From the IMG/VR virus record IMGVR_UViG_3300031673_005194, positions 1-44,315 of that record: DNA of 44,315 nt; one strand, written 5' to 3'. Positions 1-44,315 of the stretch are shown here, one piece after another. The notes below the pieces were generated by a model. It had not been told where the DNA came from, did not search any database, and worked only from the letters and a program-made list of their open reading frames with translations. The DNA comes from a virus. Every line of letters begins with the position of its first letter. Position 1 is the first letter of the stretch. A program made the position numbers and the translations under genes.

Positions 1-144
1 ATTGAATCATCCAAGAATAAGCAAGAACGCTTCCATTGCCATGTAGGATTCGGAGTAGATGATTGGAATTGCTATGCAGATTGCATGTTTTGGAGTGGTG
101 GCATATGTACTAATTATGAGATTGAGAAGGAGGAGGAGAAATGA
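1..144 (+). CDS. 5'-truncated small protein, C-terminal 47 codons
   Basis: The frame is open from the first base of the window to a TGA, so the start lies to the left. The visible tail is rich in Cys and aromatic residues (HCHVGFGVDDWNCYADC) and ends in a Glu/Lys run that doubles as the ribosome site of the next gene, whose ATG overlaps this stop by 4 bp. The family is not recognised. The overlap places it in the same rightward operon as the next small genes. Confidence 0.55.
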   Translation: MESSKNKQERFHCHVGFGVDDWNCYADCMFWSGGICTNYEIEKEEEK

Positions 145-308
145 AAACCATAATATTTAGTTGTAGCGAAAATGGTAAACGTCATCAAGAAGAAATTGAG
201 TTCGAAGATGATGTGCCAGAGAATGAGATAACGGAAGAGTTTGAGAGATGGGTATGGCAAGAGGTAGGAGATAACTATTGTTGGTTTAACAAGGAGGGGG
301 AGAAATGA
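141..308 (+). CDS. small acidic phage protein, 55 aa
   Basis: The ATG overlaps the preceding stop (ATGA) and follows a strong AGGAGGAGG site. The product is very acidic in the middle (EEIEFEDDVPENEITEEFE) with two late Trp residues and one late Cys. The C-terminal KEGEK codons again form the ribosome site of the next gene, a compact arrangement typical of phage accessory operons. Function unknown. Confidence 0.6.
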   Translation: MKTIIFSCSENGKRHQEEIEFEDDVPENEITEEFERWVWQEVGDNYCWFNKEGEK

Positions 309-481
309 ACTGTAAACAATGTGATTCCGAAATGGAGCAGGTTGACACTACTTACAGTAATATAAATACCGAAAGATCACATAAAGGACAACACACGGGA
401 GATGTCTATCATTGCCTTGAGTGTGGCCGATACTTTTTAGACAACTTCTTGACAGGCAACATTGAGTCTTGGATTTATTGA
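305..481 (+). CDS. small zinc-ribbon protein, 58 aa
   Basis: The ATG overlaps the previous stop by 4 bp behind an AGGGGGAG site. The protein starts MNCKQCDSEM and has a second pair CLECGRYF near residue 42, so CxxC...CxxC can bind one zinc. It is about the minimum size for a free-standing zinc ribbon. Such proteins are common in Firmicute phage early regions and may bind nucleic acid or a partner. The actual role is unknown. Confidence 0.65.
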   Translation: MNCKQCDSEMEQVDTTYSNINTERSHKGQHTGDVYHCLECGRYFLDNFLTGNIESWIY

Positions 482-497
482 GAAGGGGGATAACCAC

Positions 498-767
498 TTG
501 AACATGAAAGAAAATTGGGAAGTGATTAATAAGACTACGGAATTCCCGGAATGGATTATCATAGACTCTCATGTATCCATAAGAGGTTTTCGCGCGTTGT
601 GTTTAAGGTGCCAAAGCAGGAATGTCGGAAAGCTTAAAGAATGCAAAGAATGGACAAAAAATCACATTAGCGAGTGCAAAGGGGCAACTTGTCAAGAATG
701 TGGTCATGTATACGAGGGATTTTCACGGGATAGATGCCCTAAATGTTCATACTGCGTTAATGATTAA
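498..767 (+). CDS. zinc-ribbon phage protein, 89 aa
   Basis: The best start is the TTG at 498, seven bases after an AGGGGGA site. An upstream ATG at 462 lies inside the previous gene and lacks such a site. The protein has Cys pairs CLRC (middle) and CQEC, CPKCSYC (C-terminal), giving up to two zinc sites. It is co-directional with its neighbours and separated from the upstream gene by only a few bases. Function not recognised. Confidence 0.6.
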   Translation: MNMKENWEVINKTTEFPEWIIIDSHVSIRGFRALCLRCQSRNVGKLKECKEWTKNHISECKGATCQECGHVYEGFSRDRCPKCSYCVND

Positions 768-812
768 CTACATGAACAATCTCTTGAAAAAACATGGGAG
801 GAATGGATAAGG

Positions 813-989
813 ATGGAATCATGCTGGCTAATTGAATTTAAAGATGGACATAAAATTATCATTTCCGAAGAACTTTACGAGAAGGAAGAAGAACGCAATT
901 GGGTAGGAAGAGAAAGAGTATGCGAGGAACATTGGTTTGATATACGGAAGTGCCGAGAGCGAAATAGAGGGATTAGCGTTAACGGTTAA
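813..989 (+). CDS. small charged protein, 58 aa
   Basis: ATG 813 follows a GGATAAGG site and opens a 58-codon frame to TAA. The product begins MESCWLIEFKDGHKIIISEEL and is Glu/Arg rich after residue 20. There is no recognisable motif. Codon use and spacing (23 bp after the previous frame would close) match the operon. An alternative ATG at 803 is in another frame and closes within 11 codons, so it is unlikely. Confidence 0.5.
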   Translation: MESCWLIEFKDGHKIIISEELYEKEEERNWVGRERVCEEHWFDIRKCRERNRGISVNG

Positions 990-1015
990 ATCAATATTGT
1001 AGGGGGATGAAGAAA

Positions 1016-1264
1016 GTGCCGAAATCAATAACCACTTGGTTTTGTGAAACATGCAACCTTGAACATAAATCAGAATCAGATGCAATTAGCTGTGAAAATC
1101 AGCATTACAAAATTGGGAACATCATCGGAGTTTATTATGCAAAAGGCAGAAAAGCCCCTGCTAGTATTCAGGTAGAAGTTGGGGTAGGAAGCGGTATGGG
1201 TGAAAAGGATATATTCTACCTTGTCTCGGAAGACGGTTGGGGATCTAAAATGACTAGTAAGTAA
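1016..1264 (+). CDS. small Cys/His protein, 82 aa
   Basis: An AGGGGG site at 1001-1006 directly abuts an in-frame ATG at 1007, which leaves no spacer. The GTG at 1016, nine bases downstream, is therefore the better start. The N-terminus has C-x2-C and a later C-x3-H (FCETCNLEH, ISCENQH), a C2H2/C2CH-like zinc finger, followed by a beta-rich tail. It is the last gene of the first rightward cluster, with a terminator immediately downstream. Function unknown. Confidence 0.6.
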   Translation: MPKSITTWFCETCNLEHKSESDAISCENQHYKIGNIIGVYYAKGRKAPASIQVEVGVGSGMGEKDIFYLVSEDGWGSKMTSK

Positions 1265-1267
1265 AAA

Positions 1268-1302
1268 ACAAAAGCCTTATTCAAATGAGCGAGGCTTTTT
1301 TC
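1268..1302 (+). terminator. rho-independent terminator after first small-gene cluster
   Basis: An AAAGCCT / AGGCTTT inverted repeat (1271-1277 with 1292-1298) surrounds a 14-nt loop and is followed by a T run. It lies 5 bp after the stop of the upstream gene. Confidence 0.75.
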
Positions 1303-1364
1303 TATTTTCAAAAGTATCTAAATAATTTGAGCCTTTAGTCCTAGCCACTTCGACAAATTACCCC

Positions 1365-1393
1365 TTGAACATCAATGGAACATATGTTCTAAT
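1365..1393 (+). promoter_or_regulatory. LexA-box-overlapped promoter
   Basis: GAACATATGTTC at 1378-1389 is a perfect 12-bp palindrome and fits the Gram-positive LexA/DinR pattern GAAC-N4-GTTC. It lies in a plausible promoter: TTGAAC (1365-1370), a 17-bp spacer and TCTAAT (1388-1393). The box covers the spacer and touches the -10, a usual place for SOS repression. The first gene downstream is the small HTH protein at 1649. The promoter assignment is inference; the palindrome is seen directly. Confidence 0.6.
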
Positions 1394-1507
1394 AATAAAC
1401 AAACCTATTTTGTCTAAATCTTATATAAATCGTCACAAAATCATCACACAATTTGGGACTATTGGACTATGGAAACGATGGTAATTTAGGAATATTCTGA
1501 GAATTAC

Positions 1508-1548
1508 AAGGAAGTCCACACACCCCTGCAAAAGGTCCGGACTTCCTT
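1508..1548. promoter_or_regulatory. 10-bp perfect stem-loop in leader of HTH gene
   Basis: AAGGAAGTCC (1508-1517) and GGACTTCCTT (1539-1548) form a perfect 10-bp stem with a 21-nt loop in the otherwise gene-free stretch 1303-1648. The 3' arm is followed by TTA and not a real T run, so termination is possible but weak. It could be an attenuator or RNA element between the LexA-box promoter and the HTH gene. Apart from this hairpin and the LexA box I see nothing else in 1303-1648. Confidence 0.5.
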
Positions 1549-1648
1549 TACACAAAACACGCTTCCAAAGAAGGGAATATTTTGCTATTGCAATTATAAT
1601 AGTATTAATCCTCTTTGACAAGCGAAAAATTGAAGGAGGAAAAAATAA

Positions 1649-1840
1649 ATGTTTCAGATTACGTTAAGCACTGCGAGGGAAATAAGTGGATATACCGTGG
1701 AGGAAGCCGCAAGGCACTTAGAAATACCTATTAATACATATATCGCTTACGAAAACGACCCGGGAGTGATACCCAAGGTCATTGCCTGTAAAATTAAGAA
1801 AATGTATAATGTCTTATTAGAATTAATTGAAATTAGATAA
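1649..1840 (+). CDS. small XRE/HTH-type DNA-binding protein, 63 aa
   Basis: The start ATG 1649 follows an AAGGAGG site at good distance. The sequence STAREISGYTVEEAARHLEI followed by NTYIAYENDP matches a helix-turn-helix of the XRE type (turn at GYTVEEAA; recognition helix NTYIAYEN). It is just long enough for a single HTH bundle without an effector domain. It lies between a LexA-controlled promoter and the attachment site, so an SOS-linked regulatory role is plausible. The frame ends inside the left copy of the 25-bp att arm repeat. Confidence 0.65.
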   Translation: MFQITLSTAREISGYTVEEAARHLEIPINTYIAYENDPGVIPKVIACKIKKMYNVLLELIEIR

Positions 1841-1862
1841 GTGGGTCAAAAGAGGGTCAAAA
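1838..1862. repeat. left att arm repeat (putative integrase arm site)
   Basis: A 25-bp sequence containing GGGTCAAAAGAGGGTCAAAA is repeated exactly at 2070-2094, on the other side of the tRNA-Pro fragment and in the same orientation. Inside each copy the 9-mer GGGTCAAAA occurs twice, 11 bp apart, as expected for arm-type sites bound by the N-terminal domain of a tyrosine integrase. That role is inferred from position and symmetry. Confidence 0.6.
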
Positions 1863-1873
1863 GGCAAAAAAAT

Positions 1874-1901
1874 AAAGGGTTTCCAATGAAGGAAACCCTT
1901 T
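1874..1901 (-). terminator. terminator of the tRNA-Pro fragment (leftward)
   Basis: AAAGGGTTTCC (1874-1884) pairs perfectly with GGAAACCCTTT (1891-1901) around a 6-nt loop. Read leftward, the stem is followed by a long T run (A run on the plus strand at 1863-1872), a standard rho-independent terminator. It lies 8 bp past the CCA end of the tRNA fragment and would supply a terminator to the tRNA rebuilt on integration. Confidence 0.75.
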
Positions 1902-1909
1902 GATATCAG

Positions 1910-1960
1910 TGGTCGGGGCGACGGGATTCGAACCCACGGCCTCTTGGTCCCGAACCAAGC
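1910..1960 (-). other. attachment-site core: 3' half of tRNA-Pro(CGG)
   Basis: Read on the minus strand, the segment has an anticodon stem CTTGG/CCAAG, loop TTCGGGA (anticodon CGG, plus-strand 1950-1952), variable loop, a T arm containing GTTCGAAT, acceptor strand CGCCCCG and ACCA. The D arm and 5' acceptor strand are absent: beyond 1960 the sequence is unrelated. This is not a working tRNA but the identity segment used by an integrase that inserts at the 3' end of a host tRNA-Pro gene. The integrase lies next to it. Confidence 0.85.
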
Positions 1961-2069
1961 ACGTGCACTTATTTTAATATTATGATGTCTGTATAAATCC
2001 TTATTTCATCGGTATTTAGGGACTTTTCTATTTTTACCCAACTACTTAATTTATTTAATTATTCAATAA

Positions 2070-2094
2070 TAAGTGGGTCAAAAGAGGGTCAAAA
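2070..2094. repeat. right att arm repeat (putative integrase arm site)
   Basis: This is an exact second copy of the 25-bp repeat at 1838-1862, in the same orientation, between the tRNA-Pro core and the integrase terminator. Arm sites on both sides of the core are the arrangement of attP. In attL or attR one side would be host DNA without the arm. Confidence 0.6.
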
Positions 2095-2104
2095 TGGATA
2101 AATA

Positions 2105-2132
2105 AAAAAGGTTCTCAGGTGAGGGCCTTTTT
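2105..2132. terminator. terminator between att site and integrase
   Basis: AAAAAGG...CCTTTTT with an inner TCTC/GAG pairing forms a stem flanked by A and T runs, so it could work in both directions. It lies 6 bp after the integrase stop codon and most likely ends the leftward int-repressor transcript. Confidence 0.7.
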
Positions 2133-2137
2133 CTGTG

Positions 2138-3373
2138 TCAACTACTCTTTCGCCTAAACTCAAGGACCTTCCCAGTCTCTTTCTTTTTACCCTTTTCAAG
2201 ATCGTGTAACTTATCATCAATTTTATCAAAAATATTGTCAAGAACGTTGGCTGCGTCTTCACTTGAATCCGCTATCATATCCCCATAGATATCCAATGTG
2301 GTCGTGCTTTCATCATGACCCAAGGCATACTGCAGATCTTTTAAACTAAGCTTTTTGCGGCTCATAAATACGAACGTATGCCTTAGACAATGAGGACTTG
2401 CATATATACCTATTTTTTCAGTATACCTTCTCATCATTTTTGTATACGAGTTTGCGGTTAAAAGTTTGCCCTCATCGGACGGGAATAAAAGGCCAGTCTT
2501 TTTTAGTTCCTCATTGAAGAGTATCGGGTTAGTCTCTTTCAACAACATTTTTCTTTGCTCGGACAGATATTCCATAGCTTGCTTAGTTAGGGGGACGTTG
2601 TGGATCTTAGCCGACTTAGTATCCCCAATTCCTGTACTGCTATCAGATTCATCAATGATTATTCGCCGGTTTTCCAAGTCAATGTCATTTTCCCGAAGTG
2701 CCAGAAGTTCCCCTCTTCTCATCCCTGTTACAAGTAGTAAACGCATGGACCAGATCCACCGACTATCCTTCATTGCAACAAAGAGCTTATGGAGTTCCAC
2801 GATAGATAATACCTTCCGTTGCTTTGCTTGCTTCTGCGGTATCTCAATATCTACCACGGGATTTTCGCTAACTATCTTATCCTTAATTAGCTTTTTCCAA
2901 GCCCTGAGCATAACCCCTTTGACATGATTCATCGTCCTTGTGGAATAACCCCTCTTTTCGGGTTTAATCACCTTACCCGCCTTATCCAGCACCGTAGCAT
3001 GGACTACCTTATCGTTCATGACTGCAATCACGCCCTGAATATCCATGCTGATGATCTTGGATATCTTCCTATGTCCTATCTCTGGCTTAACATGTTGCTC
3101 GTAAAGCGTCTTGTATTGGTCGTATGTACCTTGCTTCTTGAGGGGCTTAATATATACGGCAAGCCATTTTATAAACCACTCATCGACGGTCAACTTGTTA
3201 GAAGCTACAACCGGCAGATTTGAAACCTTCTTAACTTTAGCCTGTAATTCGCCAGGAGTCCTCCCGTAGAGTACGCGAGGCTTGCCATCAACTTGCTGAG
3301 TCCAAGATATTCTCCCATCTTTGCGAAGCTTATAACTTCCCATACCATTAGGATTGCGTTGCTTTGCCATCAC
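2138..3373 (-). CDS. int: phage integrase, tyrosine recombinase, 411 aa
   Basis: It catalyses site-specific recombination between attP and a bacterial attB, here most likely a tRNA-Pro gene. An N-terminal AP2-like arm-binding region (about 1-50) is followed by a SAM-like core-binding domain (about 60-165) and the catalytic domain (about 185-400). Catalytic residues are visible: R219 in TGMRRGELL, H328-x-x-R331 in PHCLRH, H353 in LGH and nucleophile Y363 in LDIYGD. The length is normal for Gram-positive temperate-phage integrases. The GTG at 3373 starts 1 bp after the repressor stop, with AAAGG 7 bp upstream; an ATG follows as codon 2. It is probably co-transcribed with the repressor. Intact. 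Confidence 0.95.
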   Translation of the reverse strand: MMAKQRNPNGMGSYKLRKDGRISWTQQVDGKPRVLYGRTPGELQAKVKKVSNLPVVASNKLTVDEWFIKWLAVYIKPLKKQGTYDQYKTLYEQHVKPEIGHRKISKIISMDIQGVIAVMNDKVVHATVLDKAGKVIKPEKRGYSTRTMNHVKGVMLRAWKKLIKDKIVSENPVVDIEIPQKQAKQRKVLSIVELHKLFVAMKDSRWIWSMRLLLVTGMRRGELLALRENDIDLENRRIIIDESDSSTGIGDTKSAKIHNVPLTKQAMEYLSEQRKMLLKETNPILFNEELKKTGLLFPSDEGKLLTANSYTKMMRRYTEKIGIYASPHCLRHTFVFMSRKKLSLKDLQYALGHDESTTTLDIYGDMIADSSEDAANVLDNIFDKIDDKLHDLEKGKKKETGKVLEFRRKSS

Positions 3374-3374
3374 A

Positions 3375-3590
3375 TTAATTCCTTTCTAGAACATCATCGT
3401 CCGCTAAATAATCTAATGTTACGTTGAGATACTTCTTAAGCTTCATCAGGGTTGATAGTTTGATATTGTCTGTTCCAAGTTCATAGAAATTAATAATTGT
3501 CATATAAGGTATTCCCGAGAGCTTTGAAAGTTCTCTTCTGTTGATACCTTTTTCACTCATTAGCAAATCTAACTTATCAATAAGCTTCAT
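3375..3590 (-). CDS. XRE-family phage repressor (CI-like), 71 aa
   Basis: A compact single-domain HTH protein: residues 1-60 form the helix bundle with HTH around RRELSKLSGIPYMTIINFYE, followed by TLMKLKKYLNVTLDYLADD, a common ending of the XRE fold. There is no peptidase or dimerisation domain, so it cannot self-cleave like LexA/CI. Induction would need an antirepressor, and such genes lie nearby. It is transcribed leftward with int and divergent from the Cro-like gene. The intergenic palindromes at 3721-3761 are the likely operators. Confidence 0.85.
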   Translation of the reverse strand: MKLIDKLDLLMSEKGINRRELSKLSGIPYMTIINFYELGTDNIKLSTLMKLKKYLNVTLDYLADDDVLERN

Positions 3591-3638
3591 GGGTTTATCG
3601 AACCCGCCTTTCTACAATAGTTTGTACATTTCTAGCAC

Positions 3639-3667
3639 ATTATACATTAAATATATTTACCATACAA
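3639..3667 (-). promoter_or_regulatory. leftward promoter of repressor-int operon
   Basis: On the minus strand TTGTAT (3667-3662) and TATAAT (3644-3639) are separated by exactly 17 bp. A half operator, TACCAT at 3658-3663, overlaps the -35 box, hinting at autoregulation by the repressor. Confidence 0.65.
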
Positions 3668-3711
3668 CATAAATTTTTATACTCAAATCATAAGAGAATA
3701 GCTTTAGTCTA

Positions 3712-3740
3712 TTGACTGGTTACCATGCATGGTATATTAT
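3712..3740 (+). promoter_or_regulatory. rightward early promoter
   Basis: TTGACT (3712-3717), a 17-bp spacer and TATTAT (3735-3740). The first 14-bp palindromic operator (3721-3734) lies entirely within the spacer and the second lies just downstream of the -10, so a bound repressor would block RNA polymerase. It drives the Cro-like gene and the lysogeny/early genes to its right. Confidence 0.75.
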
Positions 3741-3761
3741 TGAATCATACCATGCATGGTA
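3721..3761. promoter_or_regulatory. twin palindromic operators
   Basis: TACCATGCATGGTA is a perfect 14-bp palindrome present twice, at 3721-3734 and 3748-3761, with centres 27 bp apart. They flank the -10 of the rightward promoter between the divergent repressor and Cro-like genes, the textbook place for lysogeny-switch operators. Confidence 0.8.
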
Positions 3762-3785
3762 AATTTTTAGTAAGGGGGAAATAAT

Positions 3786-4010
3786 TTGTTTAAGAACTTA
3801 AGGGCAGAGATGGCGAGACTTGACAATATTAGTGGAAAGGTAATCGCAGATGCAATCGGAACAACTGCTCAGGCTTTCTATGATAAGATGTCGGGCCGTT
3901 CAGAATTTAAGAGAGGTGAAATGGTAAAAATTAGAAAGGCTTTTTTTAAAGGTATGACGCTCGACTATCTCTTCTATTGTGAAGAAGATGATTATAAGGA
4001 AGCGGGTTAA
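3786..4010 (+). CDS. Cro-like HTH regulator, 74 aa
   Basis: The TTG start lies 6-7 bp after an AAGGGGG site. The product MFKNLRAEMARLDNISGKVI continues with ADAIGTTAQAFYDKMSGRSEF, a helix-turn-helix with the recognition helix near AQAFYDKMSG, and ends in an acidic tail. It is the first gene behind the rightward promoter and operators, the usual place of Cro. It probably binds the same operators as the repressor to lock in lytic growth. No effector domain is present. Confidence 0.75.
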   Translation: MFKNLRAEMARLDNISGKVIADAIGTTAQAFYDKMSGRSEFKRGEMVKIRKAFFKGMTLDYLFYCEEDDYKEAG

Positions 4011-4027
4011 TTAAGAAAGGAGGGCTT

Positions 4028-4672
4028 ATGAACAACCTAGTTTTCCTCGAACCGGACGATTTAAGCGAGATACCTTTCACTACATCAAAAGTCATTGCTG
4101 AACACGGAAAGGTTCAACATGACACTGTTCAAAGATTGATTAGAAACTATGAATCTGACCTAGAAGAATTCGGCAAGCTCGGATTTGAAATCCGACCTTT
4201 AGAAAGTGGACAGTCGGAAAAGATCTATAAACTGAACGAACAGCAATCGACACTTTTGATCATTTACATGAAAAACACTCTTCCAGTTCGTCAATTCAAA
4301 AAAGCCCTTGTTAAACAATTCTATCTAATGCAAAAAGAACTTATTAGTCGCAAGGTAACTCGTCAAATTGGAAAGCAAGCAAGGGAAGCATTAACAAACG
4401 CAATCCAAGGATTACCCGAAAGCCCACATAAGGAAATGAAGTATAAGCACTATACGGATCTTGTTTACAAAATAGTTTTTGGCAAGAACGCGAAGCAATT
4501 GAGGGAATTTCACGGCATTGGCAAAACTGATAATCTGCGAAACAGGTTTACATCTTCTGAATTGAAGCAAGTTGAAATGATTGAAGGCCAAATCAGTTCC
4601 CTAATTGATCTAGATTACGATTACAAAATGGTCAAGGACATCGTTTCAAGGAAGTATCTTAAGACTGCCTAG
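4028..4672 (+). CDS. Rha-type phage regulatory protein, 214 aa
   Basis: The N-terminal half (about 10-105) resembles the Rha/pRha domain: FTTSKVIAEHGKVQHDTVQR, NYESDLEEFGKLGFEI and a later STLLIIYMKNTLPVRQFKKA with FYLMQKEL. The C-terminal half is helical and carries KHYTDLVYKIVFGKNAKQLRE, like the ORF6N/ORF6C-type DNA-binding tails of Firmicute phages. It is likely a DNA-binding lysis-lysogeny regulator. It starts MNNL, as do the antirepressor and two remnant starts downstream. Strong AAGGAGG site. Confidence 0.75.
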   Translation: MNNLVFLEPDDLSEIPFTTSKVIAEHGKVQHDTVQRLIRNYESDLEEFGKLGFEIRPLESGQSEKIYKLNEQQSTLLIIYMKNTLPVRQFKKALVKQFYLMQKELISRKVTRQIGKQAREALTNAIQGLPESPHKEMKYKHYTDLVYKIVFGKNAKQLREFHGIGKTDNLRNRFTSSELKQVEMIEGQISSLIDLDYDYKMVKDIVSRKYLKTA

Positions 4673-4719
4673 CGGAGGGTCCACGAACAACTTAATCAAA
4701 TGAAGTGAGGTGAAAAAGG

Positions 4720-4908
4720 ATGGATGCAAACAAAACTAATTATCTAAAAGAAAACAACATCAGGGAAATTAACCCAAAGCACAAGTATTATAAAGTATTC
4801 GGCATGACAACTATGCTTTACTCGGAAGAATATCTTGAAAGTCACACAATCGAAGAGCTTACAGCTAAAGACAAAGAAAATGCTGACTATTTCAGCCAGC
4901 AAAAATAA
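4720..4908 (+). CDS. small hypothetical protein, 62 aa
   Basis: ATG 4720 follows a GTGAGGTG site. The product is hydrophilic (MDANKTNYLKENNIREINPK; later YYKVFGMTTMLYSEEYLESH) with no known motif. It stands alone between the Rha-type gene and a convergent HTH gene whose end lies 11 bp away. Function unknown. Confidence 0.5.
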   Translation: MDANKTNYLKENNIREINPKHKYYKVFGMTTMLYSEEYLESHTIEELTAKDKENADYFSQQK

Positions 4909-4919
4909 GAAAGATGAAG

Positions 4920-5120
4920 TTAGATAGTGAATGTAAAAGGAACATTGTCTGCATACAGGACATTCTTTAGGAACCCTTTGTCTATAAGCTGTCGTAAAGC
5001 TTTATCGATGTCGGATTCTGAAAGCCCGGTACTCTTAACAATATAATCGAAATCCATTGTATTGTCTTTACTGTTTGTTTTATAGAACTCGATTATGCAA
5101 TTTTTTACTTTATCTATCAT
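4920..5120 (-). CDS. winged-helix-like small protein, 66 aa
   Basis: The start ATG has a GGGAGGTG site 7 bp upstream on the minus strand. The sequence DFDYIVKSTGLSESDIDKAL followed by RQLIDKGFLKNVLYADN reads as a winged-helix HTH (turn at TGLSES, recognition helix SDIDKALRQL, wing after GFLK). It is one of few leftward genes in the window and is convergent with its left neighbour. It may be an additional regulator of the lysogeny block. Confidence 0.6.
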   Translation of the reverse strand: MIDKVKNCIIEFYKTNSKDNTMDFDYIVKSTGLSESDIDKALRQLIDKGFLKNVLYADNVPFTFTI

Positions 5121-5140
5121 TGACTTACACCTCCCTTCAT

Positions 5141-5213
5141 ATCTGCATTGTTAGTCTGTACAACTATCAACTTCGACGCAAGCGAAGTAAAACCTGTAGA
5201 AAGGAGAGACAAA
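5141..5213 (+). repeat. leader repeat copy 1 with small hairpin and RBS
   Basis: A leader with GTCTGTACAACTATCAA, then the hairpin CTTCG-ACGCAAG-CGAAG and an ACCTGTAGAAAGGAGAG ribosome site. About 60 bp align with 7018-7080 at roughly 80% identity by eye, and part of it with 6661-6715. It precedes a TTG start at 5214. Confidence 0.6.
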
Positions 5214-5303
5214 TTGAACAATTTAACAATCATTAATCAAAACGGAATCAATGTTGTGGACAGCCGGGATGTAGCTGAAATGGTGGGAAAACAGGGAGGA
5301 CTT

Positions 5304-6056
5304 ATGAACAATCTAATTCCAGTTAATTACGATGGTGAGAAACAAACAGTTTCAGGAAGATCACTCCATGAATTTCTAGAGGTCGGAACACATTTTAAAG
5401 ATTGGTTCCCAAGAATGTGTGAATATGGATTCACAGAAGGCATTGATTTCAACCCGCTCAAAATTGAGCAAGTTCAAATTGAAGGGTCAAGAGAAGTTAC
5501 GCGAGCAACAGTTGATTATCAACTAACAATCGAAATGGCAAAAGAACTTGCAATGCTCCAGCGAACAGAAAAAGGTAAGCAAGCTAGGCAGTATTTCATC
5601 CAACTCGAAAAGGCTTGGAATTCTCCTGAAGCATTAATGGCAAGAGCCTTAAAAATGGCTGATGTAAAAATACTCGAATACAAGAATGCTGTTTTTCAAC
5701 TTGAAGGAAAAATTGAAGCCCAACGTCCCAAGGTTATCTTTGCCGAAGCCCTTGAAGTGTCAAACAACACCATCCTCATCGGAGAGCTCGCGAAAATCCT
5801 ACGGCAGAACGGAGTAGAAATCGGACAGAACAGATTGTTTGAGAAGCTCAGGGAAGATGGGTATCTGATTCAGAGAAAAGGAGAGAGTTTCAATCAGCCA
5901 ACCCAGCGCAGTATGGAACTTGGATTACTTGAGATCAGAAAGCGAACCATCAATAATCCTGATGGAAGCGTCAGGGCGACGACCACTACAAAAGTTAGCG
6001 GAAAAGGCCAGATTTATTTCGTGAACAAATTTAAGACAGAACTTGTATTAGTCTGA
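5304..6056 (+). CDS. phage antirepressor, AntA/AntB plus KilA-C domains, 250 aa
   Basis: The N-terminal AntA/AntB domain (about 1-75) shows VSGRSLHEFLEVGTHFKDWF and PRMCEYGF, followed by TIEMAKELAMLQRTEKGKQA. A coiled linker leads to a C-terminal KilA-C/ANT domain (about 140-250) with GELAKILRQNGVEIGQNRLF and LREDGYLI. Such proteins inactivate the phage repressor and promote lysis. ATG 5304 has a GGGAGGA site and matches the usual start of the family. The same frame is open upstream to a TTG at 5214 (also with an AAAGGAG site), which would add a 30-residue Rha-like N-terminus. That is probably a recombination remnant. Confidence 0.85.
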   Translation: MNNLIPVNYDGEKQTVSGRSLHEFLEVGTHFKDWFPRMCEYGFTEGIDFNPLKIEQVQIEGSREVTRATVDYQLTIEMAKELAMLQRTEKGKQARQYFIQLEKAWNSPEALMARALKMADVKILEYKNAVFQLEGKIEAQRPKVIFAEALEVSNNTILIGELAKILRQNGVEIGQNRLFEKLREDGYLIQRKGESFNQPTQRSMELGLLEIRKRTINNPDGSVRATTTTKVSGKGQIYFVNKFKTELVLV

Positions 6057-6095
6057 GTTGTGAAAAAGATGGTTAAAGGAAAGGAAGTCCAAGCA

Positions 6096-6239
6096 ATGAA
6101 TGAAGTTGGTGAACTAATCACTTGGGCATGGGATGAGTATGATCGTGGGAACACAATGAAGATAGAACGCATCTTAGGTGTTTGTCGCAGGATGCACTTT
6201 CGCGCGAGAATTTTTCACAATCTCCCATTAATGCGTTAA
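6096..6239 (+). CDS. small basic protein, 47 aa
   Basis: ATG 6096 has an AAGGAAG site 8 bp upstream. The product starts MNEVGELITWAWDEYDRGNT and ends Arg-rich (CRRMHFRARIFHNLPLMR). The frame is open further up to a GTG at 6060 without a ribosome site. Function unknown. The helical, basic character could suit nucleic-acid or protein binding, but nothing specific is seen. Confidence 0.45.
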   Translation: MNEVGELITWAWDEYDRGNTMKIERILGVCRRMHFRARIFHNLPLMR

Positions 6240-6343
6240 GGCCTTTGGGTTTATCCGATGTTGGAGTCCATTAAATAACGAGTTGTCCAGACATATCTGA
6301 TTAAATATTTATCCCAATTATCACATGAAAGGAGATGAAAACT

Positions 6344-6502
6344 ATGTCAGAACAAACACTCGAAGAACGAGTTGAACTTCTCGAAAAAGAAATAGCCGAA
6401 CTGAAAAGACAAGTTTCAGAACGGCCAGATGTTGAGGAACTAGCAAAAGAATTATTTACTCGCCTTTCTTTAAAAGCTCGTGATAGCGGTATAACAAGTT
6501 GA
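6344..6502 (+). CDS. small coiled-coil protein, 52 aa
   Basis: ATG 6344 follows AAAGGAGATG. The first 30 residues are heptad-like (LEERVELLEKEIAELKRQV), a clear coiled coil, so it likely dimerises. The last 47 bases overlap the 3' end of the convergent gene at 6456-6629, making the two mRNAs antisense to one another there. Confidence 0.6.
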   Translation: MSEQTLEERVELLEKEIAELKRQVSERPDVEELAKELFTRLSLKARDSGITS

Positions 6503-6629
6503 TGCAAACATTTGCTGCAGTTTCTTCAGCCAAAATATTTAATTGACCACCAATATCATCTTTATATGGATGAGTTTTCCTTAACTCTTTGATGTAATCG
6601 TTCAACAGTTTATTAAAATCAATCTCCAC
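6456..6629 (-). CDS. small leftward protein, 57 aa
   Basis: The best start is a GTG at 6629 with AGGGAGG 8 bp upstream. An ATG 21 bases earlier lacks a site. The product starts MEIDFNKLLNDYIKELRKTH and ends YRYHELLKKGE; it is helical and charged. It is isolated among rightward genes and overlaps its convergent neighbour by 47 bp. Function unknown. The strong ribosome site supports it being real. Confidence 0.5.
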   Translation of the reverse strand: MEIDFNKLLNDYIKELRKTHPYKDDIGGQLNILAEETAANVCINLLYRYHELLKKGE

Positions 6630-6660
6630 ACTTGGCGCCTCCCTTCTCATCTATTTCTAA

Positions 6661-6715
6661 TTCGACATGAAAAACGAAAAACCTATATAGGTGAAAACCA
6701 TGAACAATTTAATTA
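6661..6715 (+). repeat. leader repeat copy 3 with relic antirepressor start
   Basis: TTCGAC...CGAAAAACCTATA followed by ATGAACAATTTAATT (6700-6714) resembles the 5170-5231 leader and start. The frame from 6700 (MNNLIMKEGH) closes after 23 codons, so I read it as a relic of an antirepressor start and not a gene. Confidence 0.4.
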
Positions 6716-6733
6716 TGAAAGAAGGTCACTACC

Positions 6734-6886
6734 ATGACAAACAAAGAAAAAATGGATCTCGTTGTCAGTAAAATTCTCGATCAAGTCACAGAATCCCTAG
6801 ATAAAGAAGGAGCCATCAACGCAAGCACGTTGACAGCTTTGCAAATTTTAACTCAGCTTACTTCATTGAATAGCTCGCTTGGATAA
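6734..6886 (+). CDS. small helical protein, 50 aa
   Basis: ATG 6734 follows GAAAGAAGG. The product starts MTNKEKMDLVVSKILDQV and ends QILTQLTSLNSSLG; it is amphipathic, with no Cys or known motif. The 226 bp after it contain no gene, only the second leader repeat. Function unknown. Confidence 0.5.
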   Translation: MTNKEKMDLVVSKILDQVTESLDKEGAINASTLTALQILTQLTSLNSSLG

Positions 6887-7017
6887 TCTTTTCTAATGCA
6901 ACTATTAGTATGCATTCTGAATTAATCAACAACGCGCATCTCAGATCACATTGCTTGACATCACCACACATTGATAAAGGACAAACAACGACCATCAAAA
7001 CCTACATCCTCTCTGAT

Positions 7018-7080
7018 CGGCATTGAAAGTCTGGACAACTACCAATTCGACACGAGAGGAAAAAAGCCTGTAAGGAGAGG
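7018..7080 (+). repeat. leader repeat copy 2 with orphan RBS
   Basis: GTCTGGACAACTACCAATTC, then a short TTC...GAA pairing and CCTGTAAGGAGAGG, aligning with 5153-5210. No start codon opens a frame at the right distance after its AGGAGAGG, so the ribosome site is orphaned. The rest of 6887-7113 shows nothing I can support as a gene. Confidence 0.5.
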
Positions 7081-7113
7081 ATTTAATTTCTATTGTAAAA
7101 GGGAGGAATTGAT

Positions 7114-7281
7114 ATGACTGGAGGATTAATCTGTATCGGCACAGCGGCAGTAATCTTTTTGAATCGAAAGCGCATTATCTCTAAATTACGCAAAAGTGAC
7201 TTAGTCGCTTGGGGATTTACATTTATGGGATTATTATTAGTTATTTTGGCTGCACACTTGTACCTGACAGGAGGGCGGTAA
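7114..7281 (+). CDS. small membrane protein, 55 aa, two TM segments
   Basis: ATG 7114 follows GGGAGGAATTG. Residues 4-16 (GLICIGTAAVIFL) and about 33-50 (WGFTFMGLLLVILAAHLYL) are hydrophobic, separated by a basic loop (NRKRIISKLRKSD), a hairpin of two membrane helices. It is too early in the genome to be an obvious holin and has no lysin beside it. Function unknown. Confidence 0.55.
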   Translation: MTGGLICIGTAAVIFLNRKRIISKLRKSDLVAWGFTFMGLLLVILAAHLYLTGGR

Positions 7282-7283
7282 CT

Positions 7284-7691
7284 ATGCCAACTCTCCAATT
7301 CCCAACCCTCAAAGATCGACAAAACATCCACAACCTCATCAATCACTACGCTCATGGTAAATGCAGTCGAAATGATTTAATGAAGTGGATAGCTCACATC
7401 CTGGAGAAATACAATCTTTCTCATATGCCTATATTTGGCTATTCAGTTCGTATCTTGCAGTATTACAAAGACTTGCACTGCAATAACCTGCCCATAATCT
7501 CCATCGAAAGCGCAGAAATATCTGATACATGCCCAGGATGTGGTGCAGGAATAAACATAGCCCGCTACTTACGAACGGAGCAGGAAAACCATAATGAGGA
7601 TTACGACATAGCGAGTTTTACCTGTTTGGAATGCGGAATGGTGTACATGTCTAAGCAGGATAACGGGAGGAAGAATGTTGTTTATGAGTGA
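7284..7691 (+). CDS. zinc-ribbon phage protein, 135 aa
   Basis: ATG 7284 lies 2 bp after the preceding stop, whose GGAGGG codons serve as ribosome site. The N-terminal half is helical (KDRQNIHNLINHYAHGKC). The C-terminal part carries CPGCGAGIN and, about 30 residues on, CLECGMVY, a canonical CxxC-CxxC zinc ribbon. An in-frame upstream ATG lies inside the membrane-protein gene and is less likely. Function not known. Confidence 0.65.
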   Translation: MPTLQFPTLKDRQNIHNLINHYAHGKCSRNDLMKWIAHILEKYNLSHMPIFGYSVRILQYYKDLHCNNLPIISIESAEISDTCPGCGAGINIARYLRTEQENHNEDYDIASFTCLECGMVYMSKQDNGRKNVVYE

Positions 7692-7714
7692 TCGAGGAAA
7701 AGTGAGGTGTGAAA

Positions 7715-7948
7715 ATGTTTCAAGGATATTGTTTTATTGAGAAAGATGGGGAGCACTACCCTCCTGTAGAACTCAAAACAGTTGACGAAGTTTATTCCTA
7801 TGTTAATTTGCAAAAAATTATTTTTCCAGAAGTGAGAATAACGGACGATGATGATTTTTGTGTAGTGCAAACGCTTGATGGAAAAGTAGTTTTTCCTCCT
7901 GAGTGGGCGGAATTAGATCGACTTCAAAACGAAAGGAAAGCGAGGTAA
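7715..7948 (+). CDS. small hypothetical protein, 77 aa
   Basis: ATG 7715 has GTGAGG at good distance; a GTG two codons earlier is too close to it. The product MFQGYCFIEKDGEHYPPVEL is beta-rich in the N-terminal half and has an Asp run (ITDDDDF) before a helical, charged C-terminus. No motif is recognised. It is part of a run of small genes with 5-25 bp gaps. Confidence 0.55.
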   Translation: MFQGYCFIEKDGEHYPPVELKTVDEVYSYVNLQKIIFPEVRITDDDDFCVVQTLDGKVVFPPEWAELDRLQNERKAR

Positions 7949-7954
7949 AAATTA

Positions 7955-8083
7955 ATGAGTAAATCACTATCGTCAATGACTAAAGTTAAAGAACTAAAAG
8001 CAATATCTCGGAGACTTGCGGAGAAAAAGGGTGGACTTGGATATTGGGCGGCAGTAGATGCGTCTAAGAAAGTGAGGAATTAA
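7955..8083 (+). CDS. small basic protein, 42 aa
   Basis: ATG 7955 is preceded by CGAGGTAAAA. The product starts MSKSLSSMTKVKELKAISRR and includes GGLGYWAAVDASKKVRN; it is Lys/Arg rich. The stop overlaps the spacer of the next gene, whose GTGAGG ribosome site lies within this frame. Function unknown. Confidence 0.45.
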   Translation: MSKSLSSMTKVKELKAISRRLAEKKGGLGYWAAVDASKKVRN

Positions 8084-8084
8084 A

Positions 8085-8369
8085 ATGAAAGTCAAGCTTC
8101 AAACAACCGTCTTGAGAGACGTTGGAAAATCAAACAACCCAGCCAACATCGACAGCCAAGCTGCCAAGAAAGCAGGTCTATCCTATTGGGAGTACATGGA
8201 GAAAACTTATCCCGGAATCGTTCAGAAATTCGTTTGGGGAGCCAAGAAACTCACACGCAAAGAACAGCGTGAAACAGCAAGCCTAGTTGATTCTTGCATG
8301 GCTCGTAGTCCTAGATTTGGTTTTCTGTCGCAAATAAGGAATCTGATTGGGAAAAGGACGGCATATTGA
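8085..8369 (+). CDS. small basic protein, 94 aa
   Basis: ATG 8085 is 1 bp after the previous stop with GTGAGGAA upstream. The first 60 residues look conserved-domain-like (QAAKKAGLSYWEYMEKTYPG, then VQKFVWGAKKLTRKEQRE), with a helical fold and a basic C-terminus. No family is recognised. It is co-directional with its neighbours. Confidence 0.55.
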   Translation: MKVKLQTTVLRDVGKSNNPANIDSQAAKKAGLSYWEYMEKTYPGIVQKFVWGAKKLTRKEQRETASLVDSCMARSPRFGFLSQIRNLIGKRTAY

Positions 8370-8373
8370 AGTG

Positions 8374-8505
8374 ATGTTTCCGTCTGATTCCTGGGGAAAA
8401 CTCGGCATTACTTGGAACAATGGGAAGTTAGTTGCCATAAAGCCAAGTCGGAAGAAGAATCGTAAATTGGCAAGGCAAATGCGGAAGATGAACAAGTTCA
8501 AGTAA
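8374..8505 (+). CDS. very basic small protein, 43 aa
   Basis: The start is ATG 8374, or GTG 8371 immediately before it. The product has a hydrophobic start (MFPSDSWGKLGITWNNGKLV) and a strongly basic tail (RKKNRKLARQMRKMNKFK) likely to touch nucleic acid. The stop at 8503-8505 lies right before the ribosome site of the next gene. Confidence 0.45.
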   Translation: MFPSDSWGKLGITWNNGKLVAIKPSRKKNRKLARQMRKMNKFK

Positions 8506-8520
8506 AGGGAGGACGGGCCT

Positions 8521-8784
8521 ATCAGGATCGACATTGGAAAATATGCAATTACCAGTGACACTAACCAATTAACCGTCAATGAAAAACGAATCGTAACCAA
8601 AAAAGACAGTGAAAACTTCGGCAAAGAATCGCTCGTACCATTGGGCTATTTCAGAGACTTACCTCAGTGTGGAAAATTCCTTATTGACCATGAAGTGAGG
8701 GTATCGGATGCCACTAGTTTCAAGGAGTTAGTTGCTGAAATTAAAGGGTTCAGGGATGAAGTTATGAAGGCGTTGGAGATTTAA
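8521..8784 (+). CDS. hypothetical protein starting at an AUC codon, 87 codons
   Basis: An 87-codon frame (first codons read xRIDIGKYAITSDTNQLT) runs to TAA 8782-8784. The only in-frame codon at proper distance (8 bp) from GGGAGG (8507-8512) is ATC at 8521. No ATG, GTG or TTG lies between the in-frame stop at 8503 and codon 40. Coding character, spacing and flanking operon all argue it is real, using a rare AUC start or one derived from ATG by a single G-to-C change. Function unknown. Confidence 0.5.
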   Translation: MRIDIGKYAITSDTNQLTVNEKRIVTKKDSENFGKESLVPLGYFRDLPQCGKFLIDHEVRVSDATSFKELVAEIKGFRDEVMKALEI

Positions 8785-8798
8785 GGGGGAGACCAACT

Positions 8799-9062
8799 AT
8801 GAAAAAAGCAATCCGCGAATGGGCATTCAACCTATTCGCCAAAAGAATCACGATCAAAGTCGCTAAACTTCCGGATGATGCCAAGATTGAGTTTTTAGTT
8901 AATAAACTGATGAACGAATTGGTGGCGCAGGGATACGGAATTAAAGGCATCGACTCCGATTGTGATTATTTAACTCTATATGGTTCCAGTCTTACTAAAA
9001 CGGTTGAAATTAGTTCGAATAGTTCTCCAAGTCTGTTTTGCAAACGATTAACGAAGGTTTAG
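8799..9062 (+). CDS. small hypothetical protein, 87 aa
   Basis: ATG 8799 follows AAGGGGGAG. The N-terminal 40 residues are helical and basic (KKAIREWAFNLFAKRITI), followed by VNKLMNELVAQGYGIKGIDS and a Ser-rich tail. No motif is seen. The next gene's AGGGAGG site overlaps its stop region. Confidence 0.5.
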   Translation: MKKAIREWAFNLFAKRITIKVAKLPDDAKIEFLVNKLMNELVAQGYGIKGIDSDCDYLTLYGSSLTKTVEISSNSSPSLFCKRLTKV

Positions 9063-9074
9063 GGAGGCCACACC

Positions 9075-9230
9075 ATGACCTGCACCATCCTCGCATACCA
9101 CATTATCGGTCTAGCATTCCTCTTACAGATTCATATGGAAATCTATCACGCAAAAAAGACTCGTCGATGCGGCAAACATCTTCGAGCCGAAGGTAAACAA
9201 CTTATTAAATATTATACCACAAAGCTATAA
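9075..9230 (+). CDS. small membrane-anchored protein, 51 aa
   Basis: ATG 9075 lies 7 bp after AGGGAGG. Residues 3-22 (CTILAYHIIGLAFLLQIHME) form one hydrophobic helix, followed by a basic cytoplasmic-type tail (KKTRRCGKHLRAEGKQ). Function unknown. It is one of several single-pass microproteins in this phage. Confidence 0.5.
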   Translation: MTCTILAYHIIGLAFLLQIHMEIYHAKKTRRCGKHLRAEGKQLIKYYTTKL

Positions 9231-9267
9231 AACTATTCTATTCAAAATTAAATGAGGGGGAAATTAC

Positions 9268-10038
9268 ATGCAAAATAAATTTGAATTGACCAGTGAATTT
9301 GTTCTAAGTATTTTTGGAGTCAAATTATTCAGGATCAAAGCCCTTGTGTCTTTTAAAAATGTTGATGCTGGGGAATTAGGTGGCTACATCGAAAAAGAGA
9401 AGAACCTCGATCAATCCGGCGATGCGTGGGTGTACGGCGATGCTCAGGTGTACGGCGATGCTCAGGTGTACGGCGATGCGTGGGTGTACGGCGATGCTCG
9501 GGTGTACGGCGATGCGTGGGTGTACGGCGATGCTCGGGTGTACGACAATGCTTGGGTGTCCGGCGATGCTCGGGTGTACGGCGATGCTCGGGTGTACGGC
9601 GATGCTCGGGTGTCCGGCGATGCTCAGGTGTACGGCGATGCGTGGGTGTCCGGCAATGCTCAGGTCTATGGCAATGCTCGGGTCTATGGCAATGCTCGGG
9701 TCTATGGCAATGCTTGGGTCTCTGGCAATGCTTGGGTCTCTGGCAATGCTCGGGTCTATGGCAATGCTTGGGTCTATGGCAATGCTCGGGTCAAAAAATC
9801 TACCCACATTTTCCAGCTAGGCTGCATCGGATCACGAAAAGGATTCACGACTTTCTTCCGTGTTAAGACAAATCAAATTCATGTTATTTGCGGTTGTTTC
9901 TATGGCAGTATTGATGAGTTTGAAGAAGCAGTCGAAAAAACACACGCCGGAACAAAGCATGAACGAACATATAAACTCGCAATCCAATTAGCTAAAGAAC
10001 AGATCGAACTCGACGAGGAAGAAAACGAGGACGGTTAA
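9268..10038 (+). CDS. hexapeptide-repeat (left-handed beta-helix) protein, 256 aa
   Basis: Residues 1-50 form a non-repetitive cap (FKNVDAGELGGYIEKEKN). About 21 tandem hexapeptides of the form V-Y/S-G-D/N-A-W/Q/R follow (about 51-175), the spacing of a left-handed parallel beta-helix with Val stacked inside. The C-terminal domain (about 178-256) contains QIHVICGCFYGSIDEFEEAV and an acidic tail. Proteins with this cap-repeat-cap plan occur in many phages without known function; no transferase active site is seen. The repeats are near-identical 18-bp units. AGGGGG precedes ATG 9268. Confidence 0.75.
   Translation: MQNKFELTSEFVLSIFGVKLFRIKALVSFKNVDAGELGGYIEKEKNLDQSGDAWVYGDAQVYGDAQVYGDAWVYGDARVYGDAWVYGDARVYDNAWVSGDARVYGDARVYGDARVSGDAQVYGDAWVSGNAQVYGNARVYGNARVYGNAWVSGNAWVSGNARVYGNAWVYGNARVKKSTHIFQLGCIGSRKGFTTFFRVKTNQIHVICGCFYGSIDEFEEAVEKTHAGTKHERTYKLAIQLAKEQIELDEEENEDG
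9418..9792 (+). repeat. 21-unit 18-bp coding minisatellite
   Basis: Units follow GTGTACGGCGATGCTCGG with changes mainly at the W/Q/R codon (TGG, CAG, CGG) and the Tyr/Ser codon (TAC/TCC). The first thirteen units mostly use GTGTACGGCGAT. The later ones use GTCTATGGCAAT, so two blocks of separate origin are joined. Every frame across the array is stop-free, producing spurious long frames on both strands. Confidence 0.9.
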
Positions 10039-10042
10039 TCTG

Positions 10043-10264
10043 ATGAACATGGAGAGGAAACGCAAAACTGAATGTCTTAATTCAGATTGCAAATATTTAG
10101 CAAGATGTCTCGTATTCCATGGCGACAATTGCATCAAATTAGACGGCGATAAGATACCTGTAATGTGTTGCGTGAGTGAGTCCATGACTATTCCAATTCA
10201 AAATCCAAGTGGATTTAAACCTTATTTCATGGAATTTGTGGCAGAAGTGGAGGTTGAACTTTGA
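10043..10264 (+). CDS. Cys-rich small protein, 73 aa
   Basis: ATG 10043 (or 10049) lies just after the hexapeptide gene. The protein has several Cys residues (CLNSDCKYLARC, then CIKLDG and CC), suggesting metal binding. Its stop TGA overlaps the TTG start of the methyltransferase by 4 bp, so the two are translationally coupled. Family not recognised. Confidence 0.55.
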   Translation: MNMERKRKTECLNSDCKYLARCLVFHGDNCIKLDGDKIPVMCCVSESMTIPIQNPSGFKPYFMEFVAEVEVEL

Positions 10265-11253
10265 ACACTTTATACACAGGCGATGCTCTTAAAATACTCG
10301 AGATCCTACCAAACGAATCAGTCCATTGCTGTGTAACTTCTCCGCCTTATTGGGGCCTCCGCGATTATGGCGTTGAAGGACAGCTGGGATTAGAAAAAAC
10401 TCCGGAAGAGTATGTGGATAAGTTAGTTAATGTACTTCGAGAAGTGCGGAGAGTATTGAGGGACGATGGAACGCTTTGGTTGAACCTCGGAGACTGTTAC
10501 GCAAAGCATGGCATATCAGGAATGGGTGACCCGACAATAGGGGAACGAAATTTAGGTGGTATGAAAGCAATTAAAAAGGCTATTCCACCAGGATTGAAAC
10601 CAAAGGACTTAGTTGGTATTCCGTGGCGAGTAGCCTTCGCATTACAATCTGATGGTTGGTATCTACGCTCAGACATCATATGGAGCAAATCGAATCCGAT
10701 GCCTGAAAGCGTAAAAGATAGACCAACTAAAGCTCACGAATACATTTTCCTTCTGAGCAAAAGCAAAAAATATTACTACAATTCGGATGCGATAAAAGAA
10801 CCGGCCAAAGAATGGAAAGGACAAGCGGCAACTTTTGAGAGAGATCACGGGAAGGCAACTTTACTCGAGATCCCAGGGCAGAAATATTCAAGCCATCGTT
10901 CAGACCGAAAGCAAAGGGAATCAGTTAAACGTGGTGACTTTAACGGCAAAACAAATTCCTTGGCGGGAAGGGAAGCATTTAGGGCAATAGTGCCAACAAG
11001 AAATAAACGCTCGGTGTGGACGGTGGCAACGAAGCCATTCAAAGGAGCACACTTCGCTGTATTTCCCCCTAACTTAATAAAGCCTTGTATTCTTGCGGGA
11101 TGCCCGGTTGGCGGAAAAGTCCTTGATCCCTTTGGAGGAAGCGGAACTGTGGCAATGGTAGCATCTGAGTTGGGTAGGGATAGCATTTATATTGACCTAA
11201 ATTCTGAATACACCGAAATGGCCAAGGATAGATCAATGGAGGTACTAGTATGA
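10261..11253 (+). CDS. site-specific DNA methyltransferase, beta class, 330 aa
   Basis: This enzyme transfers a methyl group from SAM to an exocyclic amine (N4-cytosine or N6-adenine) in DNA. The catalytic motif TSPPYWGL (residues 26-33) comes first and the SAM-binding motif DPFGGSGT (289-296) comes last, the order of the beta class. SPPY alone leaves m4C versus m6A open. The length is normal and no target-recognition insert is obvious beyond the middle region (about 130-250). It starts at TTG overlapping the previous stop. No restriction enzyme is adjacent, so it is probably an orphan protecting phage DNA. Confidence 0.9.
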   Translation: MNTLYTGDALKILEILPNESVHCCVTSPPYWGLRDYGVEGQLGLEKTPEEYVDKLVNVLREVRRVLRDDGTLWLNLGDCYAKHGISGMGDPTIGERNLGGMKAIKKAIPPGLKPKDLVGIPWRVAFALQSDGWYLRSDIIWSKSNPMPESVKDRPTKAHEYIFLLSKSKKYYYNSDAIKEPAKEWKGQAATFERDHGKATLLEIPGQKYSSHRSDRKQRESVKRGDFNGKTNSLAGREAFRAIVPTRNKRSVWTVATKPFKGAHFAVFPPNLIKPCILAGCPVGGKVLDPFGGSGTVAMVASELGRDSIYIDLNSEYTEMAKDRSMEVLV

Positions 11254-11576
11254 AAAAACTCACACCAAGTCAACTCTCGGCTATTCAAAACCTTACAGAC
11301 AATCCGATCATCGAACACTGGGCTATAGATGGTCATTCAAGCGGTCTACTCCGCGTATCCGTCATATCCGCTGTCGATGCTGATTTTAACGCCGTAGATG
11401 TCTTACTGGAAGAGATATTTCCCGGTAAAGAGTACTTCGGTTCACCCGGAGAGAGTAACGAAGGTGATTTCTATTCGATTAATGTGGATGGGGAAACATT
11501 AATTAATCTGATGATGAGGAAAACGCCAGAGCCGGTTGTTTGGACAATTCAGGAGATTTTGGATAGGGAGGGCTAA
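11250..11576 (+). CDS. hypothetical protein, 108 aa
   Basis: The ATG overlaps the methyltransferase stop by 4 bp. The N-terminal segment KLTPSQLSAIQNLTDNPIIE leads into a beta-rich middle and an acidic region (FGSPGESNEGDFYSINVDGE). No motif is recognised. Coupling to the methyltransferase is by position only. Confidence 0.55.
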   Translation: MKKLTPSQLSAIQNLTDNPIIEHWAIDGHSSGLLRVSVISAVDADFNAVDVLLEEIFPGKEYFGSPGESNEGDFYSINVDGETLINLMMRKTPEPVVWTIQEILDREG

Positions 11577-11578
11577 CG

Positions 11579-11806
11579 ATGAAAGCTAATCTTCTTTTCT
11601 CATTACTATTGGAACATCTTGAGAATTGCGGCGGGTGTCTCGGTCATCGAAAATCATGGGAATGCAAATACGCTAGGGCCTGCTCATCAGCAGAAGTTTT
11701 GCATCAGAAAGGGATTGTTCAAAATTCTAAGGATTTGTTTATGGAGAGCCGGAAAGATGCACTGAGGTTTGGGGTCCAGTACCTTGAGGTTTTTATCAAA
11801 TATTGA
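11579..11806 (+). CDS. Cys-containing small protein, 75 aa
   Basis: ATG 11579 follows GGGAGG. The N-terminal half has CGGCLGHRKSWECKYARAC, four Cys plus His that could bind zinc or a cluster. The C-terminal half is helical. It sits 2 bp after the previous gene and 11 bp before the transglycosylase-like gene. Function unknown. Confidence 0.5.
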   Translation: MKANLLFSLLLEHLENCGGCLGHRKSWECKYARACSSAEVLHQKGIVQNSKDLFMESRKDALRFGVQYLEVFIKY

Positions 11807-11817
11807 GAGGGGAATAA

Positions 11818-12495
11818 GTGAAAGTATACTTCGGTGGCTGCGAGTATCCAAAGGCGCTTAATCAACTCCATCAGCAGGGCATAAAAACGGTCATGTTCTC
11901 CTACGCGGCTAAACCGAGTGCAAATGTTTGGAAGATGGCCAAGGAATTTGGCATGGAGGTCCTACTTGATTCTGGAGCATTCTCTGCTTGGTCTAGGGGT
12001 AAACAAATAACCGTTGAGGAGCATGCAGAATACCTAACCAAATGGCAGCCGGAAAGATACTTTTGTTTGGATGTGATTGGAGATCCGGAGGCAACGATGG
12101 AAAATCAGCAATATCTTGAGTCTTTAGGGTTTACTCCAATCCCTGTTTTCCATATGGGGGAACCAATGGAACTCCTGGACGAACTTGTTAAACGCTATGG
12201 GATAGTTGGGCTAGGTGGAACAGTAGGTAAGCCCCATAAACAGCGTAGGAGTTGGCTGAGCCAAGTATATTCGCGACACCCTAGCGGACACTTCCACGGG
12301 CTCGGCATCACTCATCACGAACTAATGACCGCGTTCCCATTTTACTCAGTGGATAGTACATGGTGGTTAGCGATGTTCGCTGAGCGTAGTGCAAGGGTGA
12401 GTATGGATCAAGCAGAGGAACACGAGTACAGGATTAAACACTTGATATCACTAGCCGAAAAAGGAAAGCCAAAGTATCAAATAAGTCTATTTTAG
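11818..12495 (+). CDS. DpdA/TGT-like transglycosylase, 225 aa
   Basis: The segments LLDSGAFSAW (D51), YFCLDVIGDPEAT (about 81-93), GIVGLGGTVGK (about 128-138) and YSVDSTWW (D179) are the Asp- and Gly-marked positions of the TGT/DpdA TIM-barrel fold. In that fold one Asp is general base and the other the nucleophile in guanine-to-7-deazaguanine exchange. At 225 aa it is much shorter than tRNA-guanine transglycosylase (about 370 aa) and lacks an obvious Cys-rich zinc site. Short phage members of this kind are linked to 7-deazaguanine DNA modification. No queuosine precursor genes lie in this window, so a host base would be needed. GTG start after GAGAGGGG. Confidence 0.7.
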   Translation: MKVYFGGCEYPKALNQLHQQGIKTVMFSYAAKPSANVWKMAKEFGMEVLLDSGAFSAWSRGKQITVEEHAEYLTKWQPERYFCLDVIGDPEATMENQQYLESLGFTPIPVFHMGEPMELLDELVKRYGIVGLGGTVGKPHKQRRSWLSQVYSRHPSGHFHGLGITHHELMTAFPFYSVDSTWWLAMFAERSARVSMDQAEEHEYRIKHLISLAEKGKPKYQISLF

Positions 12496-12509
12496 AGAGG
12501 GGAATCCCA

Positions 12510-12575
12510 ATGGATAAATTTCAACTAGAAGTTATCGCTGCACTCAGGGAGTTGGAAGTGTTTATTAGAAAGTGA
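12510..12575 (+). CDS. micro-ORF, 21 aa
   Basis: ATG 12510 has GAGAGGGGAA at ideal distance. The product is MDKFQLEVIAALRELEVFIR plus Lys, an amphipathic helix. It lies between the DpdA-like and PP-loop genes, and its stop overlaps the GAGGGGG ribosome site of the next gene. It may be a coupling leader or a microprotein. Size makes certainty low. Confidence 0.4.
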   Translation: MDKFQLEVIAALRELEVFIRK

Positions 12576-12586
12576 GGGGGTGAAAT

Positions 12587-13834
12587 ATGGGTAAGAAAAA
12601 GCAAAGTGTATTCAGGTATGCCGAGCTGCAGGAAATGCAATCATGGGAACTCGATAAAAAAATTGAAAAAGCCAAAGAAGTAATTCTCGAAACATTTAAA
12701 CAAGGTAAAAAAGTCGCTCTTGCCTTTTCTGGCGGAAAAGACTCAACAGCGCTATGGCATTTAATCCTTACAACCTGTCCCGAGCAAGCTAAGAATATGG
12801 TTGTTATTTTCGGCAATACGGGTGTTGAGTATTCAGAAAGCCTCAATTTTGCCAGGAAGATCGGTAAGGATTGGGGTGGCGAGAACTTCCATGAAACAAA
12901 GCTAGATCGACTGAAAGTACCACGGCTGAAATATGAAGCGCAAAAAGAAGTCTGGTCACTGATCGAAGAGCGCGGCGAAGTCGGGAAATACCTAAATAAG
13001 AAAGGCCGTTTGCTTTCGACTGACAAGCTGAATGAAGCCGTGACGCCTGAGATGTGGGAAAATTTTCGCAGTCGAAAACTCATTTGGGGGAAAGGAACGC
13101 TCATCAGCTTTTGGTTTATCGCCGAACAGTACGGCTTTCCGATCCTAGGTAAAGATGCTACTAAACTTGATGCTCCCCGGATTAACATTAACGTGTTTCT
13201 GAAGTACAGCCCGGAACAATCGAAAGGGAACGACAGGTATTACGAAATGCTGAGAAAGTTCCCCGATATGAAAATATCGCATAGTTGTTGTAACTTCATC
13301 AAGGAACGACCTTCGCAAAAGCTCCAAAAGAAACTTGGGTGTGACACGCTCTTTCGAGGCCTGTTAGCAAGTGAATCGAGGCGCAGGACTTTTACTTTTC
13401 TCGACTATGGATTCCTATACAATACGGCTGACAATTATTTGTATTCCAACCCTTTGTCAATTTGGAATGATAACGATGTTTGGGATTATATACACAAATT
13501 TGATGTGCCTTATGCACCGTTGTATGACCTAACGGATGATGGAGGGAACAAACTGTTTGAGCGTAATGGCTGCTATGTTTGCGGCACTGGCCTTGCTTAC
13601 GAGAGAAATAACATTGAAATCCTACGCAAACATTACCCACAAAAATGGACTGCCTTGATGAAATTCGGCATGGCAAGGGAAATGAAAACATTTGCCTGCG
13701 CTATCAGTGATGACATAAAGTTAAATGCCTTGGAACATGACTGGTTACTTGATATGCGGCCATGCGCATTTGATAGGTTGACTCCGAGGAAAAACATGCT
13801 CGAAGACCTGCAGTATGGGACATTGTTGTTTTAA
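12587..13834 (+). CDS. PP-loop ATPase, PAPS reductase/DndC-like, 415 aa
   Basis: Residues 48-54 are SGGKDST, the pyrophosphate-binding loop of the adenine nucleotide alpha-hydrolase fold, after VALAF. Later come KISHSCCNFIKERP and FRGLLASESRRR, as in PAPS reductase relatives, and NGCYVCGTGL (CxxC), which recalls the Cys-rich segment of DndC-type sulfur-transfer proteins. The family activates a substrate by adenylation or reduces a sulfonucleotide. Phage members are mostly uncharacterised. Placed 11 bp after the micro-ORF and close to the DpdA-like gene, it may belong to a nucleic-acid modification set; this is inference. Confidence 0.75.
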   Translation: MGKKKQSVFRYAELQEMQSWELDKKIEKAKEVILETFKQGKKVALAFSGGKDSTALWHLILTTCPEQAKNMVVIFGNTGVEYSESLNFARKIGKDWGGENFHETKLDRLKVPRLKYEAQKEVWSLIEERGEVGKYLNKKGRLLSTDKLNEAVTPEMWENFRSRKLIWGKGTLISFWFIAEQYGFPILGKDATKLDAPRININVFLKYSPEQSKGNDRYYEMLRKFPDMKISHSCCNFIKERPSQKLQKKLGCDTLFRGLLASESRRRTFTFLDYGFLYNTADNYLYSNPLSIWNDNDVWDYIHKFDVPYAPLYDLTDDGGNKLFERNGCYVCGTGLAYERNNIEILRKHYPQKWTALMKFGMAREMKTFACAISDDIKLNALEHDWLLDMRPCAFDRLTPRKNMLEDLQYGTLLF

Positions 13835-13844
13835 AAAATTGGAC

Positions 13845-13875
13845 AGCAAAGCTTTCAGGAACAAATAAGTTTGCT
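13845..13875 (+). promoter_or_regulatory. leader hairpin before next RBS
   Basis: AGCAAA (13845-13850) pairs with TTTGCT (13870-13875), ending 3 bp before AAGGAGG. Similar hairpins precede ribosome sites elsewhere in this genome. The role is unknown. Confidence 0.35.
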
Positions 13876-13892
13876 TTAAGGAGGAACCCCAA

Positions 13893-14192
13893 TTGAAAAT
13901 CTCAAAAATCCATCTAAACCAAGTCTGCAAAATCGGTCAAGGGAATGAGTGTTGCAGATACATTACGGTTGGCCCACAGGGCTTTGGATGCGAAAAACAT
14001 TCTGATCTAAAAGGCGTTTTGGATGCCAAGGTAAACGCTGGCGAAATGGTAGCTCAAGGCGATAATTGCGCTGGTTGGGGACAGGGTAGAAACGATAAGT
14101 ATCGTTTTGATGGTCCTGAATTCTATCACGAATTCCACGAGTCAAGGGATGAGTTACAGGAATTGCCCAATGATTTTAAGGGAGGAAGATAA
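13893..14192 (+). CDS. Cys-containing phage protein, 99 aa
   Basis: TTG 13893 lies 9 bp after AAGGAGG. The product starts MKISKIHLNQVCKIGQGNEC and has a Gly-rich middle (VGPQGFGCEKHSDL, DNCAGWGQG) with four or five Cys, suggesting metal binding. It ends in an acidic helix. No family name can be given. It resembles small proteins often found upstream of recombination genes. Confidence 0.55.
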   Translation: MKISKIHLNQVCKIGQGNECCRYITVGPQGFGCEKHSDLKGVLDAKVNAGEMVAQGDNCAGWGQGRNDKYRFDGPEFYHEFHESRDELQELPNDFKGGR

Positions 14193-14197
14193 TAAAT

Positions 14198-14446
14198 ATG
14201 CGTAAAGAATACGAACTTTCTAAAGAGCAACTAGATGGGTTAATGGATGCTTGTAAACCAGTTACCTACATGGTTTTTGGAGGCAGACCACCTTCATCAC
14301 CACAAGAGAATGCAAATAGGGCTTGGGGAAACTTAGGGAGTGAAATGGGATTTGAATATATGACGGTACGACCTATTTCCGGCAAAGACGTGTCATTTTT
14401 CACAGTAGAAGAAACCAAGGCAAGGGAGGAAGAAAATGCAAACTGA
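14198..14446 (+). CDS. small phage protein, 82 aa
   Basis: ATG 14198 follows GGGAGGA. It contains PVTYMVFGGRPPSSPQENAN and a conserved-looking NRAWGNLGSEMGFEYMTVRP, and ends in EETKAREEENAN. Its last codons overlap the ATG of the SbcC-like gene by 11 bp, so the two are probably translated together. Function unknown. Confidence 0.55.
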   Translation: MRKEYELSKEQLDGLMDACKPVTYMVFGGRPPSSPQENANRAWGNLGSEMGFEYMTVRPISGKDVSFFTVEETKAREEENAN

Positions 14447-16430
14447 TATTCGCCTACAATCCCTAACCCTAAAAAACTTCAAAGGGGTAGAGGATTTTAC
14501 CCTAGAGTTGAACGGTAAAAATGCTGACATATTCGGCAAGAACGCAACGGGTAAATCAACCTTGTTCGACAGTAGCCAGTGGTTACTCTTTGGGAAAGAT
14601 TCATCTGGCAGAACAGATTACCAGGTAAAACCACAGGATGAAGATGGCAACGAGCTTCACAATTTAGACAGCATAGTTGAGGGTGTTTTCTCTGTTAACG
14701 GAAAAACCTTGAAACTCAAACGCCAACTCTCCGAAAAATGGTCTAAGAATCAGAAAACCAAAGAGATAGAATTTCAAGGCAATCTTACCTCCTATTGGGT
14801 CAATGATGTCCCAACCAAAGCCAAAGACTATGCCGTCGAAATCGGCTCAATCATCAAAGAAAACATCTTTAAACTCCTAACAAATCCCCTCTTTTTTAAT
14901 ACTAACGAAAAGGGTTTTGGATGGCAAGAACGGCGTAAAATCCTCTTTGAAATATCCGGCAATGTATCGGATGAACAAGTTATTGACACTGCCATAACTC
15001 TTGGCGACAATAGTATGCTTGACCTGCTAAACGTCATTAATTCTGGCAGAACGATTGAAAATCATAAATTGGTTATCGCGGAGCAAATCAAAAACACTAA
15101 ATCCAAACTTGATGGGATCCCTTCACGGATTAACGAGCAACAACGAAACATGCCCATAGATGCAGTGGATTATACCGCGACAGAAACCTCACTAGCGAAG
15201 CAAAAATCCATACTGGAGGGTATTGAATTAGAACTTGCTACAAATGCCCAAGGTGCTAGTTTATACCGTCAGAAACAGCAACAGGCGTATGGATTGCAGA
15301 ACCAAGTTAACGGGCGAAAGTTGGAAATCGAAATTGCCGCCGGTGCTGATGCGAAGAAGTTGATCGATGAAAAGGCAAGTCTCGAGAATGAGAAGTATTC
15401 CATTTCTAGAGAGGTTGCAAGATTGGGGTCTAATTCCCTCCTAAGAATTACTGAACTAGACACGATTGCTGAAAAAATCATCGAACTCCGCAAAACATGG
15501 GCAGAAGAAAACGCCAAGCAATTCATTCCTCCCGATGGATTTAATTGCCCAACTTGCGAACAGCCATTATCAGAAGGAAAAACTCAGGAAAAGATTGACA
15601 AGTTGAAAGAAAACTTTGACAAGAACAAGGCTCAAGTCCTTACTTCTATCCAACAAAAGGGCAAGGATGCGGCGGCTAGGGGCGAGGTTCTTAACCAAGA
15701 AAAGGAATTGGATACTGCAAGTCTTGCCACGCTGGAAGGTTCATTAAAGAGAATTAATGAACGCCTTACTGAACTGGAAACAGAAATAGTAAAACAACAA
15801 AATCCTGTGGCTATCAATTACGAAGACGATCCAACTTATTCTATCCTTCACGGAGAACTCCAAACCCTTCAAACCGAACTGGCCAAGCCCATCGAAGACA
15901 CAACAACTGAACTTCTGACCAAAAAACGTGAAGCCAATGAGCAAATTGAAACCCTGAACAAAACACTTAATCAAAAGGAAGTAGTCGCAAAAGCTAAGAA
16001 ACGCATTGATGAACTCAAGGCAGAAGAAAGCAAACTGGCCGGTGAGTTAAGTGGATGGGAACGGCAAGACTTCCTGATTAAACAATTCACAACGGCCAAG
16101 GTCAAAATGCTTGAGGATGCGATTAACAACCGGTTTACGACTGTCAAGTTCAAGATGTTCGACATTTTAAATGATGGAACGGAGAAAGAGATTTGTCGGA
16201 CGTTGGTTAATACGAATGGGGTTTGGGTGGAGTTCGATGGAGCTAACAATGGCGGGAAGATTAATGCCGGGTTGGATATTATTAACCTCTTGTCAGAGTT
16301 TTATGGGGTTAGTTGCCCGATATTTATCGATAACAGCGAGAGCGTCACAGGATTTGTGGATATCAAATCACAGGTTATTAAACTCATTGTGAGCGAGCAG
16401 GATGAAAAATTAAGAGTGGAGGTTGCTTGA
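14436..16430 (+). CDS. SbcC/Rad50-like AAA ATPase with zinc hook, 664 aa
   Basis: Residues 1-60 show KNFKGVEDFTLEL then Walker A GKNATGKST (34-42). Long coiled-coil arms flank a zinc-hook CPTC at 371-374 (FNCPTCEQPL). The C-terminal half-ATPase ends with CPIFIDNSESVTGF as Walker B/D-loop. The plan is that of Rad50/SbcC at reduced size. Such phage ATPases act with a nuclease in end processing or recombination. No SbcD partner is adjacent. The neighbouring RecT and MBL-fold genes suggest a recombination module. It starts at ATG 14436 within the previous gene. Confidence 0.85.
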   Translation: MQTDIRLQSLTLKNFKGVEDFTLELNGKNADIFGKNATGKSTLFDSSQWLLFGKDSSGRTDYQVKPQDEDGNELHNLDSIVEGVFSVNGKTLKLKRQLSEKWSKNQKTKEIEFQGNLTSYWVNDVPTKAKDYAVEIGSIIKENIFKLLTNPLFFNTNEKGFGWQERRKILFEISGNVSDEQVIDTAITLGDNSMLDLLNVINSGRTIENHKLVIAEQIKNTKSKLDGIPSRINEQQRNMPIDAVDYTATETSLAKQKSILEGIELELATNAQGASLYRQKQQQAYGLQNQVNGRKLEIEIAAGADAKKLIDEKASLENEKYSISREVARLGSNSLLRITELDTIAEKIIELRKTWAEENAKQFIPPDGFNCPTCEQPLSEGKTQEKIDKLKENFDKNKAQVLTSIQQKGKDAAARGEVLNQEKELDTASLATLEGSLKRINERLTELETEIVKQQNPVAINYEDDPTYSILHGELQTLQTELAKPIEDTTTELLTKKREANEQIETLNKTLNQKEVVAKAKKRIDELKAEESKLAGELSGWERQDFLIKQFTTAKVKMLEDAINNRFTTVKFKMFDILNDGTEKEICRTLVNTNGVWVEFDGANNGGKINAGLDIINLLSEFYGVSCPIFIDNSESVTGFVDIKSQVIKLIVSEQDEKLRVEVA

Positions 16431-16431
16431 T

Positions 16432-16641
16432 ATGGCTAAAAAATCTAAGTCTTCAGGCTTTAAGACCGGTGATCGGGTCATGATAATTAATTGTTACGAG
16501 GCAAGTATGGAAGAGAATAAGAACAAAATTTGGTTGGTAACTACTGAACCGTGGGATGTATGTGGTTCTGAAGTTGTAAAACTCGAAGGTAAGCGTGGTG
16601 GGTTTGCTACTAAATGCTTGAGAAAGGTGGAGGTTACTTAA
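16432..16641 (+). CDS. small SH3/KOW-like protein, 69 aa
   Basis: ATG 16432 is 1 bp after the SbcC-like stop, with GTGGAGG 8 bp upstream. An in-frame ATG at 16423 lacks spacing. FKTGDRVMIINCYEASMEEN followed by KIWLVTTEPWDVCGSEVVKL reads like a small beta-barrel (GDRV...W.V). The end GGFATKCLRKVEV is typical of such folds. Function unknown, possibly a DNA- or protein-binding adaptor of the recombination block. Confidence 0.55.
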   Translation: MAKKSKSSGFKTGDRVMIINCYEASMEENKNKIWLVTTEPWDVCGSEVVKLEGKRGGFATKCLRKVEVT

Positions 16642-16926
16642 ATGCTGAAATTCAAAAGCAAAGTGGGCTATCTTATCTACGAAGCTACGGCGGCAGATAC
16701 AGAGAAGCTTGGCGGCCTTGGGATCTGCGACGACTGCAACAATTATTCGGAAACCGGTTTTCTTGTGGCGATTTTAAATCACTATATGTGCCCGAAATGC
16801 TATGCAGAATGGAACGAAGGATCACGGATGTATTCTGAGGATTTGCCTGTTGAGCGAAAACACGAGTCCTATTATGACTGGGTTTTTTGCGACAATTCAA
16901 ATTTGAGAGTGGAGGTTCAAAGTTAA
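16642..16926 (+). CDS. zinc-ribbon protein, 94 aa
   Basis: It starts directly after the previous stop. CDDCNNYSE and about 20 residues on CPKCYAEW give a CxxC-CxxC zinc site in a protein of mixed structure. Its stop overlaps the RecT start by 1 bp (TAATG). It is conserved in position between the ATPase and RecT genes, but the function is unknown. Confidence 0.6.
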   Translation: MLKFKSKVGYLIYEATAADTEKLGGLGICDDCNNYSETGFLVAILNHYMCPKCYAEWNEGSRMYSEDLPVERKHESYYDWVFCDNSNLRVEVQS

Positions 16927-17930
16927 TGACAACAGATATTGCGGTTAAAGAACAACCAATGTCCGAACGATTTACAAATAAGGTTATTGCTTTATTTCAA
17001 AGCAACGTCGGAGAGATTACGCTTACTAACTTTCAGAAACGGTTAGCCCAAAACTACTTCATTGTTGCCGATTCAGTTTTAGGAAAAGCTGAGGAAAAGC
17101 GCAAGAAAAAATCAGAGCAATATCAAGATAAAGTCCCTGTTATATGGGCTAATGTTGACATGGATAAACTTGCTCAGAGCGTTGTATCTGCGGCTAGAAT
17201 CGGTTGGGACCCAATGCAAGAGAATCATGTCAATCTTATCCCCTACAAAGATAATGCAACCCAAAAATACATTCTTACGTTTATTCCCGGATACCGAGGC
17301 CGTCAACTCAAGGCCGTGAAGTATGGGTTAGATGTACCTGATGATGTTGTGGTCTGCCTAGTTTACTCAAGCGACGTATTTAAACCACATATGAAGTCGT
17401 TCAAAAATCCGGTTGAGCATTACGAATTTGACATCGTTAATCCTTTTGACCGCGGGGATATCATAGGGGGATTCTACTATCATATTTACTTCGAAAAACC
17501 TGAGAAAAATAAGCTTGTCATTATGTCGATCAAGGAAATTCTTAAGCGGAAACCCGATAAAGCCTCTGCAGAGTTTTGGGGCGGCGAGAAGGATGTCTGG
17601 AAGAATGGCAAGGTTGTTGGCAAGGAACAGGTCGAAGGTTGGTATGACAAAATGTGCCACAAGACGGTTTTTATTGCGGCCTACAAAGACATCACTATTG
17701 ACAGTCAAAAGATTGATGATGATTATTTACGACTCAATCAGCTGGAAAATGACTTCAAAGAAGTTGAAGTCGAACGAGAGATTGCTGAAAACGCGAACAA
17801 TGGCAACGTGATTGATATTCAGGGTGAAGATATTCCTGAACACGAGGGTATTACCGATGCCGAGATAGTCGAGATGGATAAGAAGGCTGAGGAAAAGGCT
17901 GGGCAAATCAACATGGGACCTGGTTTTTGA
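16926..17930 (+). CDS. recT: RecT-family single-strand annealing protein, 334 aa
   Basis: RecT binds ssDNA and promotes annealing and strand invasion, normally with a partner exonuclease. Family hallmarks: NFQKRLAQNYFIVADSVL, DMDKLAQSVVSAARIGWDP, NLIPYKDNATQKYILTFIPG, YRGRQLKAVKYGL and MCHKTVFIAAYKDITID. The C-terminus is acidic and low-complexity. ATG 16926 follows GTGGAGG; an earlier in-frame ATG lies inside the upstream gene. Length is slightly above the usual 270-300 aa because of the acidic tail. No RecE is present; the MBL-fold protein downstream could be the nuclease partner. Confidence 0.92.
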   Translation: MTTDIAVKEQPMSERFTNKVIALFQSNVGEITLTNFQKRLAQNYFIVADSVLGKAEEKRKKKSEQYQDKVPVIWANVDMDKLAQSVVSAARIGWDPMQENHVNLIPYKDNATQKYILTFIPGYRGRQLKAVKYGLDVPDDVVVCLVYSSDVFKPHMKSFKNPVEHYEFDIVNPFDRGDIIGGFYYHIYFEKPEKNKLVIMSIKEILKRKPDKASAEFWGGEKDVWKNGKVVGKEQVEGWYDKMCHKTVFIAAYKDITIDSQKIDDDYLRLNQLENDFKEVEVEREIAENANNGNVIDIQGEDIPEHEGITDAEIVEMDKKAEEKAGQINMGPGF

Positions 17931-17931
17931 T

Positions 17932-18675
17932 ATGAATCTTAAAATATTGGGTAGTAATTCGAGTGGAAATTGCTACCTCCTACAGACCGAAACGGGCAAT
18001 TTAATGATTGAGTGTGGAATTAAGTTCAGCAAAATCCAACAAGCCCTTGATTTTAACCTATCAAGGATTCAAGGATGCTTAATTTCACATGAGCATCAAG
18101 ACCATTGCAAGGCTACCAAGGATGTAATTAAGGTAGGGATAGACGTTTACACCAGCCCTGAAACAGCCAAGCAATTAGGTGTATCCGAGAGTCACAGGAC
18201 ACAAATGGTTGACGATGGGGTTCAATTTACAGTTGGTGATTTTATCGTATTGCCCTTCAAAACCGAACATGACGCAGTTAATCCCTTTGGTTATCTCATT
18301 TACTACAAACCCACTGGAGAAAGGATTTTATTCGCCACCGATACATTTTACCTAAAGAATCGTTTTAATTCGTTAGATTGGATTCTCATCGAATGTAATT
18401 ACTGCAAAGACACGTTAGATTACAACATTGAAGCCGGATATATTCCTCAAGCCATGAAAAATCGTTTACTAGAAAGCCACTTCTCATTGGAACATGTTAA
18501 GGAGTTTTTATCAGCAAATGATTTGTCGAAGGTGAAGCTTATCGTACTGTTGCACCTTTCCGCAAATAATTCAGATGCCAATAGAATGATTCGGGAAATT
18601 GAAGAGTTGACAGGGAAAATCGTTGTCGTTGCTGATGCTGGGAGAAATATCCCGTTGGAATTATATCCATTTTAG
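17932..18675 (+). CDS. MBL-fold metallohydrolase, 247 aa
   Basis: The sequence starts MNLKILGSNSSGNCYLLQTE and contains SHEHQDH (H53, H55, D57, H58), the two-metal motif of the metallo-beta-lactamase fold, with later FATDTFYL and LLHLSANNSD as further metal ligands. It resembles YycJ/WalJ-type hydrolases. The gene follows recT by 1 bp, a frequent order in Firmicute phages, where the hydrolase is thought to serve as the exonuclease partner of RecT. The substrate is not established from sequence. Confidence 0.85.
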   Translation: MNLKILGSNSSGNCYLLQTETGNLMIECGIKFSKIQQALDFNLSRIQGCLISHEHQDHCKATKDVIKVGIDVYTSPETAKQLGVSESHRTQMVDDGVQFTVGDFIVLPFKTEHDAVNPFGYLIYYKPTGERILFATDTFYLKNRFNSLDWILIECNYCKDTLDYNIEAGYIPQAMKNRLLESHFSLEHVKEFLSANDLSKVKLIVLLHLSANNSDANRMIREIEELTGKIVVVADAGRNIPLELYPF

Positions 18676-18691
18676 AACAATGTTTTCCTTT

Positions 18692-18743
18692 GGGCAGAAA
18701 CCCCCACCAGTTCGACTGCAGCGAACACATAATCTTTCTGCCC
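18692..18743 (+). promoter_or_regulatory. nested stem-loop leader before AAA ATPase gene
   Basis: An outer stem GGGCAGAAA/TTTCTGCCC (18692-18700 with 18735-18743) encloses GTTCG-ACTGCAG-CGAAC (18710-18726). There is no T run after it and a ribosome site follows 11 bp on, so a leader RNA structure or protein-binding site is more likely than a terminator. It fills the only gap in this gene run (18676-18765). Confidence 0.6.
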
Positions 18744-18765
18744 CATCAAATAAAAGGAGTAATTT

Positions 18766-19664
18766 ATGAACGATAAACTAAAAAACTTAATAAGATGCAT
18801 AACTGAAAACGACATTCAGAAAGCCAAGATATACGTGAAACTCATTATTGAAGACGATAAAACTCAAGCAAATAGGCAATTCTGCAATAATATTCAGAAT
18901 AAACTTCAAGCGTCTTCCCTGAATCTCATAGAGCTTCCTCACGATATAAAAGGTATTTTGTTCATGGAAGATGTGTCGATGTCTTTCAATGAAAATAGAT
19001 ACTTTCTGTCAGAACGGGAACAGGCAATTACCGAGGAAGTTTTAGGGATGTATCAGACAAGTCAAAAGCTCTCTGAAATGGGAATCCAATATCTCAACTC
19101 ATTAATGCTTCATGGCGAAAGTGGAACTGGAAAAACTATTTTTGGACGGTTTTTGGCCTATAAACTTGGGTTGCCATTTGCATATATGAATTTCTCAAAT
19201 GCCATCAATAGTCTTTTAGGGGGAACGGGCAAAAATATCAGTAAGGCCTTTGATTTTATTGAAAAAACAAAGTGTATTTTAATGATTGATAGGTTGACAG
19301 TATTGGCATGAGGAGGGGTAAGGAAGATATTGGAGAGATGGCAAGGATCACAATTAGCCTTATGCAATCCCTAGATTGCGTTAGAAATGACACAATAATT
19401 ATTGGGGCTACAAATCGACTTGACATGATTGATTCTGCGTTGCTACGCAGATTTACTCTCGTCCATGAAGTTGTTAAATTTTCAGAAAAAGAAATGTTTT
19501 TGATGATTAGTAAATTCTTGGATGATGTGAAGATTAACTACAACGATCACGATATTAAAAAATATTGTGAAACTCGAAGAAGTCAAGCCCTTGCAATTAA
19601 TGATGCAGTGAGGGCAATTGCGAGATCCATAAGATTTAATTCGGAGTTTTTGTTAAGCATTTAA
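18766..19664 (+). pseudogene. AAA ATPase split by a 1-bp deletion at Walker B
   Basis: The first part (18766-19311) holds Walker A GESGTGKT and runs to KCILMID, then reads RLTVLA-stop. In the next frame VDSIGMRRGKEDIGEMARI continues at once through IIIGATNRLDMIDSALLRRF (sensor 1, arginine finger) to 19664. Inserting one G after GAT at 19288-19290 restores D-E-V-D, so one base is missing exactly at the Walker B Glu codon. The intact protein would be about 299 aa, an AAA+ ATPase related to FtsH/Cdc48-type modules. Either a null allele, a sequencing error or a frameshift site; the fragment from ATG 19308 has its own AGGAGG-like site nearby but no P-loop. Confidence 0.8.
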
Positions 19665-19686
19665 TTATTTAAGGAGTGTGGAAATA

Positions 19687-19980
19687 TTGAATTCTACAGC
19701 ATGTGAGGCCAAAGTCGCTAAACAAAGTTCAGTTATCGAAAATGAAATTGATTCACTGAGGTCCGAGGTAGTTAGATTAAATCGGTTGTCCTATGATATC
19801 TCCTGTATCCTGAGACAGCCCTCACCATCTTGCGCCGGGGAATGCGATAAACCTCAGACTAAAACAATAGCCGGTGAGTTGAGTAGTATTCTTGGTATTG
19901 CAGAAGAAACTCGCGTACAACTTGAGAGTATTGGGAAGTTACTTGAGGAACAGTTGGGTAGCTTGAAGTTGGAGTATTAG
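19687..19980 (+). CDS. coiled-coil phage protein, 97 aa
   Basis: TTG 19687 has AAGGAG ten bases upstream; the in-frame GTG at 19678 is too close. NEIDSLRSEVVRLNRLSYDI and the C-terminal ETRVQLESIGKLLEEQLGSL are coiled coils around a short Pro/Cys-containing linker (PSPSCAGECDKP). It probably oligomerises. Function unknown. A terminator follows. Confidence 0.55.
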   Translation: MNSTACEAKVAKQSSVIENEIDSLRSEVVRLNRLSYDISCILRQPSPSCAGECDKPQTKTIAGELSSILGIAEETRVQLESIGKLLEEQLGSLKLEY

Positions 19981-19998
19981 TCCTCTATTGACATCATT

Positions 19999-20033
19999 GG
20001 GGCCAACTACATAATTTATAGGCCCCTTTAATT
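19999..20033 (+). terminator. hairpin terminator after coiled-coil gene
   Basis: GGGGCC (19999-20004) pairs with GGCCCC (20021-20026) and is followed by TTTAATTT. The stem is short but GC-rich; the T tract is interrupted. It separates the recombination block from the genes to the right. Confidence 0.55.
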
Positions 20034-20083
20034 TAACTTAATTATTGCAAATTAATGATAAGTGAAAGGATTGTTGATATTAA

Positions 20084-20452
20084 ATGTTAAAAACAATCGA
20101 AATGCTCATTAAATTAGCCGAAAACCCCAAAAAGATATTTATAAGGCCGCGTGATGGAAGACGTTTTCGTACATCTTCCAAGATTCGTGATGGTGAAATT
20201 ATTGATTATTATGTCAGCGATTTAACTCCTTTAACTTCCAGCGAATGCATTTCATTGAACGACGAATGGGAGGAAGTTCCCCAAGAAGTCCCTTGGCAGG
20301 AAGCTATACAGGCGTGGGTAGATGGGAAAGAGGTATATTTTATAGATGCCAATAACAAGAAGCGCATAATAAGAAATTGTAACCTTTTCATTGATGACGG
20401 TGTATATGTTCACAGAGAGCATCTTACTGAAGGAAAATGGTACATTGAATAA
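20084..20452 (+). CDS. hypothetical protein, 122 aa
   Basis: ATG 20084 follows GTGAAAGG. The N-terminal half has KNPKKIFIRPRDGRRFRTSS; the C-terminal half contains EVPWQEAIQAWVDGKEVYFI, a pattern seen in small phage proteins that precede structural or regulatory genes. No catalytic motif. Function unknown. Confidence 0.55.
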   Translation: MLKTIEMLIKLAENPKKIFIRPRDGRRFRTSSKIRDGEIIDYYVSDLTPLTSSECISLNDEWEEVPQEVPWQEAIQAWVDGKEVYFIDANNKKRIIRNCNLFIDDGVYVHREHLTEGKWYIE

Positions 20453-20465
20453 AGGAGTAACAACC

Positions 20466-20666
20466 ATGCTAAAACCTGAAACAAACGCGATCAAACTAGA
20501 AAATGGAAACTACGGTTGCCCTCAATGCGAAGGTGAACAATTCACCTTAGTTACTCATTTGGACGGCAAGGATTTCTTTAAAAATATTTATAACTGCTGC
20601 AGTTGTGGTTTTCCGATTTCGTTTACTCAGAAGAGGAGTAGGGAAGATCAAGCGTATTGGGAATAA
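20466..20666 (+). CDS. zinc-ribbon protein, 66 aa
   Basis: ATG 20466 follows AAAGGAG. It has two Cys pairs, CPQCEGEQF near residue 18 and CCSCGFPISF near 47, a minimal zinc ribbon with the rest short beta strands. A longer in-frame start upstream lies inside the previous gene. It is convergent with the RHH gene, whose end lies 11 bp away. Confidence 0.6.
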   Translation: MLKPETNAIKLENGNYGCPQCEGEQFTLVTHLDGKDFFKNIYNCCSCGFPISFTQKRSREDQAYWE

Positions 20667-20677
20667 AAAAAGAAAGC

Positions 20678-20830
20678 CTACTTTTCGGTAGACTTCAAAT
20701 GATTCTCCAATATCGTTACTACTAAATTATTAAAACTCCTATTTTCCTTAACTGCTAATTCCTCTAAACGTTTCTTTAGTTCCTTGTCAATAATCAAATT
20801 TGCCCTGACCTTGTCTTTGCTTATACTCAT
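20678..20830 (-). CDS. ribbon-helix-helix (Arc-type) repressor, 50 aa
   Basis: The start ATG 20830 has GGAGGTGATT, a very strong site. DKVRANLIIDKELKKRLEEL followed by ENRSFNNLVVTILENHL is an Arc/MetJ-like ribbon-helix-helix: one beta strand (RANLIID) and two helices. RHH dimers bind palindromic or direct-repeat operators. Here two ATATATGTAATT copies flank its divergent promoter. It probably represses itself and the HNH gene opposite. The longer upstream in-frame start reads through the promoter and is rejected. Confidence 0.8.
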   Translation of the reverse strand: MSISKDKVRANLIIDKELKKRLEELAVKENRSFNNLVVTILENHLKSTEK

Positions 20831-20849
20831 TTTAATCACCTCCGATAGA

Positions 20850-20915
20850 AGTATAACATATATGTAATTGCGTTGCAAAGGTTACGTAATAATGATATAC
20901 TATATATGTAATTTA
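20850..20915. promoter_or_regulatory. divergent promoters sharing one palindromic -35 box
   Basis: The self-complementary hexamer TTGCAA (20873-20878) serves as -35 for both directions. Rightward, 17 bp lead to TATACT (20896-20901). Leftward, 17 bp lead to TATACT on the minus strand (20855-20850). ATATATGTAATT occurs near each -10 in the same orientation (around 20859-20870 and 20902-20914) as the likely RHH operator. Confidence 0.7.
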
Positions 20916-20924
20916 ATTAAGGGG

Positions 20925-21500
20925 ATGGTTAATATTTCAGGTTTAAAGCTTAGTGAAAGCCCAAGTTGGAAAGGCGAAAAAATTGTTTCATCTCATGGGT
21001 ATGTAAAGATTAAAATGCCTGAACATCCATTTTCAGATGCCAATGGTTGGGTCTATGAGCATCGGATTGTTATGGAAAGGAAGATTGGACGTTATTTGCT
21101 ACCAGAAGAAATAGTCCACCATAAAAACGAAATAAAAACAGATAATAGTCCTGATAACCTCGCTTTAGCTGCAAATATTGCAGAACATAAATTTTTCCAT
21201 AGAGAAAGTTCTAGTAACAAGAGAAAACCGAATGAATCAAATACTTTAGTGTCATGTGCTTGTGGATGTGGTGCAAAATTCCTTAAATATGACAGTGGTA
21301 ATCGTCCGAGAAAATATTTATTTGGTGGTCATGCGAAAAGAGGTAAGTTATCTTACGATCCCAACGAAACAATATTATGTGCTTGCGGTTGTGGAACACT
21401 GTTAAAAAGATTCGATTCTAGCGTTAGGGAACGGAAGTATATTTCGGGTCACTATAGTAGGAATAAGGCGATAATAACAAGGGGGAATAATCATGTTTAG
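20925..21500 (+). CDS. HNH homing-type endonuclease, 191 aa
   Basis: The N-terminal HNH nuclease core reads WVYEHRIVMERKIGRYLLPE then VHHKNEIKTDNSPDNL and AEHKFFHR, with the paired His and Asn residues of the beta-beta-alpha metal finger. Two copies of a CACGCG...D...R-KY-x-x-GH module follow (about 108-140 and 150-182), likely small zinc-dependent DNA-binding units. ATG 20925 abuts AAGGGG, an unusually short spacing; an ATT three codons later would be better spaced, so the exact start is unsure. It is expressed from a promoter shared with the RHH repressor. Its stop overlaps the next ATG. Confidence 0.85.
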   Translation: MVNISGLKLSESPSWKGEKIVSSHGYVKIKMPEHPFSDANGWVYEHRIVMERKIGRYLLPEEIVHHKNEIKTDNSPDNLALAANIAEHKFFHRESSSNKRKPNESNTLVSCACGCGAKFLKYDSGNRPRKYLFGGHAKRGKLSYDPNETILCACGCGTLLKRFDSSVRERKYISGHYSRNKAIITRGNNHV

Positions 21501-22224
21501 ACCGATATATGAGCCTAGAACAAGGGCGAAAGAGTATGCGGATTTAGCGATAAATATATACAATGGCTGTCCACATGGGTGTTTTTATTGCTATGCTAAG
21601 AAAAATTTTGACCGTTGGCATCCGAATGAATCCTTTGCAGATGTAAAACCGAGAGAAAATATCGTCGAGGCAACAAAACGCCAGTTATCAGGTGGTAAGT
21701 ATAAGGATAAAAAAATAATGCTCTGTTTCATGTGTGACCCCTATCCTGCGCTTATCGATACCTTACCAACACGAGAAGTAATCATGGCTATCAAAGAGGC
21801 AGGGGCTCACGTTCAAATCCTCACAAAAGGTGGGGATCGGGCGAGAAGGGATTTTGATTTGTTAGGTTCGGGGGATAGTTTCGGGATAACGTTATCCTGC
21901 CTATCGGATGACCTTGCAGAAATTAACGAACCATTGGCGGCATTGCCTAACGAAAGAATTGGAACACTTCAGAGAATATCAAAATGGGTTAATACTTGGG
22001 TTAGCTTTGAGCCAGTAATTGAACATGGCGAAGTCTTGCAACTCATAGAACATATTCCAAGGGTAGTTTCAAGTGGAACACTTTTAAAAATCGGCAAACT
22101 AAATCACCACAAAAGCAATATCAACTGGAAAGAATTTGGCCTTGAAGCTGAACGCATCTGTAAGGAAAACGGTTGGAACTATTACATCAAAGAGGATCTG
22201 AGAGCTGAAATGGAAGGCGAATAA
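21493..22224 (+). CDS. phage Gp37/Gp68-type (DUF5131) radical-SAM-like protein, 243 aa
   Basis: Residues 22-34 read YNGCPHGCFYCYA, a C-x3-C-x2-C iron-sulfur motif of the radical SAM superfamily as in spore photoproduct lyase relatives. VSFEPVIEHGEVLQLIEHIP and SSGTLLKIGKLNHHK are typical of the phage Gp37/Gp68 group. Substrate unknown in the family. Strong AAGGGGGAA site; 8-bp overlap with the HNH gene. It could act on nucleic acid bases, in keeping with other modification-type genes here, but this is inference. Confidence 0.8.
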   Translation: MFRPIYEPRTRAKEYADLAINIYNGCPHGCFYCYAKKNFDRWHPNESFADVKPRENIVEATKRQLSGGKYKDKKIMLCFMCDPYPALIDTLPTREVIMAIKEAGAHVQILTKGGDRARRDFDLLGSGDSFGITLSCLSDDLAEINEPLAALPNERIGTLQRISKWVNTWVSFEPVIEHGEVLQLIEHIPRVVSSGTLLKIGKLNHHKSNINWKEFGLEAERICKENGWNYYIKEDLRAEMEGE

Positions 22225-22239
22225 AGAGCGGGTGATTAA

Positions 22240-23052
22240 GTGACTGGATGGATTAAGTTCCATAGGAAGATCCTCGATAACCCTATTTTCCTAAAACCGG
22301 ATCTTTATCAATTATTCTCCTATTGTTTATTAAAGGCAAACCATAACGAGACTAAAATAATCTGGAATAGCAAAGAGGAAATACTTGAAAAGGGATGCTT
22401 TATAACTGGGAGAAAAGCTATTGCTTCAGACACTGGACAGAATGAAAGCTCAATATACAAGCGTTTAAAAATTCTTGAAAAGTTGAACATGATTTCCATA
22501 AAAAGTAACAACAAATACAGTGTCGTTAAGGTGCTAAATTACTGCATTTATCAGGGCGAGGAAAAAGATAAAGAACAACCAAGTAACAACCAAGTAACAA
22601 CCACGGAACAACAAAGTAACACAAACAAGAATATAAAGAATGATAAGAATATAGAAGAACTATATATATCTTCTTTGTCGTCAAACAAGTTTTCCGACGA
22701 TGCAATTGAAATTTCCCTATCTAGTGAACTTTATAATTTGATGCTCTTGAATAATCCAAAGGCCAAAAAACCAAATCTTCAAACATGGGCGGGGCACATT
22801 GACTTAATGATCAGGATTGACAAACGAAGCGTTGAGGATATTCGGTCAGTTATTCAGTGGTGCCAGAAAGATAGCTTTTGGCAAGCAAATATTTTATCAA
22901 CTAAAAAGCTCAGGGAGAAATATGATCAGCTCACAATGAAAATGAAATCATTATCCAAGTCTGGTAATCAAATTGTAACTAAACAAACCACACAACAAGA
23001 CATAAGTAACAAATGGCTAGAAATGAGGAAGGCGGCCAAAGGTAATGAGTGA
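22240..23052 (+). CDS. replication initiator / DnaD-like protein with winged helix, 270 aa
   Basis: GTG start. The N-terminal 100 residues (GWIKFHRKILDNPIF, DLYQLFSYCLLKANH, GCFITGRKAIASDTGQNESS, IYKRLKILEKLNMISI) form the winged-helix domain of phage replisome organisers. A low-complexity Asn/Gln/Thr linker (about 108-135) encodes DNA repeats that may be the origin. The C-terminal part (about 165-265) is helical with QTWAGHIDLMIRIDKRSVED. In related phages such proteins bind an origin inside their own gene and recruit the helicase loader, which follows here. Confidence 0.8.
   Translation: MTGWIKFHRKILDNPIFLKPDLYQLFSYCLLKANHNETKIIWNSKEEILEKGCFITGRKAIASDTGQNESSIYKRLKILEKLNMISIKSNNKYSVVKVLNYCIYQGEEKDKEQPSNNQVTTTEQQSNTNKNIKNDKNIEELYISSLSSNKFSDDAIEISLSSELYNLMLLNNPKAKKPNLQTWAGHIDLMIRIDKRSVEDIRSVIQWCQKDSFWQANILSTKKLREKYDQLTMKMKSLSKSGNQIVTKQTTQQDISNKWLEMRKAAKGNE
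22571..22665 (+). other. candidate replication origin inside initiator gene
   Basis: AAGTAACAACC occurs twice in direct tandem, flanked by imperfect copies (AAGAACAACC before; GGAACAACAAAGTAACAC after), then an A/T-rich stretch with ATATAAAG and TATATATAT up to about 22670. Iterons followed by an AT-rich segment within the initiator's linker is the arrangement of many phage origins. Inferred from pattern only. Confidence 0.5.
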
Positions 23053-23644
23053 AGAAGAATTTCAAAAGTTTTACAACTATATCACAGCAGTAACTACCGA
23101 CACAAAGCCAAGTCCTGCAAAAATGGAAGTGTACTGGGATGCCTTAAATGATATTCCTTATGAAGTGGCAATAACCGCTGCCAGGAAAGTAATAGCTACC
23201 CTAGAAAATCCATTCCTGCCAATGCCGGCCGTATTCCGAGGGATGGCGTTGCAAGTAACAGGGCAGACAATACCCACGGCACCCAATGCCTACGCAGAAG
23301 TTCTGAGGGCAATCCGCAACTTTGGAAGCTACAGAGAAACAGAAGCACTCGCAAGCCTTAACCCAATGACGAGGAAAGCAGTAAAGGCCATCGGATGGAA
23401 AGACCTCTGCTTGAGCGAAGAACCGGACGTAATTCGTGGTCAATTCCGCATGGCATATGAAGCACTTGAAAAGCGTGAATCAATGGATCTCAGAACGCCA
23501 CAATCCTTAAAGACAATCATTGCAAACATGGATAGACGATTTATCCCTGCACCAACTCAGGAAGAAGAAAAGAAGAAACTTAAAGATCATGAATGGAAAG
23601 ACCATCTACGTGAGCTGAGAAAAGAAATGGAAGAGGAAGAGTAG
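23045..23644 (+). CDS. G39P-like helicase loader, 199 aa
   Basis: MSEEEFQKFYNYITAVTTDT then KMEVYWDALNDIPYEVAITA match the N-terminal fold of the phage SPP1 G39P family, which binds and loads the replicative DnaB-type helicase. The region PFLPMPAVFRGMALQV is typical of the family, and the C-terminus is a charged, flexible helix (EEEKKKLKDHEWKDHLRELR). It overlaps the initiator gene by 8 bp. No phage helicase gene is in the window, so it may load the host helicase. Confidence 0.75.
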   Translation: MSEEEFQKFYNYITAVTTDTKPSPAKMEVYWDALNDIPYEVAITAARKVIATLENPFLPMPAVFRGMALQVTGQTIPTAPNAYAEVLRAIRNFGSYRETEALASLNPMTRKAVKAIGWKDLCLSEEPDVIRGQFRMAYEALEKRESMDLRTPQSLKTIIANMDRRFIPAPTQEEEKKKLKDHEWKDHLRELRKEMEEEE

Positions 23645-23656
23645 GGGGGACAATCC

Positions 23657-23953
23657 ATGACTAGGCCAATAACTTTTGACGAAACCAAAGCCCTCCAACT
23701 ATACGAAGAATTAAAAAGTGATGCAGAAATAGCAGAAATGTTAGGAGTACCACAAAGTACCATTGATTCTTGGAGGCAAAGAAGAAAGCTACCCGTTATC
23801 TATCAGAGACCAAAGCCAGAAGTAAAACCTAAAGCAGTAAGACCGGATGACGCATACCAAAAACACCAAGATTATCGAAAAGTTCTAAGCCCTGAACAAT
23901 GCAAACAGATGAATAAATTTCTACATGCTTTACTTTTGGCGAGCCAAAAGTAA
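23657..23953 (+). CDS. HTH (sigma-70 r4/Hin-like) protein, 98 aa
   Basis: ATG 23657 follows AGGGGGG. FDETKALQLYEELKSDAEIA then EMLGVPQSTIDSWRQRRKLP is a clear helix-turn-helix, similar to those in transposase/resolvase and small terminase N-termini. The C-terminal half is basic and Pro-rich, then helical. Its position right after the helicase loader suggests a regulatory or DNA-binding accessory role. Confidence 0.65.
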   Translation: MTRPITFDETKALQLYEELKSDAEIAEMLGVPQSTIDSWRQRRKLPVIYQRPKPEVKPKAVRPDDAYQKHQDYRKVLSPEQCKQMNKFLHALLLASQK

Positions 23954-24027
23954 AGAAAAACAGGGTTAACATTAAGCATCGGAAAATGCATTGACGCATG
24001 GAGATGATAAATAAGGAGTGAAAAGTC

Positions 24028-24195
24028 GTGACCTTAATCGAAAAAATAAACTCTGCCAAAACGCAACATGACTTAGACCTGTTAGCCATGGAAGTTATTT
24101 TAAACCGGGAAAACTTTAAAGATGGCATAGAGGCATTTAATCGAAAAATGAAGGAATTGGAGAAGGAAAATGAGGGTAGCAAAAAGACTTTTTGA
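24028..24195 (+). CDS. small helical protein, 55 aa
   Basis: GTG 24028 has AAGGAGTG upstream. The product starts MTLIEKINSAKTQHDLDLLA and continues MEVILNRENFKDGIEAFNRK, then a Lys/Glu-rich helix. No motif. Function unknown. Confidence 0.45.
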   Translation: MTLIEKINSAKTQHDLDLLAMEVILNRENFKDGIEAFNRKMKELEKENEGSKKTF

Positions 24196-24277
24196 TGAAA
24201 AACTAGTTTTGGGGATTTATCAAACAGGGGCGAACGACACAGCCACCTTCTGAGCAATTTGAAAAGGAGAAAGACAA

Positions 24278-24592
24278 ATGGAAAAACATAGACAGTATAA
24301 CTACAATAAAGAACCGTTCAAGGTGGGAATAATAGAACCTTCAGAAATCATCTCAGACAAGCTAGAAGGTATGTCTGAGGCATCGAACAGCGATAGTGTG
24401 GGTGATTGCCCCAAAAGAGGTAAGGAAGGCCCTTGTAGCGTGTCTGACGACCCAATGTTTATTCAAGACCAGGAAATTGAAGAGCAGTGGACGCGAATCG
24501 AAATTAGTTTAGCAATTATTCGCAATTTGTACATCGAACGGGTTAAGGAAGAATTTTGGAGAAGGGCAAAAATGATGATGGAGATGATTTGA
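24278..24592 (+). CDS. hypothetical protein, 104 aa
   Basis: ATG 24278 follows AAAGGAGAAAG. The central region is disordered (MSEASNSDSVGDCPKRGKEG) and the C-terminus strongly helical (EIEEQWTRIEISLAIIRNLY). Its stop overlaps the next ATG (TGATG). No family recognised. Confidence 0.5.
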   Translation: MEKHRQYNYNKEPFKVGIIEPSEIISDKLEGMSEASNSDSVGDCPKRGKEGPCSVSDDPMFIQDQEIEEQWTRIEISLAIIRNLYIERVKEEFWRRAKMMMEMI

Positions 24593-24777
24593 TGTTTTGG
24601 ATTTGTGCGATAGTTATTATCGGCGTTACCGGGTGCGCCATTGGAAAATTTTCACTTACTATGTCATCTAAGGGGCGAGAGGAAAAGTGGTCAACCATGC
24701 GCAGGCCTATTCTTTGCAATAAAATTAACTGTACAAAATCATGCAAGGGTTGGAATGTTTGCGAAAATAAATGGTAA
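24592..24777 (+). CDS. small membrane protein with Cys-rich tail, 61 aa
   Basis: ATG 24592 overlaps the previous stop; GGAG lies 9 bp upstream. Residues 1-20 (MFWICAIVIIGVTGCAIGKF) are one hydrophobic helix, and the C-terminus has CNKINCTKSCKGWNVC, four Cys that could bind metal. A TTG 36 bases earlier gives a longer but poorer start. Function unknown. Confidence 0.5.
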   Translation: MFWICAIVIIGVTGCAIGKFSLTMSSKGREEKWSTMRRPILCNKINCTKSCKGWNVCENKW

Positions 24778-24802
24778 TGAGAAAAAGGTTTGAGGAGGAA
24801 GT

Positions 24803-25336
24803 ATGACAAGTTCCGCAACTAATTACGCCAATCGCGGTAAATCCCTAGAAACCTTAATCGAACACGCCAACGAGCAGTACAAAGCTAAAGGAGTTGCGCT
24901 CATTCAGAAAGTGGCAACACCATGGACGGTAATTCGCAAAGGACCCATTATCGTCTCTGCCTTTCCTGCTCAAAAATCAACTGTAGATTACATCGGAGTA
25001 GAAGGAGATCAAAGGTATTCAAGACCTATTGCCTTCGACGCAAAGCAATGTAAGTTAAAAACTAACTTTCCACTCGCAAACATTGAACAACATCAAATTG
25101 ACTTTCTCACCGAATGGGATAATCGGGGTGGCACAGCTTTTCTCATCATCGAAATGACCACTCTGGATAAGATTTTTCGAATTGAACTTAGTGAAATTAT
25201 TAGTTATTGGCTAGGATCAAAAGCAGGAGGAAAGAAGAATATCCCAATTAAAGATTTCGAAAAGTTTCAAGAGGTGGGACAAGCTGGCGGAATTGTACTT
25301 GACTATCTTAATCTTTACATTAAACATCAACAATAA
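24803..25336 (+). CDS. recU: RecU-type Holliday junction resolvase, 177 aa
   Basis: RecU cleaves four-way DNA junctions in recombination and replication. The family features are present in order: NYANRGKSLETLIEHANEQY, VATPWTVIRK, KSTVDYIGVE (D62), IAFDAKQCK (D79, K81) and IEQHQIDFLTEWDNRGGTAF. The catalytic E, D and DxK residues are all there. The length is near the 170-200 aa usual for phage RecU. It follows AGGAGGAAG and stands with the replication and recombination genes. Confidence 0.88.
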   Translation: MTSSATNYANRGKSLETLIEHANEQYKAKGVALIQKVATPWTVIRKGPIIVSAFPAQKSTVDYIGVEGDQRYSRPIAFDAKQCKLKTNFPLANIEQHQIDFLTEWDNRGGTAFLIIEMTTLDKIFRIELSEIISYWLGSKAGGKKNIPIKDFEKFQEVGQAGGIVLDYLNLYIKHQQ

Positions 25337-25379
25337 AGAAACTTTAAATCTAAAGTAAAAAAAAGAGGGTGTCGAAGAA

Positions 25380-25814
25380 ATGAAGGCTATAACGCTATTA
25401 GAACCCTGGGCGAGTCTAATCGCTGTCGGGGCTAAGAAAATTGAAACTCGTAGCTGGTCAACTAAGTATCGTGGTCCACTAGCTATTCATGCTGGGAAAA
25501 GTCTCAAACCGTGGCATATGGACCTTGCATGGAAGGAACCCTTCTTTTCGGCATTAAAGCCTCAACATGTTGAGAGTGGGGGAATTCGTTATTCTCACGG
25601 TTGCATTATCGCCACTTGCAATCTAGTCGACTGCATCAAGATGACTCCCGAGTTTATAGATCTTGTTCAATCGGCTAAGGGGTATGAGATTGATTTCGGA
25701 GTTTATGAAGTCGGTCGTTACGCATGGATCTTAGAAGATGTTAAGCGACTAGAGAAGCCAATTCCAGCCAAAGGTGCACTTAGTTTATGGGAATGGGAGG
25801 GTGTTGAGGGATGA
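25380..25814 (+). CDS. ASCH-domain protein, 144 aa
   Basis: ATG 25380 follows GAGGGTG at some distance. MKAITLLEPWASLIAVGAKK followed by IETRSWSTKYRGPLAIHAGK is the start of an ASCH domain, with the conserved basic K-x-ETR segment, and YAWILEDVKRLEKPIPAKGA its end. ASCH domains bind RNA or modified bases and some hydrolyse N4-acetylcytidine. The specific ligand is unknown. Its stop overlaps the next start. Confidence 0.8.
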   Translation: MKAITLLEPWASLIAVGAKKIETRSWSTKYRGPLAIHAGKSLKPWHMDLAWKEPFFSALKPQHVESGGIRYSHGCIIATCNLVDCIKMTPEFIDLVQSAKGYEIDFGVYEVGRYAWILEDVKRLEKPIPAKGALSLWEWEGVEG

Positions 25815-26206
25815 ATGATATTGATAAAAATTGCATGAATTGCCGTTATGGGTGGATGGAAAGCACGAAAGACCTTTGCTTTAGTTGCGTCCATCAAAAT
25901 AAATGGGTTACAAGTATACGAATGGCGAGTTTAATCGGCAAGACTCACGAAAATGCCATAGAACATGGTTTTTGGGATAATCCAAGAGAGTTCGGAACAA
26001 TGATAGCCCTTGTTCATTCTTAATTATCAGAAGTCCTAGAAGCAGACAGAGAGGGCGACAAAGAACATGTGGCGGAAGAATTGGCAGATGTATTTATAAG
26101 ACTTGCGGACCTTTGTGCTGGACTTGAAATTGACATTGAGTCAGCAATCTTAGCCAAGATGGAAAAAAATAAATCAAGGCCAAAAATGCATGGAAAACAA
26201 TATTAA
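25811..26206 (+). pseudogene. MazG-like pyrophosphohydrolase interrupted by in-frame TAA
   Basis: The N-terminal 33 codons carry a zinc-type module (CMNCRYG...CFSC). SLIGKTHENAIEHGFW and MIALVHS are followed by TAA (26021-26023), and the same frame then continues LSEVLEADREGDKEHVAEEL, ADVFIRLADLCAGL, ending SRPKMHGKQY at 26206. In the MazG-like fold the position after HS is a conserved metal-binding Glu (HSELSE), so one GAA-to-TAA change explains the stop. The first fragment lacks the second metal-binding helix and should be inactive. The second has no good start. The enzyme normally hydrolyses (d)NTPs to NMPs. Confidence 0.85.
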
Positions 26207-26219
26207 GGAGCAAGTATTC

Positions 26220-26291
26220 ATGACCAATGAACAAATTCTACTCCGGATAAAAGAACTTTGGGAGAAACACATTCCTGCTCCAAAAATTTGA
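26220..26291 (+). CDS. micro-ORF, 23 aa
   Basis: ATG 26220 lies 9 bp after AAGGAG. The product MTNEQILLRIKELWEKHIPA ends PKI and is one amphipathic helix. It may be the remnant N-terminus of a larger gene or a real microprotein. Low certainty. Confidence 0.35.
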   Translation: MTNEQILLRIKELWEKHIPAPKI

Positions 26292-26318
26292 TGCAGGTGG
26301 TAAGGAGGAAGAGAAAAA

Positions 26319-26810
26319 TTGAGCTACTACTTTTATATAAGCCCTTCTGATTTTGAGACAGCTAGTAAAAATGGCATTAGCCCTGACACATTAATCCATC
26401 GTGTGCGACTGCGTGGCTGGGAAAGAGAAAGGGCAATAAATGAACCGTGCCGGAAGAAAACAGATTTATCTAAGTGGTCGAAGGTGGCTAATAAAAACGG
26501 AATCTCTTACGGAACATTGCAAAGACGTATAGAGAGAGGATGGACACCCGAAATGGCGGCAACAACTCCCTTGATCGACCATGGTAAGCAAATAGCACAA
26601 GTACAAATAGACAACAGGATATATCCACAAAAGTATGTTGACCGAGCAAGGCAAAATGGCATACGATACGCAACATTTACCTGGCGCATGAGACAAGGAT
26701 GGACAATGGAAGAGGCGAGTGAGACAAAGACATCCGCGCGTGGAAGCGGACAGGGAAAACTAGCTTCTCCTTGGAGCAAAGAAAAAAGAATGGTGGGGAT
26801 GAAAGTTTGA
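26319..26810 (+). CDS. triple-repeat HTH-like protein, 163 aa
   Basis: TTG start after AAGGAGG. Three copies of a motif A-x2-N-G-I-x3-T-x3-R-x3-G-W occur near residues 13-35 (ASKNGISPDTLIHRVRLRGW), 57-77 (ANKNGISYGTLQRRIERGW) and 109-130 (ARQNGIRYATFTWRMRQGW). Each ends with an E-x-A segment and is a probable homeodomain-like helix-turn-helix. Three tandem DNA-binding units suggest binding to repeated sites. Function unknown. The next gene starts at a TTG overlapping the stop. Confidence 0.65.
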   Translation: MSYYFYISPSDFETASKNGISPDTLIHRVRLRGWERERAINEPCRKKTDLSKWSKVANKNGISYGTLQRRIERGWTPEMAATTPLIDHGKQIAQVQIDNRIYPQKYVDRARQNGIRYATFTWRMRQGWTMEEASETKTSARGSGQGKLASPWSKEKRMVGMKV

Positions 26811-27172
26811 GTAGTTTTATTTGCAAACAATGTGGGGGCTGTTGCGGTCCAGTGCCTGTTACTAAACCGGAACTTGTGATTTTACAAGCAGGAATGGATC
26901 TTATGCCACAAGAAGAACGCGAACGCATTAAGGCTCAACAAAGGGAACCGCTAACCTGCATCTTACTTAATACTGAAAACAAGCGTTGCTCAGTTTATGA
27001 TTATCGTCCGTTAGTATGCCGTCAATACGGTCAAATAAGAGAATTGAAATGTCCAAATAATCCGGGGTTAAAGTTAAAAAGTGGACGAAAGGAAACTATG
27101 AGAGTCATGCATTATGATATTGCCGGAATACTCGGTATGAATATTGGGTGGAAGGAGTTGGAAGACAAATGA
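26807..27172 (+). CDS. YkgJ-type cysteine-cluster protein, 121 aa
   Basis: TTG 26807 has GGTGGGG seven bases upstream and overlaps the previous stop. FICKQCGGCCGPVPV near the start, TCILLNTENKRCSVYDYRPL and VCRQYG give the C-x2-C-x2-CC...C...C...C pattern of the YkgJ/UPF0153 family, thought to bind zinc or an Fe-S cluster. Biochemical role unknown. Its stop overlaps the start of the alpha-CTD-like gene (ATGA), so the two are coupled. Confidence 0.75.
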   Translation: MSSFICKQCGGCCGPVPVTKPELVILQAGMDLMPQEERERIKAQQREPLTCILLNTENKRCSVYDYRPLVCRQYGQIRELKCPNNPGLKLKSGRKETMRVMHYDIAGILGMNIGWKELEDK

Positions 27173-27423
27173 TCTTCGACATACTGAAATCAAAACTCAA
27201 AAAGTATAACCCACATCTTGATCAAACAATCGCAGAAATCGGACTATCAACCAGGACTTATCACTGTCTGAGGAAAGCAGACATATGGAATGTAGGAGAT
27301 TTGGCGAAACTGAGTTGGAGGGACATTTCGGGAATGCGTGGAGCTGTGCGTAAAACTTTTGAAGAGGTTGAGAAGATTTTGAGTGAGATGGGTTTAGAAC
27401 TGAGGAAGGATGGTGGAAAATGA
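27169..27423 (+). CDS. stand-alone RNA polymerase alpha C-terminal-domain homologue, 84 aa
   Basis: IAEIGLSTRTYHCLRKADIW, NVGDLAKLSWRDISGM and RKTFEEVEKILSEMGLEL align along the full length of the bacterial RpoA C-terminal domain. The Arg equivalent to E. coli alpha R265 is kept (STRTYHC), as are the following Cys and the K298/E302 equivalents, while N268 is His and G296 is Val. The alpha-CTD binds UP-element DNA and activators. Here there is no N-terminal assembly domain, so it cannot join the core enzyme as alpha does. It likely competes for promoters or activators. ATG 27169 overlaps the YkgJ stop and has GGAAGGAG upstream. Confidence 0.8.
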   Translation: MIFDILKSKLKKYNPHLDQTIAEIGLSTRTYHCLRKADIWNVGDLAKLSWRDISGMRGAVRKTFEEVEKILSEMGLELRKDGGK

Positions 27424-27511
27424 TGAGTTGGCCTGAAGCAATAATAGTTTCAATAGCCACGATATGCTTTTTTGGTTTATGGGATTCATGGCATGGCTAG
27501 TGCTTAAATAG
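27420..27511 (+). pseudogene. frameshifted copy of a membrane microprotein
   Basis: The start ATGATGAGTTGGCCTGA is nearly identical to the intact 26-aa gene at 28246. The frame MMSWPEAIIVSIATICFFG then drifts into LWDSWHG-stop. Adding one T to the T6 run at about 27469-27474 restores a tail WFMGFMAWLVLK with a stop at 27509-27511, matching GFVAWLASK of the other copy. I read it as a paralogue broken by a homopolymer contraction, or a sequencing error. It would be a single-pass membrane peptide. Confidence 0.55.
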
Positions 27512-27530
27512 AAATTGAGGAGGTAATCCA

Positions 27531-27572
27531 ATGAATCTAAAACTACGCCTAAAGTTTAGTGGCATCCTATGA
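27531..27572 (+). CDS. 13-aa leader peptide ORF
   Basis: ATG 27531 has a perfect AGGAGG site 7 bp upstream. The 13-codon frame MNLKLRLKFSGIL ends in a TGA overlapping the ATG of the GIY-YIG gene (ATGA), which otherwise has no good ribosome site of its own. A coupling leader peptide is likely; a truncated gene is the alternative. Confidence 0.45.
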   Translation: MNLKLRLKFSGIL

Positions 27573-28045
27573 AGATGATTAAAAGATTTATCCTTTACAG
27601 AATCTTTTACGAATCGAAGATGGTATATCTCGGAAGAACAAAACAGCCATTGCAAGATCGCATTCGAGGGCATGTTTTCAAGCGCCCCATGCACAGAGAT
27701 ATTGATATAAACCTTGTCACTAAAATTGAGTATACAGAATTCAAAACGGAAGCGGATATGAATGTTTATGAGATTTATTTTATAAACAAATTTAAACCGC
27801 CTCTGAATAAGGATGATAAGGCGCGAGACGAATTGACCTTTGAAATTCCGGATGTAACGTGGACCATTTTTAATATCCCACTATGGAGTAAGTGGAAAGA
27901 AAAGATTAATACTGATGCTACCGAAGAAGAAATGAAGCGCATAGCAAAAATTGAACATAGTAATCAATGCCGAATTATGCGCAAAATGTGGCACGCGGGG
28001 GAAATCGGCGAAAATGAATATTATGATTTTTTAGAGAGGGGATAA
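27569..28045 (+). CDS. GIY-YIG-type endonuclease, 158 aa
   Basis: FILYRIFYESKMVYLGRTKQ followed by QPLQDRIRGHVF is a GIY-YIG module variant (YRI in place of GIY, VYLG for YIG), with the conserved Arg in DRIRGH and Glu in MNVYEIYFINKFKPPLN. The C-terminal half is helical and charged, probably for DNA binding. Likely a homing or repair-type nuclease. Its translation seems coupled to the 13-aa leader. A RBS-proximal start other than ATG 27569 is not seen. Confidence 0.75.
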   Translation: MKMIKRFILYRIFYESKMVYLGRTKQPLQDRIRGHVFKRPMHRDIDINLVTKIEYTEFKTEADMNVYEIYFINKFKPPLNKDDKARDELTFEIPDVTWTIFNIPLWSKWKEKINTDATEEEMKRIAKIEHSNQCRIMRKMWHAGEIGENEYYDFLERG

Positions 28046-28049
28046 ACAA

Positions 28050-28229
28050 ATGATTGATAAAAGTTGCGGATTTTATAATCTAACCTGTGATATTTGCGGA
28101 GAAGAAGCAAGCGAAGGATTTTTTGAATTTAGTGAAGCTGTGGATTATAAGAAAAGCGAAGGATGGATAAGCCAAAAGAGAAATGGAGAATGGCAAGATG
28201 TATGCCCTGATTGTTCCAAACTAAAATGA
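28050..28229 (+). CDS. zinc-ribbon protein, 59 aa
   Basis: ATG 28050 follows GAGAGGGG. CDICGEEASE and the C-terminal CPDCSKLK give a CxxC-CxxC zinc site around an acidic middle (GFFEFSEAVDYKKSEGWISQ). Such treble-clef-like mini-proteins are numerous in this phage. Function unknown. Confidence 0.6.
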   Translation: MIDKSCGFYNLTCDICGEEASEGFFEFSEAVDYKKSEGWISQKRNGEWQDVCPDCSKLK

Positions 28230-28245
28230 TTGAGGGGGATGGAAA

Positions 28246-28326
28246 ATGATGAGTTGGCCTGACGCGATTGTAATGATAGCATTACTTGCTTTATGGGGAT
28301 TCGTAGCTTGGTTGGCGAGTAAATAG
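28246..28326 (+). CDS. membrane microprotein, 26 aa
   Basis: ATG 28246 follows GAGGGGG. MMSWPDAIVMIALLALWGFV plus AWLASK is one hydrophobic helix with a short basic end. The near-identical start at 27420 marks a second, broken copy. It probably sits in the inner membrane. No function can be assigned. Confidence 0.5.
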   Translation: MMSWPDAIVMIALLALWGFVAWLASK

Positions 28327-28339
28327 AGGGGGTTATTAC

Positions 28340-28555
28340 ATGCCAAAACTTCATTGTAGTCATCCAACTATCACGAATAGAACTCGGTGTGGAATCACGA
28401 AGGATACGGTTTTTATGACGAGCAAGAAGAAAATAGTCACATGCAAACGGTGTCTAAAAAGTATTGAGCGGGAAAAAGAAAAAGAAGCAATTCGTGAAGG
28501 TTTAAGACAAGTAAGAAATGGGGAAACAGTGTCATTGCGTAGTTTGATGGATTAG
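28340..28555 (+). CDS. small basic Cys/His protein, 71 aa
   Basis: ATG 28340 follows GAGGGGG. LHCSHPTITNRTRCGITKDT and VTCKRCLKSIEREKEKE include CxxC and spaced Cys/His suited to zinc binding, then a charged helix. Function unknown; part of the dense small-gene run. Confidence 0.55.
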   Translation: MPKLHCSHPTITNRTRCGITKDTVFMTSKKKIVTCKRCLKSIEREKEKEAIREGLRQVRNGETVSLRSLMD

Positions 28556-28565
28556 GAAGGATGGG

Positions 28566-28811
28566 ATGAGCACTGTACAATTTCCAATACCACCGATGAT
28601 TTTTATAGATCATGGTGGTTGCATAGTTGGTGAATGCCCAATATGTGGAGAATGGATTTATGAAAGTGAATGGAAAATAACGGGTGAGATAATGCACCAC
28701 GAAGATTGTAAGGTTACGAAATATGTTACTCAGTTTGCTAAATTGCCCATAAGTGAACAAAAGAAGATTATGCAAAGGATAAAAAGGGGAAATAACCATG
28801 AGCGACAATAA
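28566..28811 (+). CDS. zinc-finger protein, 81 aa
   Basis: ATG 28566 follows AAGGATGGG. CPICGEWIYESEWKITGE leads to MHHEDC, giving a CxxC...HxxC ligand set, and the C-terminal part is helical and basic. Its end overlaps the next gene by 14 bp. Function unknown. Confidence 0.6.
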   Translation: MSTVQFPIPPMIFIDHGGCIVGECPICGEWIYESEWKITGEIMHHEDCKVTKYVTQFAKLPISEQKKIMQRIKRGNNHERQ

Positions 28812-28998
28812 AGTGTTAACCGAAGTTAAATACACCGACTTAGCTGATTTAATCTTTATATTACAAGATCAAGCGAACGTATATCACGACCTTGACGAAT
28901 GTTGTGATGAATTAACAGTAGGCCAATTTACAGAATGGCTTCTAACAATGAAAGGGTCTGTTGAGTTAATCGAAGTGTACCTAGGGGATAACACATGA
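28798..28998 (+). CDS. small acidic protein, 66 aa
   Basis: ATG 28798 lies inside the end of the previous gene with AAAGGGG upstream. LTEVKYTDLADLIFILQDQA is helical, followed by DLDECCDELTVGQFTEWLLT and an acidic end. No motif. Its stop overlaps the next ATG by 4 bp. Confidence 0.55.
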   Translation: MSDNKVLTEVKYTDLADLIFILQDQANVYHDLDECCDELTVGQFTEWLLTMKGSVELIEVYLGDNT

Positions 28999-29233
28999 AC
29001 CTCGAAACAATAAACCTCCACAAACAGGAATTAGCATCAATCATCATCCAACTATCTAGCAACAGACAGAAAATGAAATTGCAGACCTTGAATATCAGAT
29101 GCAAAGGGCAAAACTGCATAATTACCATTCGTGTCTAGATGTGATTCAGCTCATAGACGTAGTCACTTGCGAAGGCTGTAATTTTGAGGATGGATGCATT
29201 TACGAGAAAAAGTATAAGAGGGTTAAATTGTAG
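28995..29233 (+). pseudogene. frameshifted small Cys-rich coiled-coil gene
   Basis: From ATG 28995 the frame reads MNLETINLHKQELASIIIQL and SSNRQK, then changes character and stops at 29138. The -1 frame continues NEIADLEYQMQRAKLHNYHS and TCEGCNFEDGC to TAG 29231-29233, a coherent coiled coil plus Cys-rich end. One A lost from an A run at 29070-29073 explains the break (QKNE restored by AAAAAT). The intact product would be about 79 aa. -1 ribosomal slippage at this A run is the alternative. Confidence 0.6.
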
Positions 29234-29248
29234 AGGGGGGAAGAATAA

Positions 29249-30475
29249 ATGCAAGTAGAATATGACCAAACAAAATTGCCTATCAAAATGTGGTTAGATA
29301 ATATCGAAGATGGGGCAATGAAGCAAGCAAGGAACTTAGCGAATTTACCTTTTGCCTTTAAGCACGTTGCATTAATGCCAGATGCGCATCAAGGATATGG
29401 AATGCCCATAGGTGGAGTATTGGCAACTGAAAATATTATTGTTCCGAATGCGGTTGGCGTGGATATCGGGTGCGGGATGGCTTTTGTTCAAACAAATATC
29501 CCTGCTCAGTTATTGCGTAATACCGAGACGGGGCAGGGGAATTTAGCTCAGTTAATCATCGGAAATATCATGAGAAATGTCCCGGTTGGATTTGCCCATC
29601 ACAGCGAAAAGCAGAAAAGTGAATGCCTTGATGAAGCTACTTACAAGGTAGAACATTTAAATGCGGGGTTAGAACTCATTCCTGAAATCGAAAAGGCTTA
29701 CTTATCAATGGGAACAATGGGGGGGAATAACCACTTCATCGAGCTCCAGGAAGATGATAATGGAATGGTTGCGATTATGCTCCATTCGGGATCCCGAAGC
29801 CTTGGGAAAAAGATTTGCGACTATTTCAATAAGTTGGCGGTAGAGATTAATTCTAAGTGGTTTTCGGTTATCCCCAAAGAATGGGAGCTGGCATTTTTAC
29901 CCGTAGATTCGCTAGAGGGTCAATCGTATATTGCTTGGATGAATTTAGCCCAAGAATTTGCCATGGAAAACAGGTCACAGATGATGGGGATTGCACTCAA
30001 CACACTCTTTGTTGCAGTTAATAAATATGCTGATGTGAATTTTTTGTTTGAACAATCTATGGCGGTAAACGTTCACCATAATTATGCAACGATTGAAAAT
30101 CACTTTGGCAAAAATGTATGGGTACATCGCAAGGGTGCAATACGTGCCCGAGAAGGAGAGCTAGGAATTATTCCGGGAGCTATGGGAAGTTCGTCTTACA
30201 TCGTTGAGGGATTAGGCAATAAAGATTCATTCATGTCCTGTTCGCATGGCGCAGGACGCAGGATGGGGCGCAAAGAAGCCGGAAGACAATTCACAACAGA
30301 GAATACATTAGCTGATTTAAAGGCAAAGAGAATTATCTTAGGCAAGCATAAAAAAGACAATGTTGCTGAGGAATGTTTGGGGGCCTACAAGGATATTGAT
30401 GAGGTTATTAATAATGAGTTGGATCTTATTAAGCCCATCAAAAAGTTAAAAACAATCGCCGTTATTAAGGGTTAG
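29249..30475 (+). CDS. rtcB: RtcB RNA ligase, 408 aa
   Basis: RtcB joins RNA ends with 2',3'-cyclic phosphate (or 3'-phosphate) to 5'-OH ends using GTP and Mn2+. Seen here: MPDAHQGYGMPIGGVLAT (about 43-60), VGVDIGCGM with Mn-binding D72 and C75, and CSHGAGRRMGRKEA carrying the His that is guanylylated. Further His ligands are in NNHFIELQED and VHHNYA. Length matches the short RtcB group. No archease gene is nearby. In a phage the likely job is repair of tRNAs cut by host anticodon nucleases. Strong GAGGGGGG site. Confidence 0.95.
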   Translation: MQVEYDQTKLPIKMWLDNIEDGAMKQARNLANLPFAFKHVALMPDAHQGYGMPIGGVLATENIIVPNAVGVDIGCGMAFVQTNIPAQLLRNTETGQGNLAQLIIGNIMRNVPVGFAHHSEKQKSECLDEATYKVEHLNAGLELIPEIEKAYLSMGTMGGNNHFIELQEDDNGMVAIMLHSGSRSLGKKICDYFNKLAVEINSKWFSVIPKEWELAFLPVDSLEGQSYIAWMNLAQEFAMENRSQMMGIALNTLFVAVNKYADVNFLFEQSMAVNVHHNYATIENHFGKNVWVHRKGAIRAREGELGIIPGAMGSSSYIVEGLGNKDSFMSCSHGAGRRMGRKEAGRQFTTENTLADLKAKRIILGKHKKDNVAEECLGAYKDIDEVINNELDLIKPIKKLKTIAVIKG

Positions 30476-30494
30476 GGGGGCGATCTCCATAGCA

Positions 30495-31022
30495 ATGATA
30501 AAGGAAAGCCAGAATATACTTGAAGAACGACTGAAGCTGTACAAAAAGCATAAAGCCGAAGTTATAACTACTATGCAAAGGGTATCAGTATGGGAGGAAG
30601 CGTTGAAAAGTGGGGAACTATGGCTGTTTGAAAATAGTGTAAGCAGAATATTAGGTATGCCACACTCAATAACCACTACGTCTCCAACTGAACAAACAGT
30701 AAACCAAAGAGAAGTCACTGCCGAACTAGTGCAAGAATGGATTGACGAAGATAAATCCAAGATAAGATACAAAACGGTGGAGATTGAACAGATTGATGAA
30801 GCATTGAAGGCGTTGACTAGGGAGCAAAGGACGGTTATCGAGTCGAAGTATTTCGAAGCAGAGTCATGGCGAAGTATCGAGATACTTTTCAATGAACAAT
30901 ACTCGGTCGGTAGGATATATATTCAAACTGATGGGCTAAAGTTAATAAACAGAGAAGCGTTGGAGATACTTTGGCAAATACTTGGTCCACTGTTTCAGAG
31001 GTATCTGTATTTTAGGCGATAA
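30495..31022 (+). CDS. ArpU/RinA-type late transcription regulator, 175 aa
   Basis: The N-terminal half is a coiled helix (ILEERLKLYKKHKAEVITTM). The C-terminal half has EALKALTREQRTVIESKYFE and AESWRSIEILFNEQYSVGRI, resembling sigma-70 region 4-like HTH domains of ArpU/RinA regulators. These activate late genes of Firmicute phages and usually lie just before terS, as is the case here. The tandem repeats at 31038-31073 are its probable binding sites. Confidence 0.8.
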   Translation: MIKESQNILEERLKLYKKHKAEVITTMQRVSVWEEALKSGELWLFENSVSRILGMPHSITTTSPTEQTVNQREVTAELVQEWIDEDKSKIRYKTVEIEQIDEALKALTREQRTVIESKYFEAESWRSIEILFNEQYSVGRIYIQTDGLKLINREALEILWQILGPLFQRYLYFRR

Positions 31023-31037
31023 AATGAATATTCCTTG

Positions 31038-31102
31038 AAAAGTCACTGTTTATTCTCCAAAAAGTCACTGTTTTTGAGAGAAAAAAGGTTTATGATTATA
31101 AC
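31038..31102 (+). promoter_or_regulatory. late promoter with tandem activator sites
   Basis: AAAAGTCACTGTTT occurs at 31038-31051 and 31060-31073, exactly 22 bp apart, so both lie on the same face of the helix. About 24 bp further, TATAAC (31097-31102) could be the -10; there is no good -35, as expected for an activated promoter. It follows the ArpU-like gene by 15 bp. Confidence 0.6.
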
Positions 31103-31158
31103 GTGAGAATCTTAAGAGTGAAGCACACATAGTTCATCCGCAATGAGCGGGAAGAGCA

Positions 31159-31187
31159 ATAATGCCGTCCTAATTGGTCGGCATTAT
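31159..31187 (+). promoter_or_regulatory. 9-bp stem-loop in late leader
   Basis: ATAATGCCG (31159-31167) pairs perfectly with CGGCATTAT (31179-31187) around an 11-nt loop, then CTATTTG. It may be an attenuator or a processing site between the late promoter and the first late gene. Confidence 0.5.
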
Positions 31188-31211
31188 CTATTTGTTTGGG
31201 AGTTGACTTCC

Positions 31212-31394
31212 TTGAATTGCAAAGATTGTATTCGTCATAATATGTGCTGGCAAAAAGAAAATCCACCTAAAAATTGTCAAAGATATGATAGATTTTTAGA
31301 TAGTTGGAAATTTAAAAATATTGAGTTAGAGATAAGACTTAAAGTTATTGAACGAGAGATAAGTCTTAATAAGCCAGTTGAGGGACCTTTGTAA
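31212..31394 (+). CDS. small Cys-rich protein, 60 aa
   Basis: The best start is TTG 31212 with TGGGAG 9 bp upstream. The frame is open from ATG 31143, but that lacks a ribosome site and would run through the hairpin. The product starts MNCKDCIRHNMCWQKENPPK and has four Cys in 24 residues, then a helix. First gene of the late/cassette region. Function unknown. Confidence 0.5.
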   Translation: MNCKDCIRHNMCWQKENPPKNCQRYDRFLDSWKFKNIELEIRLKVIEREISLNKPVEGPL

Positions 31395-31431
31395 ATATAA
31401 GCTAAAATAAACTAAATTAGGAGCAATTAAA

Positions 31432-32376
31432 ATGAGCTTTGTAAAACTTTGTCCTGAACACCATGAAAGATGGAATAAGTTTTGTTTTAAAAACCATTGG
31501 TTCTGGCATACGACTTATTGGCTAGAATACCTGCAAAATAGTAAATTCGGAGTGGAATTCGAAGACCACTCATTTTTTCTTGAAAATAGTCGGCAAATAA
31601 CAAATATTGTCCCACTGATTCAGGAAGGTGATAAACTTATCTCTCCTGGATTTGATGAAGAGCGAGAAATTATAAGAGAAGTCAAAAGGATTGCGTTAGA
31701 AAACGGCATCAAACATATTCAGGTTGACTGTGATATTAAAAAATATTTGAATGTGCAGAATTATACCTGTGTTCTTGATTTGAACAATGTGCGACCAACT
31801 AAGGGGCATAAGTCAGCTATAAAGAAGGCTGAACAATTCCTCACATATCGAACATCAGAAGATATTGAGAAGTTCAGGAAATATTATATCAATGTTGCCA
31901 AGAAGGAGACTCGACCGAGAGTAACATTCGAACTACTAGGACAATGGATAAAACAAGGATTCGGAACATTGCTTGAAGCTTTGCTTGATGGTAAAACAGT
32001 TGGTTATATTTATGTCCTACATTGGAACAAATATGCTTATTATTTCATGTCATGCACACCTAGGCCATATAAGGAATATAATGTCACTCATTTTTTAATG
32101 AATAAGGCGTTTGAAATATTAAGGGATAAAGGGATCGTTACTTACGAAATGGGTGAGCAAGCGTTTAATTCGTTGCACCAACAACCTACCGAAAAAGAGA
32201 GATCCATTAGCAGATTCAAGCGAGGTTTTGGTGGTGAGATAGTTACAAAGCCATCTTCCGAATATTTCCTCGATCAAGAATATATGATTGATGTTTTTGC
32301 AAATAGAATTCATAAATATTGGGAGTGCGAAAATGAAAAAAATATTATTGATATTTCCAAAGTTGGAGTCCTATAA
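31432..32376 (+). CDS. FemAB/BioF2-like GNAT acyltransferase, 314 aa
   Basis: It has the double-GNAT plan of FemAB relatives: an N-terminal half with WFWHTTYWLEYLQNSKF and NIVPLI, and a C-terminal half with KGHKSAIKKAEQFL, FRKYYINVAKKETRPRVTFE, LLEALLDGKTVGYIYVLH and YEMGEQAFNS. FemAB proteins transfer aminoacyl or acyl groups to amines, including amino sugars in surface glycans. At the head of a nonulosonate-type cassette it may acylate the sugar. It overlaps the next gene by 44 bp. Substrate unknown. Confidence 0.7.
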   Translation: MSFVKLCPEHHERWNKFCFKNHWFWHTTYWLEYLQNSKFGVEFEDHSFFLENSRQITNIVPLIQEGDKLISPGFDEEREIIREVKRIALENGIKHIQVDCDIKKYLNVQNYTCVLDLNNVRPTKGHKSAIKKAEQFLTYRTSEDIEKFRKYYINVAKKETRPRVTFELLGQWIKQGFGTLLEALLDGKTVGYIYVLHWNKYAYYFMSCTPRPYKEYNVTHFLMNKAFEILRDKGIVTYEMGEQAFNSLHQQPTEKERSISRFKRGFGGEIVTKPSSEYFLDQEYMIDVFANRIHKYWECENEKNIIDISKVGVL

Positions 32377-33520
32377 AAATTTTCATTATATGCCCGTAAC
32401 GGCTTTATCCGTGGCCGCTGAATTATTAGCACAGGGGCATGAAGTTAAAATATGGGATCAGAGAATTGAAAGCACATTTAAAGATATTGTATGGCTACTT
32501 TCAGATGATGTTGAGGTAATGATTACGGCATTTACGGGCTATCAATTAAGTGAAGCATATCGAACTGCGAAAGAAATAAAAACTAATATTCGTGATAAAA
32601 AAATTATCATAGGTGGCCCCCATGCAACAGCCCTTCCGGTTCAAACACTAGAATCTCCATATATCGACGAAGTATTTGTAGGCGAAATGGATACTGGAAA
32701 ATATCCTTTGCCTTATTGGTTGATAGATATTACGAAGTACATTAATCTTGCTACTGAGCGATTTATCTACGTTTCGAGCTACGGCTGTGTAGGAGTTTGC
32801 TCATTCTGCAGCACCAAAAAACGGCGTAAACTTATGTTTCTATCTTTTGAGCGCATCCAAACAGATATTGATTATCTGATGTCACATTATTCATTCAAAG
32901 AAGCAGTCTTCTTTGATGCCACACTGTTCACTAAGCCTGAAAGGGCTTATTTTATTTCCCAATTGATGAGGAAACATAAACTTTCTTGGATTGCTGATTC
33001 ACGCGCTGATGAAATCATAAGAATGCCACAAGGGATGCTCAAGGATATCGCGGAAAGTGGATTGACGCAACTTACCATCGGCCTTGAATCGGGGTCAGAA
33101 TCGATAGCAAAGATCATGAAAAAGGGCAAAGATCATCTCGAAAATTACAAAAAATGTGCTGAGATAATGGCTATATATCCTCATGTTAAGATGGTATCCG
33201 GCGTGATCTTCGGATGCCCTGGCGAAACAATTGATAATCTGCTTGAGACAATTGAGTATATCAAGATGATTAAGGAGATTAATCAGAATTTCTTCATTTC
33301 TACTACCTTCTTCAGACCACTTCCAGATACTGAAATGGCTGATATGTGTAAGGAATATGGATACGTTGAGCCTCAATCGCTTGAAGAGTGGGCAGAATTG
33401 GGACAGCAGAACCACTATGAATACAACATCTTCATGGATGCCTCATGGATTCAGGATATTGATAATTACAAAAAAATCTACGATAACTTTGTCGCCGAAA
33501 ATGGCGATTTATTTACTTAA
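32333..33520 (+). CDS. B12-binding-domain radical SAM enzyme, 395 aa
   Basis: Residues 1-125 form a cobalamin-binding-like Rossmann domain (TALSVAAELLAQGHEVKIWD; KIIIGGPHATALPVQTL). The radical SAM core follows with YGCVGVCSFCSTKKRR (C-x3-C-x2-C), TIGLESGSESI and SGVIFGCPGET. Such enzymes methylate or rearrange unactivated carbons; some act on sugars or lipids. The canonical DxHxxG of B12 ligation is not visible, so cobalamin may not be bound by a His. ATG 32333 has GGGAG upstream inside the FemAB-like gene. Probably tailors the sugar, but the reaction is unknown. Confidence 0.8.
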   Translation: MKKILLIFPKLESYKNFHYMPVTALSVAAELLAQGHEVKIWDQRIESTFKDIVWLLSDDVEVMITAFTGYQLSEAYRTAKEIKTNIRDKKIIIGGPHATALPVQTLESPYIDEVFVGEMDTGKYPLPYWLIDITKYINLATERFIYVSSYGCVGVCSFCSTKKRRKLMFLSFERIQTDIDYLMSHYSFKEAVFFDATLFTKPERAYFISQLMRKHKLSWIADSRADEIIRMPQGMLKDIAESGLTQLTIGLESGSESIAKIMKKGKDHLENYKKCAEIMAIYPHVKMVSGVIFGCPGETIDNLLETIEYIKMIKEINQNFFISTTFFRPLPDTEMADMCKEYGYVEPQSLEEWAELGQQNHYEYNIFMDASWIQDIDNYKKIYDNFVAENGDLFT

Positions 33521-33535
33521 AGGGGCGAAAACAAA

Positions 33536-34381
33536 ATGATTAACGACAAGGTCATAAAGGCAATAATACCGGCGCATATGACATCATCACGATTGCCTGG
33601 TAAAGTTCTCTTGGATATAGATGGAAAAACGGTCCTACAAAGAGTTGTTGAACGCGTAAAATCCGCTAAGTTACTTGATGGTATTGTTATCGCTATCACA
33701 ACAAATGAGCAGGATGATTGCCTTGAAGAATTTTGCAAAACAATGGGTTATGAATATTATCGAGGTTCCGAGGATAACGTTCTGGATCGCATAATCAAGG
33801 GGGGGAAGGCAACAAATACGGATGTTGTGGTGGAACTCACGAGTGATTGCCCACTAATTTATTGGGAGCACATAGATTATCTGATTAATTTGCATATGCA
33901 AAGCTACCCAGATTTTGATATGACAACGAATATAGAGATACGTTCATTCCCTCGTGGCTTTGATCTGCGAGTTGTCAATATTGAGGCACTGGAAAGATCA
34001 TATAAGGAAATTGACAACGAATTGGATTTTGAGCATGCCCTTACTTGGATTTATCTTAATCCCAAGGGAAAATTGAATTATAAAGTGCAAAATTGGTCAG
34101 CCCCACTTGAGCAAAACCGGCCAGATATTGAAGTGACGTTAGACGAGATGGATGATTTATTATTAATCAGATTTATCTATGGCTTTGAAAACCAAGGTTA
34201 CAATCAGGAACTCACCTGTCAGCAGGTCATACACATAATCGATAGTTATCCTGACATGTACACCAAGGTAGCTAAGGTGACCAGGAAGGATTATTTTTTC
34301 GAATTGGCTGAGGCTTATGCCAATATGGAAAAAAAGAATCTGTCGTCAGAGAAGAAGCGAGGTAGACCAAGGAATAAATAA
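33536..34381 (+). CDS. SpsF/NeuA-like sugar nucleotidyltransferase with AT-hook tail, 281 aa
   Basis: AIIPAHMTSSRLPGKVLLDI is the nucleotide-binding start of the CMP-sugar/SpsF transferase family. TVLQRVVERVKSAK, VIAITTNEQDD, YYRGSEDNVLDRI and VVVELTSDCPLI follow as expected. The family activates sugars such as nonulosonic acids with CTP. A C-terminal extension ends KKRGRPRNK, an AT-hook-like DNA-binding motif, unusual for this family. AAGGGGCG precedes ATG 33536; a terminator follows. Confidence 0.82.
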   Translation: MINDKVIKAIIPAHMTSSRLPGKVLLDIDGKTVLQRVVERVKSAKLLDGIVIAITTNEQDDCLEEFCKTMGYEYYRGSEDNVLDRIIKGGKATNTDVVVELTSDCPLIYWEHIDYLINLHMQSYPDFDMTTNIEIRSFPRGFDLRVVNIEALERSYKEIDNELDFEHALTWIYLNPKGKLNYKVQNWSAPLEQNRPDIEVTLDEMDDLLLIRFIYGFENQGYNQELTCQQVIHIIDSYPDMYTKVAKVTRKDYFFELAEAYANMEKKNLSSEKKRGRPRNK

Positions 34382-34405
34382 TTTTAGGTTACTCGACGGA
34401 GTGTA

Positions 34406-34438
34406 AAAAGCGATCATACCTTGAATATGGTCGCTTTT
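34406..34438 (+). terminator. terminator between cytidylyltransferase and HNH gene
   Basis: AAAAGCGA (34406-34413) pairs with TCGCTTTT (34431-34438), and inner CATA/TATG pairs extend the stem. The short T tract ends the stem. It could work in both directions and isolates the HNH insert. Confidence 0.6.
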
Positions 34439-34471
34439 CCTATGCGCAAAATCTTTCAAGGGGGTTTTAAG

Positions 34472-34933
34472 ATGAAAACTAATAAAAAAATCGCATGGCA
34501 AGTCAATGAAAACGACTGTTGGATTTGTACAAGTCATGCGGGAAACGGACATGGATATCCACAATACCAAGTCAATGGTAAGCCAGGATACCTAAGTCGT
34601 TATATGTATGAAAACAAACATAGTAAAATTCCGGATGGAATGTGCGCTTGTCACAAGTGCGACACCCCAATGTGCATCAATCCAGATCATATATTTTTAG
34701 GGACTAGAGCAGACAATAATGCGGACAAGGTTAGCAAAAATAGGCAAGCATGCGAAATAGGAGAACTTAATTCTAATTCTAAACTCACAGAAAAACAAAT
34801 CATCGAAATAAGAAATATACATGACATGAAACATAGACAAATAGCCGAAATATATAATGTTTCAAAAAGTCATATAACCAATATTCGCAGAAACTATAAT
34901 TGGAGACATCTATTAGGGAGCGCGGCAAAATGA
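34472..34933 (+). CDS. HNH homing endonuclease with HTH tail, 153 aa
   Basis: The nuclease core is CACHKCDTPMCINPDHIFLG then TRADNNADK, a close match to the HNH_3 pattern (H-x2-C...C-x-NP-x-H-x4-GT-x2-DN-x2-D). The C-terminal part KLTEKQIIEIRNIHDMKHRQ then IAEIYNVSKSHITNIRRNYN is a helix-turn-helix of the NUMOD type. Free-standing homing genes of this kind spread between phages. It sits in the sugar cassette behind a terminator and overlaps the oxidoreductase ATG by 4 bp. AAGGGGG site upstream. Confidence 0.88.
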   Translation: MKTNKKIAWQVNENDCWICTSHAGNGHGYPQYQVNGKPGYLSRYMYENKHSKIPDGMCACHKCDTPMCINPDHIFLGTRADNNADKVSKNRQACEIGELNSNSKLTEKQIIEIRNIHDMKHRQIAEIYNVSKSHITNIRRNYNWRHLLGSAAK

Positions 34934-35739
34934 ATAAATATAAAACAATAATAATTGGACTTGGAGGACAAGGTTGCCTTGCTGATGGTCTCGGTAGTGG
35001 AAACGAAGACAAAATAATAAGTTTTGCTAATGCGATCATAAAGCATGATGGATTTGAATTGGTTGGTGGATGTGATATTGACCAAGACAAAAGAAATAAT
35101 GCTGAAAGATACTGGGGAATGAAAACATTTAATTCATTTATAGATTGTGATAAACATTTTGATGTGGCCGTTGTAGCAACGTCAGATAATTGTCATTTTG
35201 AAATATTAAAACAATTGGTTGATTACAGACCCAAATTAATTCTATGTGAAAAACCGATCTGCACCGATTTGAAACAGGCTCGGGAAATAGTTGAACTGTA
35301 TAAGGCTAAGGAAATACCAATTCTTGTTAATTACACAAGGAACTTTCTCCCCTATTATGAAGATTTGAAACAACGATACAACTCAGGAGAATTTGGAAAA
35401 ATAGTCTCTGCTAATGTCGTATTTAATCGTGGATGGAAACATACCGCTACGCATGCAATCAGTTTCCTTGAGTGGTTTTTTGATGGCCAATATAACGGTA
35501 AAATCATGGAATGTGAAACGGATTATCGCATTTGGCAGATGGATTTGTTTTTTGAAAAATATCATTGGCGAGAGGAACGCATTGGGGATATGCCGGTTTG
35601 GGATTATTACGATAAATCTCATTGGCATGTGGTTAACAATGCTTTTCAGTTTTTAGAGGGCAAAGAAGAGTTAAAATGTACAGGGGAACAGGCATTGCGG
35701 TCACTGGAGATTTGTTTTGAATTGATGGAAAATGGTTGA
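34930..35739 (+). CDS. Gfo/Idh/MocA-type sugar oxidoreductase, 269 aa
   Basis: It begins with a Rossmann nucleotide-binding fold (YKTIIIGLGGQGCLAD) and continues VVATSDNCHFEILKQLVDYR, LILCEKPICTDLKQAREIVE with the family's E-K-P motif, and ILVNYTRNFLPYYEDLKQRY. It probably oxidises or reduces a sugar nucleotide or sugar acid with NAD(P). The length is a little below the usual 330 aa, so the C-terminal sheet domain is short. ATG 34930 overlaps the HNH stop. Member of the sugar-modification cassette. Confidence 0.8.
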   Translation: MNKYKTIIIGLGGQGCLADGLGSGNEDKIISFANAIIKHDGFELVGGCDIDQDKRNNAERYWGMKTFNSFIDCDKHFDVAVVATSDNCHFEILKQLVDYRPKLILCEKPICTDLKQAREIVELYKAKEIPILVNYTRNFLPYYEDLKQRYNSGEFGKIVSANVVFNRGWKHTATHAISFLEWFFDGQYNGKIMECETDYRIWQMDLFFEKYHWREERIGDMPVWDYYDKSHWHVVNNAFQFLEGKEELKCTGEQALRSLEICFELMENG

Positions 35740-35757
35740 TAAAAACGAAAATAATTC

Positions 35758-35787
35758 AAGAGCCAGTTAAGGCTTCTTTTTATTTTG
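35758..35787 (+). terminator. weak terminator before aminotransferase
   Basis: A short AGCC/GGCT stem with a 6-nt loop (35761-35774) is followed by TCTTTTTATTTT. Small stem, good T tract. Confidence 0.35.
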
Positions 35788-35804
35788 TAATAGGAGTGAT
35801 AAAA

Positions 35805-36911
35805 ATGAGTATTGGACAAGAAGAAAAAGATGCAGTTATGAGAGTAATGGAACGTGGAGTTCTTTCGGGATATCAGGGAAACGCCTCAAGTTCATTCTAT
35901 GGTGGACCAGAGATTAAGCTATTAGAAGAAGAATGGTCAAGATATTTTAAAATTAATCATGCGATTGCCGCGAATTCTGCCACGAGTGGACTCTGGATGG
36001 CGTGTGCCGCCATTGGATTAACATTGGGCGATGAATGTATCGTATCGCCATATTCGATGACATGTTCAGCAAGTATGCCTTTGCATTTTGGAGCAATACC
36101 AGTCTTCGCCGACATAGAGAAAGACTACTATTGCCTTGACCCTAAATCGGTCGAGAAGGCCATCACAGAGCGTACCAGAACTATTATCATAGTTGACTTA
36201 TTTGGACAACCATACGCAGCAGATGAGATATATGGAATTGCAGAAAAATACAGTCTAAAATATGGACACAAGATATATGTCATTGAAGACGCTGCCCAGG
36301 CAATTGGGGCAAGGTTCTATGGAAAGTATGCTGGAACGCTTGGGGATATTGGTGTGTTCAGTCTAAATAGACACAAACACATCCAATGTGGTGAAGGTGG
36401 AATTGTCGTAACTGATAATGACGATTTGGCTATGAAGATACGATTGGCAATGAATCATTCTGAAGCGGTTGTAAGTGATATGTTAAATATGGGCAAATCT
36501 TTAGTAAATGAAGAAAGTCTATCACCATTAACAGGCTTAGTCGGCATGAATATGCGCATGCCCGAACTTTCAGCAGCCATAGCAAGGGAACAACTCAAAA
36601 AGCTATCCGGCATCCTTGAGAATATCAGAGAACATGCGAAGTATTTTCCGGTTAAAGTTAGGCCGGGGTGTGAAAGTGCTTATTATAGATATGCTTGGAA
36701 TGATTCAGACGGCAATGATCTGGCAAGGTATTTAAGGGGACACAACCTAACGCTACCAAGCAATGGATTTAACTTTAAGGATCACTACATCAAACCACTT
36801 CACCAAATGCCATTATTCAAGTCATTAGGCTATCCAGATGGACTTTGTCCAGTATGTCAAGAGGTCGAGGAGAATATAGTGCTTGCATGGCTAAAAGGAA
36901 GTGGAATGTGA
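35805..36911 (+). CDS. DegT/DnrJ/EryC1/StrS sugar aminotransferase, 368 aa
   Basis: This PLP enzyme transfers an amine to a 4-keto sugar nucleotide; PseC and LegC belong to this family. Seen here: ANSATSGLWMACAAIGLTLG, DECIVSPYSMTCSASMPLHF, TIIIVDLFGQPYA, VIEDAAQAIGARFYGKYAGT and FSLNRHKHIQCGEGGIVVT with the Schiff-base Lys in HKH. Slightly below the typical 370-390 aa. ATG 35805 follows TAGGAGTG; a longer frame upstream lacks a site and runs through the terminator. Its stop overlaps the terS ATG, so it is co-translated with terS. Confidence 0.9.
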   Translation: MSIGQEEKDAVMRVMERGVLSGYQGNASSSFYGGPEIKLLEEEWSRYFKINHAIAANSATSGLWMACAAIGLTLGDECIVSPYSMTCSASMPLHFGAIPVFADIEKDYYCLDPKSVEKAITERTRTIIIVDLFGQPYAADEIYGIAEKYSLKYGHKIYVIEDAAQAIGARFYGKYAGTLGDIGVFSLNRHKHIQCGEGGIVVTDNDDLAMKIRLAMNHSEAVVSDMLNMGKSLVNEESLSPLTGLVGMNMRMPELSAAIAREQLKKLSGILENIREHAKYFPVKVRPGCESAYYRYAWNDSDGNDLARYLRGHNLTLPSNGFNFKDHYIKPLHQMPLFKSLGYPDGLCPVCQEVEENIVLAWLKGSGM

Positions 36912-37363
36912 TGCCTTTTCCTAATTTAGATGGTAGACCTTTGAAGTTTCCTTCTCCAGAAGGTTTACAGTCCATAGTAAATGAATACTTCGCTTATTGT
37001 GACTCTCTTAACCCTGTAAATAATGAGGGAAGGGTTACTATTAATAAGCCTTATACTGTCACTGGGCTATGCGATTATATTGGGTTGCATAAAGATAATT
37101 GGCTAGAATATGAGAAGCGCGATGGATATACTTATATCGTTAAGAATGCCAAGCAGAAAGTAGAAACATTCACCGTTGAGATGGCTTCTATCAATAAGAC
37201 TAATCCGATCATGGCAATATTTAATCTGAAGAATAATTTTGGGTATTCGGACAAGATTGATGTTACAACTAATAACCAACCTGAACAATTGAACCCTACT
37301 GATATTAAGAAGATGTTGAATGATAAGGGTAGAGAGAGAATATTGGAATTAAATGGTAGTTAA
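36911..37363 (+). CDS. terS: terminase small subunit, 150 aa
   Basis: PFPNLDGRPLKFPSPEGLQS, IVNEYFAYCDSLN, YTVTGLCDYIGLHKDNWLEY and EKRDGYTYIVKNAKQK with FNLKNNFGYSDKID at the end of the core are the pattern of Firmicute-phage small terminases. These bind the packaging start site and recruit the large subunit. ATG 36911 overlaps the aminotransferase stop (TGATG). The large subunit, which normally follows directly, is absent: the next 400 bp hold no gene and the rest of the window no terL. Confidence 0.8.
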   Translation: MPFPNLDGRPLKFPSPEGLQSIVNEYFAYCDSLNPVNNEGRVTINKPYTVTGLCDYIGLHKDNWLEYEKRDGYTYIVKNAKQKVETFTVEMASINKTNPIMAIFNLKNNFGYSDKIDVTTNNQPEQLNPTDIKKMLNDKGRERILELNGS

Positions 37364-37767
37364 TAGTGCTGGGCGAGTTGTTTATGAGATTTGGTAAAGA
37401 AAACACTTCCACGACCCAGACAAAAAAGACCATGCAACAACTTGCAAAAATATACAACCCCCCATTCACTACAAGTAGTACATTTGTCGCCAAAATGTAC
37501 ACGTGTCATGGACATTTACAGTGATAATACCAATGCATAAACATCTTACAACACAAGAATCCTGAACACCGCATGGCGCTAAGACTAAGCGATGCAGTAT
37601 AATGACATTGTGAAATATCCTACTTTACGTAATGTTAGTTATAGGACGCAGTTACTTTTGGACTATGCATAAATATACATGCGGGGAGTGCTTTGGCCTG
37701 TTTATTTGGCGAGGTAGCGGATTAAGCCACAAAAAAATATCTAATAAAACAAAAGGAGTGATTTAAT
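37364..37767. other. gene-poor stretch after terS with an 8-bp palindrome
   Basis: There is no convincing gene. A 52-codon frame (about 37367-37523) lacks a ribosome site. GTACATTT (37478-37485) and AAATGTAC (37493-37500) form a perfect hairpin with loop GTCGCCA, followed by ACACGTGT and a further GGACATTT. This could be a packaging-related site, a transposon-end remnant or a recombination junction. The rest shows nothing I can name. Confidence 0.45.
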
Positions 37768-37959
37768 TTGTATACTCCACAATTTAAAAAGTGTTCCATA
37801 CTCAAAGATGTAGATATAACCTATTCTGATTCATCGACTCCAAGAGAGAAACGAATATCTTATATGGAAAATATGGGATATCATAAATTAACTCCTACCG
37901 AAAGAGAAGAAAGATTAATTAACGCTATAAGATATTTACAAATGGTTATGGTAGGATGA
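37768..37959 (+). CDS. small hypothetical protein, 63 aa
   Basis: TTG 37768 has AAGGAG 9 bp upstream. MYTPQFKKCSILKDVDITYS continues STPREKRISYMENMGYHKLT, then a helical end. No motif. Its stop overlaps the ATG of the next gene by 4 bp. Function unknown. Confidence 0.5.
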   Translation: MYTPQFKKCSILKDVDITYSDSSTPREKRISYMENMGYHKLTPTEREERLINAIRYLQMVMVG

Positions 37960-38102
37960 ACACCATCCTCCTAAAACTAATTATAATGGCTATCGTCCTC
38001 ATCCTACTCTGGTCGTGGGTAGGCATAGAAAAGCTAATAGAATGGCGAGACCTAAAAGAACTAGAACGCGAATTATCTAAGCATCGGAAAAGACCTCTTT
38101 AA
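37956..38102 (+). CDS. small single-pass membrane protein, 48 aa
   Basis: The ATG overlaps the previous stop. Residues 3-22 (TILLKLIIMAIVLILLWSWV) form one membrane helix, followed by a charged tail (EKLIEWRDLKELERELSKHR). A terminator follows within 20 bp. The architecture suits an accessory membrane peptide; it could, but need not, be holin-like. Confidence 0.55.
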   Translation: MNTILLKLIIMAIVLILLWSWVGIEKLIEWRDLKELERELSKHRKRPL

Positions 38103-38120
38103 AAAAATTCTGCTAAAAAC

Positions 38121-38152
38121 AAAAAGGCCCTTTACGAGAGTGAGGGGTTTTT
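38121..38152 (+). terminator. imperfect terminator after membrane peptide
   Basis: AAAAAGGCCCT and AGGGGTTTTT form an imperfect stem flanked by A and T runs directly after the operon end. Confidence 0.55.
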
Positions 38153-38184
38153 GTGTTATGTGCGTTTCTCCATCGAAGACTTGA

Positions 38185-38240
38185 AGGGTTTACCCTGAAA
38201 AGACCGTAGATGGGCACGTAAGAATGACGTTAATACGTGT
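38185..38240 (+). promoter_or_regulatory. structured leader upstream of wHTH gene
   Basis: Two small stems lie in tandem: AGGGT/ACCCT (38185-38196) and CACGTA/TACGTG (38215-38220 with 38234-38239). Together with the direct repeats at 38298-38349 they suggest post-transcriptional or replication control. No gene is seen in 38153-38367. Confidence 0.35.
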
Positions 38241-38297
38241 CTGACTAGCTAAAACCCCGAGAGTGTTGATTTATAAGGGTTTATTACCATTTTTGCT

Positions 38298-38349
38298 TGG
38301 CAATCCAATGACATGGTTTTAGTGATATCTGGCAATCCAATGACATGGT
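38298..38349 (+). repeat. 20-bp direct repeat (iteron/operator pair)
   Basis: TGGCAATCCAATGACATGGT occurs exactly at 38298-38317 and 38330-38349, 32 bp apart (about three helical turns). The second copy ends 2 bp before the ribosome site of the wHTH gene. Autoregulatory operator or replication iterons are the two readings. Confidence 0.7.
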
Positions 38350-38367
38350 AGAAAGGAAGTGATTATA

Positions 38368-38940
38368 TTGTCTTTACGGCAAAAGGTCACAACATTTGAT
38401 AATAAAACCGGATTCATTCTTGATGAAAAAGAAAGAGGGCTTTACAACCCGTTTGATCCTGAAAAGGGATATAACTTCAAGTACAAAAGTTTTAGCATTA
38501 AGTCTTATCTTGATATTCCTTTACCTAATGTATTTTCCGATTCCGAGATAGGGAAGCTGTTTCGATTATCTCGACATATATATGCAAATTCAAATATGCT
38601 AGGAAAAAGGGTTAATGCTTATATCAAACCTTTGACCCAGGAGGGAATTATTAAAATACTTGGACTAAAGGATAGACAGGGCAGGGCGTTGCTGAAGAAG
38701 ATTATAGATAACAACGTAATAAGAAAACTCGAGTATTTTGAACAAGGTAAACACTTTGTTCAATTTTATTTTAACCCCATATATTTCTTTTCCGGAACAT
38801 ACCTGAACCTCAACTTGTATTTGATATTTCAAGATGAATTAAGTAAGCACTTACCACCGTGGGTAATTCTTAAATTTTTAGAACAGGCTGAAACTGAAAA
38901 AACCACAACAGATGTAAACGATACAAAGTGCCAATCTTAG
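38368..38940 (+). CDS. winged-helix protein, RepL/plasmid-replication-like, 190 aa
   Basis: TTG 38368 has AAAGGAAG at good distance; a GTG at 38359 is too close. SDSEIGKLFRLSRHIYANSN, IKPLTQEGIIKILGLKDRQG and RALLKKIIDNNVIRKLEYFE form a winged-helix DNA-binding domain. HFVQFYFNPIYFFSGTYLNL resembles the N-P-x-Y/F wing-end of Firmicute RepL-type initiators and related phage regulators. With an exact direct repeat upstream, it is either an autoregulator or a replication initiator. Similarity is by eye and moderate. Confidence 0.6.
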   Translation: MSLRQKVTTFDNKTGFILDEKERGLYNPFDPEKGYNFKYKSFSIKSYLDIPLPNVFSDSEIGKLFRLSRHIYANSNMLGKRVNAYIKPLTQEGIIKILGLKDRQGRALLKKIIDNNVIRKLEYFEQGKHFVQFYFNPIYFFSGTYLNLNLYLIFQDELSKHLPPWVILKFLEQAETEKTTTDVNDTKCQS

Positions 38941-38994
38941 CACAAGGGGCGGTTATTACCGTATACCACATTCGCTCCGTGGATTCCTTGTGCT
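38939..38994 (+). promoter_or_regulatory. three-way-junction-like structure after wHTH gene
   Basis: A 9-bp perfect outer stem AGCACAAGG/CCTTGTGCT (38939-38947 with 38986-38994) encloses two hairpins: CGGT-TATT-ACCG (38950-38961) and CCAC/GTGG (38966-38969 with 38979-38982). The stop codon of the upstream gene lies at its foot. No T run follows, so it is not a simple terminator. Confidence 0.6.
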
Positions 38995-39052
38995 ATTTAA
39001 TATGAAGCGGGATATATAATTATGGCAAAGGGAAGTGTAATAGGAGGAGTAG

Positions 39053-39331
39053 ATGAAAGATTTACAAGAATATGAGAATTTTATTCAAAATAAGTTTGGT
39101 TATTGTTTCTACTCTTTAGAAGAACATTGCCCCGTGATATATAATCTTTATGTTCACCCTCAGTATAGGAAATGCGGATATTCAAGAATACTTTTACAAT
39201 ATGTTATTAATGAGATTAAGGAAAATGGTTATACGGGGAAAATAAAGATAAAAGCAGAGCCACAAGAAAATAGCATAAGTTCAGATAAACTTATTAAGTA
39301 TTACAAAAGCATGGGACTTAGAACAATCTAA
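39053..39331 (+). CDS. small GNAT acetyltransferase, 92 aa
   Basis: ATG 39053 follows AGGAGGAG. YNLYVHPQYRKCGYSRILLQ is the acetyl-CoA pyrophosphate-binding motif A of the GNAT fold (V-x-P-x-Y-R-x-x-G-x), then IKIKAEPQENSISSDKLIKY and YKSMGL. At 92 aa it is only the core half of the fold, so it may be a minimal or truncated enzyme. It lies at the head of the right part of the sugar cassette. Acceptor unknown. Confidence 0.7.
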   Translation: MKDLQEYENFIQNKFGYCFYSLEEHCPVIYNLYVHPQYRKCGYSRILLQYVINEIKENGYTGKIKIKAEPQENSISSDKLIKYYKSMGLRTI

Positions 39332-39382
39332 TCATTCACACAATATATCTGGATATAAAAACAAATATTAAGGAGCGATGAA

Positions 39383-39916
39383 ATGAAATTAAAGGCCCTA
39401 TCTTTATTGGATGTCGAACACGTCCGACGATGGAGAAATTCACAGATTGAAATGCTGCGAACATCATTCCCATTAACAACAGAAATGCAAGCAGACTTTT
39501 ACAAAAACGTAGTCAGTAATCGTCAATCCAATGCGAGATACTGGGGAATAAGAGAAAAAGATATTCTCATCGGAATGGCGGGCCTAGAAAATATCCAATG
39601 GGAAAATAGACTTGGTGAAATAAGTTTATTGTTAACACCTGGTGCCATGGATGAACATGGAACTAAATCATTGAGCCTATTGTTACATGAAGGTTTTATG
39701 AACATGAATCTAGAGAACATCTTCACAGAAGTTTACGAATGCAGTCCTCATCTACAATTCTGGATGAACATAGTTGTAAAATATGATACTTGTTTTGCCC
39801 GTCTTCCTAATCGTAAATATTACAACGGTGAATACTGGTCTAGTTTCTACATCAATTTTAATAAGGAGGATTATCTTGAAAATATTATTTCTGAGCCCAC
39901 ACAAACACTTAATTGA
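39383..39916 (+). CDS. GNAT acetyltransferase, PseH-like, 177 aa
   Basis: The N-terminus LKALSLLDVEHVRRWRNSQI with FPLTTEMQADFYKNVVS is typical of RimJ/RimL-type and PseH-type amino-sugar N-acetyltransferases. Motif A is GEISLLLTPGAMDEHGTKSL and the C-terminus has RKYYNGEYWSSFYI. Within a set of dehydratase, aminotransferase and NeuB-like genes it most likely acetylates the 4-amine of the UDP-sugar, as PseH does. It overlaps the next gene by 41 bp. Confidence 0.75.
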   Translation: MKLKALSLLDVEHVRRWRNSQIEMLRTSFPLTTEMQADFYKNVVSNRQSNARYWGIREKDILIGMAGLENIQWENRLGEISLLLTPGAMDEHGTKSLSLLLHEGFMNMNLENIFTEVYECSPHLQFWMNIVVKYDTCFARLPNRKYYNGEYWSSFYINFNKEDYLENIISEPTQTLN

Positions 39917-40430
39917 GTTTCTACAATCGAATGGTGATGAGGTTGTTAATTCGTTCGAACTGGTAACAGAGGAATTGCTGGATGGCGTTGATTTTATCAT
40001 AAGTTATGCCTACCGGCGCAAGATTGAGAAGGATATTCTGGATAGATTTAAAGGTCGAGCAATCAATCTGCATGTAGGATACTTGCCTTATAATCGCGGG
40101 GCAGATCCTAACCTATGGAGTTTCCTGGAAGACACTCCAAAGGGCGTAACGATTCATCACTTGGATGGAAGCATTGATACCGGAGATATTATCGCCCAAG
40201 AGAAAATAACTTATGATCTTGAAGCCGATACCTTGCGAACTACTCATAAGCGCCTATCTGAAACGATAGAGGCGCTTTTTTGTCGGTTATGGCTGGACAT
40301 CAGGGCTGGAATGATGGATTCAATTCCTCAGTTGACCTATCACCGAGTAGCAAATAAGGAACGATATGCAAGTTTATGTAGACTTGGATGGGATACGCCG
40401 ATTAAGGATGTTATTGGTAAAGCAAAATAA
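39876..40430 (+). CDS. formyltransferase-family protein, 184 aa
   Basis: TTG 39876 follows AAGGAGG. The upstream in-frame extension overlaps the GNAT gene and is not conserved-looking. INLHVGYLPYNRGADPNLWS, VTIHHLDGSIDTGDIIAQEK carry the Asn, His and Asp of the N10-formyl-THF transferase active site. It probably formylates an amino group of the sugar; N-formyl nonulosonates and N-formyl amino sugars are known. Shorter than methionyl-tRNA formyltransferase and lacking its C-terminal domain. Confidence 0.85.
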   Translation: MKILFLSPHKHLIEFLQSNGDEVVNSFELVTEELLDGVDFIISYAYRRKIEKDILDRFKGRAINLHVGYLPYNRGADPNLWSFLEDTPKGVTIHHLDGSIDTGDIIAQEKITYDLEADTLRTTHKRLSETIEALFCRLWLDIRAGMMDSIPQLTYHRVANKERYASLCRLGWDTPIKDVIGKAK

Positions 40431-40451
40431 ATTAGAGGGAGAGATAAAAAT

Positions 40452-40967
40452 ATGATTGATAAAAGTGAATTTGTGGATATACCTGGATATGAAGGATTGT
40501 ATGCCATAAATAGAAACGGTGATATCTGGAGTTATTATTCAGGTAAAATCTTAAAACAATGGTTAACATTAGGATATCCATATATCACCTTGTGTAAAGA
40601 AACCAAAAAACGAAAACGTCGTGTTGCGAGATTGGTAGCATTAACATTTATACCAAATCCCAAAAATAAACCAGAAGTTAATCATAAAAATGGTATCAAA
40701 AAAGATAACTATATTGATAACTTAGAATGGGTAACTGGATCCGAAAATAAGAAACATGCTTATAGAACAGGTTTGCGTACTGGCGATTCAGCAATAAAAG
40801 CCATGAATATGGCAATAAGGAAATTGTCTTTTAATGATGCGAATAAAATAAAAAAATTATACGAAACGGGAGATTATTCTTATCGTGAACTTGGAGAAAT
40901 GTTTAATGTGTCGCTACATGCAATATATAGAGTAGTTAAAAACAAAGCATATAAGGAGGCTGTATAA
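40452..40967 (+). CDS. NUMOD4/HNH homing endonuclease, 171 aa
   Basis: The N-terminal NUMOD4 motif is DIPGYEGLYAINRNGDIWS. The HNH core is RLVALTFIPNPKNKPEVNHK then NGIKKDNYIDNLEWVT. The C-terminus KLSFNDANKIKKLYETGDYS with YRELGEMFNVSLHAIYRV is an HTH. Typical free-standing phage homing gene. Its TAA overlaps the ATG of the NeuB-like gene (TAATG), so it is stitched into the operon without breaking it. Confidence 0.9.
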   Translation: MIDKSEFVDIPGYEGLYAINRNGDIWSYYSGKILKQWLTLGYPYITLCKETKKRKRRVARLVALTFIPNPKNKPEVNHKNGIKKDNYIDNLEWVTGSENKKHAYRTGLRTGDSAIKAMNMAIRKLSFNDANKIKKLYETGDYSYRELGEMFNVSLHAIYRVVKNKAYKEAV

Positions 40968-41617
40968 TGAGCCAGATAATCCTCGATTTCGGTTCTGGAA
41001 ACAGTTGCCTTAATGATAAAAAAATAGTCAAAAAAATGTATGATGAACTTAAGAAAGTTGATACTGGAAAACACACGATAATCTGCAAATGGCAGTTATT
41101 TTTAGAAGCAGGAAACAACATCCCATTAGACAGGGATGTTTTTGATTTTGCCTATGAATATGGCAATGAATTAGGATATCGAGTTACATCTTCTGTTTTT
41201 GATAAAGATTCATTAGAATTTCTGCTCTTATATGATGTTCCGATGATCAAAATTGCCAATAATAGAGAATTAGATTGGTTAATTGGGGAAGTACCACGCA
41301 AGGTTCCTGTCTATGTCAGTTGCGGGAGTGCTGAACAAATTGGGAACTGGCGCGAGTCCGTTAGATATGGAACCATCAAGCCCTTGCTGTGTGTTTCGAA
41401 TTATCCTGCCTATATGGAAGATTACGAAAAAATAAAAGAATTTGGCTTATATGTTAAACATGATAAGTATGGCATTTCAGACCACACAACTAACTTTGGT
41501 TTATGGTATCGTTATCAACCTGAAATCGTTGAGTGGCATTACGGTCTTCCGGATTCCACCGGTCTTGATGCAGGACCATTCATGAGAATGCCAGTTATGT
41601 TGAAGGAGGTACTTTAA
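40967..41617 (+). CDS. NeuB-like nonulosonate synthase, truncated form, 216 aa
   Basis: This family condenses a 6-deoxy-hexosamine (or ManNAc) with phosphoenolpyruvate to a nine-carbon acid. Segments TIICKWQLFLEAG, GYRVTSSVFDKDSLEFLLLY, DVPMIKIANNRELDW, LLCVSNYPAYMEDYEKIKEF, YGISDHTTN and VEWHYGLPDSTGLDAGPF follow the NeuB/PseI TIM barrel in order. The usual length is about 340 aa; part of the barrel and the whole C-terminal SAF (antifreeze-like) domain are missing. Activity is thus uncertain; it may be a minimal enzyme or need a partner. ATG overlaps the HNH stop. Confidence 0.78.
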   Translation: MSQIILDFGSGNSCLNDKKIVKKMYDELKKVDTGKHTIICKWQLFLEAGNNIPLDRDVFDFAYEYGNELGYRVTSSVFDKDSLEFLLLYDVPMIKIANNRELDWLIGEVPRKVPVYVSCGSAEQIGNWRESVRYGTIKPLLCVSNYPAYMEDYEKIKEFGLYVKHDKYGISDHTTNFGLWYRYQPEIVEWHYGLPDSTGLDAGPFMRMPVMLKEVL

Positions 41618-41618
41618 C

Positions 41619-42473
41619 ATGAATTGGGAAAATCAAACTGTCCTTATAACTGGACTTACTGGATCCTTCGGAACTGCCTTTGCTAAATATCTACTAGCCA
41701 AGAATCCTAAGAAACTCATCTGCTTTTCTCGTGATTGGCTAAAACAGCAGAACCTAAGAAATGAATTAGGAAATCCCCCCAATATGCGCTGGTTTATCGG
41801 CGACGTGAGAGACAAGGACAGACTTATGAAGGCGTTCAGGGGAGTGGATATAGTTCTGCATGCATCGGCTATCAAATGTCTTCCTACGTGTCAATACAAC
41901 CCATTTGAAGCATTACAGACAAATGTTATTGGGACGCAAAACGTCATCGACGCGTGTATAGAGCGCGGAGTTAAGAAATGCCTTTTCATTTCAACAGATA
42001 AGGCTGTGGCTCCTGCAAATACCTATGGCGCAACAAAAGCACTTGCAGAACATTTGTGGCTGAATGCCAATATGACTGCCGCAACGGATGACATTCGCTT
42101 TTCAGTTTGCAGGTATGGTAATGTTTGCGGTTCAAGTGGTTCAGTTGTGCCTGTATTTAAAAAGTTAATTGCTGAAGGTGCTGAATACTTGCCTATTACA
42201 GACGAGCGGATGACCCGTTTTTGGATGGAGATGGATAAAGTCCTTCATTTCGTTGAGGATAGCATAGAAAGCATGCAGGGAAATGAATTATTCATCCCGA
42301 GGCTACCGAGTGTACTCATTACTGATCTTTGCAAAGCCTTGGATATGCCATACAAAGTTATTGGCATAAGGGTTGGAGAAAAGCTACACGAATCACTTGA
42401 TGCTGATTATTCATCGGATAATAACGTGTTTCTGACAGTTGATGAAATTAGAGAAACAATAAAAAATATTTAG
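41619..42473 (+). CDS. PseB-like UDP-GlcNAc 4,6-dehydratase, 284 aa
   Basis: An extended SDR/polysaccharide-biosynthesis protein: NAD-binding GLTGSFG (12-18), VLHASAIKCLPTCQYNPFEA, NVIGTQNVIDACIERGVKKC, FISTDKAVAPANTYGATKAL with the YxxxK pair, and CRYGNVCGSSGSVVPVFKKL. These are the marks of PseB/FlaA1-type inverting dehydratases that open pseudaminic acid synthesis. It is slightly short (PseB about 330 aa). AAGGAGG precedes ATG 41619, 1 bp after the NeuB-like stop. Confidence 0.85.
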   Translation: MNWENQTVLITGLTGSFGTAFAKYLLAKNPKKLICFSRDWLKQQNLRNELGNPPNMRWFIGDVRDKDRLMKAFRGVDIVLHASAIKCLPTCQYNPFEALQTNVIGTQNVIDACIERGVKKCLFISTDKAVAPANTYGATKALAEHLWLNANMTAATDDIRFSVCRYGNVCGSSGSVVPVFKKLIAEGAEYLPITDERMTRFWMEMDKVLHFVEDSIESMQGNELFIPRLPSVLITDLCKALDMPYKVIGIRVGEKLHESLDADYSSDNNVFLTVDEIRETIKNI

Positions 42474-42484
42474 GGGTGATAAAA

Positions 42485-42595
42485 ATGTACTATTTTCAAT
42501 TTGGAATTATCATGCTGTTGTTGACAGGGATTTTTATTTATCAGGGATTAATTCTGCAAAGTATATTATCTCTTAAAGATAGGAAACGGCGATAA
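42485..42595 (+). CDS. small single-pass membrane peptide, 36 aa
   Basis: ATG 42485 follows AGGGGTG. MYYFQFGIIMLLLTGIFIYQ is one membrane helix, ending in KDRKRR. It stands between the dehydratase and an unknown gene. Function unknown. Confidence 0.45.
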   Translation: MYYFQFGIIMLLLTGIFIYQGLILQSILSLKDRKRR

Positions 42596-42596
42596 A

Positions 42597-42875
42597 ATGA
42601 AAAATAGAAGAATAGGGAAAGTATATATTTCGGCACCCCTAATGCATGAAGTGGATATTGTTAAAATGTTACAGGTTACAAGTAAATTAGTAGTTATAAG
42701 ATGCGAATATTTATATCATAAAGATTTGTTTGAATATATTGCCTTTTGCCAAGAATTTGATGAGATTGAACAAGGATGCGAGCCGCCTACATATTTGGTG
42801 GAAATAAAAAAAGAGATAACAGATGAAGGCATGCCTCCGGAGATAGTCGAGATAAAATTTATTAGACAAGATTAG
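42597..42875 (+). CDS. hypothetical protein, 92 aa
   Basis: The ATG lies 1 bp after the previous stop. GKVYISAPLMHEVDIVKMLQ and YHKDLFEYIAFCQEFDEIEQ suggest a small alpha/beta fold; the end is strand-rich (PTYLVEIKKEI, PEIVEIKFIR). No family recognised. Position directly before the Maf gene ties it to the cassette. Confidence 0.55.
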   Translation: MKNRRIGKVYISAPLMHEVDIVKMLQVTSKLVVIRCEYLYHKDLFEYIAFCQEFDEIEQGCEPPTYLVEIKKEITDEGMPPEIVEIKFIRQD

Positions 42876-42886
42876 GGAGCGATAAA

Positions 42887-44315
42887 ATGAAACTTGATCC
42901 TACCATCTATAATAATAATTATGCTGCGCTCATGGCCAGATATCCTGATCTTGCCCTAACGTTAAGCATGGTTAAAATCGAAAATTATAAACTTGCCAAG
43001 ATGGAAAATTGCTTACCGAATGTGATTCTTCCTGATGGTCAATTTTATTATTTGGGAAACATGATCCAATACTGTGAGGAACAATTTAAGGGATTTGAAT
43101 TATCTAATGTTAAGATCCCTGTCTTCTGTGGTTTTGGCTTGGGCTATGAAGTTATCTACTGGCTTCAATTCAAAGCCAAAGAACATCAAACCCAAGGTGT
43201 TATCATCTTCGAAAAAGATATTGAACTATTCCAATGCGCCATGAATGTAACTGACTTAACCCAACTAATCAATAATCCCGGTATTCACTTCTTCATTGGC
43301 ATACCTCTCGATCAACTATACACAAAACTTCGCGAACATTACCAAAAAGAAATGCAGCAAATGCTAATGTGTGGTGTAACTCAGCCATTATTTCTCTATC
43401 CAGCAATGAAGGTTGGCAAAGACTACTACATTCAGGTCATGCAAATACTTTTCGAAGCCATGTACCACAATATCCAAAATTTCGGCAACTGTCCAGAAGA
43501 TAGCCTAATCGGGCTTGAGAATATGCTGGATAACGTGACTGAGATTGTGAATAATCCAGGTATCAATTTACTTTATGATAAATTTAAGGGAAAACCCGCA
43601 GTAATTGTGGCCGCCGGTCCCAGTCTTAAGAAGAATATGCATCTACTGAAGGGTTTAGAAGATAAAGCATTAATTATCAGCGTCGATGCATCATTTAAGT
43701 ATCTTATGAAAAACGGCATCAAGCCACACATGGTTACAAGTCTTGAACGTGAACATGAAGTACAACAATTCTTTGATAACTTTGATCCGGATGAAGTCAA
43801 AGATGTTTACATGACCGCCTGCCCGGTATTATTTAACCATGTCTATAAATCTTACACAGGTCCGCAAATCATCGTTTATCGAAACTTCGACCACTTCAAA
43901 TGGTTGGAGATTGACCGAGGTATTTTGGACATAAAACTTTCATCCTCTAATATGGCTTTCAAAATTGCGGAGGCCTTGGGATGTGACCCGATTATCCTTG
44001 TTGGGCAGGATTTAGCCTATGGGGAGGATGGGGAAACCCACGTTACAGAAGTTCCCTTTTCCAGTGAGGGAGAAGGAATATTTTTTGTAAAGGGTAATGT
44101 TGTCGATCAGGTTAAAACAAATACCGGTTGGTATAACTTCCTTAGAGCTTACGAGGTTGACATTGCGCAGTATAAGGGAAGTGTGATCAATTGTACAGAG
44201 GGTGGCGCATTCATCCCAGGATGCCATGTTGCACCATTTGCTGAAACGATTGAAAGGTTTATGCATGTTCCATTTGACCCGCTTGAAATCATCAAGGAAA
44301 ACTTATCGCAATTCA
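42887..44315 (+). CDS. Maf-type (MptE-like, DUF115) glycosyltransferase, N-terminal 476 codons, 3'-truncated
   Basis: The frame opens at ATG 42887 (GGGAGCG upstream) and runs off the window. An N-terminal domain (about 1-220: YYLGNMIQYCEEQF, FCGFGLGYEVIYWLQF) is followed by the MptE-like central domain: GKPAVIVAAGPSLKKNMHLL, IISVDASFKYLMKNGIKPHM, VTSLERE, SSNMAFKIAEALGCDPIILV and GQDLAYGEDGETH. Motility-associated Maf proteins of this type move CMP-nonulosonic acids onto Ser/Thr of flagellin. At least 476 aa are present; typical length is about 600-700. It completes the sugar cassette with a transfer step. Confidence 0.88.
   Translation, partial: MKLDPTIYNNNYAALMARYPDLALTLSMVKIENYKLAKMENCLPNVILPDGQFYYLGNMIQYCEEQFKGFELSNVKIPVFCGFGLGYEVIYWLQFKAKEHQTQGVIIFEKDIELFQCAMNVTDLTQLINNPGIHFFIGIPLDQLYTKLREHYQKEMQQMLMCGVTQPLFLYPAMKVGKDYYIQVMQILFEAMYHNIQNFGNCPEDSLIGLENMLDNVTEIVNNPGINLLYDKFKGKPAVIVAAGPSLKKNMHLLKGLEDKALIISVDASFKYLMKNGIKPHMVTSLEREHEVQQFFDNFDPDEVKDVYMTACPVLFNHVYKSYTGPQIIVYRNFDHFKWLEIDRGILDIKLSSSNMAFKIAEALGCDPIILVGQDLAYGEDGETHVTEVPFSSEGEGIFFVKGNVVDQVKTNTGWYNFLRAYEVDIAQYKGSVINCTEGGAFIPGCHVAPFAETIERFMHVPFDPLEIIKENLSQF

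Follow-up and report, generated by a model that had tools for sequence, protein, structure and literature searches.

Gene content and setting of the cassette

The window analyzed here, positions 1-44,315 of the IMG/VR record IMGVR_UViG_3300031673_005194 from an uncultured tailed phage, carries a sugar cassette at positions 31432-44315. The block encodes a FemAB-like acyltransferase, a B12-binding radical SAM protein, an SpsF-like cytidylyltransferase, a Gfo/Idh oxidoreductase, a DegT aminotransferase, two GNATs, a PseJ-type formyltransferase, a NeuB relative (hereafter NeuBs), PseB, and a Maf glycosyltransferase, with terS lying inside the cassette (Table 1). Profile searches of each protein recovered, in place, all of the enzyme classes named in a preceding sequence-only reading. 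Two HNH endonucleases also lie inside the block and are presumably intruders. The radical SAM open reading frame opens at 32288, with the ATG at 32333 being its likely start, while the formyltransferase starts with a TTG located 3' of AAGGAGG.

Table 1. Features of the cassette and of the gene directly upstream
Feature	Coordinates	Strand	Evidence and remarks
Late-regulator-like protein, directly upstream of block	30495..31022	+	phrog_36 transcriptional regulator; weak sigma-70 region 4
FemAB/GNAT-fold acyltransferase	31432..32376	+	PF13480 E 6e-6; TIGR04421 E 3e-14; homolog in L003, L026
B12-binding radical SAM protein	32333..33520	+	PF04055 E 5e-17; PF02310 E 2e-10; in five class I loci
SpsF-like cytidylyltransferase (CTP_transf_3)	33536..34381	+	PF02348 E 2e-22; PDB 6oew E 1.5e-26
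HNH homing-type endonuclease	34421..34933	+	PF13392 E 2e-7
Gfo/Idh/MocA oxidoreductase	34930..35739	+	PF01408 E 9e-14; start checked
DegT aminotransferase	35805..36911	+	PF01041 E 1e-68; best NCBIfam PseC (TIGR03588), below cut-off
terS, terminase small subunit	36911..37363	+	PF16677 E 1e-21; phrog_606; ORF opens at 36845
Phage protein, no assigned function	38359..38940	+	phrog_31110; conserved in L002, L024, L028, L044
Small GNAT acetyltransferase	39053..39331	+	PF00583 E 3e-8
PseH-like GNAT	39383..39916	+	PF13420 E 3e-11; TIGR03585 E 1.5e-4; kept in 42/45 loci
PseJ-type sugar N-formyltransferase	39876..40430	+	PF00551 E 2e-15; PDB 6ci2/6ci4 PseJ E 4e-58
NUMOD4-HNH homing endonuclease	40452..40967	+	PF13392, PF07463
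NeuBs, minimal SAF-less nonulosonate-synthase relative	40967..41617	+	PF03102 E 8e-10; AF2; Foldseek
PseB-like UDP-GlcNAc 4,6-dehydratase	41619..42473	+	PF02719 E 4e-83; TIGR03589 350 bits
Small conserved protein, no assigned function	42597..42875	+	86% identical in L018
Maf glycosyltransferase, first 476 residues, gene cut by contig end	42887..44315	+	PF01973 E 1e-43; PF20157

Sister contigs keep the same order (FemAB/radical SAM, terS, and then NeuB-PseB-Maf-terL-portal), with terL and portal directly 3' of Maf; a late-type regulator precedes the block, terS lies within it, and terL-portal closes it; one sister contig (L003) continues past the portal with protease, major head, major tail, and tape-measure genes. 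Because this order is retained through terL and portal, a misassembled host chromosome in the right part of the window and chance are both ruled out, and chance open reading frames are likewise excluded by domain matches and conservation. The earlier proposal that the block is phage-borne and lies among late-type genes thus held, and sister phages, in which a search had been suggested, have it with terL following Maf. Lysogenic-conversion morons are expected to have their own promoter and to lie outside the late operon; this block lies inside the late module, and a promoter scan returned matches at chance level. In the reading favored below, the cassette would be expressed with the late genes.

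Across 45 loci, NeuBs was found in all 45, PseH in 42, PseB in 41, the SpsF-like enzyme in 29, and DegT in 27. The core genes also diverge in step: their pairwise distances correlate at r 0.57-0.92, with none of 499 permutations reaching the observed values. Packaging or head genes lie within 10 kb in 36 of the 45 loci, and all 81 such genes are on the same strand. The donor-making core is also found in further phage lineages, of which the majority lack Maf, and the combination of NeuBs, PseB, PseH-like GNAT, and CTP-transferases spans at least four terminase types among the phages that carry it. Most Maf-less loci carry other glycosyltransferase-like genes; class II cassettes have GT29-like, capsule-synthesis-like, and IspD/SDR genes. 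A CDP-glycerol transferase identity for the 376-aa terminal protein of class II was rejected, as its Pfam matches were all subthreshold and no PDB match was found. Our search of the open-access literature found no phage cassette of this kind.

Enzyme assignments and a putative minimal synthase

The enzyme set bears out a nonulosonate-type cassette, as had been proposed from the sequence. PF00551 and PF01973 were matched as expected, while the NCBIfam cut-offs for PseB, PseC, PseH, PseI, and NeuB were missed in the window. Specifically, the window PseB falls below its cut-off (TIGR03589, 407.75 bits), which copies from class II/III sister lineages pass (435 and 450 bits) or just miss (406 bits). 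The window DegT scores 168 bits against the 423.5 bits required for PseC (TIGR03588), for which class II DegT proteins give full-length matches of 321-336 bits that are also below the cut-off, and the GNAT scores 21.8 bits against 93.1 bits for PseH (TIGR03585). The DegT gene adjoins that of the Gfo/Idh oxidoreductase and may act elsewhere than in the pseudaminic route. The formyltransferase matches the PseJ structures over residues 4-177, making the formylation capacity suggested earlier probable, and the SpsF-like enzyme is a candidate CMP-nonulosonate synthetase.

The NeuB-like synthase that had been noted is present as a NeuB relative, though not in the ordinary form. NeuBs has 216 aa and stops after the barrel; its AlphaFold2 model (AF2; pLDDT 96) has eight strands, and the top 12 Foldseek matches to this model were all NeuB, SpsE, or PseI. 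Residues K41, Q43, K95, SDHT 171-174, E189, and H191 are invariant in 39 sequences and align with the PEP/metal site of NeuB/PseI, whose roles they may share by homology. NeuBs is thus a TIM barrel with PEP/metal-site residues, and it lacks the C-terminal SAF (antifreeze-like) domain: PF08666 is absent from 39 of the 40 phage records tested, and in the remaining record (L032) it is part of a second, full-length NeuB (PF03102 E 3e-46) encoded in addition to NeuBs. With this domain lost, the sugar side of NeuBs may differ from that of NeuB/PseI. NeuBs scores 36.7 bits against an NCBIfam cut-off of 340 for PseI and 23.3 against 400 for NeuB. Disruption of an ordinary NeuB by the HNH endonuclease was rejected as its origin, because the barrel is intact and the short form recurs in 45 loci.

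NeuBs was found on 42 viral contigs versus 2 MAG contigs among 11.3 million bacterial and archaeal genome contigs; none of 50,697 INPHARED phage records bears it, and no relative at E <= 0.001 was found among the BFVD predicted viral structures. NeuBs is therefore a distinct, nearly phage-exclusive SAF-less family, and it provides a sequence marker for finding cassette-bearing phages.

Possible product, the PseG gap, and the acceptor

We favor, at a probability of about 0.5, a phage cassette, expressed late, whose enzymes produce a CMP-activated, possibly 7-N-formyl, pseudaminic-type nonulosonate, which Maf transfers to protein, most likely of the virion. PseB would dehydrate UDP-GlcNAc and DegT would aminate the product, after which PseJ would N-formylate the aminated sugar or the PseH-like GNAT would N-acylate it. 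NeuBs would then condense the free sugar with PEP, the SpsF-like enzyme would add CMP, and Maf would move the sugar onto Ser/Thr residues of infected-cell proteins, those of the virion being the likeliest, with further modification by Gfo/Idh, radical SAM, and FemAB. If so, tailed phages make an almost complete sialic-acid-like pathway and glycosylate their own virions with its product, giving a negatively charged coat that could affect adsorption, antibody recognition, and phage-phage competition. Against this stand the subthreshold scores of the window PseB, DegT, and GNAT as equivalogs, the possibility that DegT acts elsewhere, the loss of SAF from NeuBs, the missing PseG, without which no complete pathway is present, the chance-level promoter matches, and the known substrate of Maf, flagellin.

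Flagellin is the main rival to virion proteins as acceptor. Here, the phage Maf would glycosylate host flagellin during infection or lysogeny, thereby blocking flagellotropic phages or altering motility, which we regard as possible but unlikely. Characterized Mafs act on flagellin (PMC13317340; PMC4065374), and in the MAG holding one sister contig (L022) there are two flagellin genes and a single Maf, located on the phage contig. The phage protein has the PF20157 N-terminal and PF01973 MptE-like domains, and complete sister copies (~609-615 aa) share the fold of the Maf structure 5mu5 (E 6e-23). However, its C-terminal ~130 residues, the flagellin-binding part of characterized Mafs, match no Pfam family, and class III has a Maf with no N-terminal domain. 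Some phages have the donor-making core but no Maf, and a position among late packaging genes is atypical for lysogenic conversion. Phage-borne flagellin was rejected as the acceptor, being absent from 16 phage records. Virion glycosylation itself has a precedent in mycobacteriophages (Freeman et al. 2023, as cited in PMC12619734), in which the phage decorates its own particles, although that account, as cited, does not describe a nonulosonate cassette.

The absence of PseG from the window, already noted in the sequence-only reading, was confirmed: TIGR03590 exceeds its cut-off in 0 of 43 related phage records, and the weak matches map to the C-terminal region of a glycosyltransferase-like protein from class II. 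The canonical CMP-Pse pathway in the phage is thus incomplete. A NeuC-type hydrolase was rejected as a substitute, with PF02350 giving only sub-cut-off matches in four class II records. Host supply of this one step of an otherwise ordinary CMP-Pse synthesis, suggested previously, is doubtful. Phages often outsource steps, and a PseG-like domain (E 8e-19) is encoded in a Spirochaetes MAG that includes a class II contig; however, host supply looks weak because the single candidate host MAG (Eubacteriales) has no detectable PseG and, in its order, just 2 of 396 genomes encode a PseG above the cut-off. Further, a host owning PseG would usually own the remaining genes too.

A bolder and more tentative alternative is that the phages have their own nonulosonate system, in which NeuBs works without PseG, perhaps taking a UDP-linked sugar or other acceptor in an open, SAF-free active site, and feeds the CMP-sugar to lineage-specific transferases (Maf, GT29-like, and other glycosyltransferase-like proteins) that target virion proteins. 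NeuBs occurs in many phages and is almost never found in bacteria, and therefore phages may coat their own particles by their own route. In either case, NeuBs would be a minimal nonulosonate synthase for probing the purpose of the SAF domain and the dispensability of PseG.

Returning to the favored pseudaminic-type pathway, its closest counterpart is PseB-C-H-G-I-F with Maf, known from Campylobacter, Helicobacter, and Aeromonas and from flagellar islands of Clostridium (PMC13317340) and Geobacillus (PMC5109656). Both have PseB, PseC-like, and PseH-like proteins, a NeuB/PseI relative, a cytidylyltransferase, Maf, and a PseJ-type formyltransferase, whereas the phage cassette lies in a late module, lacks PseG and a flagellin gene, and has a minimal SAF-less synthase. 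The Bacillus sps legionaminic acid pathway (PMC7439481) shares SpsC/D/E/F-like steps, including an SpsF-type cytidylyltransferase, but requires SpsG, which has no counterpart here, and its known target is the spore crust. Relative to the NeuB/PseI/SpsE synthases (PDB 1xuu, 8h2c, 1vli), NeuBs shares the TIM barrel and the PEP and metal-site residues but differs in its size, missing SAF, short loops, and almost exclusive occurrence in phages.

Modification of a host envelope glycan (capsule or teichoic acid), leading to superinfection exclusion, is quite improbable. In Acinetobacter, the prophage genes epaA/epaB and O-acetyltransferases likewise act on pseudaminic acid, with phage-encoded enzymes converting the capsular sugar (PMC12053666; PMC6586298), and the gene content of class II cassettes would suit such a role. 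Those genes, however, tailor a sugar made by the host, while in this cassette the phage itself encodes most of the synthesis along with a protein transferase, with class I ending in Maf and a late-module position being kept in several lineages. Finally, it is very unlikely that NeuBs serves some different role as a barrel that uses or binds PEP, as its lost SAF and its coexistence with a full-length NeuB in L032 might suggest, given its invariant PEP/metal-site residues, its closest folds, and its constant coupling to PseB, PseH, and CTP-transferases.

Phage setting of the cassette

The sequence-only reading had taken the block at 31432-44315 for a phage-borne set of nonulosonate genes, and comparison with related contigs bears this out. 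Specifically, two sister phage loci (L002 and L003) carry radical SAM, cytidylyltransferase, Gfo/Idh, DegT, terS, GNAT, formyltransferase, NeuBs (a minimal NeuB relative), PseB, and Maf in the window's order, with shared proteins 31-75% identical to those of the window, and terL and portal come after Maf, so that the anticipated block from the terS region to terL is present in both. L003 continues into head protease, major head protein, major tail protein, and tape measure genes, the layout of an HK97-type siphovirus. Sister contigs with the same order running into terL and portal rule out misassembly with host DNA. In another contig, L018, PseB, formyltransferase, and Maf are ~96% identical to those of the window.

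The window record is linear (44,315 bp, IMG/VR), and its left part holds an integrase, repressor-like genes, and replication and recombination genes (RecT, DnaD, Holliday-junction resolvase), then RtcB. From 31432 to the end all genes lie on a single strand: FemAB, B12-radical SAM, SpsF-like cytidylyltransferase, (HNH), Gfo/Idh, DegT, and terS, followed by a phrog_31110 protein, small GNAT, PseH-like GNAT, formyltransferase, (HNH), NeuBs, PseB, a small protein, and Maf. The formyltransferase, starting at TTG 39876 after AAGGAGG, resembles PseJ in sequence (6ci2/6ci4, E 4e-58).

The pseudaminic acid (Pse) pathway, Maf, and PseJ are already known. Acinetobacter prophage enzymes tailor pseudaminic acid (PMC12053666), and mycobacteriophages glycosylate virions (as cited in PMC12619734). 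The literature searched yielded no nonulosonate-making phage cassette, no family of synthases lacking SAF, and no Maf placed between terS and terL. Two features set the phage system apart: unlike the canonical pathway it lacks PseG, and unlike NeuB its synthase lacks SAF; despite this, both cassette and NeuBs probably work like their canonical counterparts.

Features of the window and of related phage contigs
Feature	Location	Remark
Repeat-rich protein	9268-10038	many short VYGDA/VSGNA-type repeats; overlapping frames open on both strands
Queuine tRNA-ribosyltransferase-like and PAPS-reductase-like genes	11818-12495 and 12587-13834	early region
AAA+ ATPase-like gene	18766-19664	apparently split between overlapping ORFs 18766-19311 and 19308-19664 through a frameshift or a sequencing error, or else two separate genes
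GIY-YIG homing-type endonuclease, near the block	27569-28045	
RtcB RNA ligase	29249-30475	immediately upstream of late regulator
Late-regulator-like protein	30495-31022	phrog_36
HNH homing-type endonucleases (two), inside the block	34421-34933, 40452-40967	
Terminator-like hairpin	38123-38152	13 pairs followed by a T-run; located between terS and phrog_31110 gene
NeuBs	40967-41617	
Acyltransferase-3 (OafA-like) gene	L068:5887-6990 (-)	tail module of sister phage L003
Full-length NeuB and NeuBs	L032:3942-4964 and 7617-8255	PAPS-reductase-like gene between
CTP_transf_3 cytidylyltransferase ORF	L030:7939-9081	runs in frame into sigma-70 region 4 / late-regulator-like domain; possible fusion protein

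The minimal synthase

NeuBs is 216 aa long, and its AF2 model (39 sequences; pLDDT 96, pTM 0.92) has eight strands; the best twelve PDB folds are, without exception, NeuB, SpsE, or PseI. Residues K41, Q43, K95, S171-D172-H173-T174, E189, and H191 are invariant across the 39 sequences, and by homology to NeuB we take them to match the PEP and metal ligands. NeuBs has no SAF domain; PF08666 occurred in just one of 40 phage records tested (L032), on the separate full-length NeuB beside NeuBs.

The family was found on 42 viral contigs, some near-identical, and was absent from all 50,697 phage records searched. A scan of 11.3 million genome contigs, seeded with short patterns and able to miss distant members, gave two, both from MAGs. 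BFVD yielded no match at E <= 0.001. The Eubacteriales MAG, a candidate host, holds sister contig L022; of 396 genomes from the order to which it belongs, only that MAG itself carried the family. In the NeuBs tree the window groups with L024 and L025 (support 100/98), with some mixing between the cassette classes described below (e.g., L030 with L003).

Recurrence and classes

Across 45 NeuBs loci, the core comprises PseH-like GNAT (42), PseB (41), SpsF-like (29), and DegT (27). Their protein distances correlate (r 0.57-0.92; as high in 0/499 permutations), and hence core genes tend to be inherited together. Genes for terS, terL, portal, MuF, or scaffold lie <=10 kb from NeuBs in 36 of the 45 loci, the remainder being short or with families outside the clustering, and all 81 such genes share the NeuBs strand. 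Cassette phages have at least four terL types.

We coined labels for four classes, class IV being the remaining loci. Class I, the window type, terminates in Maf-terL-portal. Class II, flanked by the MuF minor head gene and a scaffold gene, adds GT29-like, capsule-synthesis-like, IspD, SDR, and terminal glycosyltransferase-like genes; in L007, L012, and others, IspD-like, SDR, and GT-B-like genes beside the core resemble CDP-ribitol synthesis plus a polyol-phosphate transferase, a candidate with weak Pfam support. Class III holds terL, GNAT, NeuBs, PseB, aldo-keto reductase, cytidylyltransferase, class III aminotransferase, and a short Maf.

Product, hydrolase, and acceptor

Our best prediction from known pathways is a pseudaminic-type sugar with formyl or acetyl at C7, since class II/III PseBs score above or just at the cut-off for PseB (435, 450, and 406 vs 407.75 bits), the PseC match of class II DegT spans its whole length, a class IV cytidylyltransferase gives a sub-cut-off match to PseF, and class I has PseJ. 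The step of class I DegT is less sure, because it overlaps Gfo/Idh and matches PseC more weakly (168 bits).

The lack of PseG noticed in the window extends to 43 phage records, none with a match over cut-off; weak matches map to the C-terminal part of the glycosyltransferase-like protein of class II. NeuC-type hydrolases over cut-off were likewise absent from phage records. PseG went undetected in the Eubacteriales MAG (completeness unstated) and exceeded its cut-off in only 2 of the order's 396 genomes. The alternatives are that UDP is removed by a host activity as yet unrecognised or that NeuBs works in another way, and the route without PseG is the sharpest question raised by the cassette.

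Virion proteins are the favored acceptor (probability about 0.5), given where the cassette lies among the late genes, the presence of its core in phages lacking Maf, and the absence of a flagellin gene from the phage records tested. Although flagellin is the classical Maf substrate and the Eubacteriales MAG has two flagellin genes, those same observations make it the less likely acceptor, with about half that probability. The Maf fold resembles Magnetospirillum Maf (5mu5, E 6e-23). In an alignment of 14 sequences, complete class I copies span ~609-615 aa, and the window copy ends at residue 476, the contig end (44315); sister contig IMGVR_UViG_3300031578_003491 (L021/L024) also terminates inside Maf, which suggests assembly breaks at a conserved stretch.
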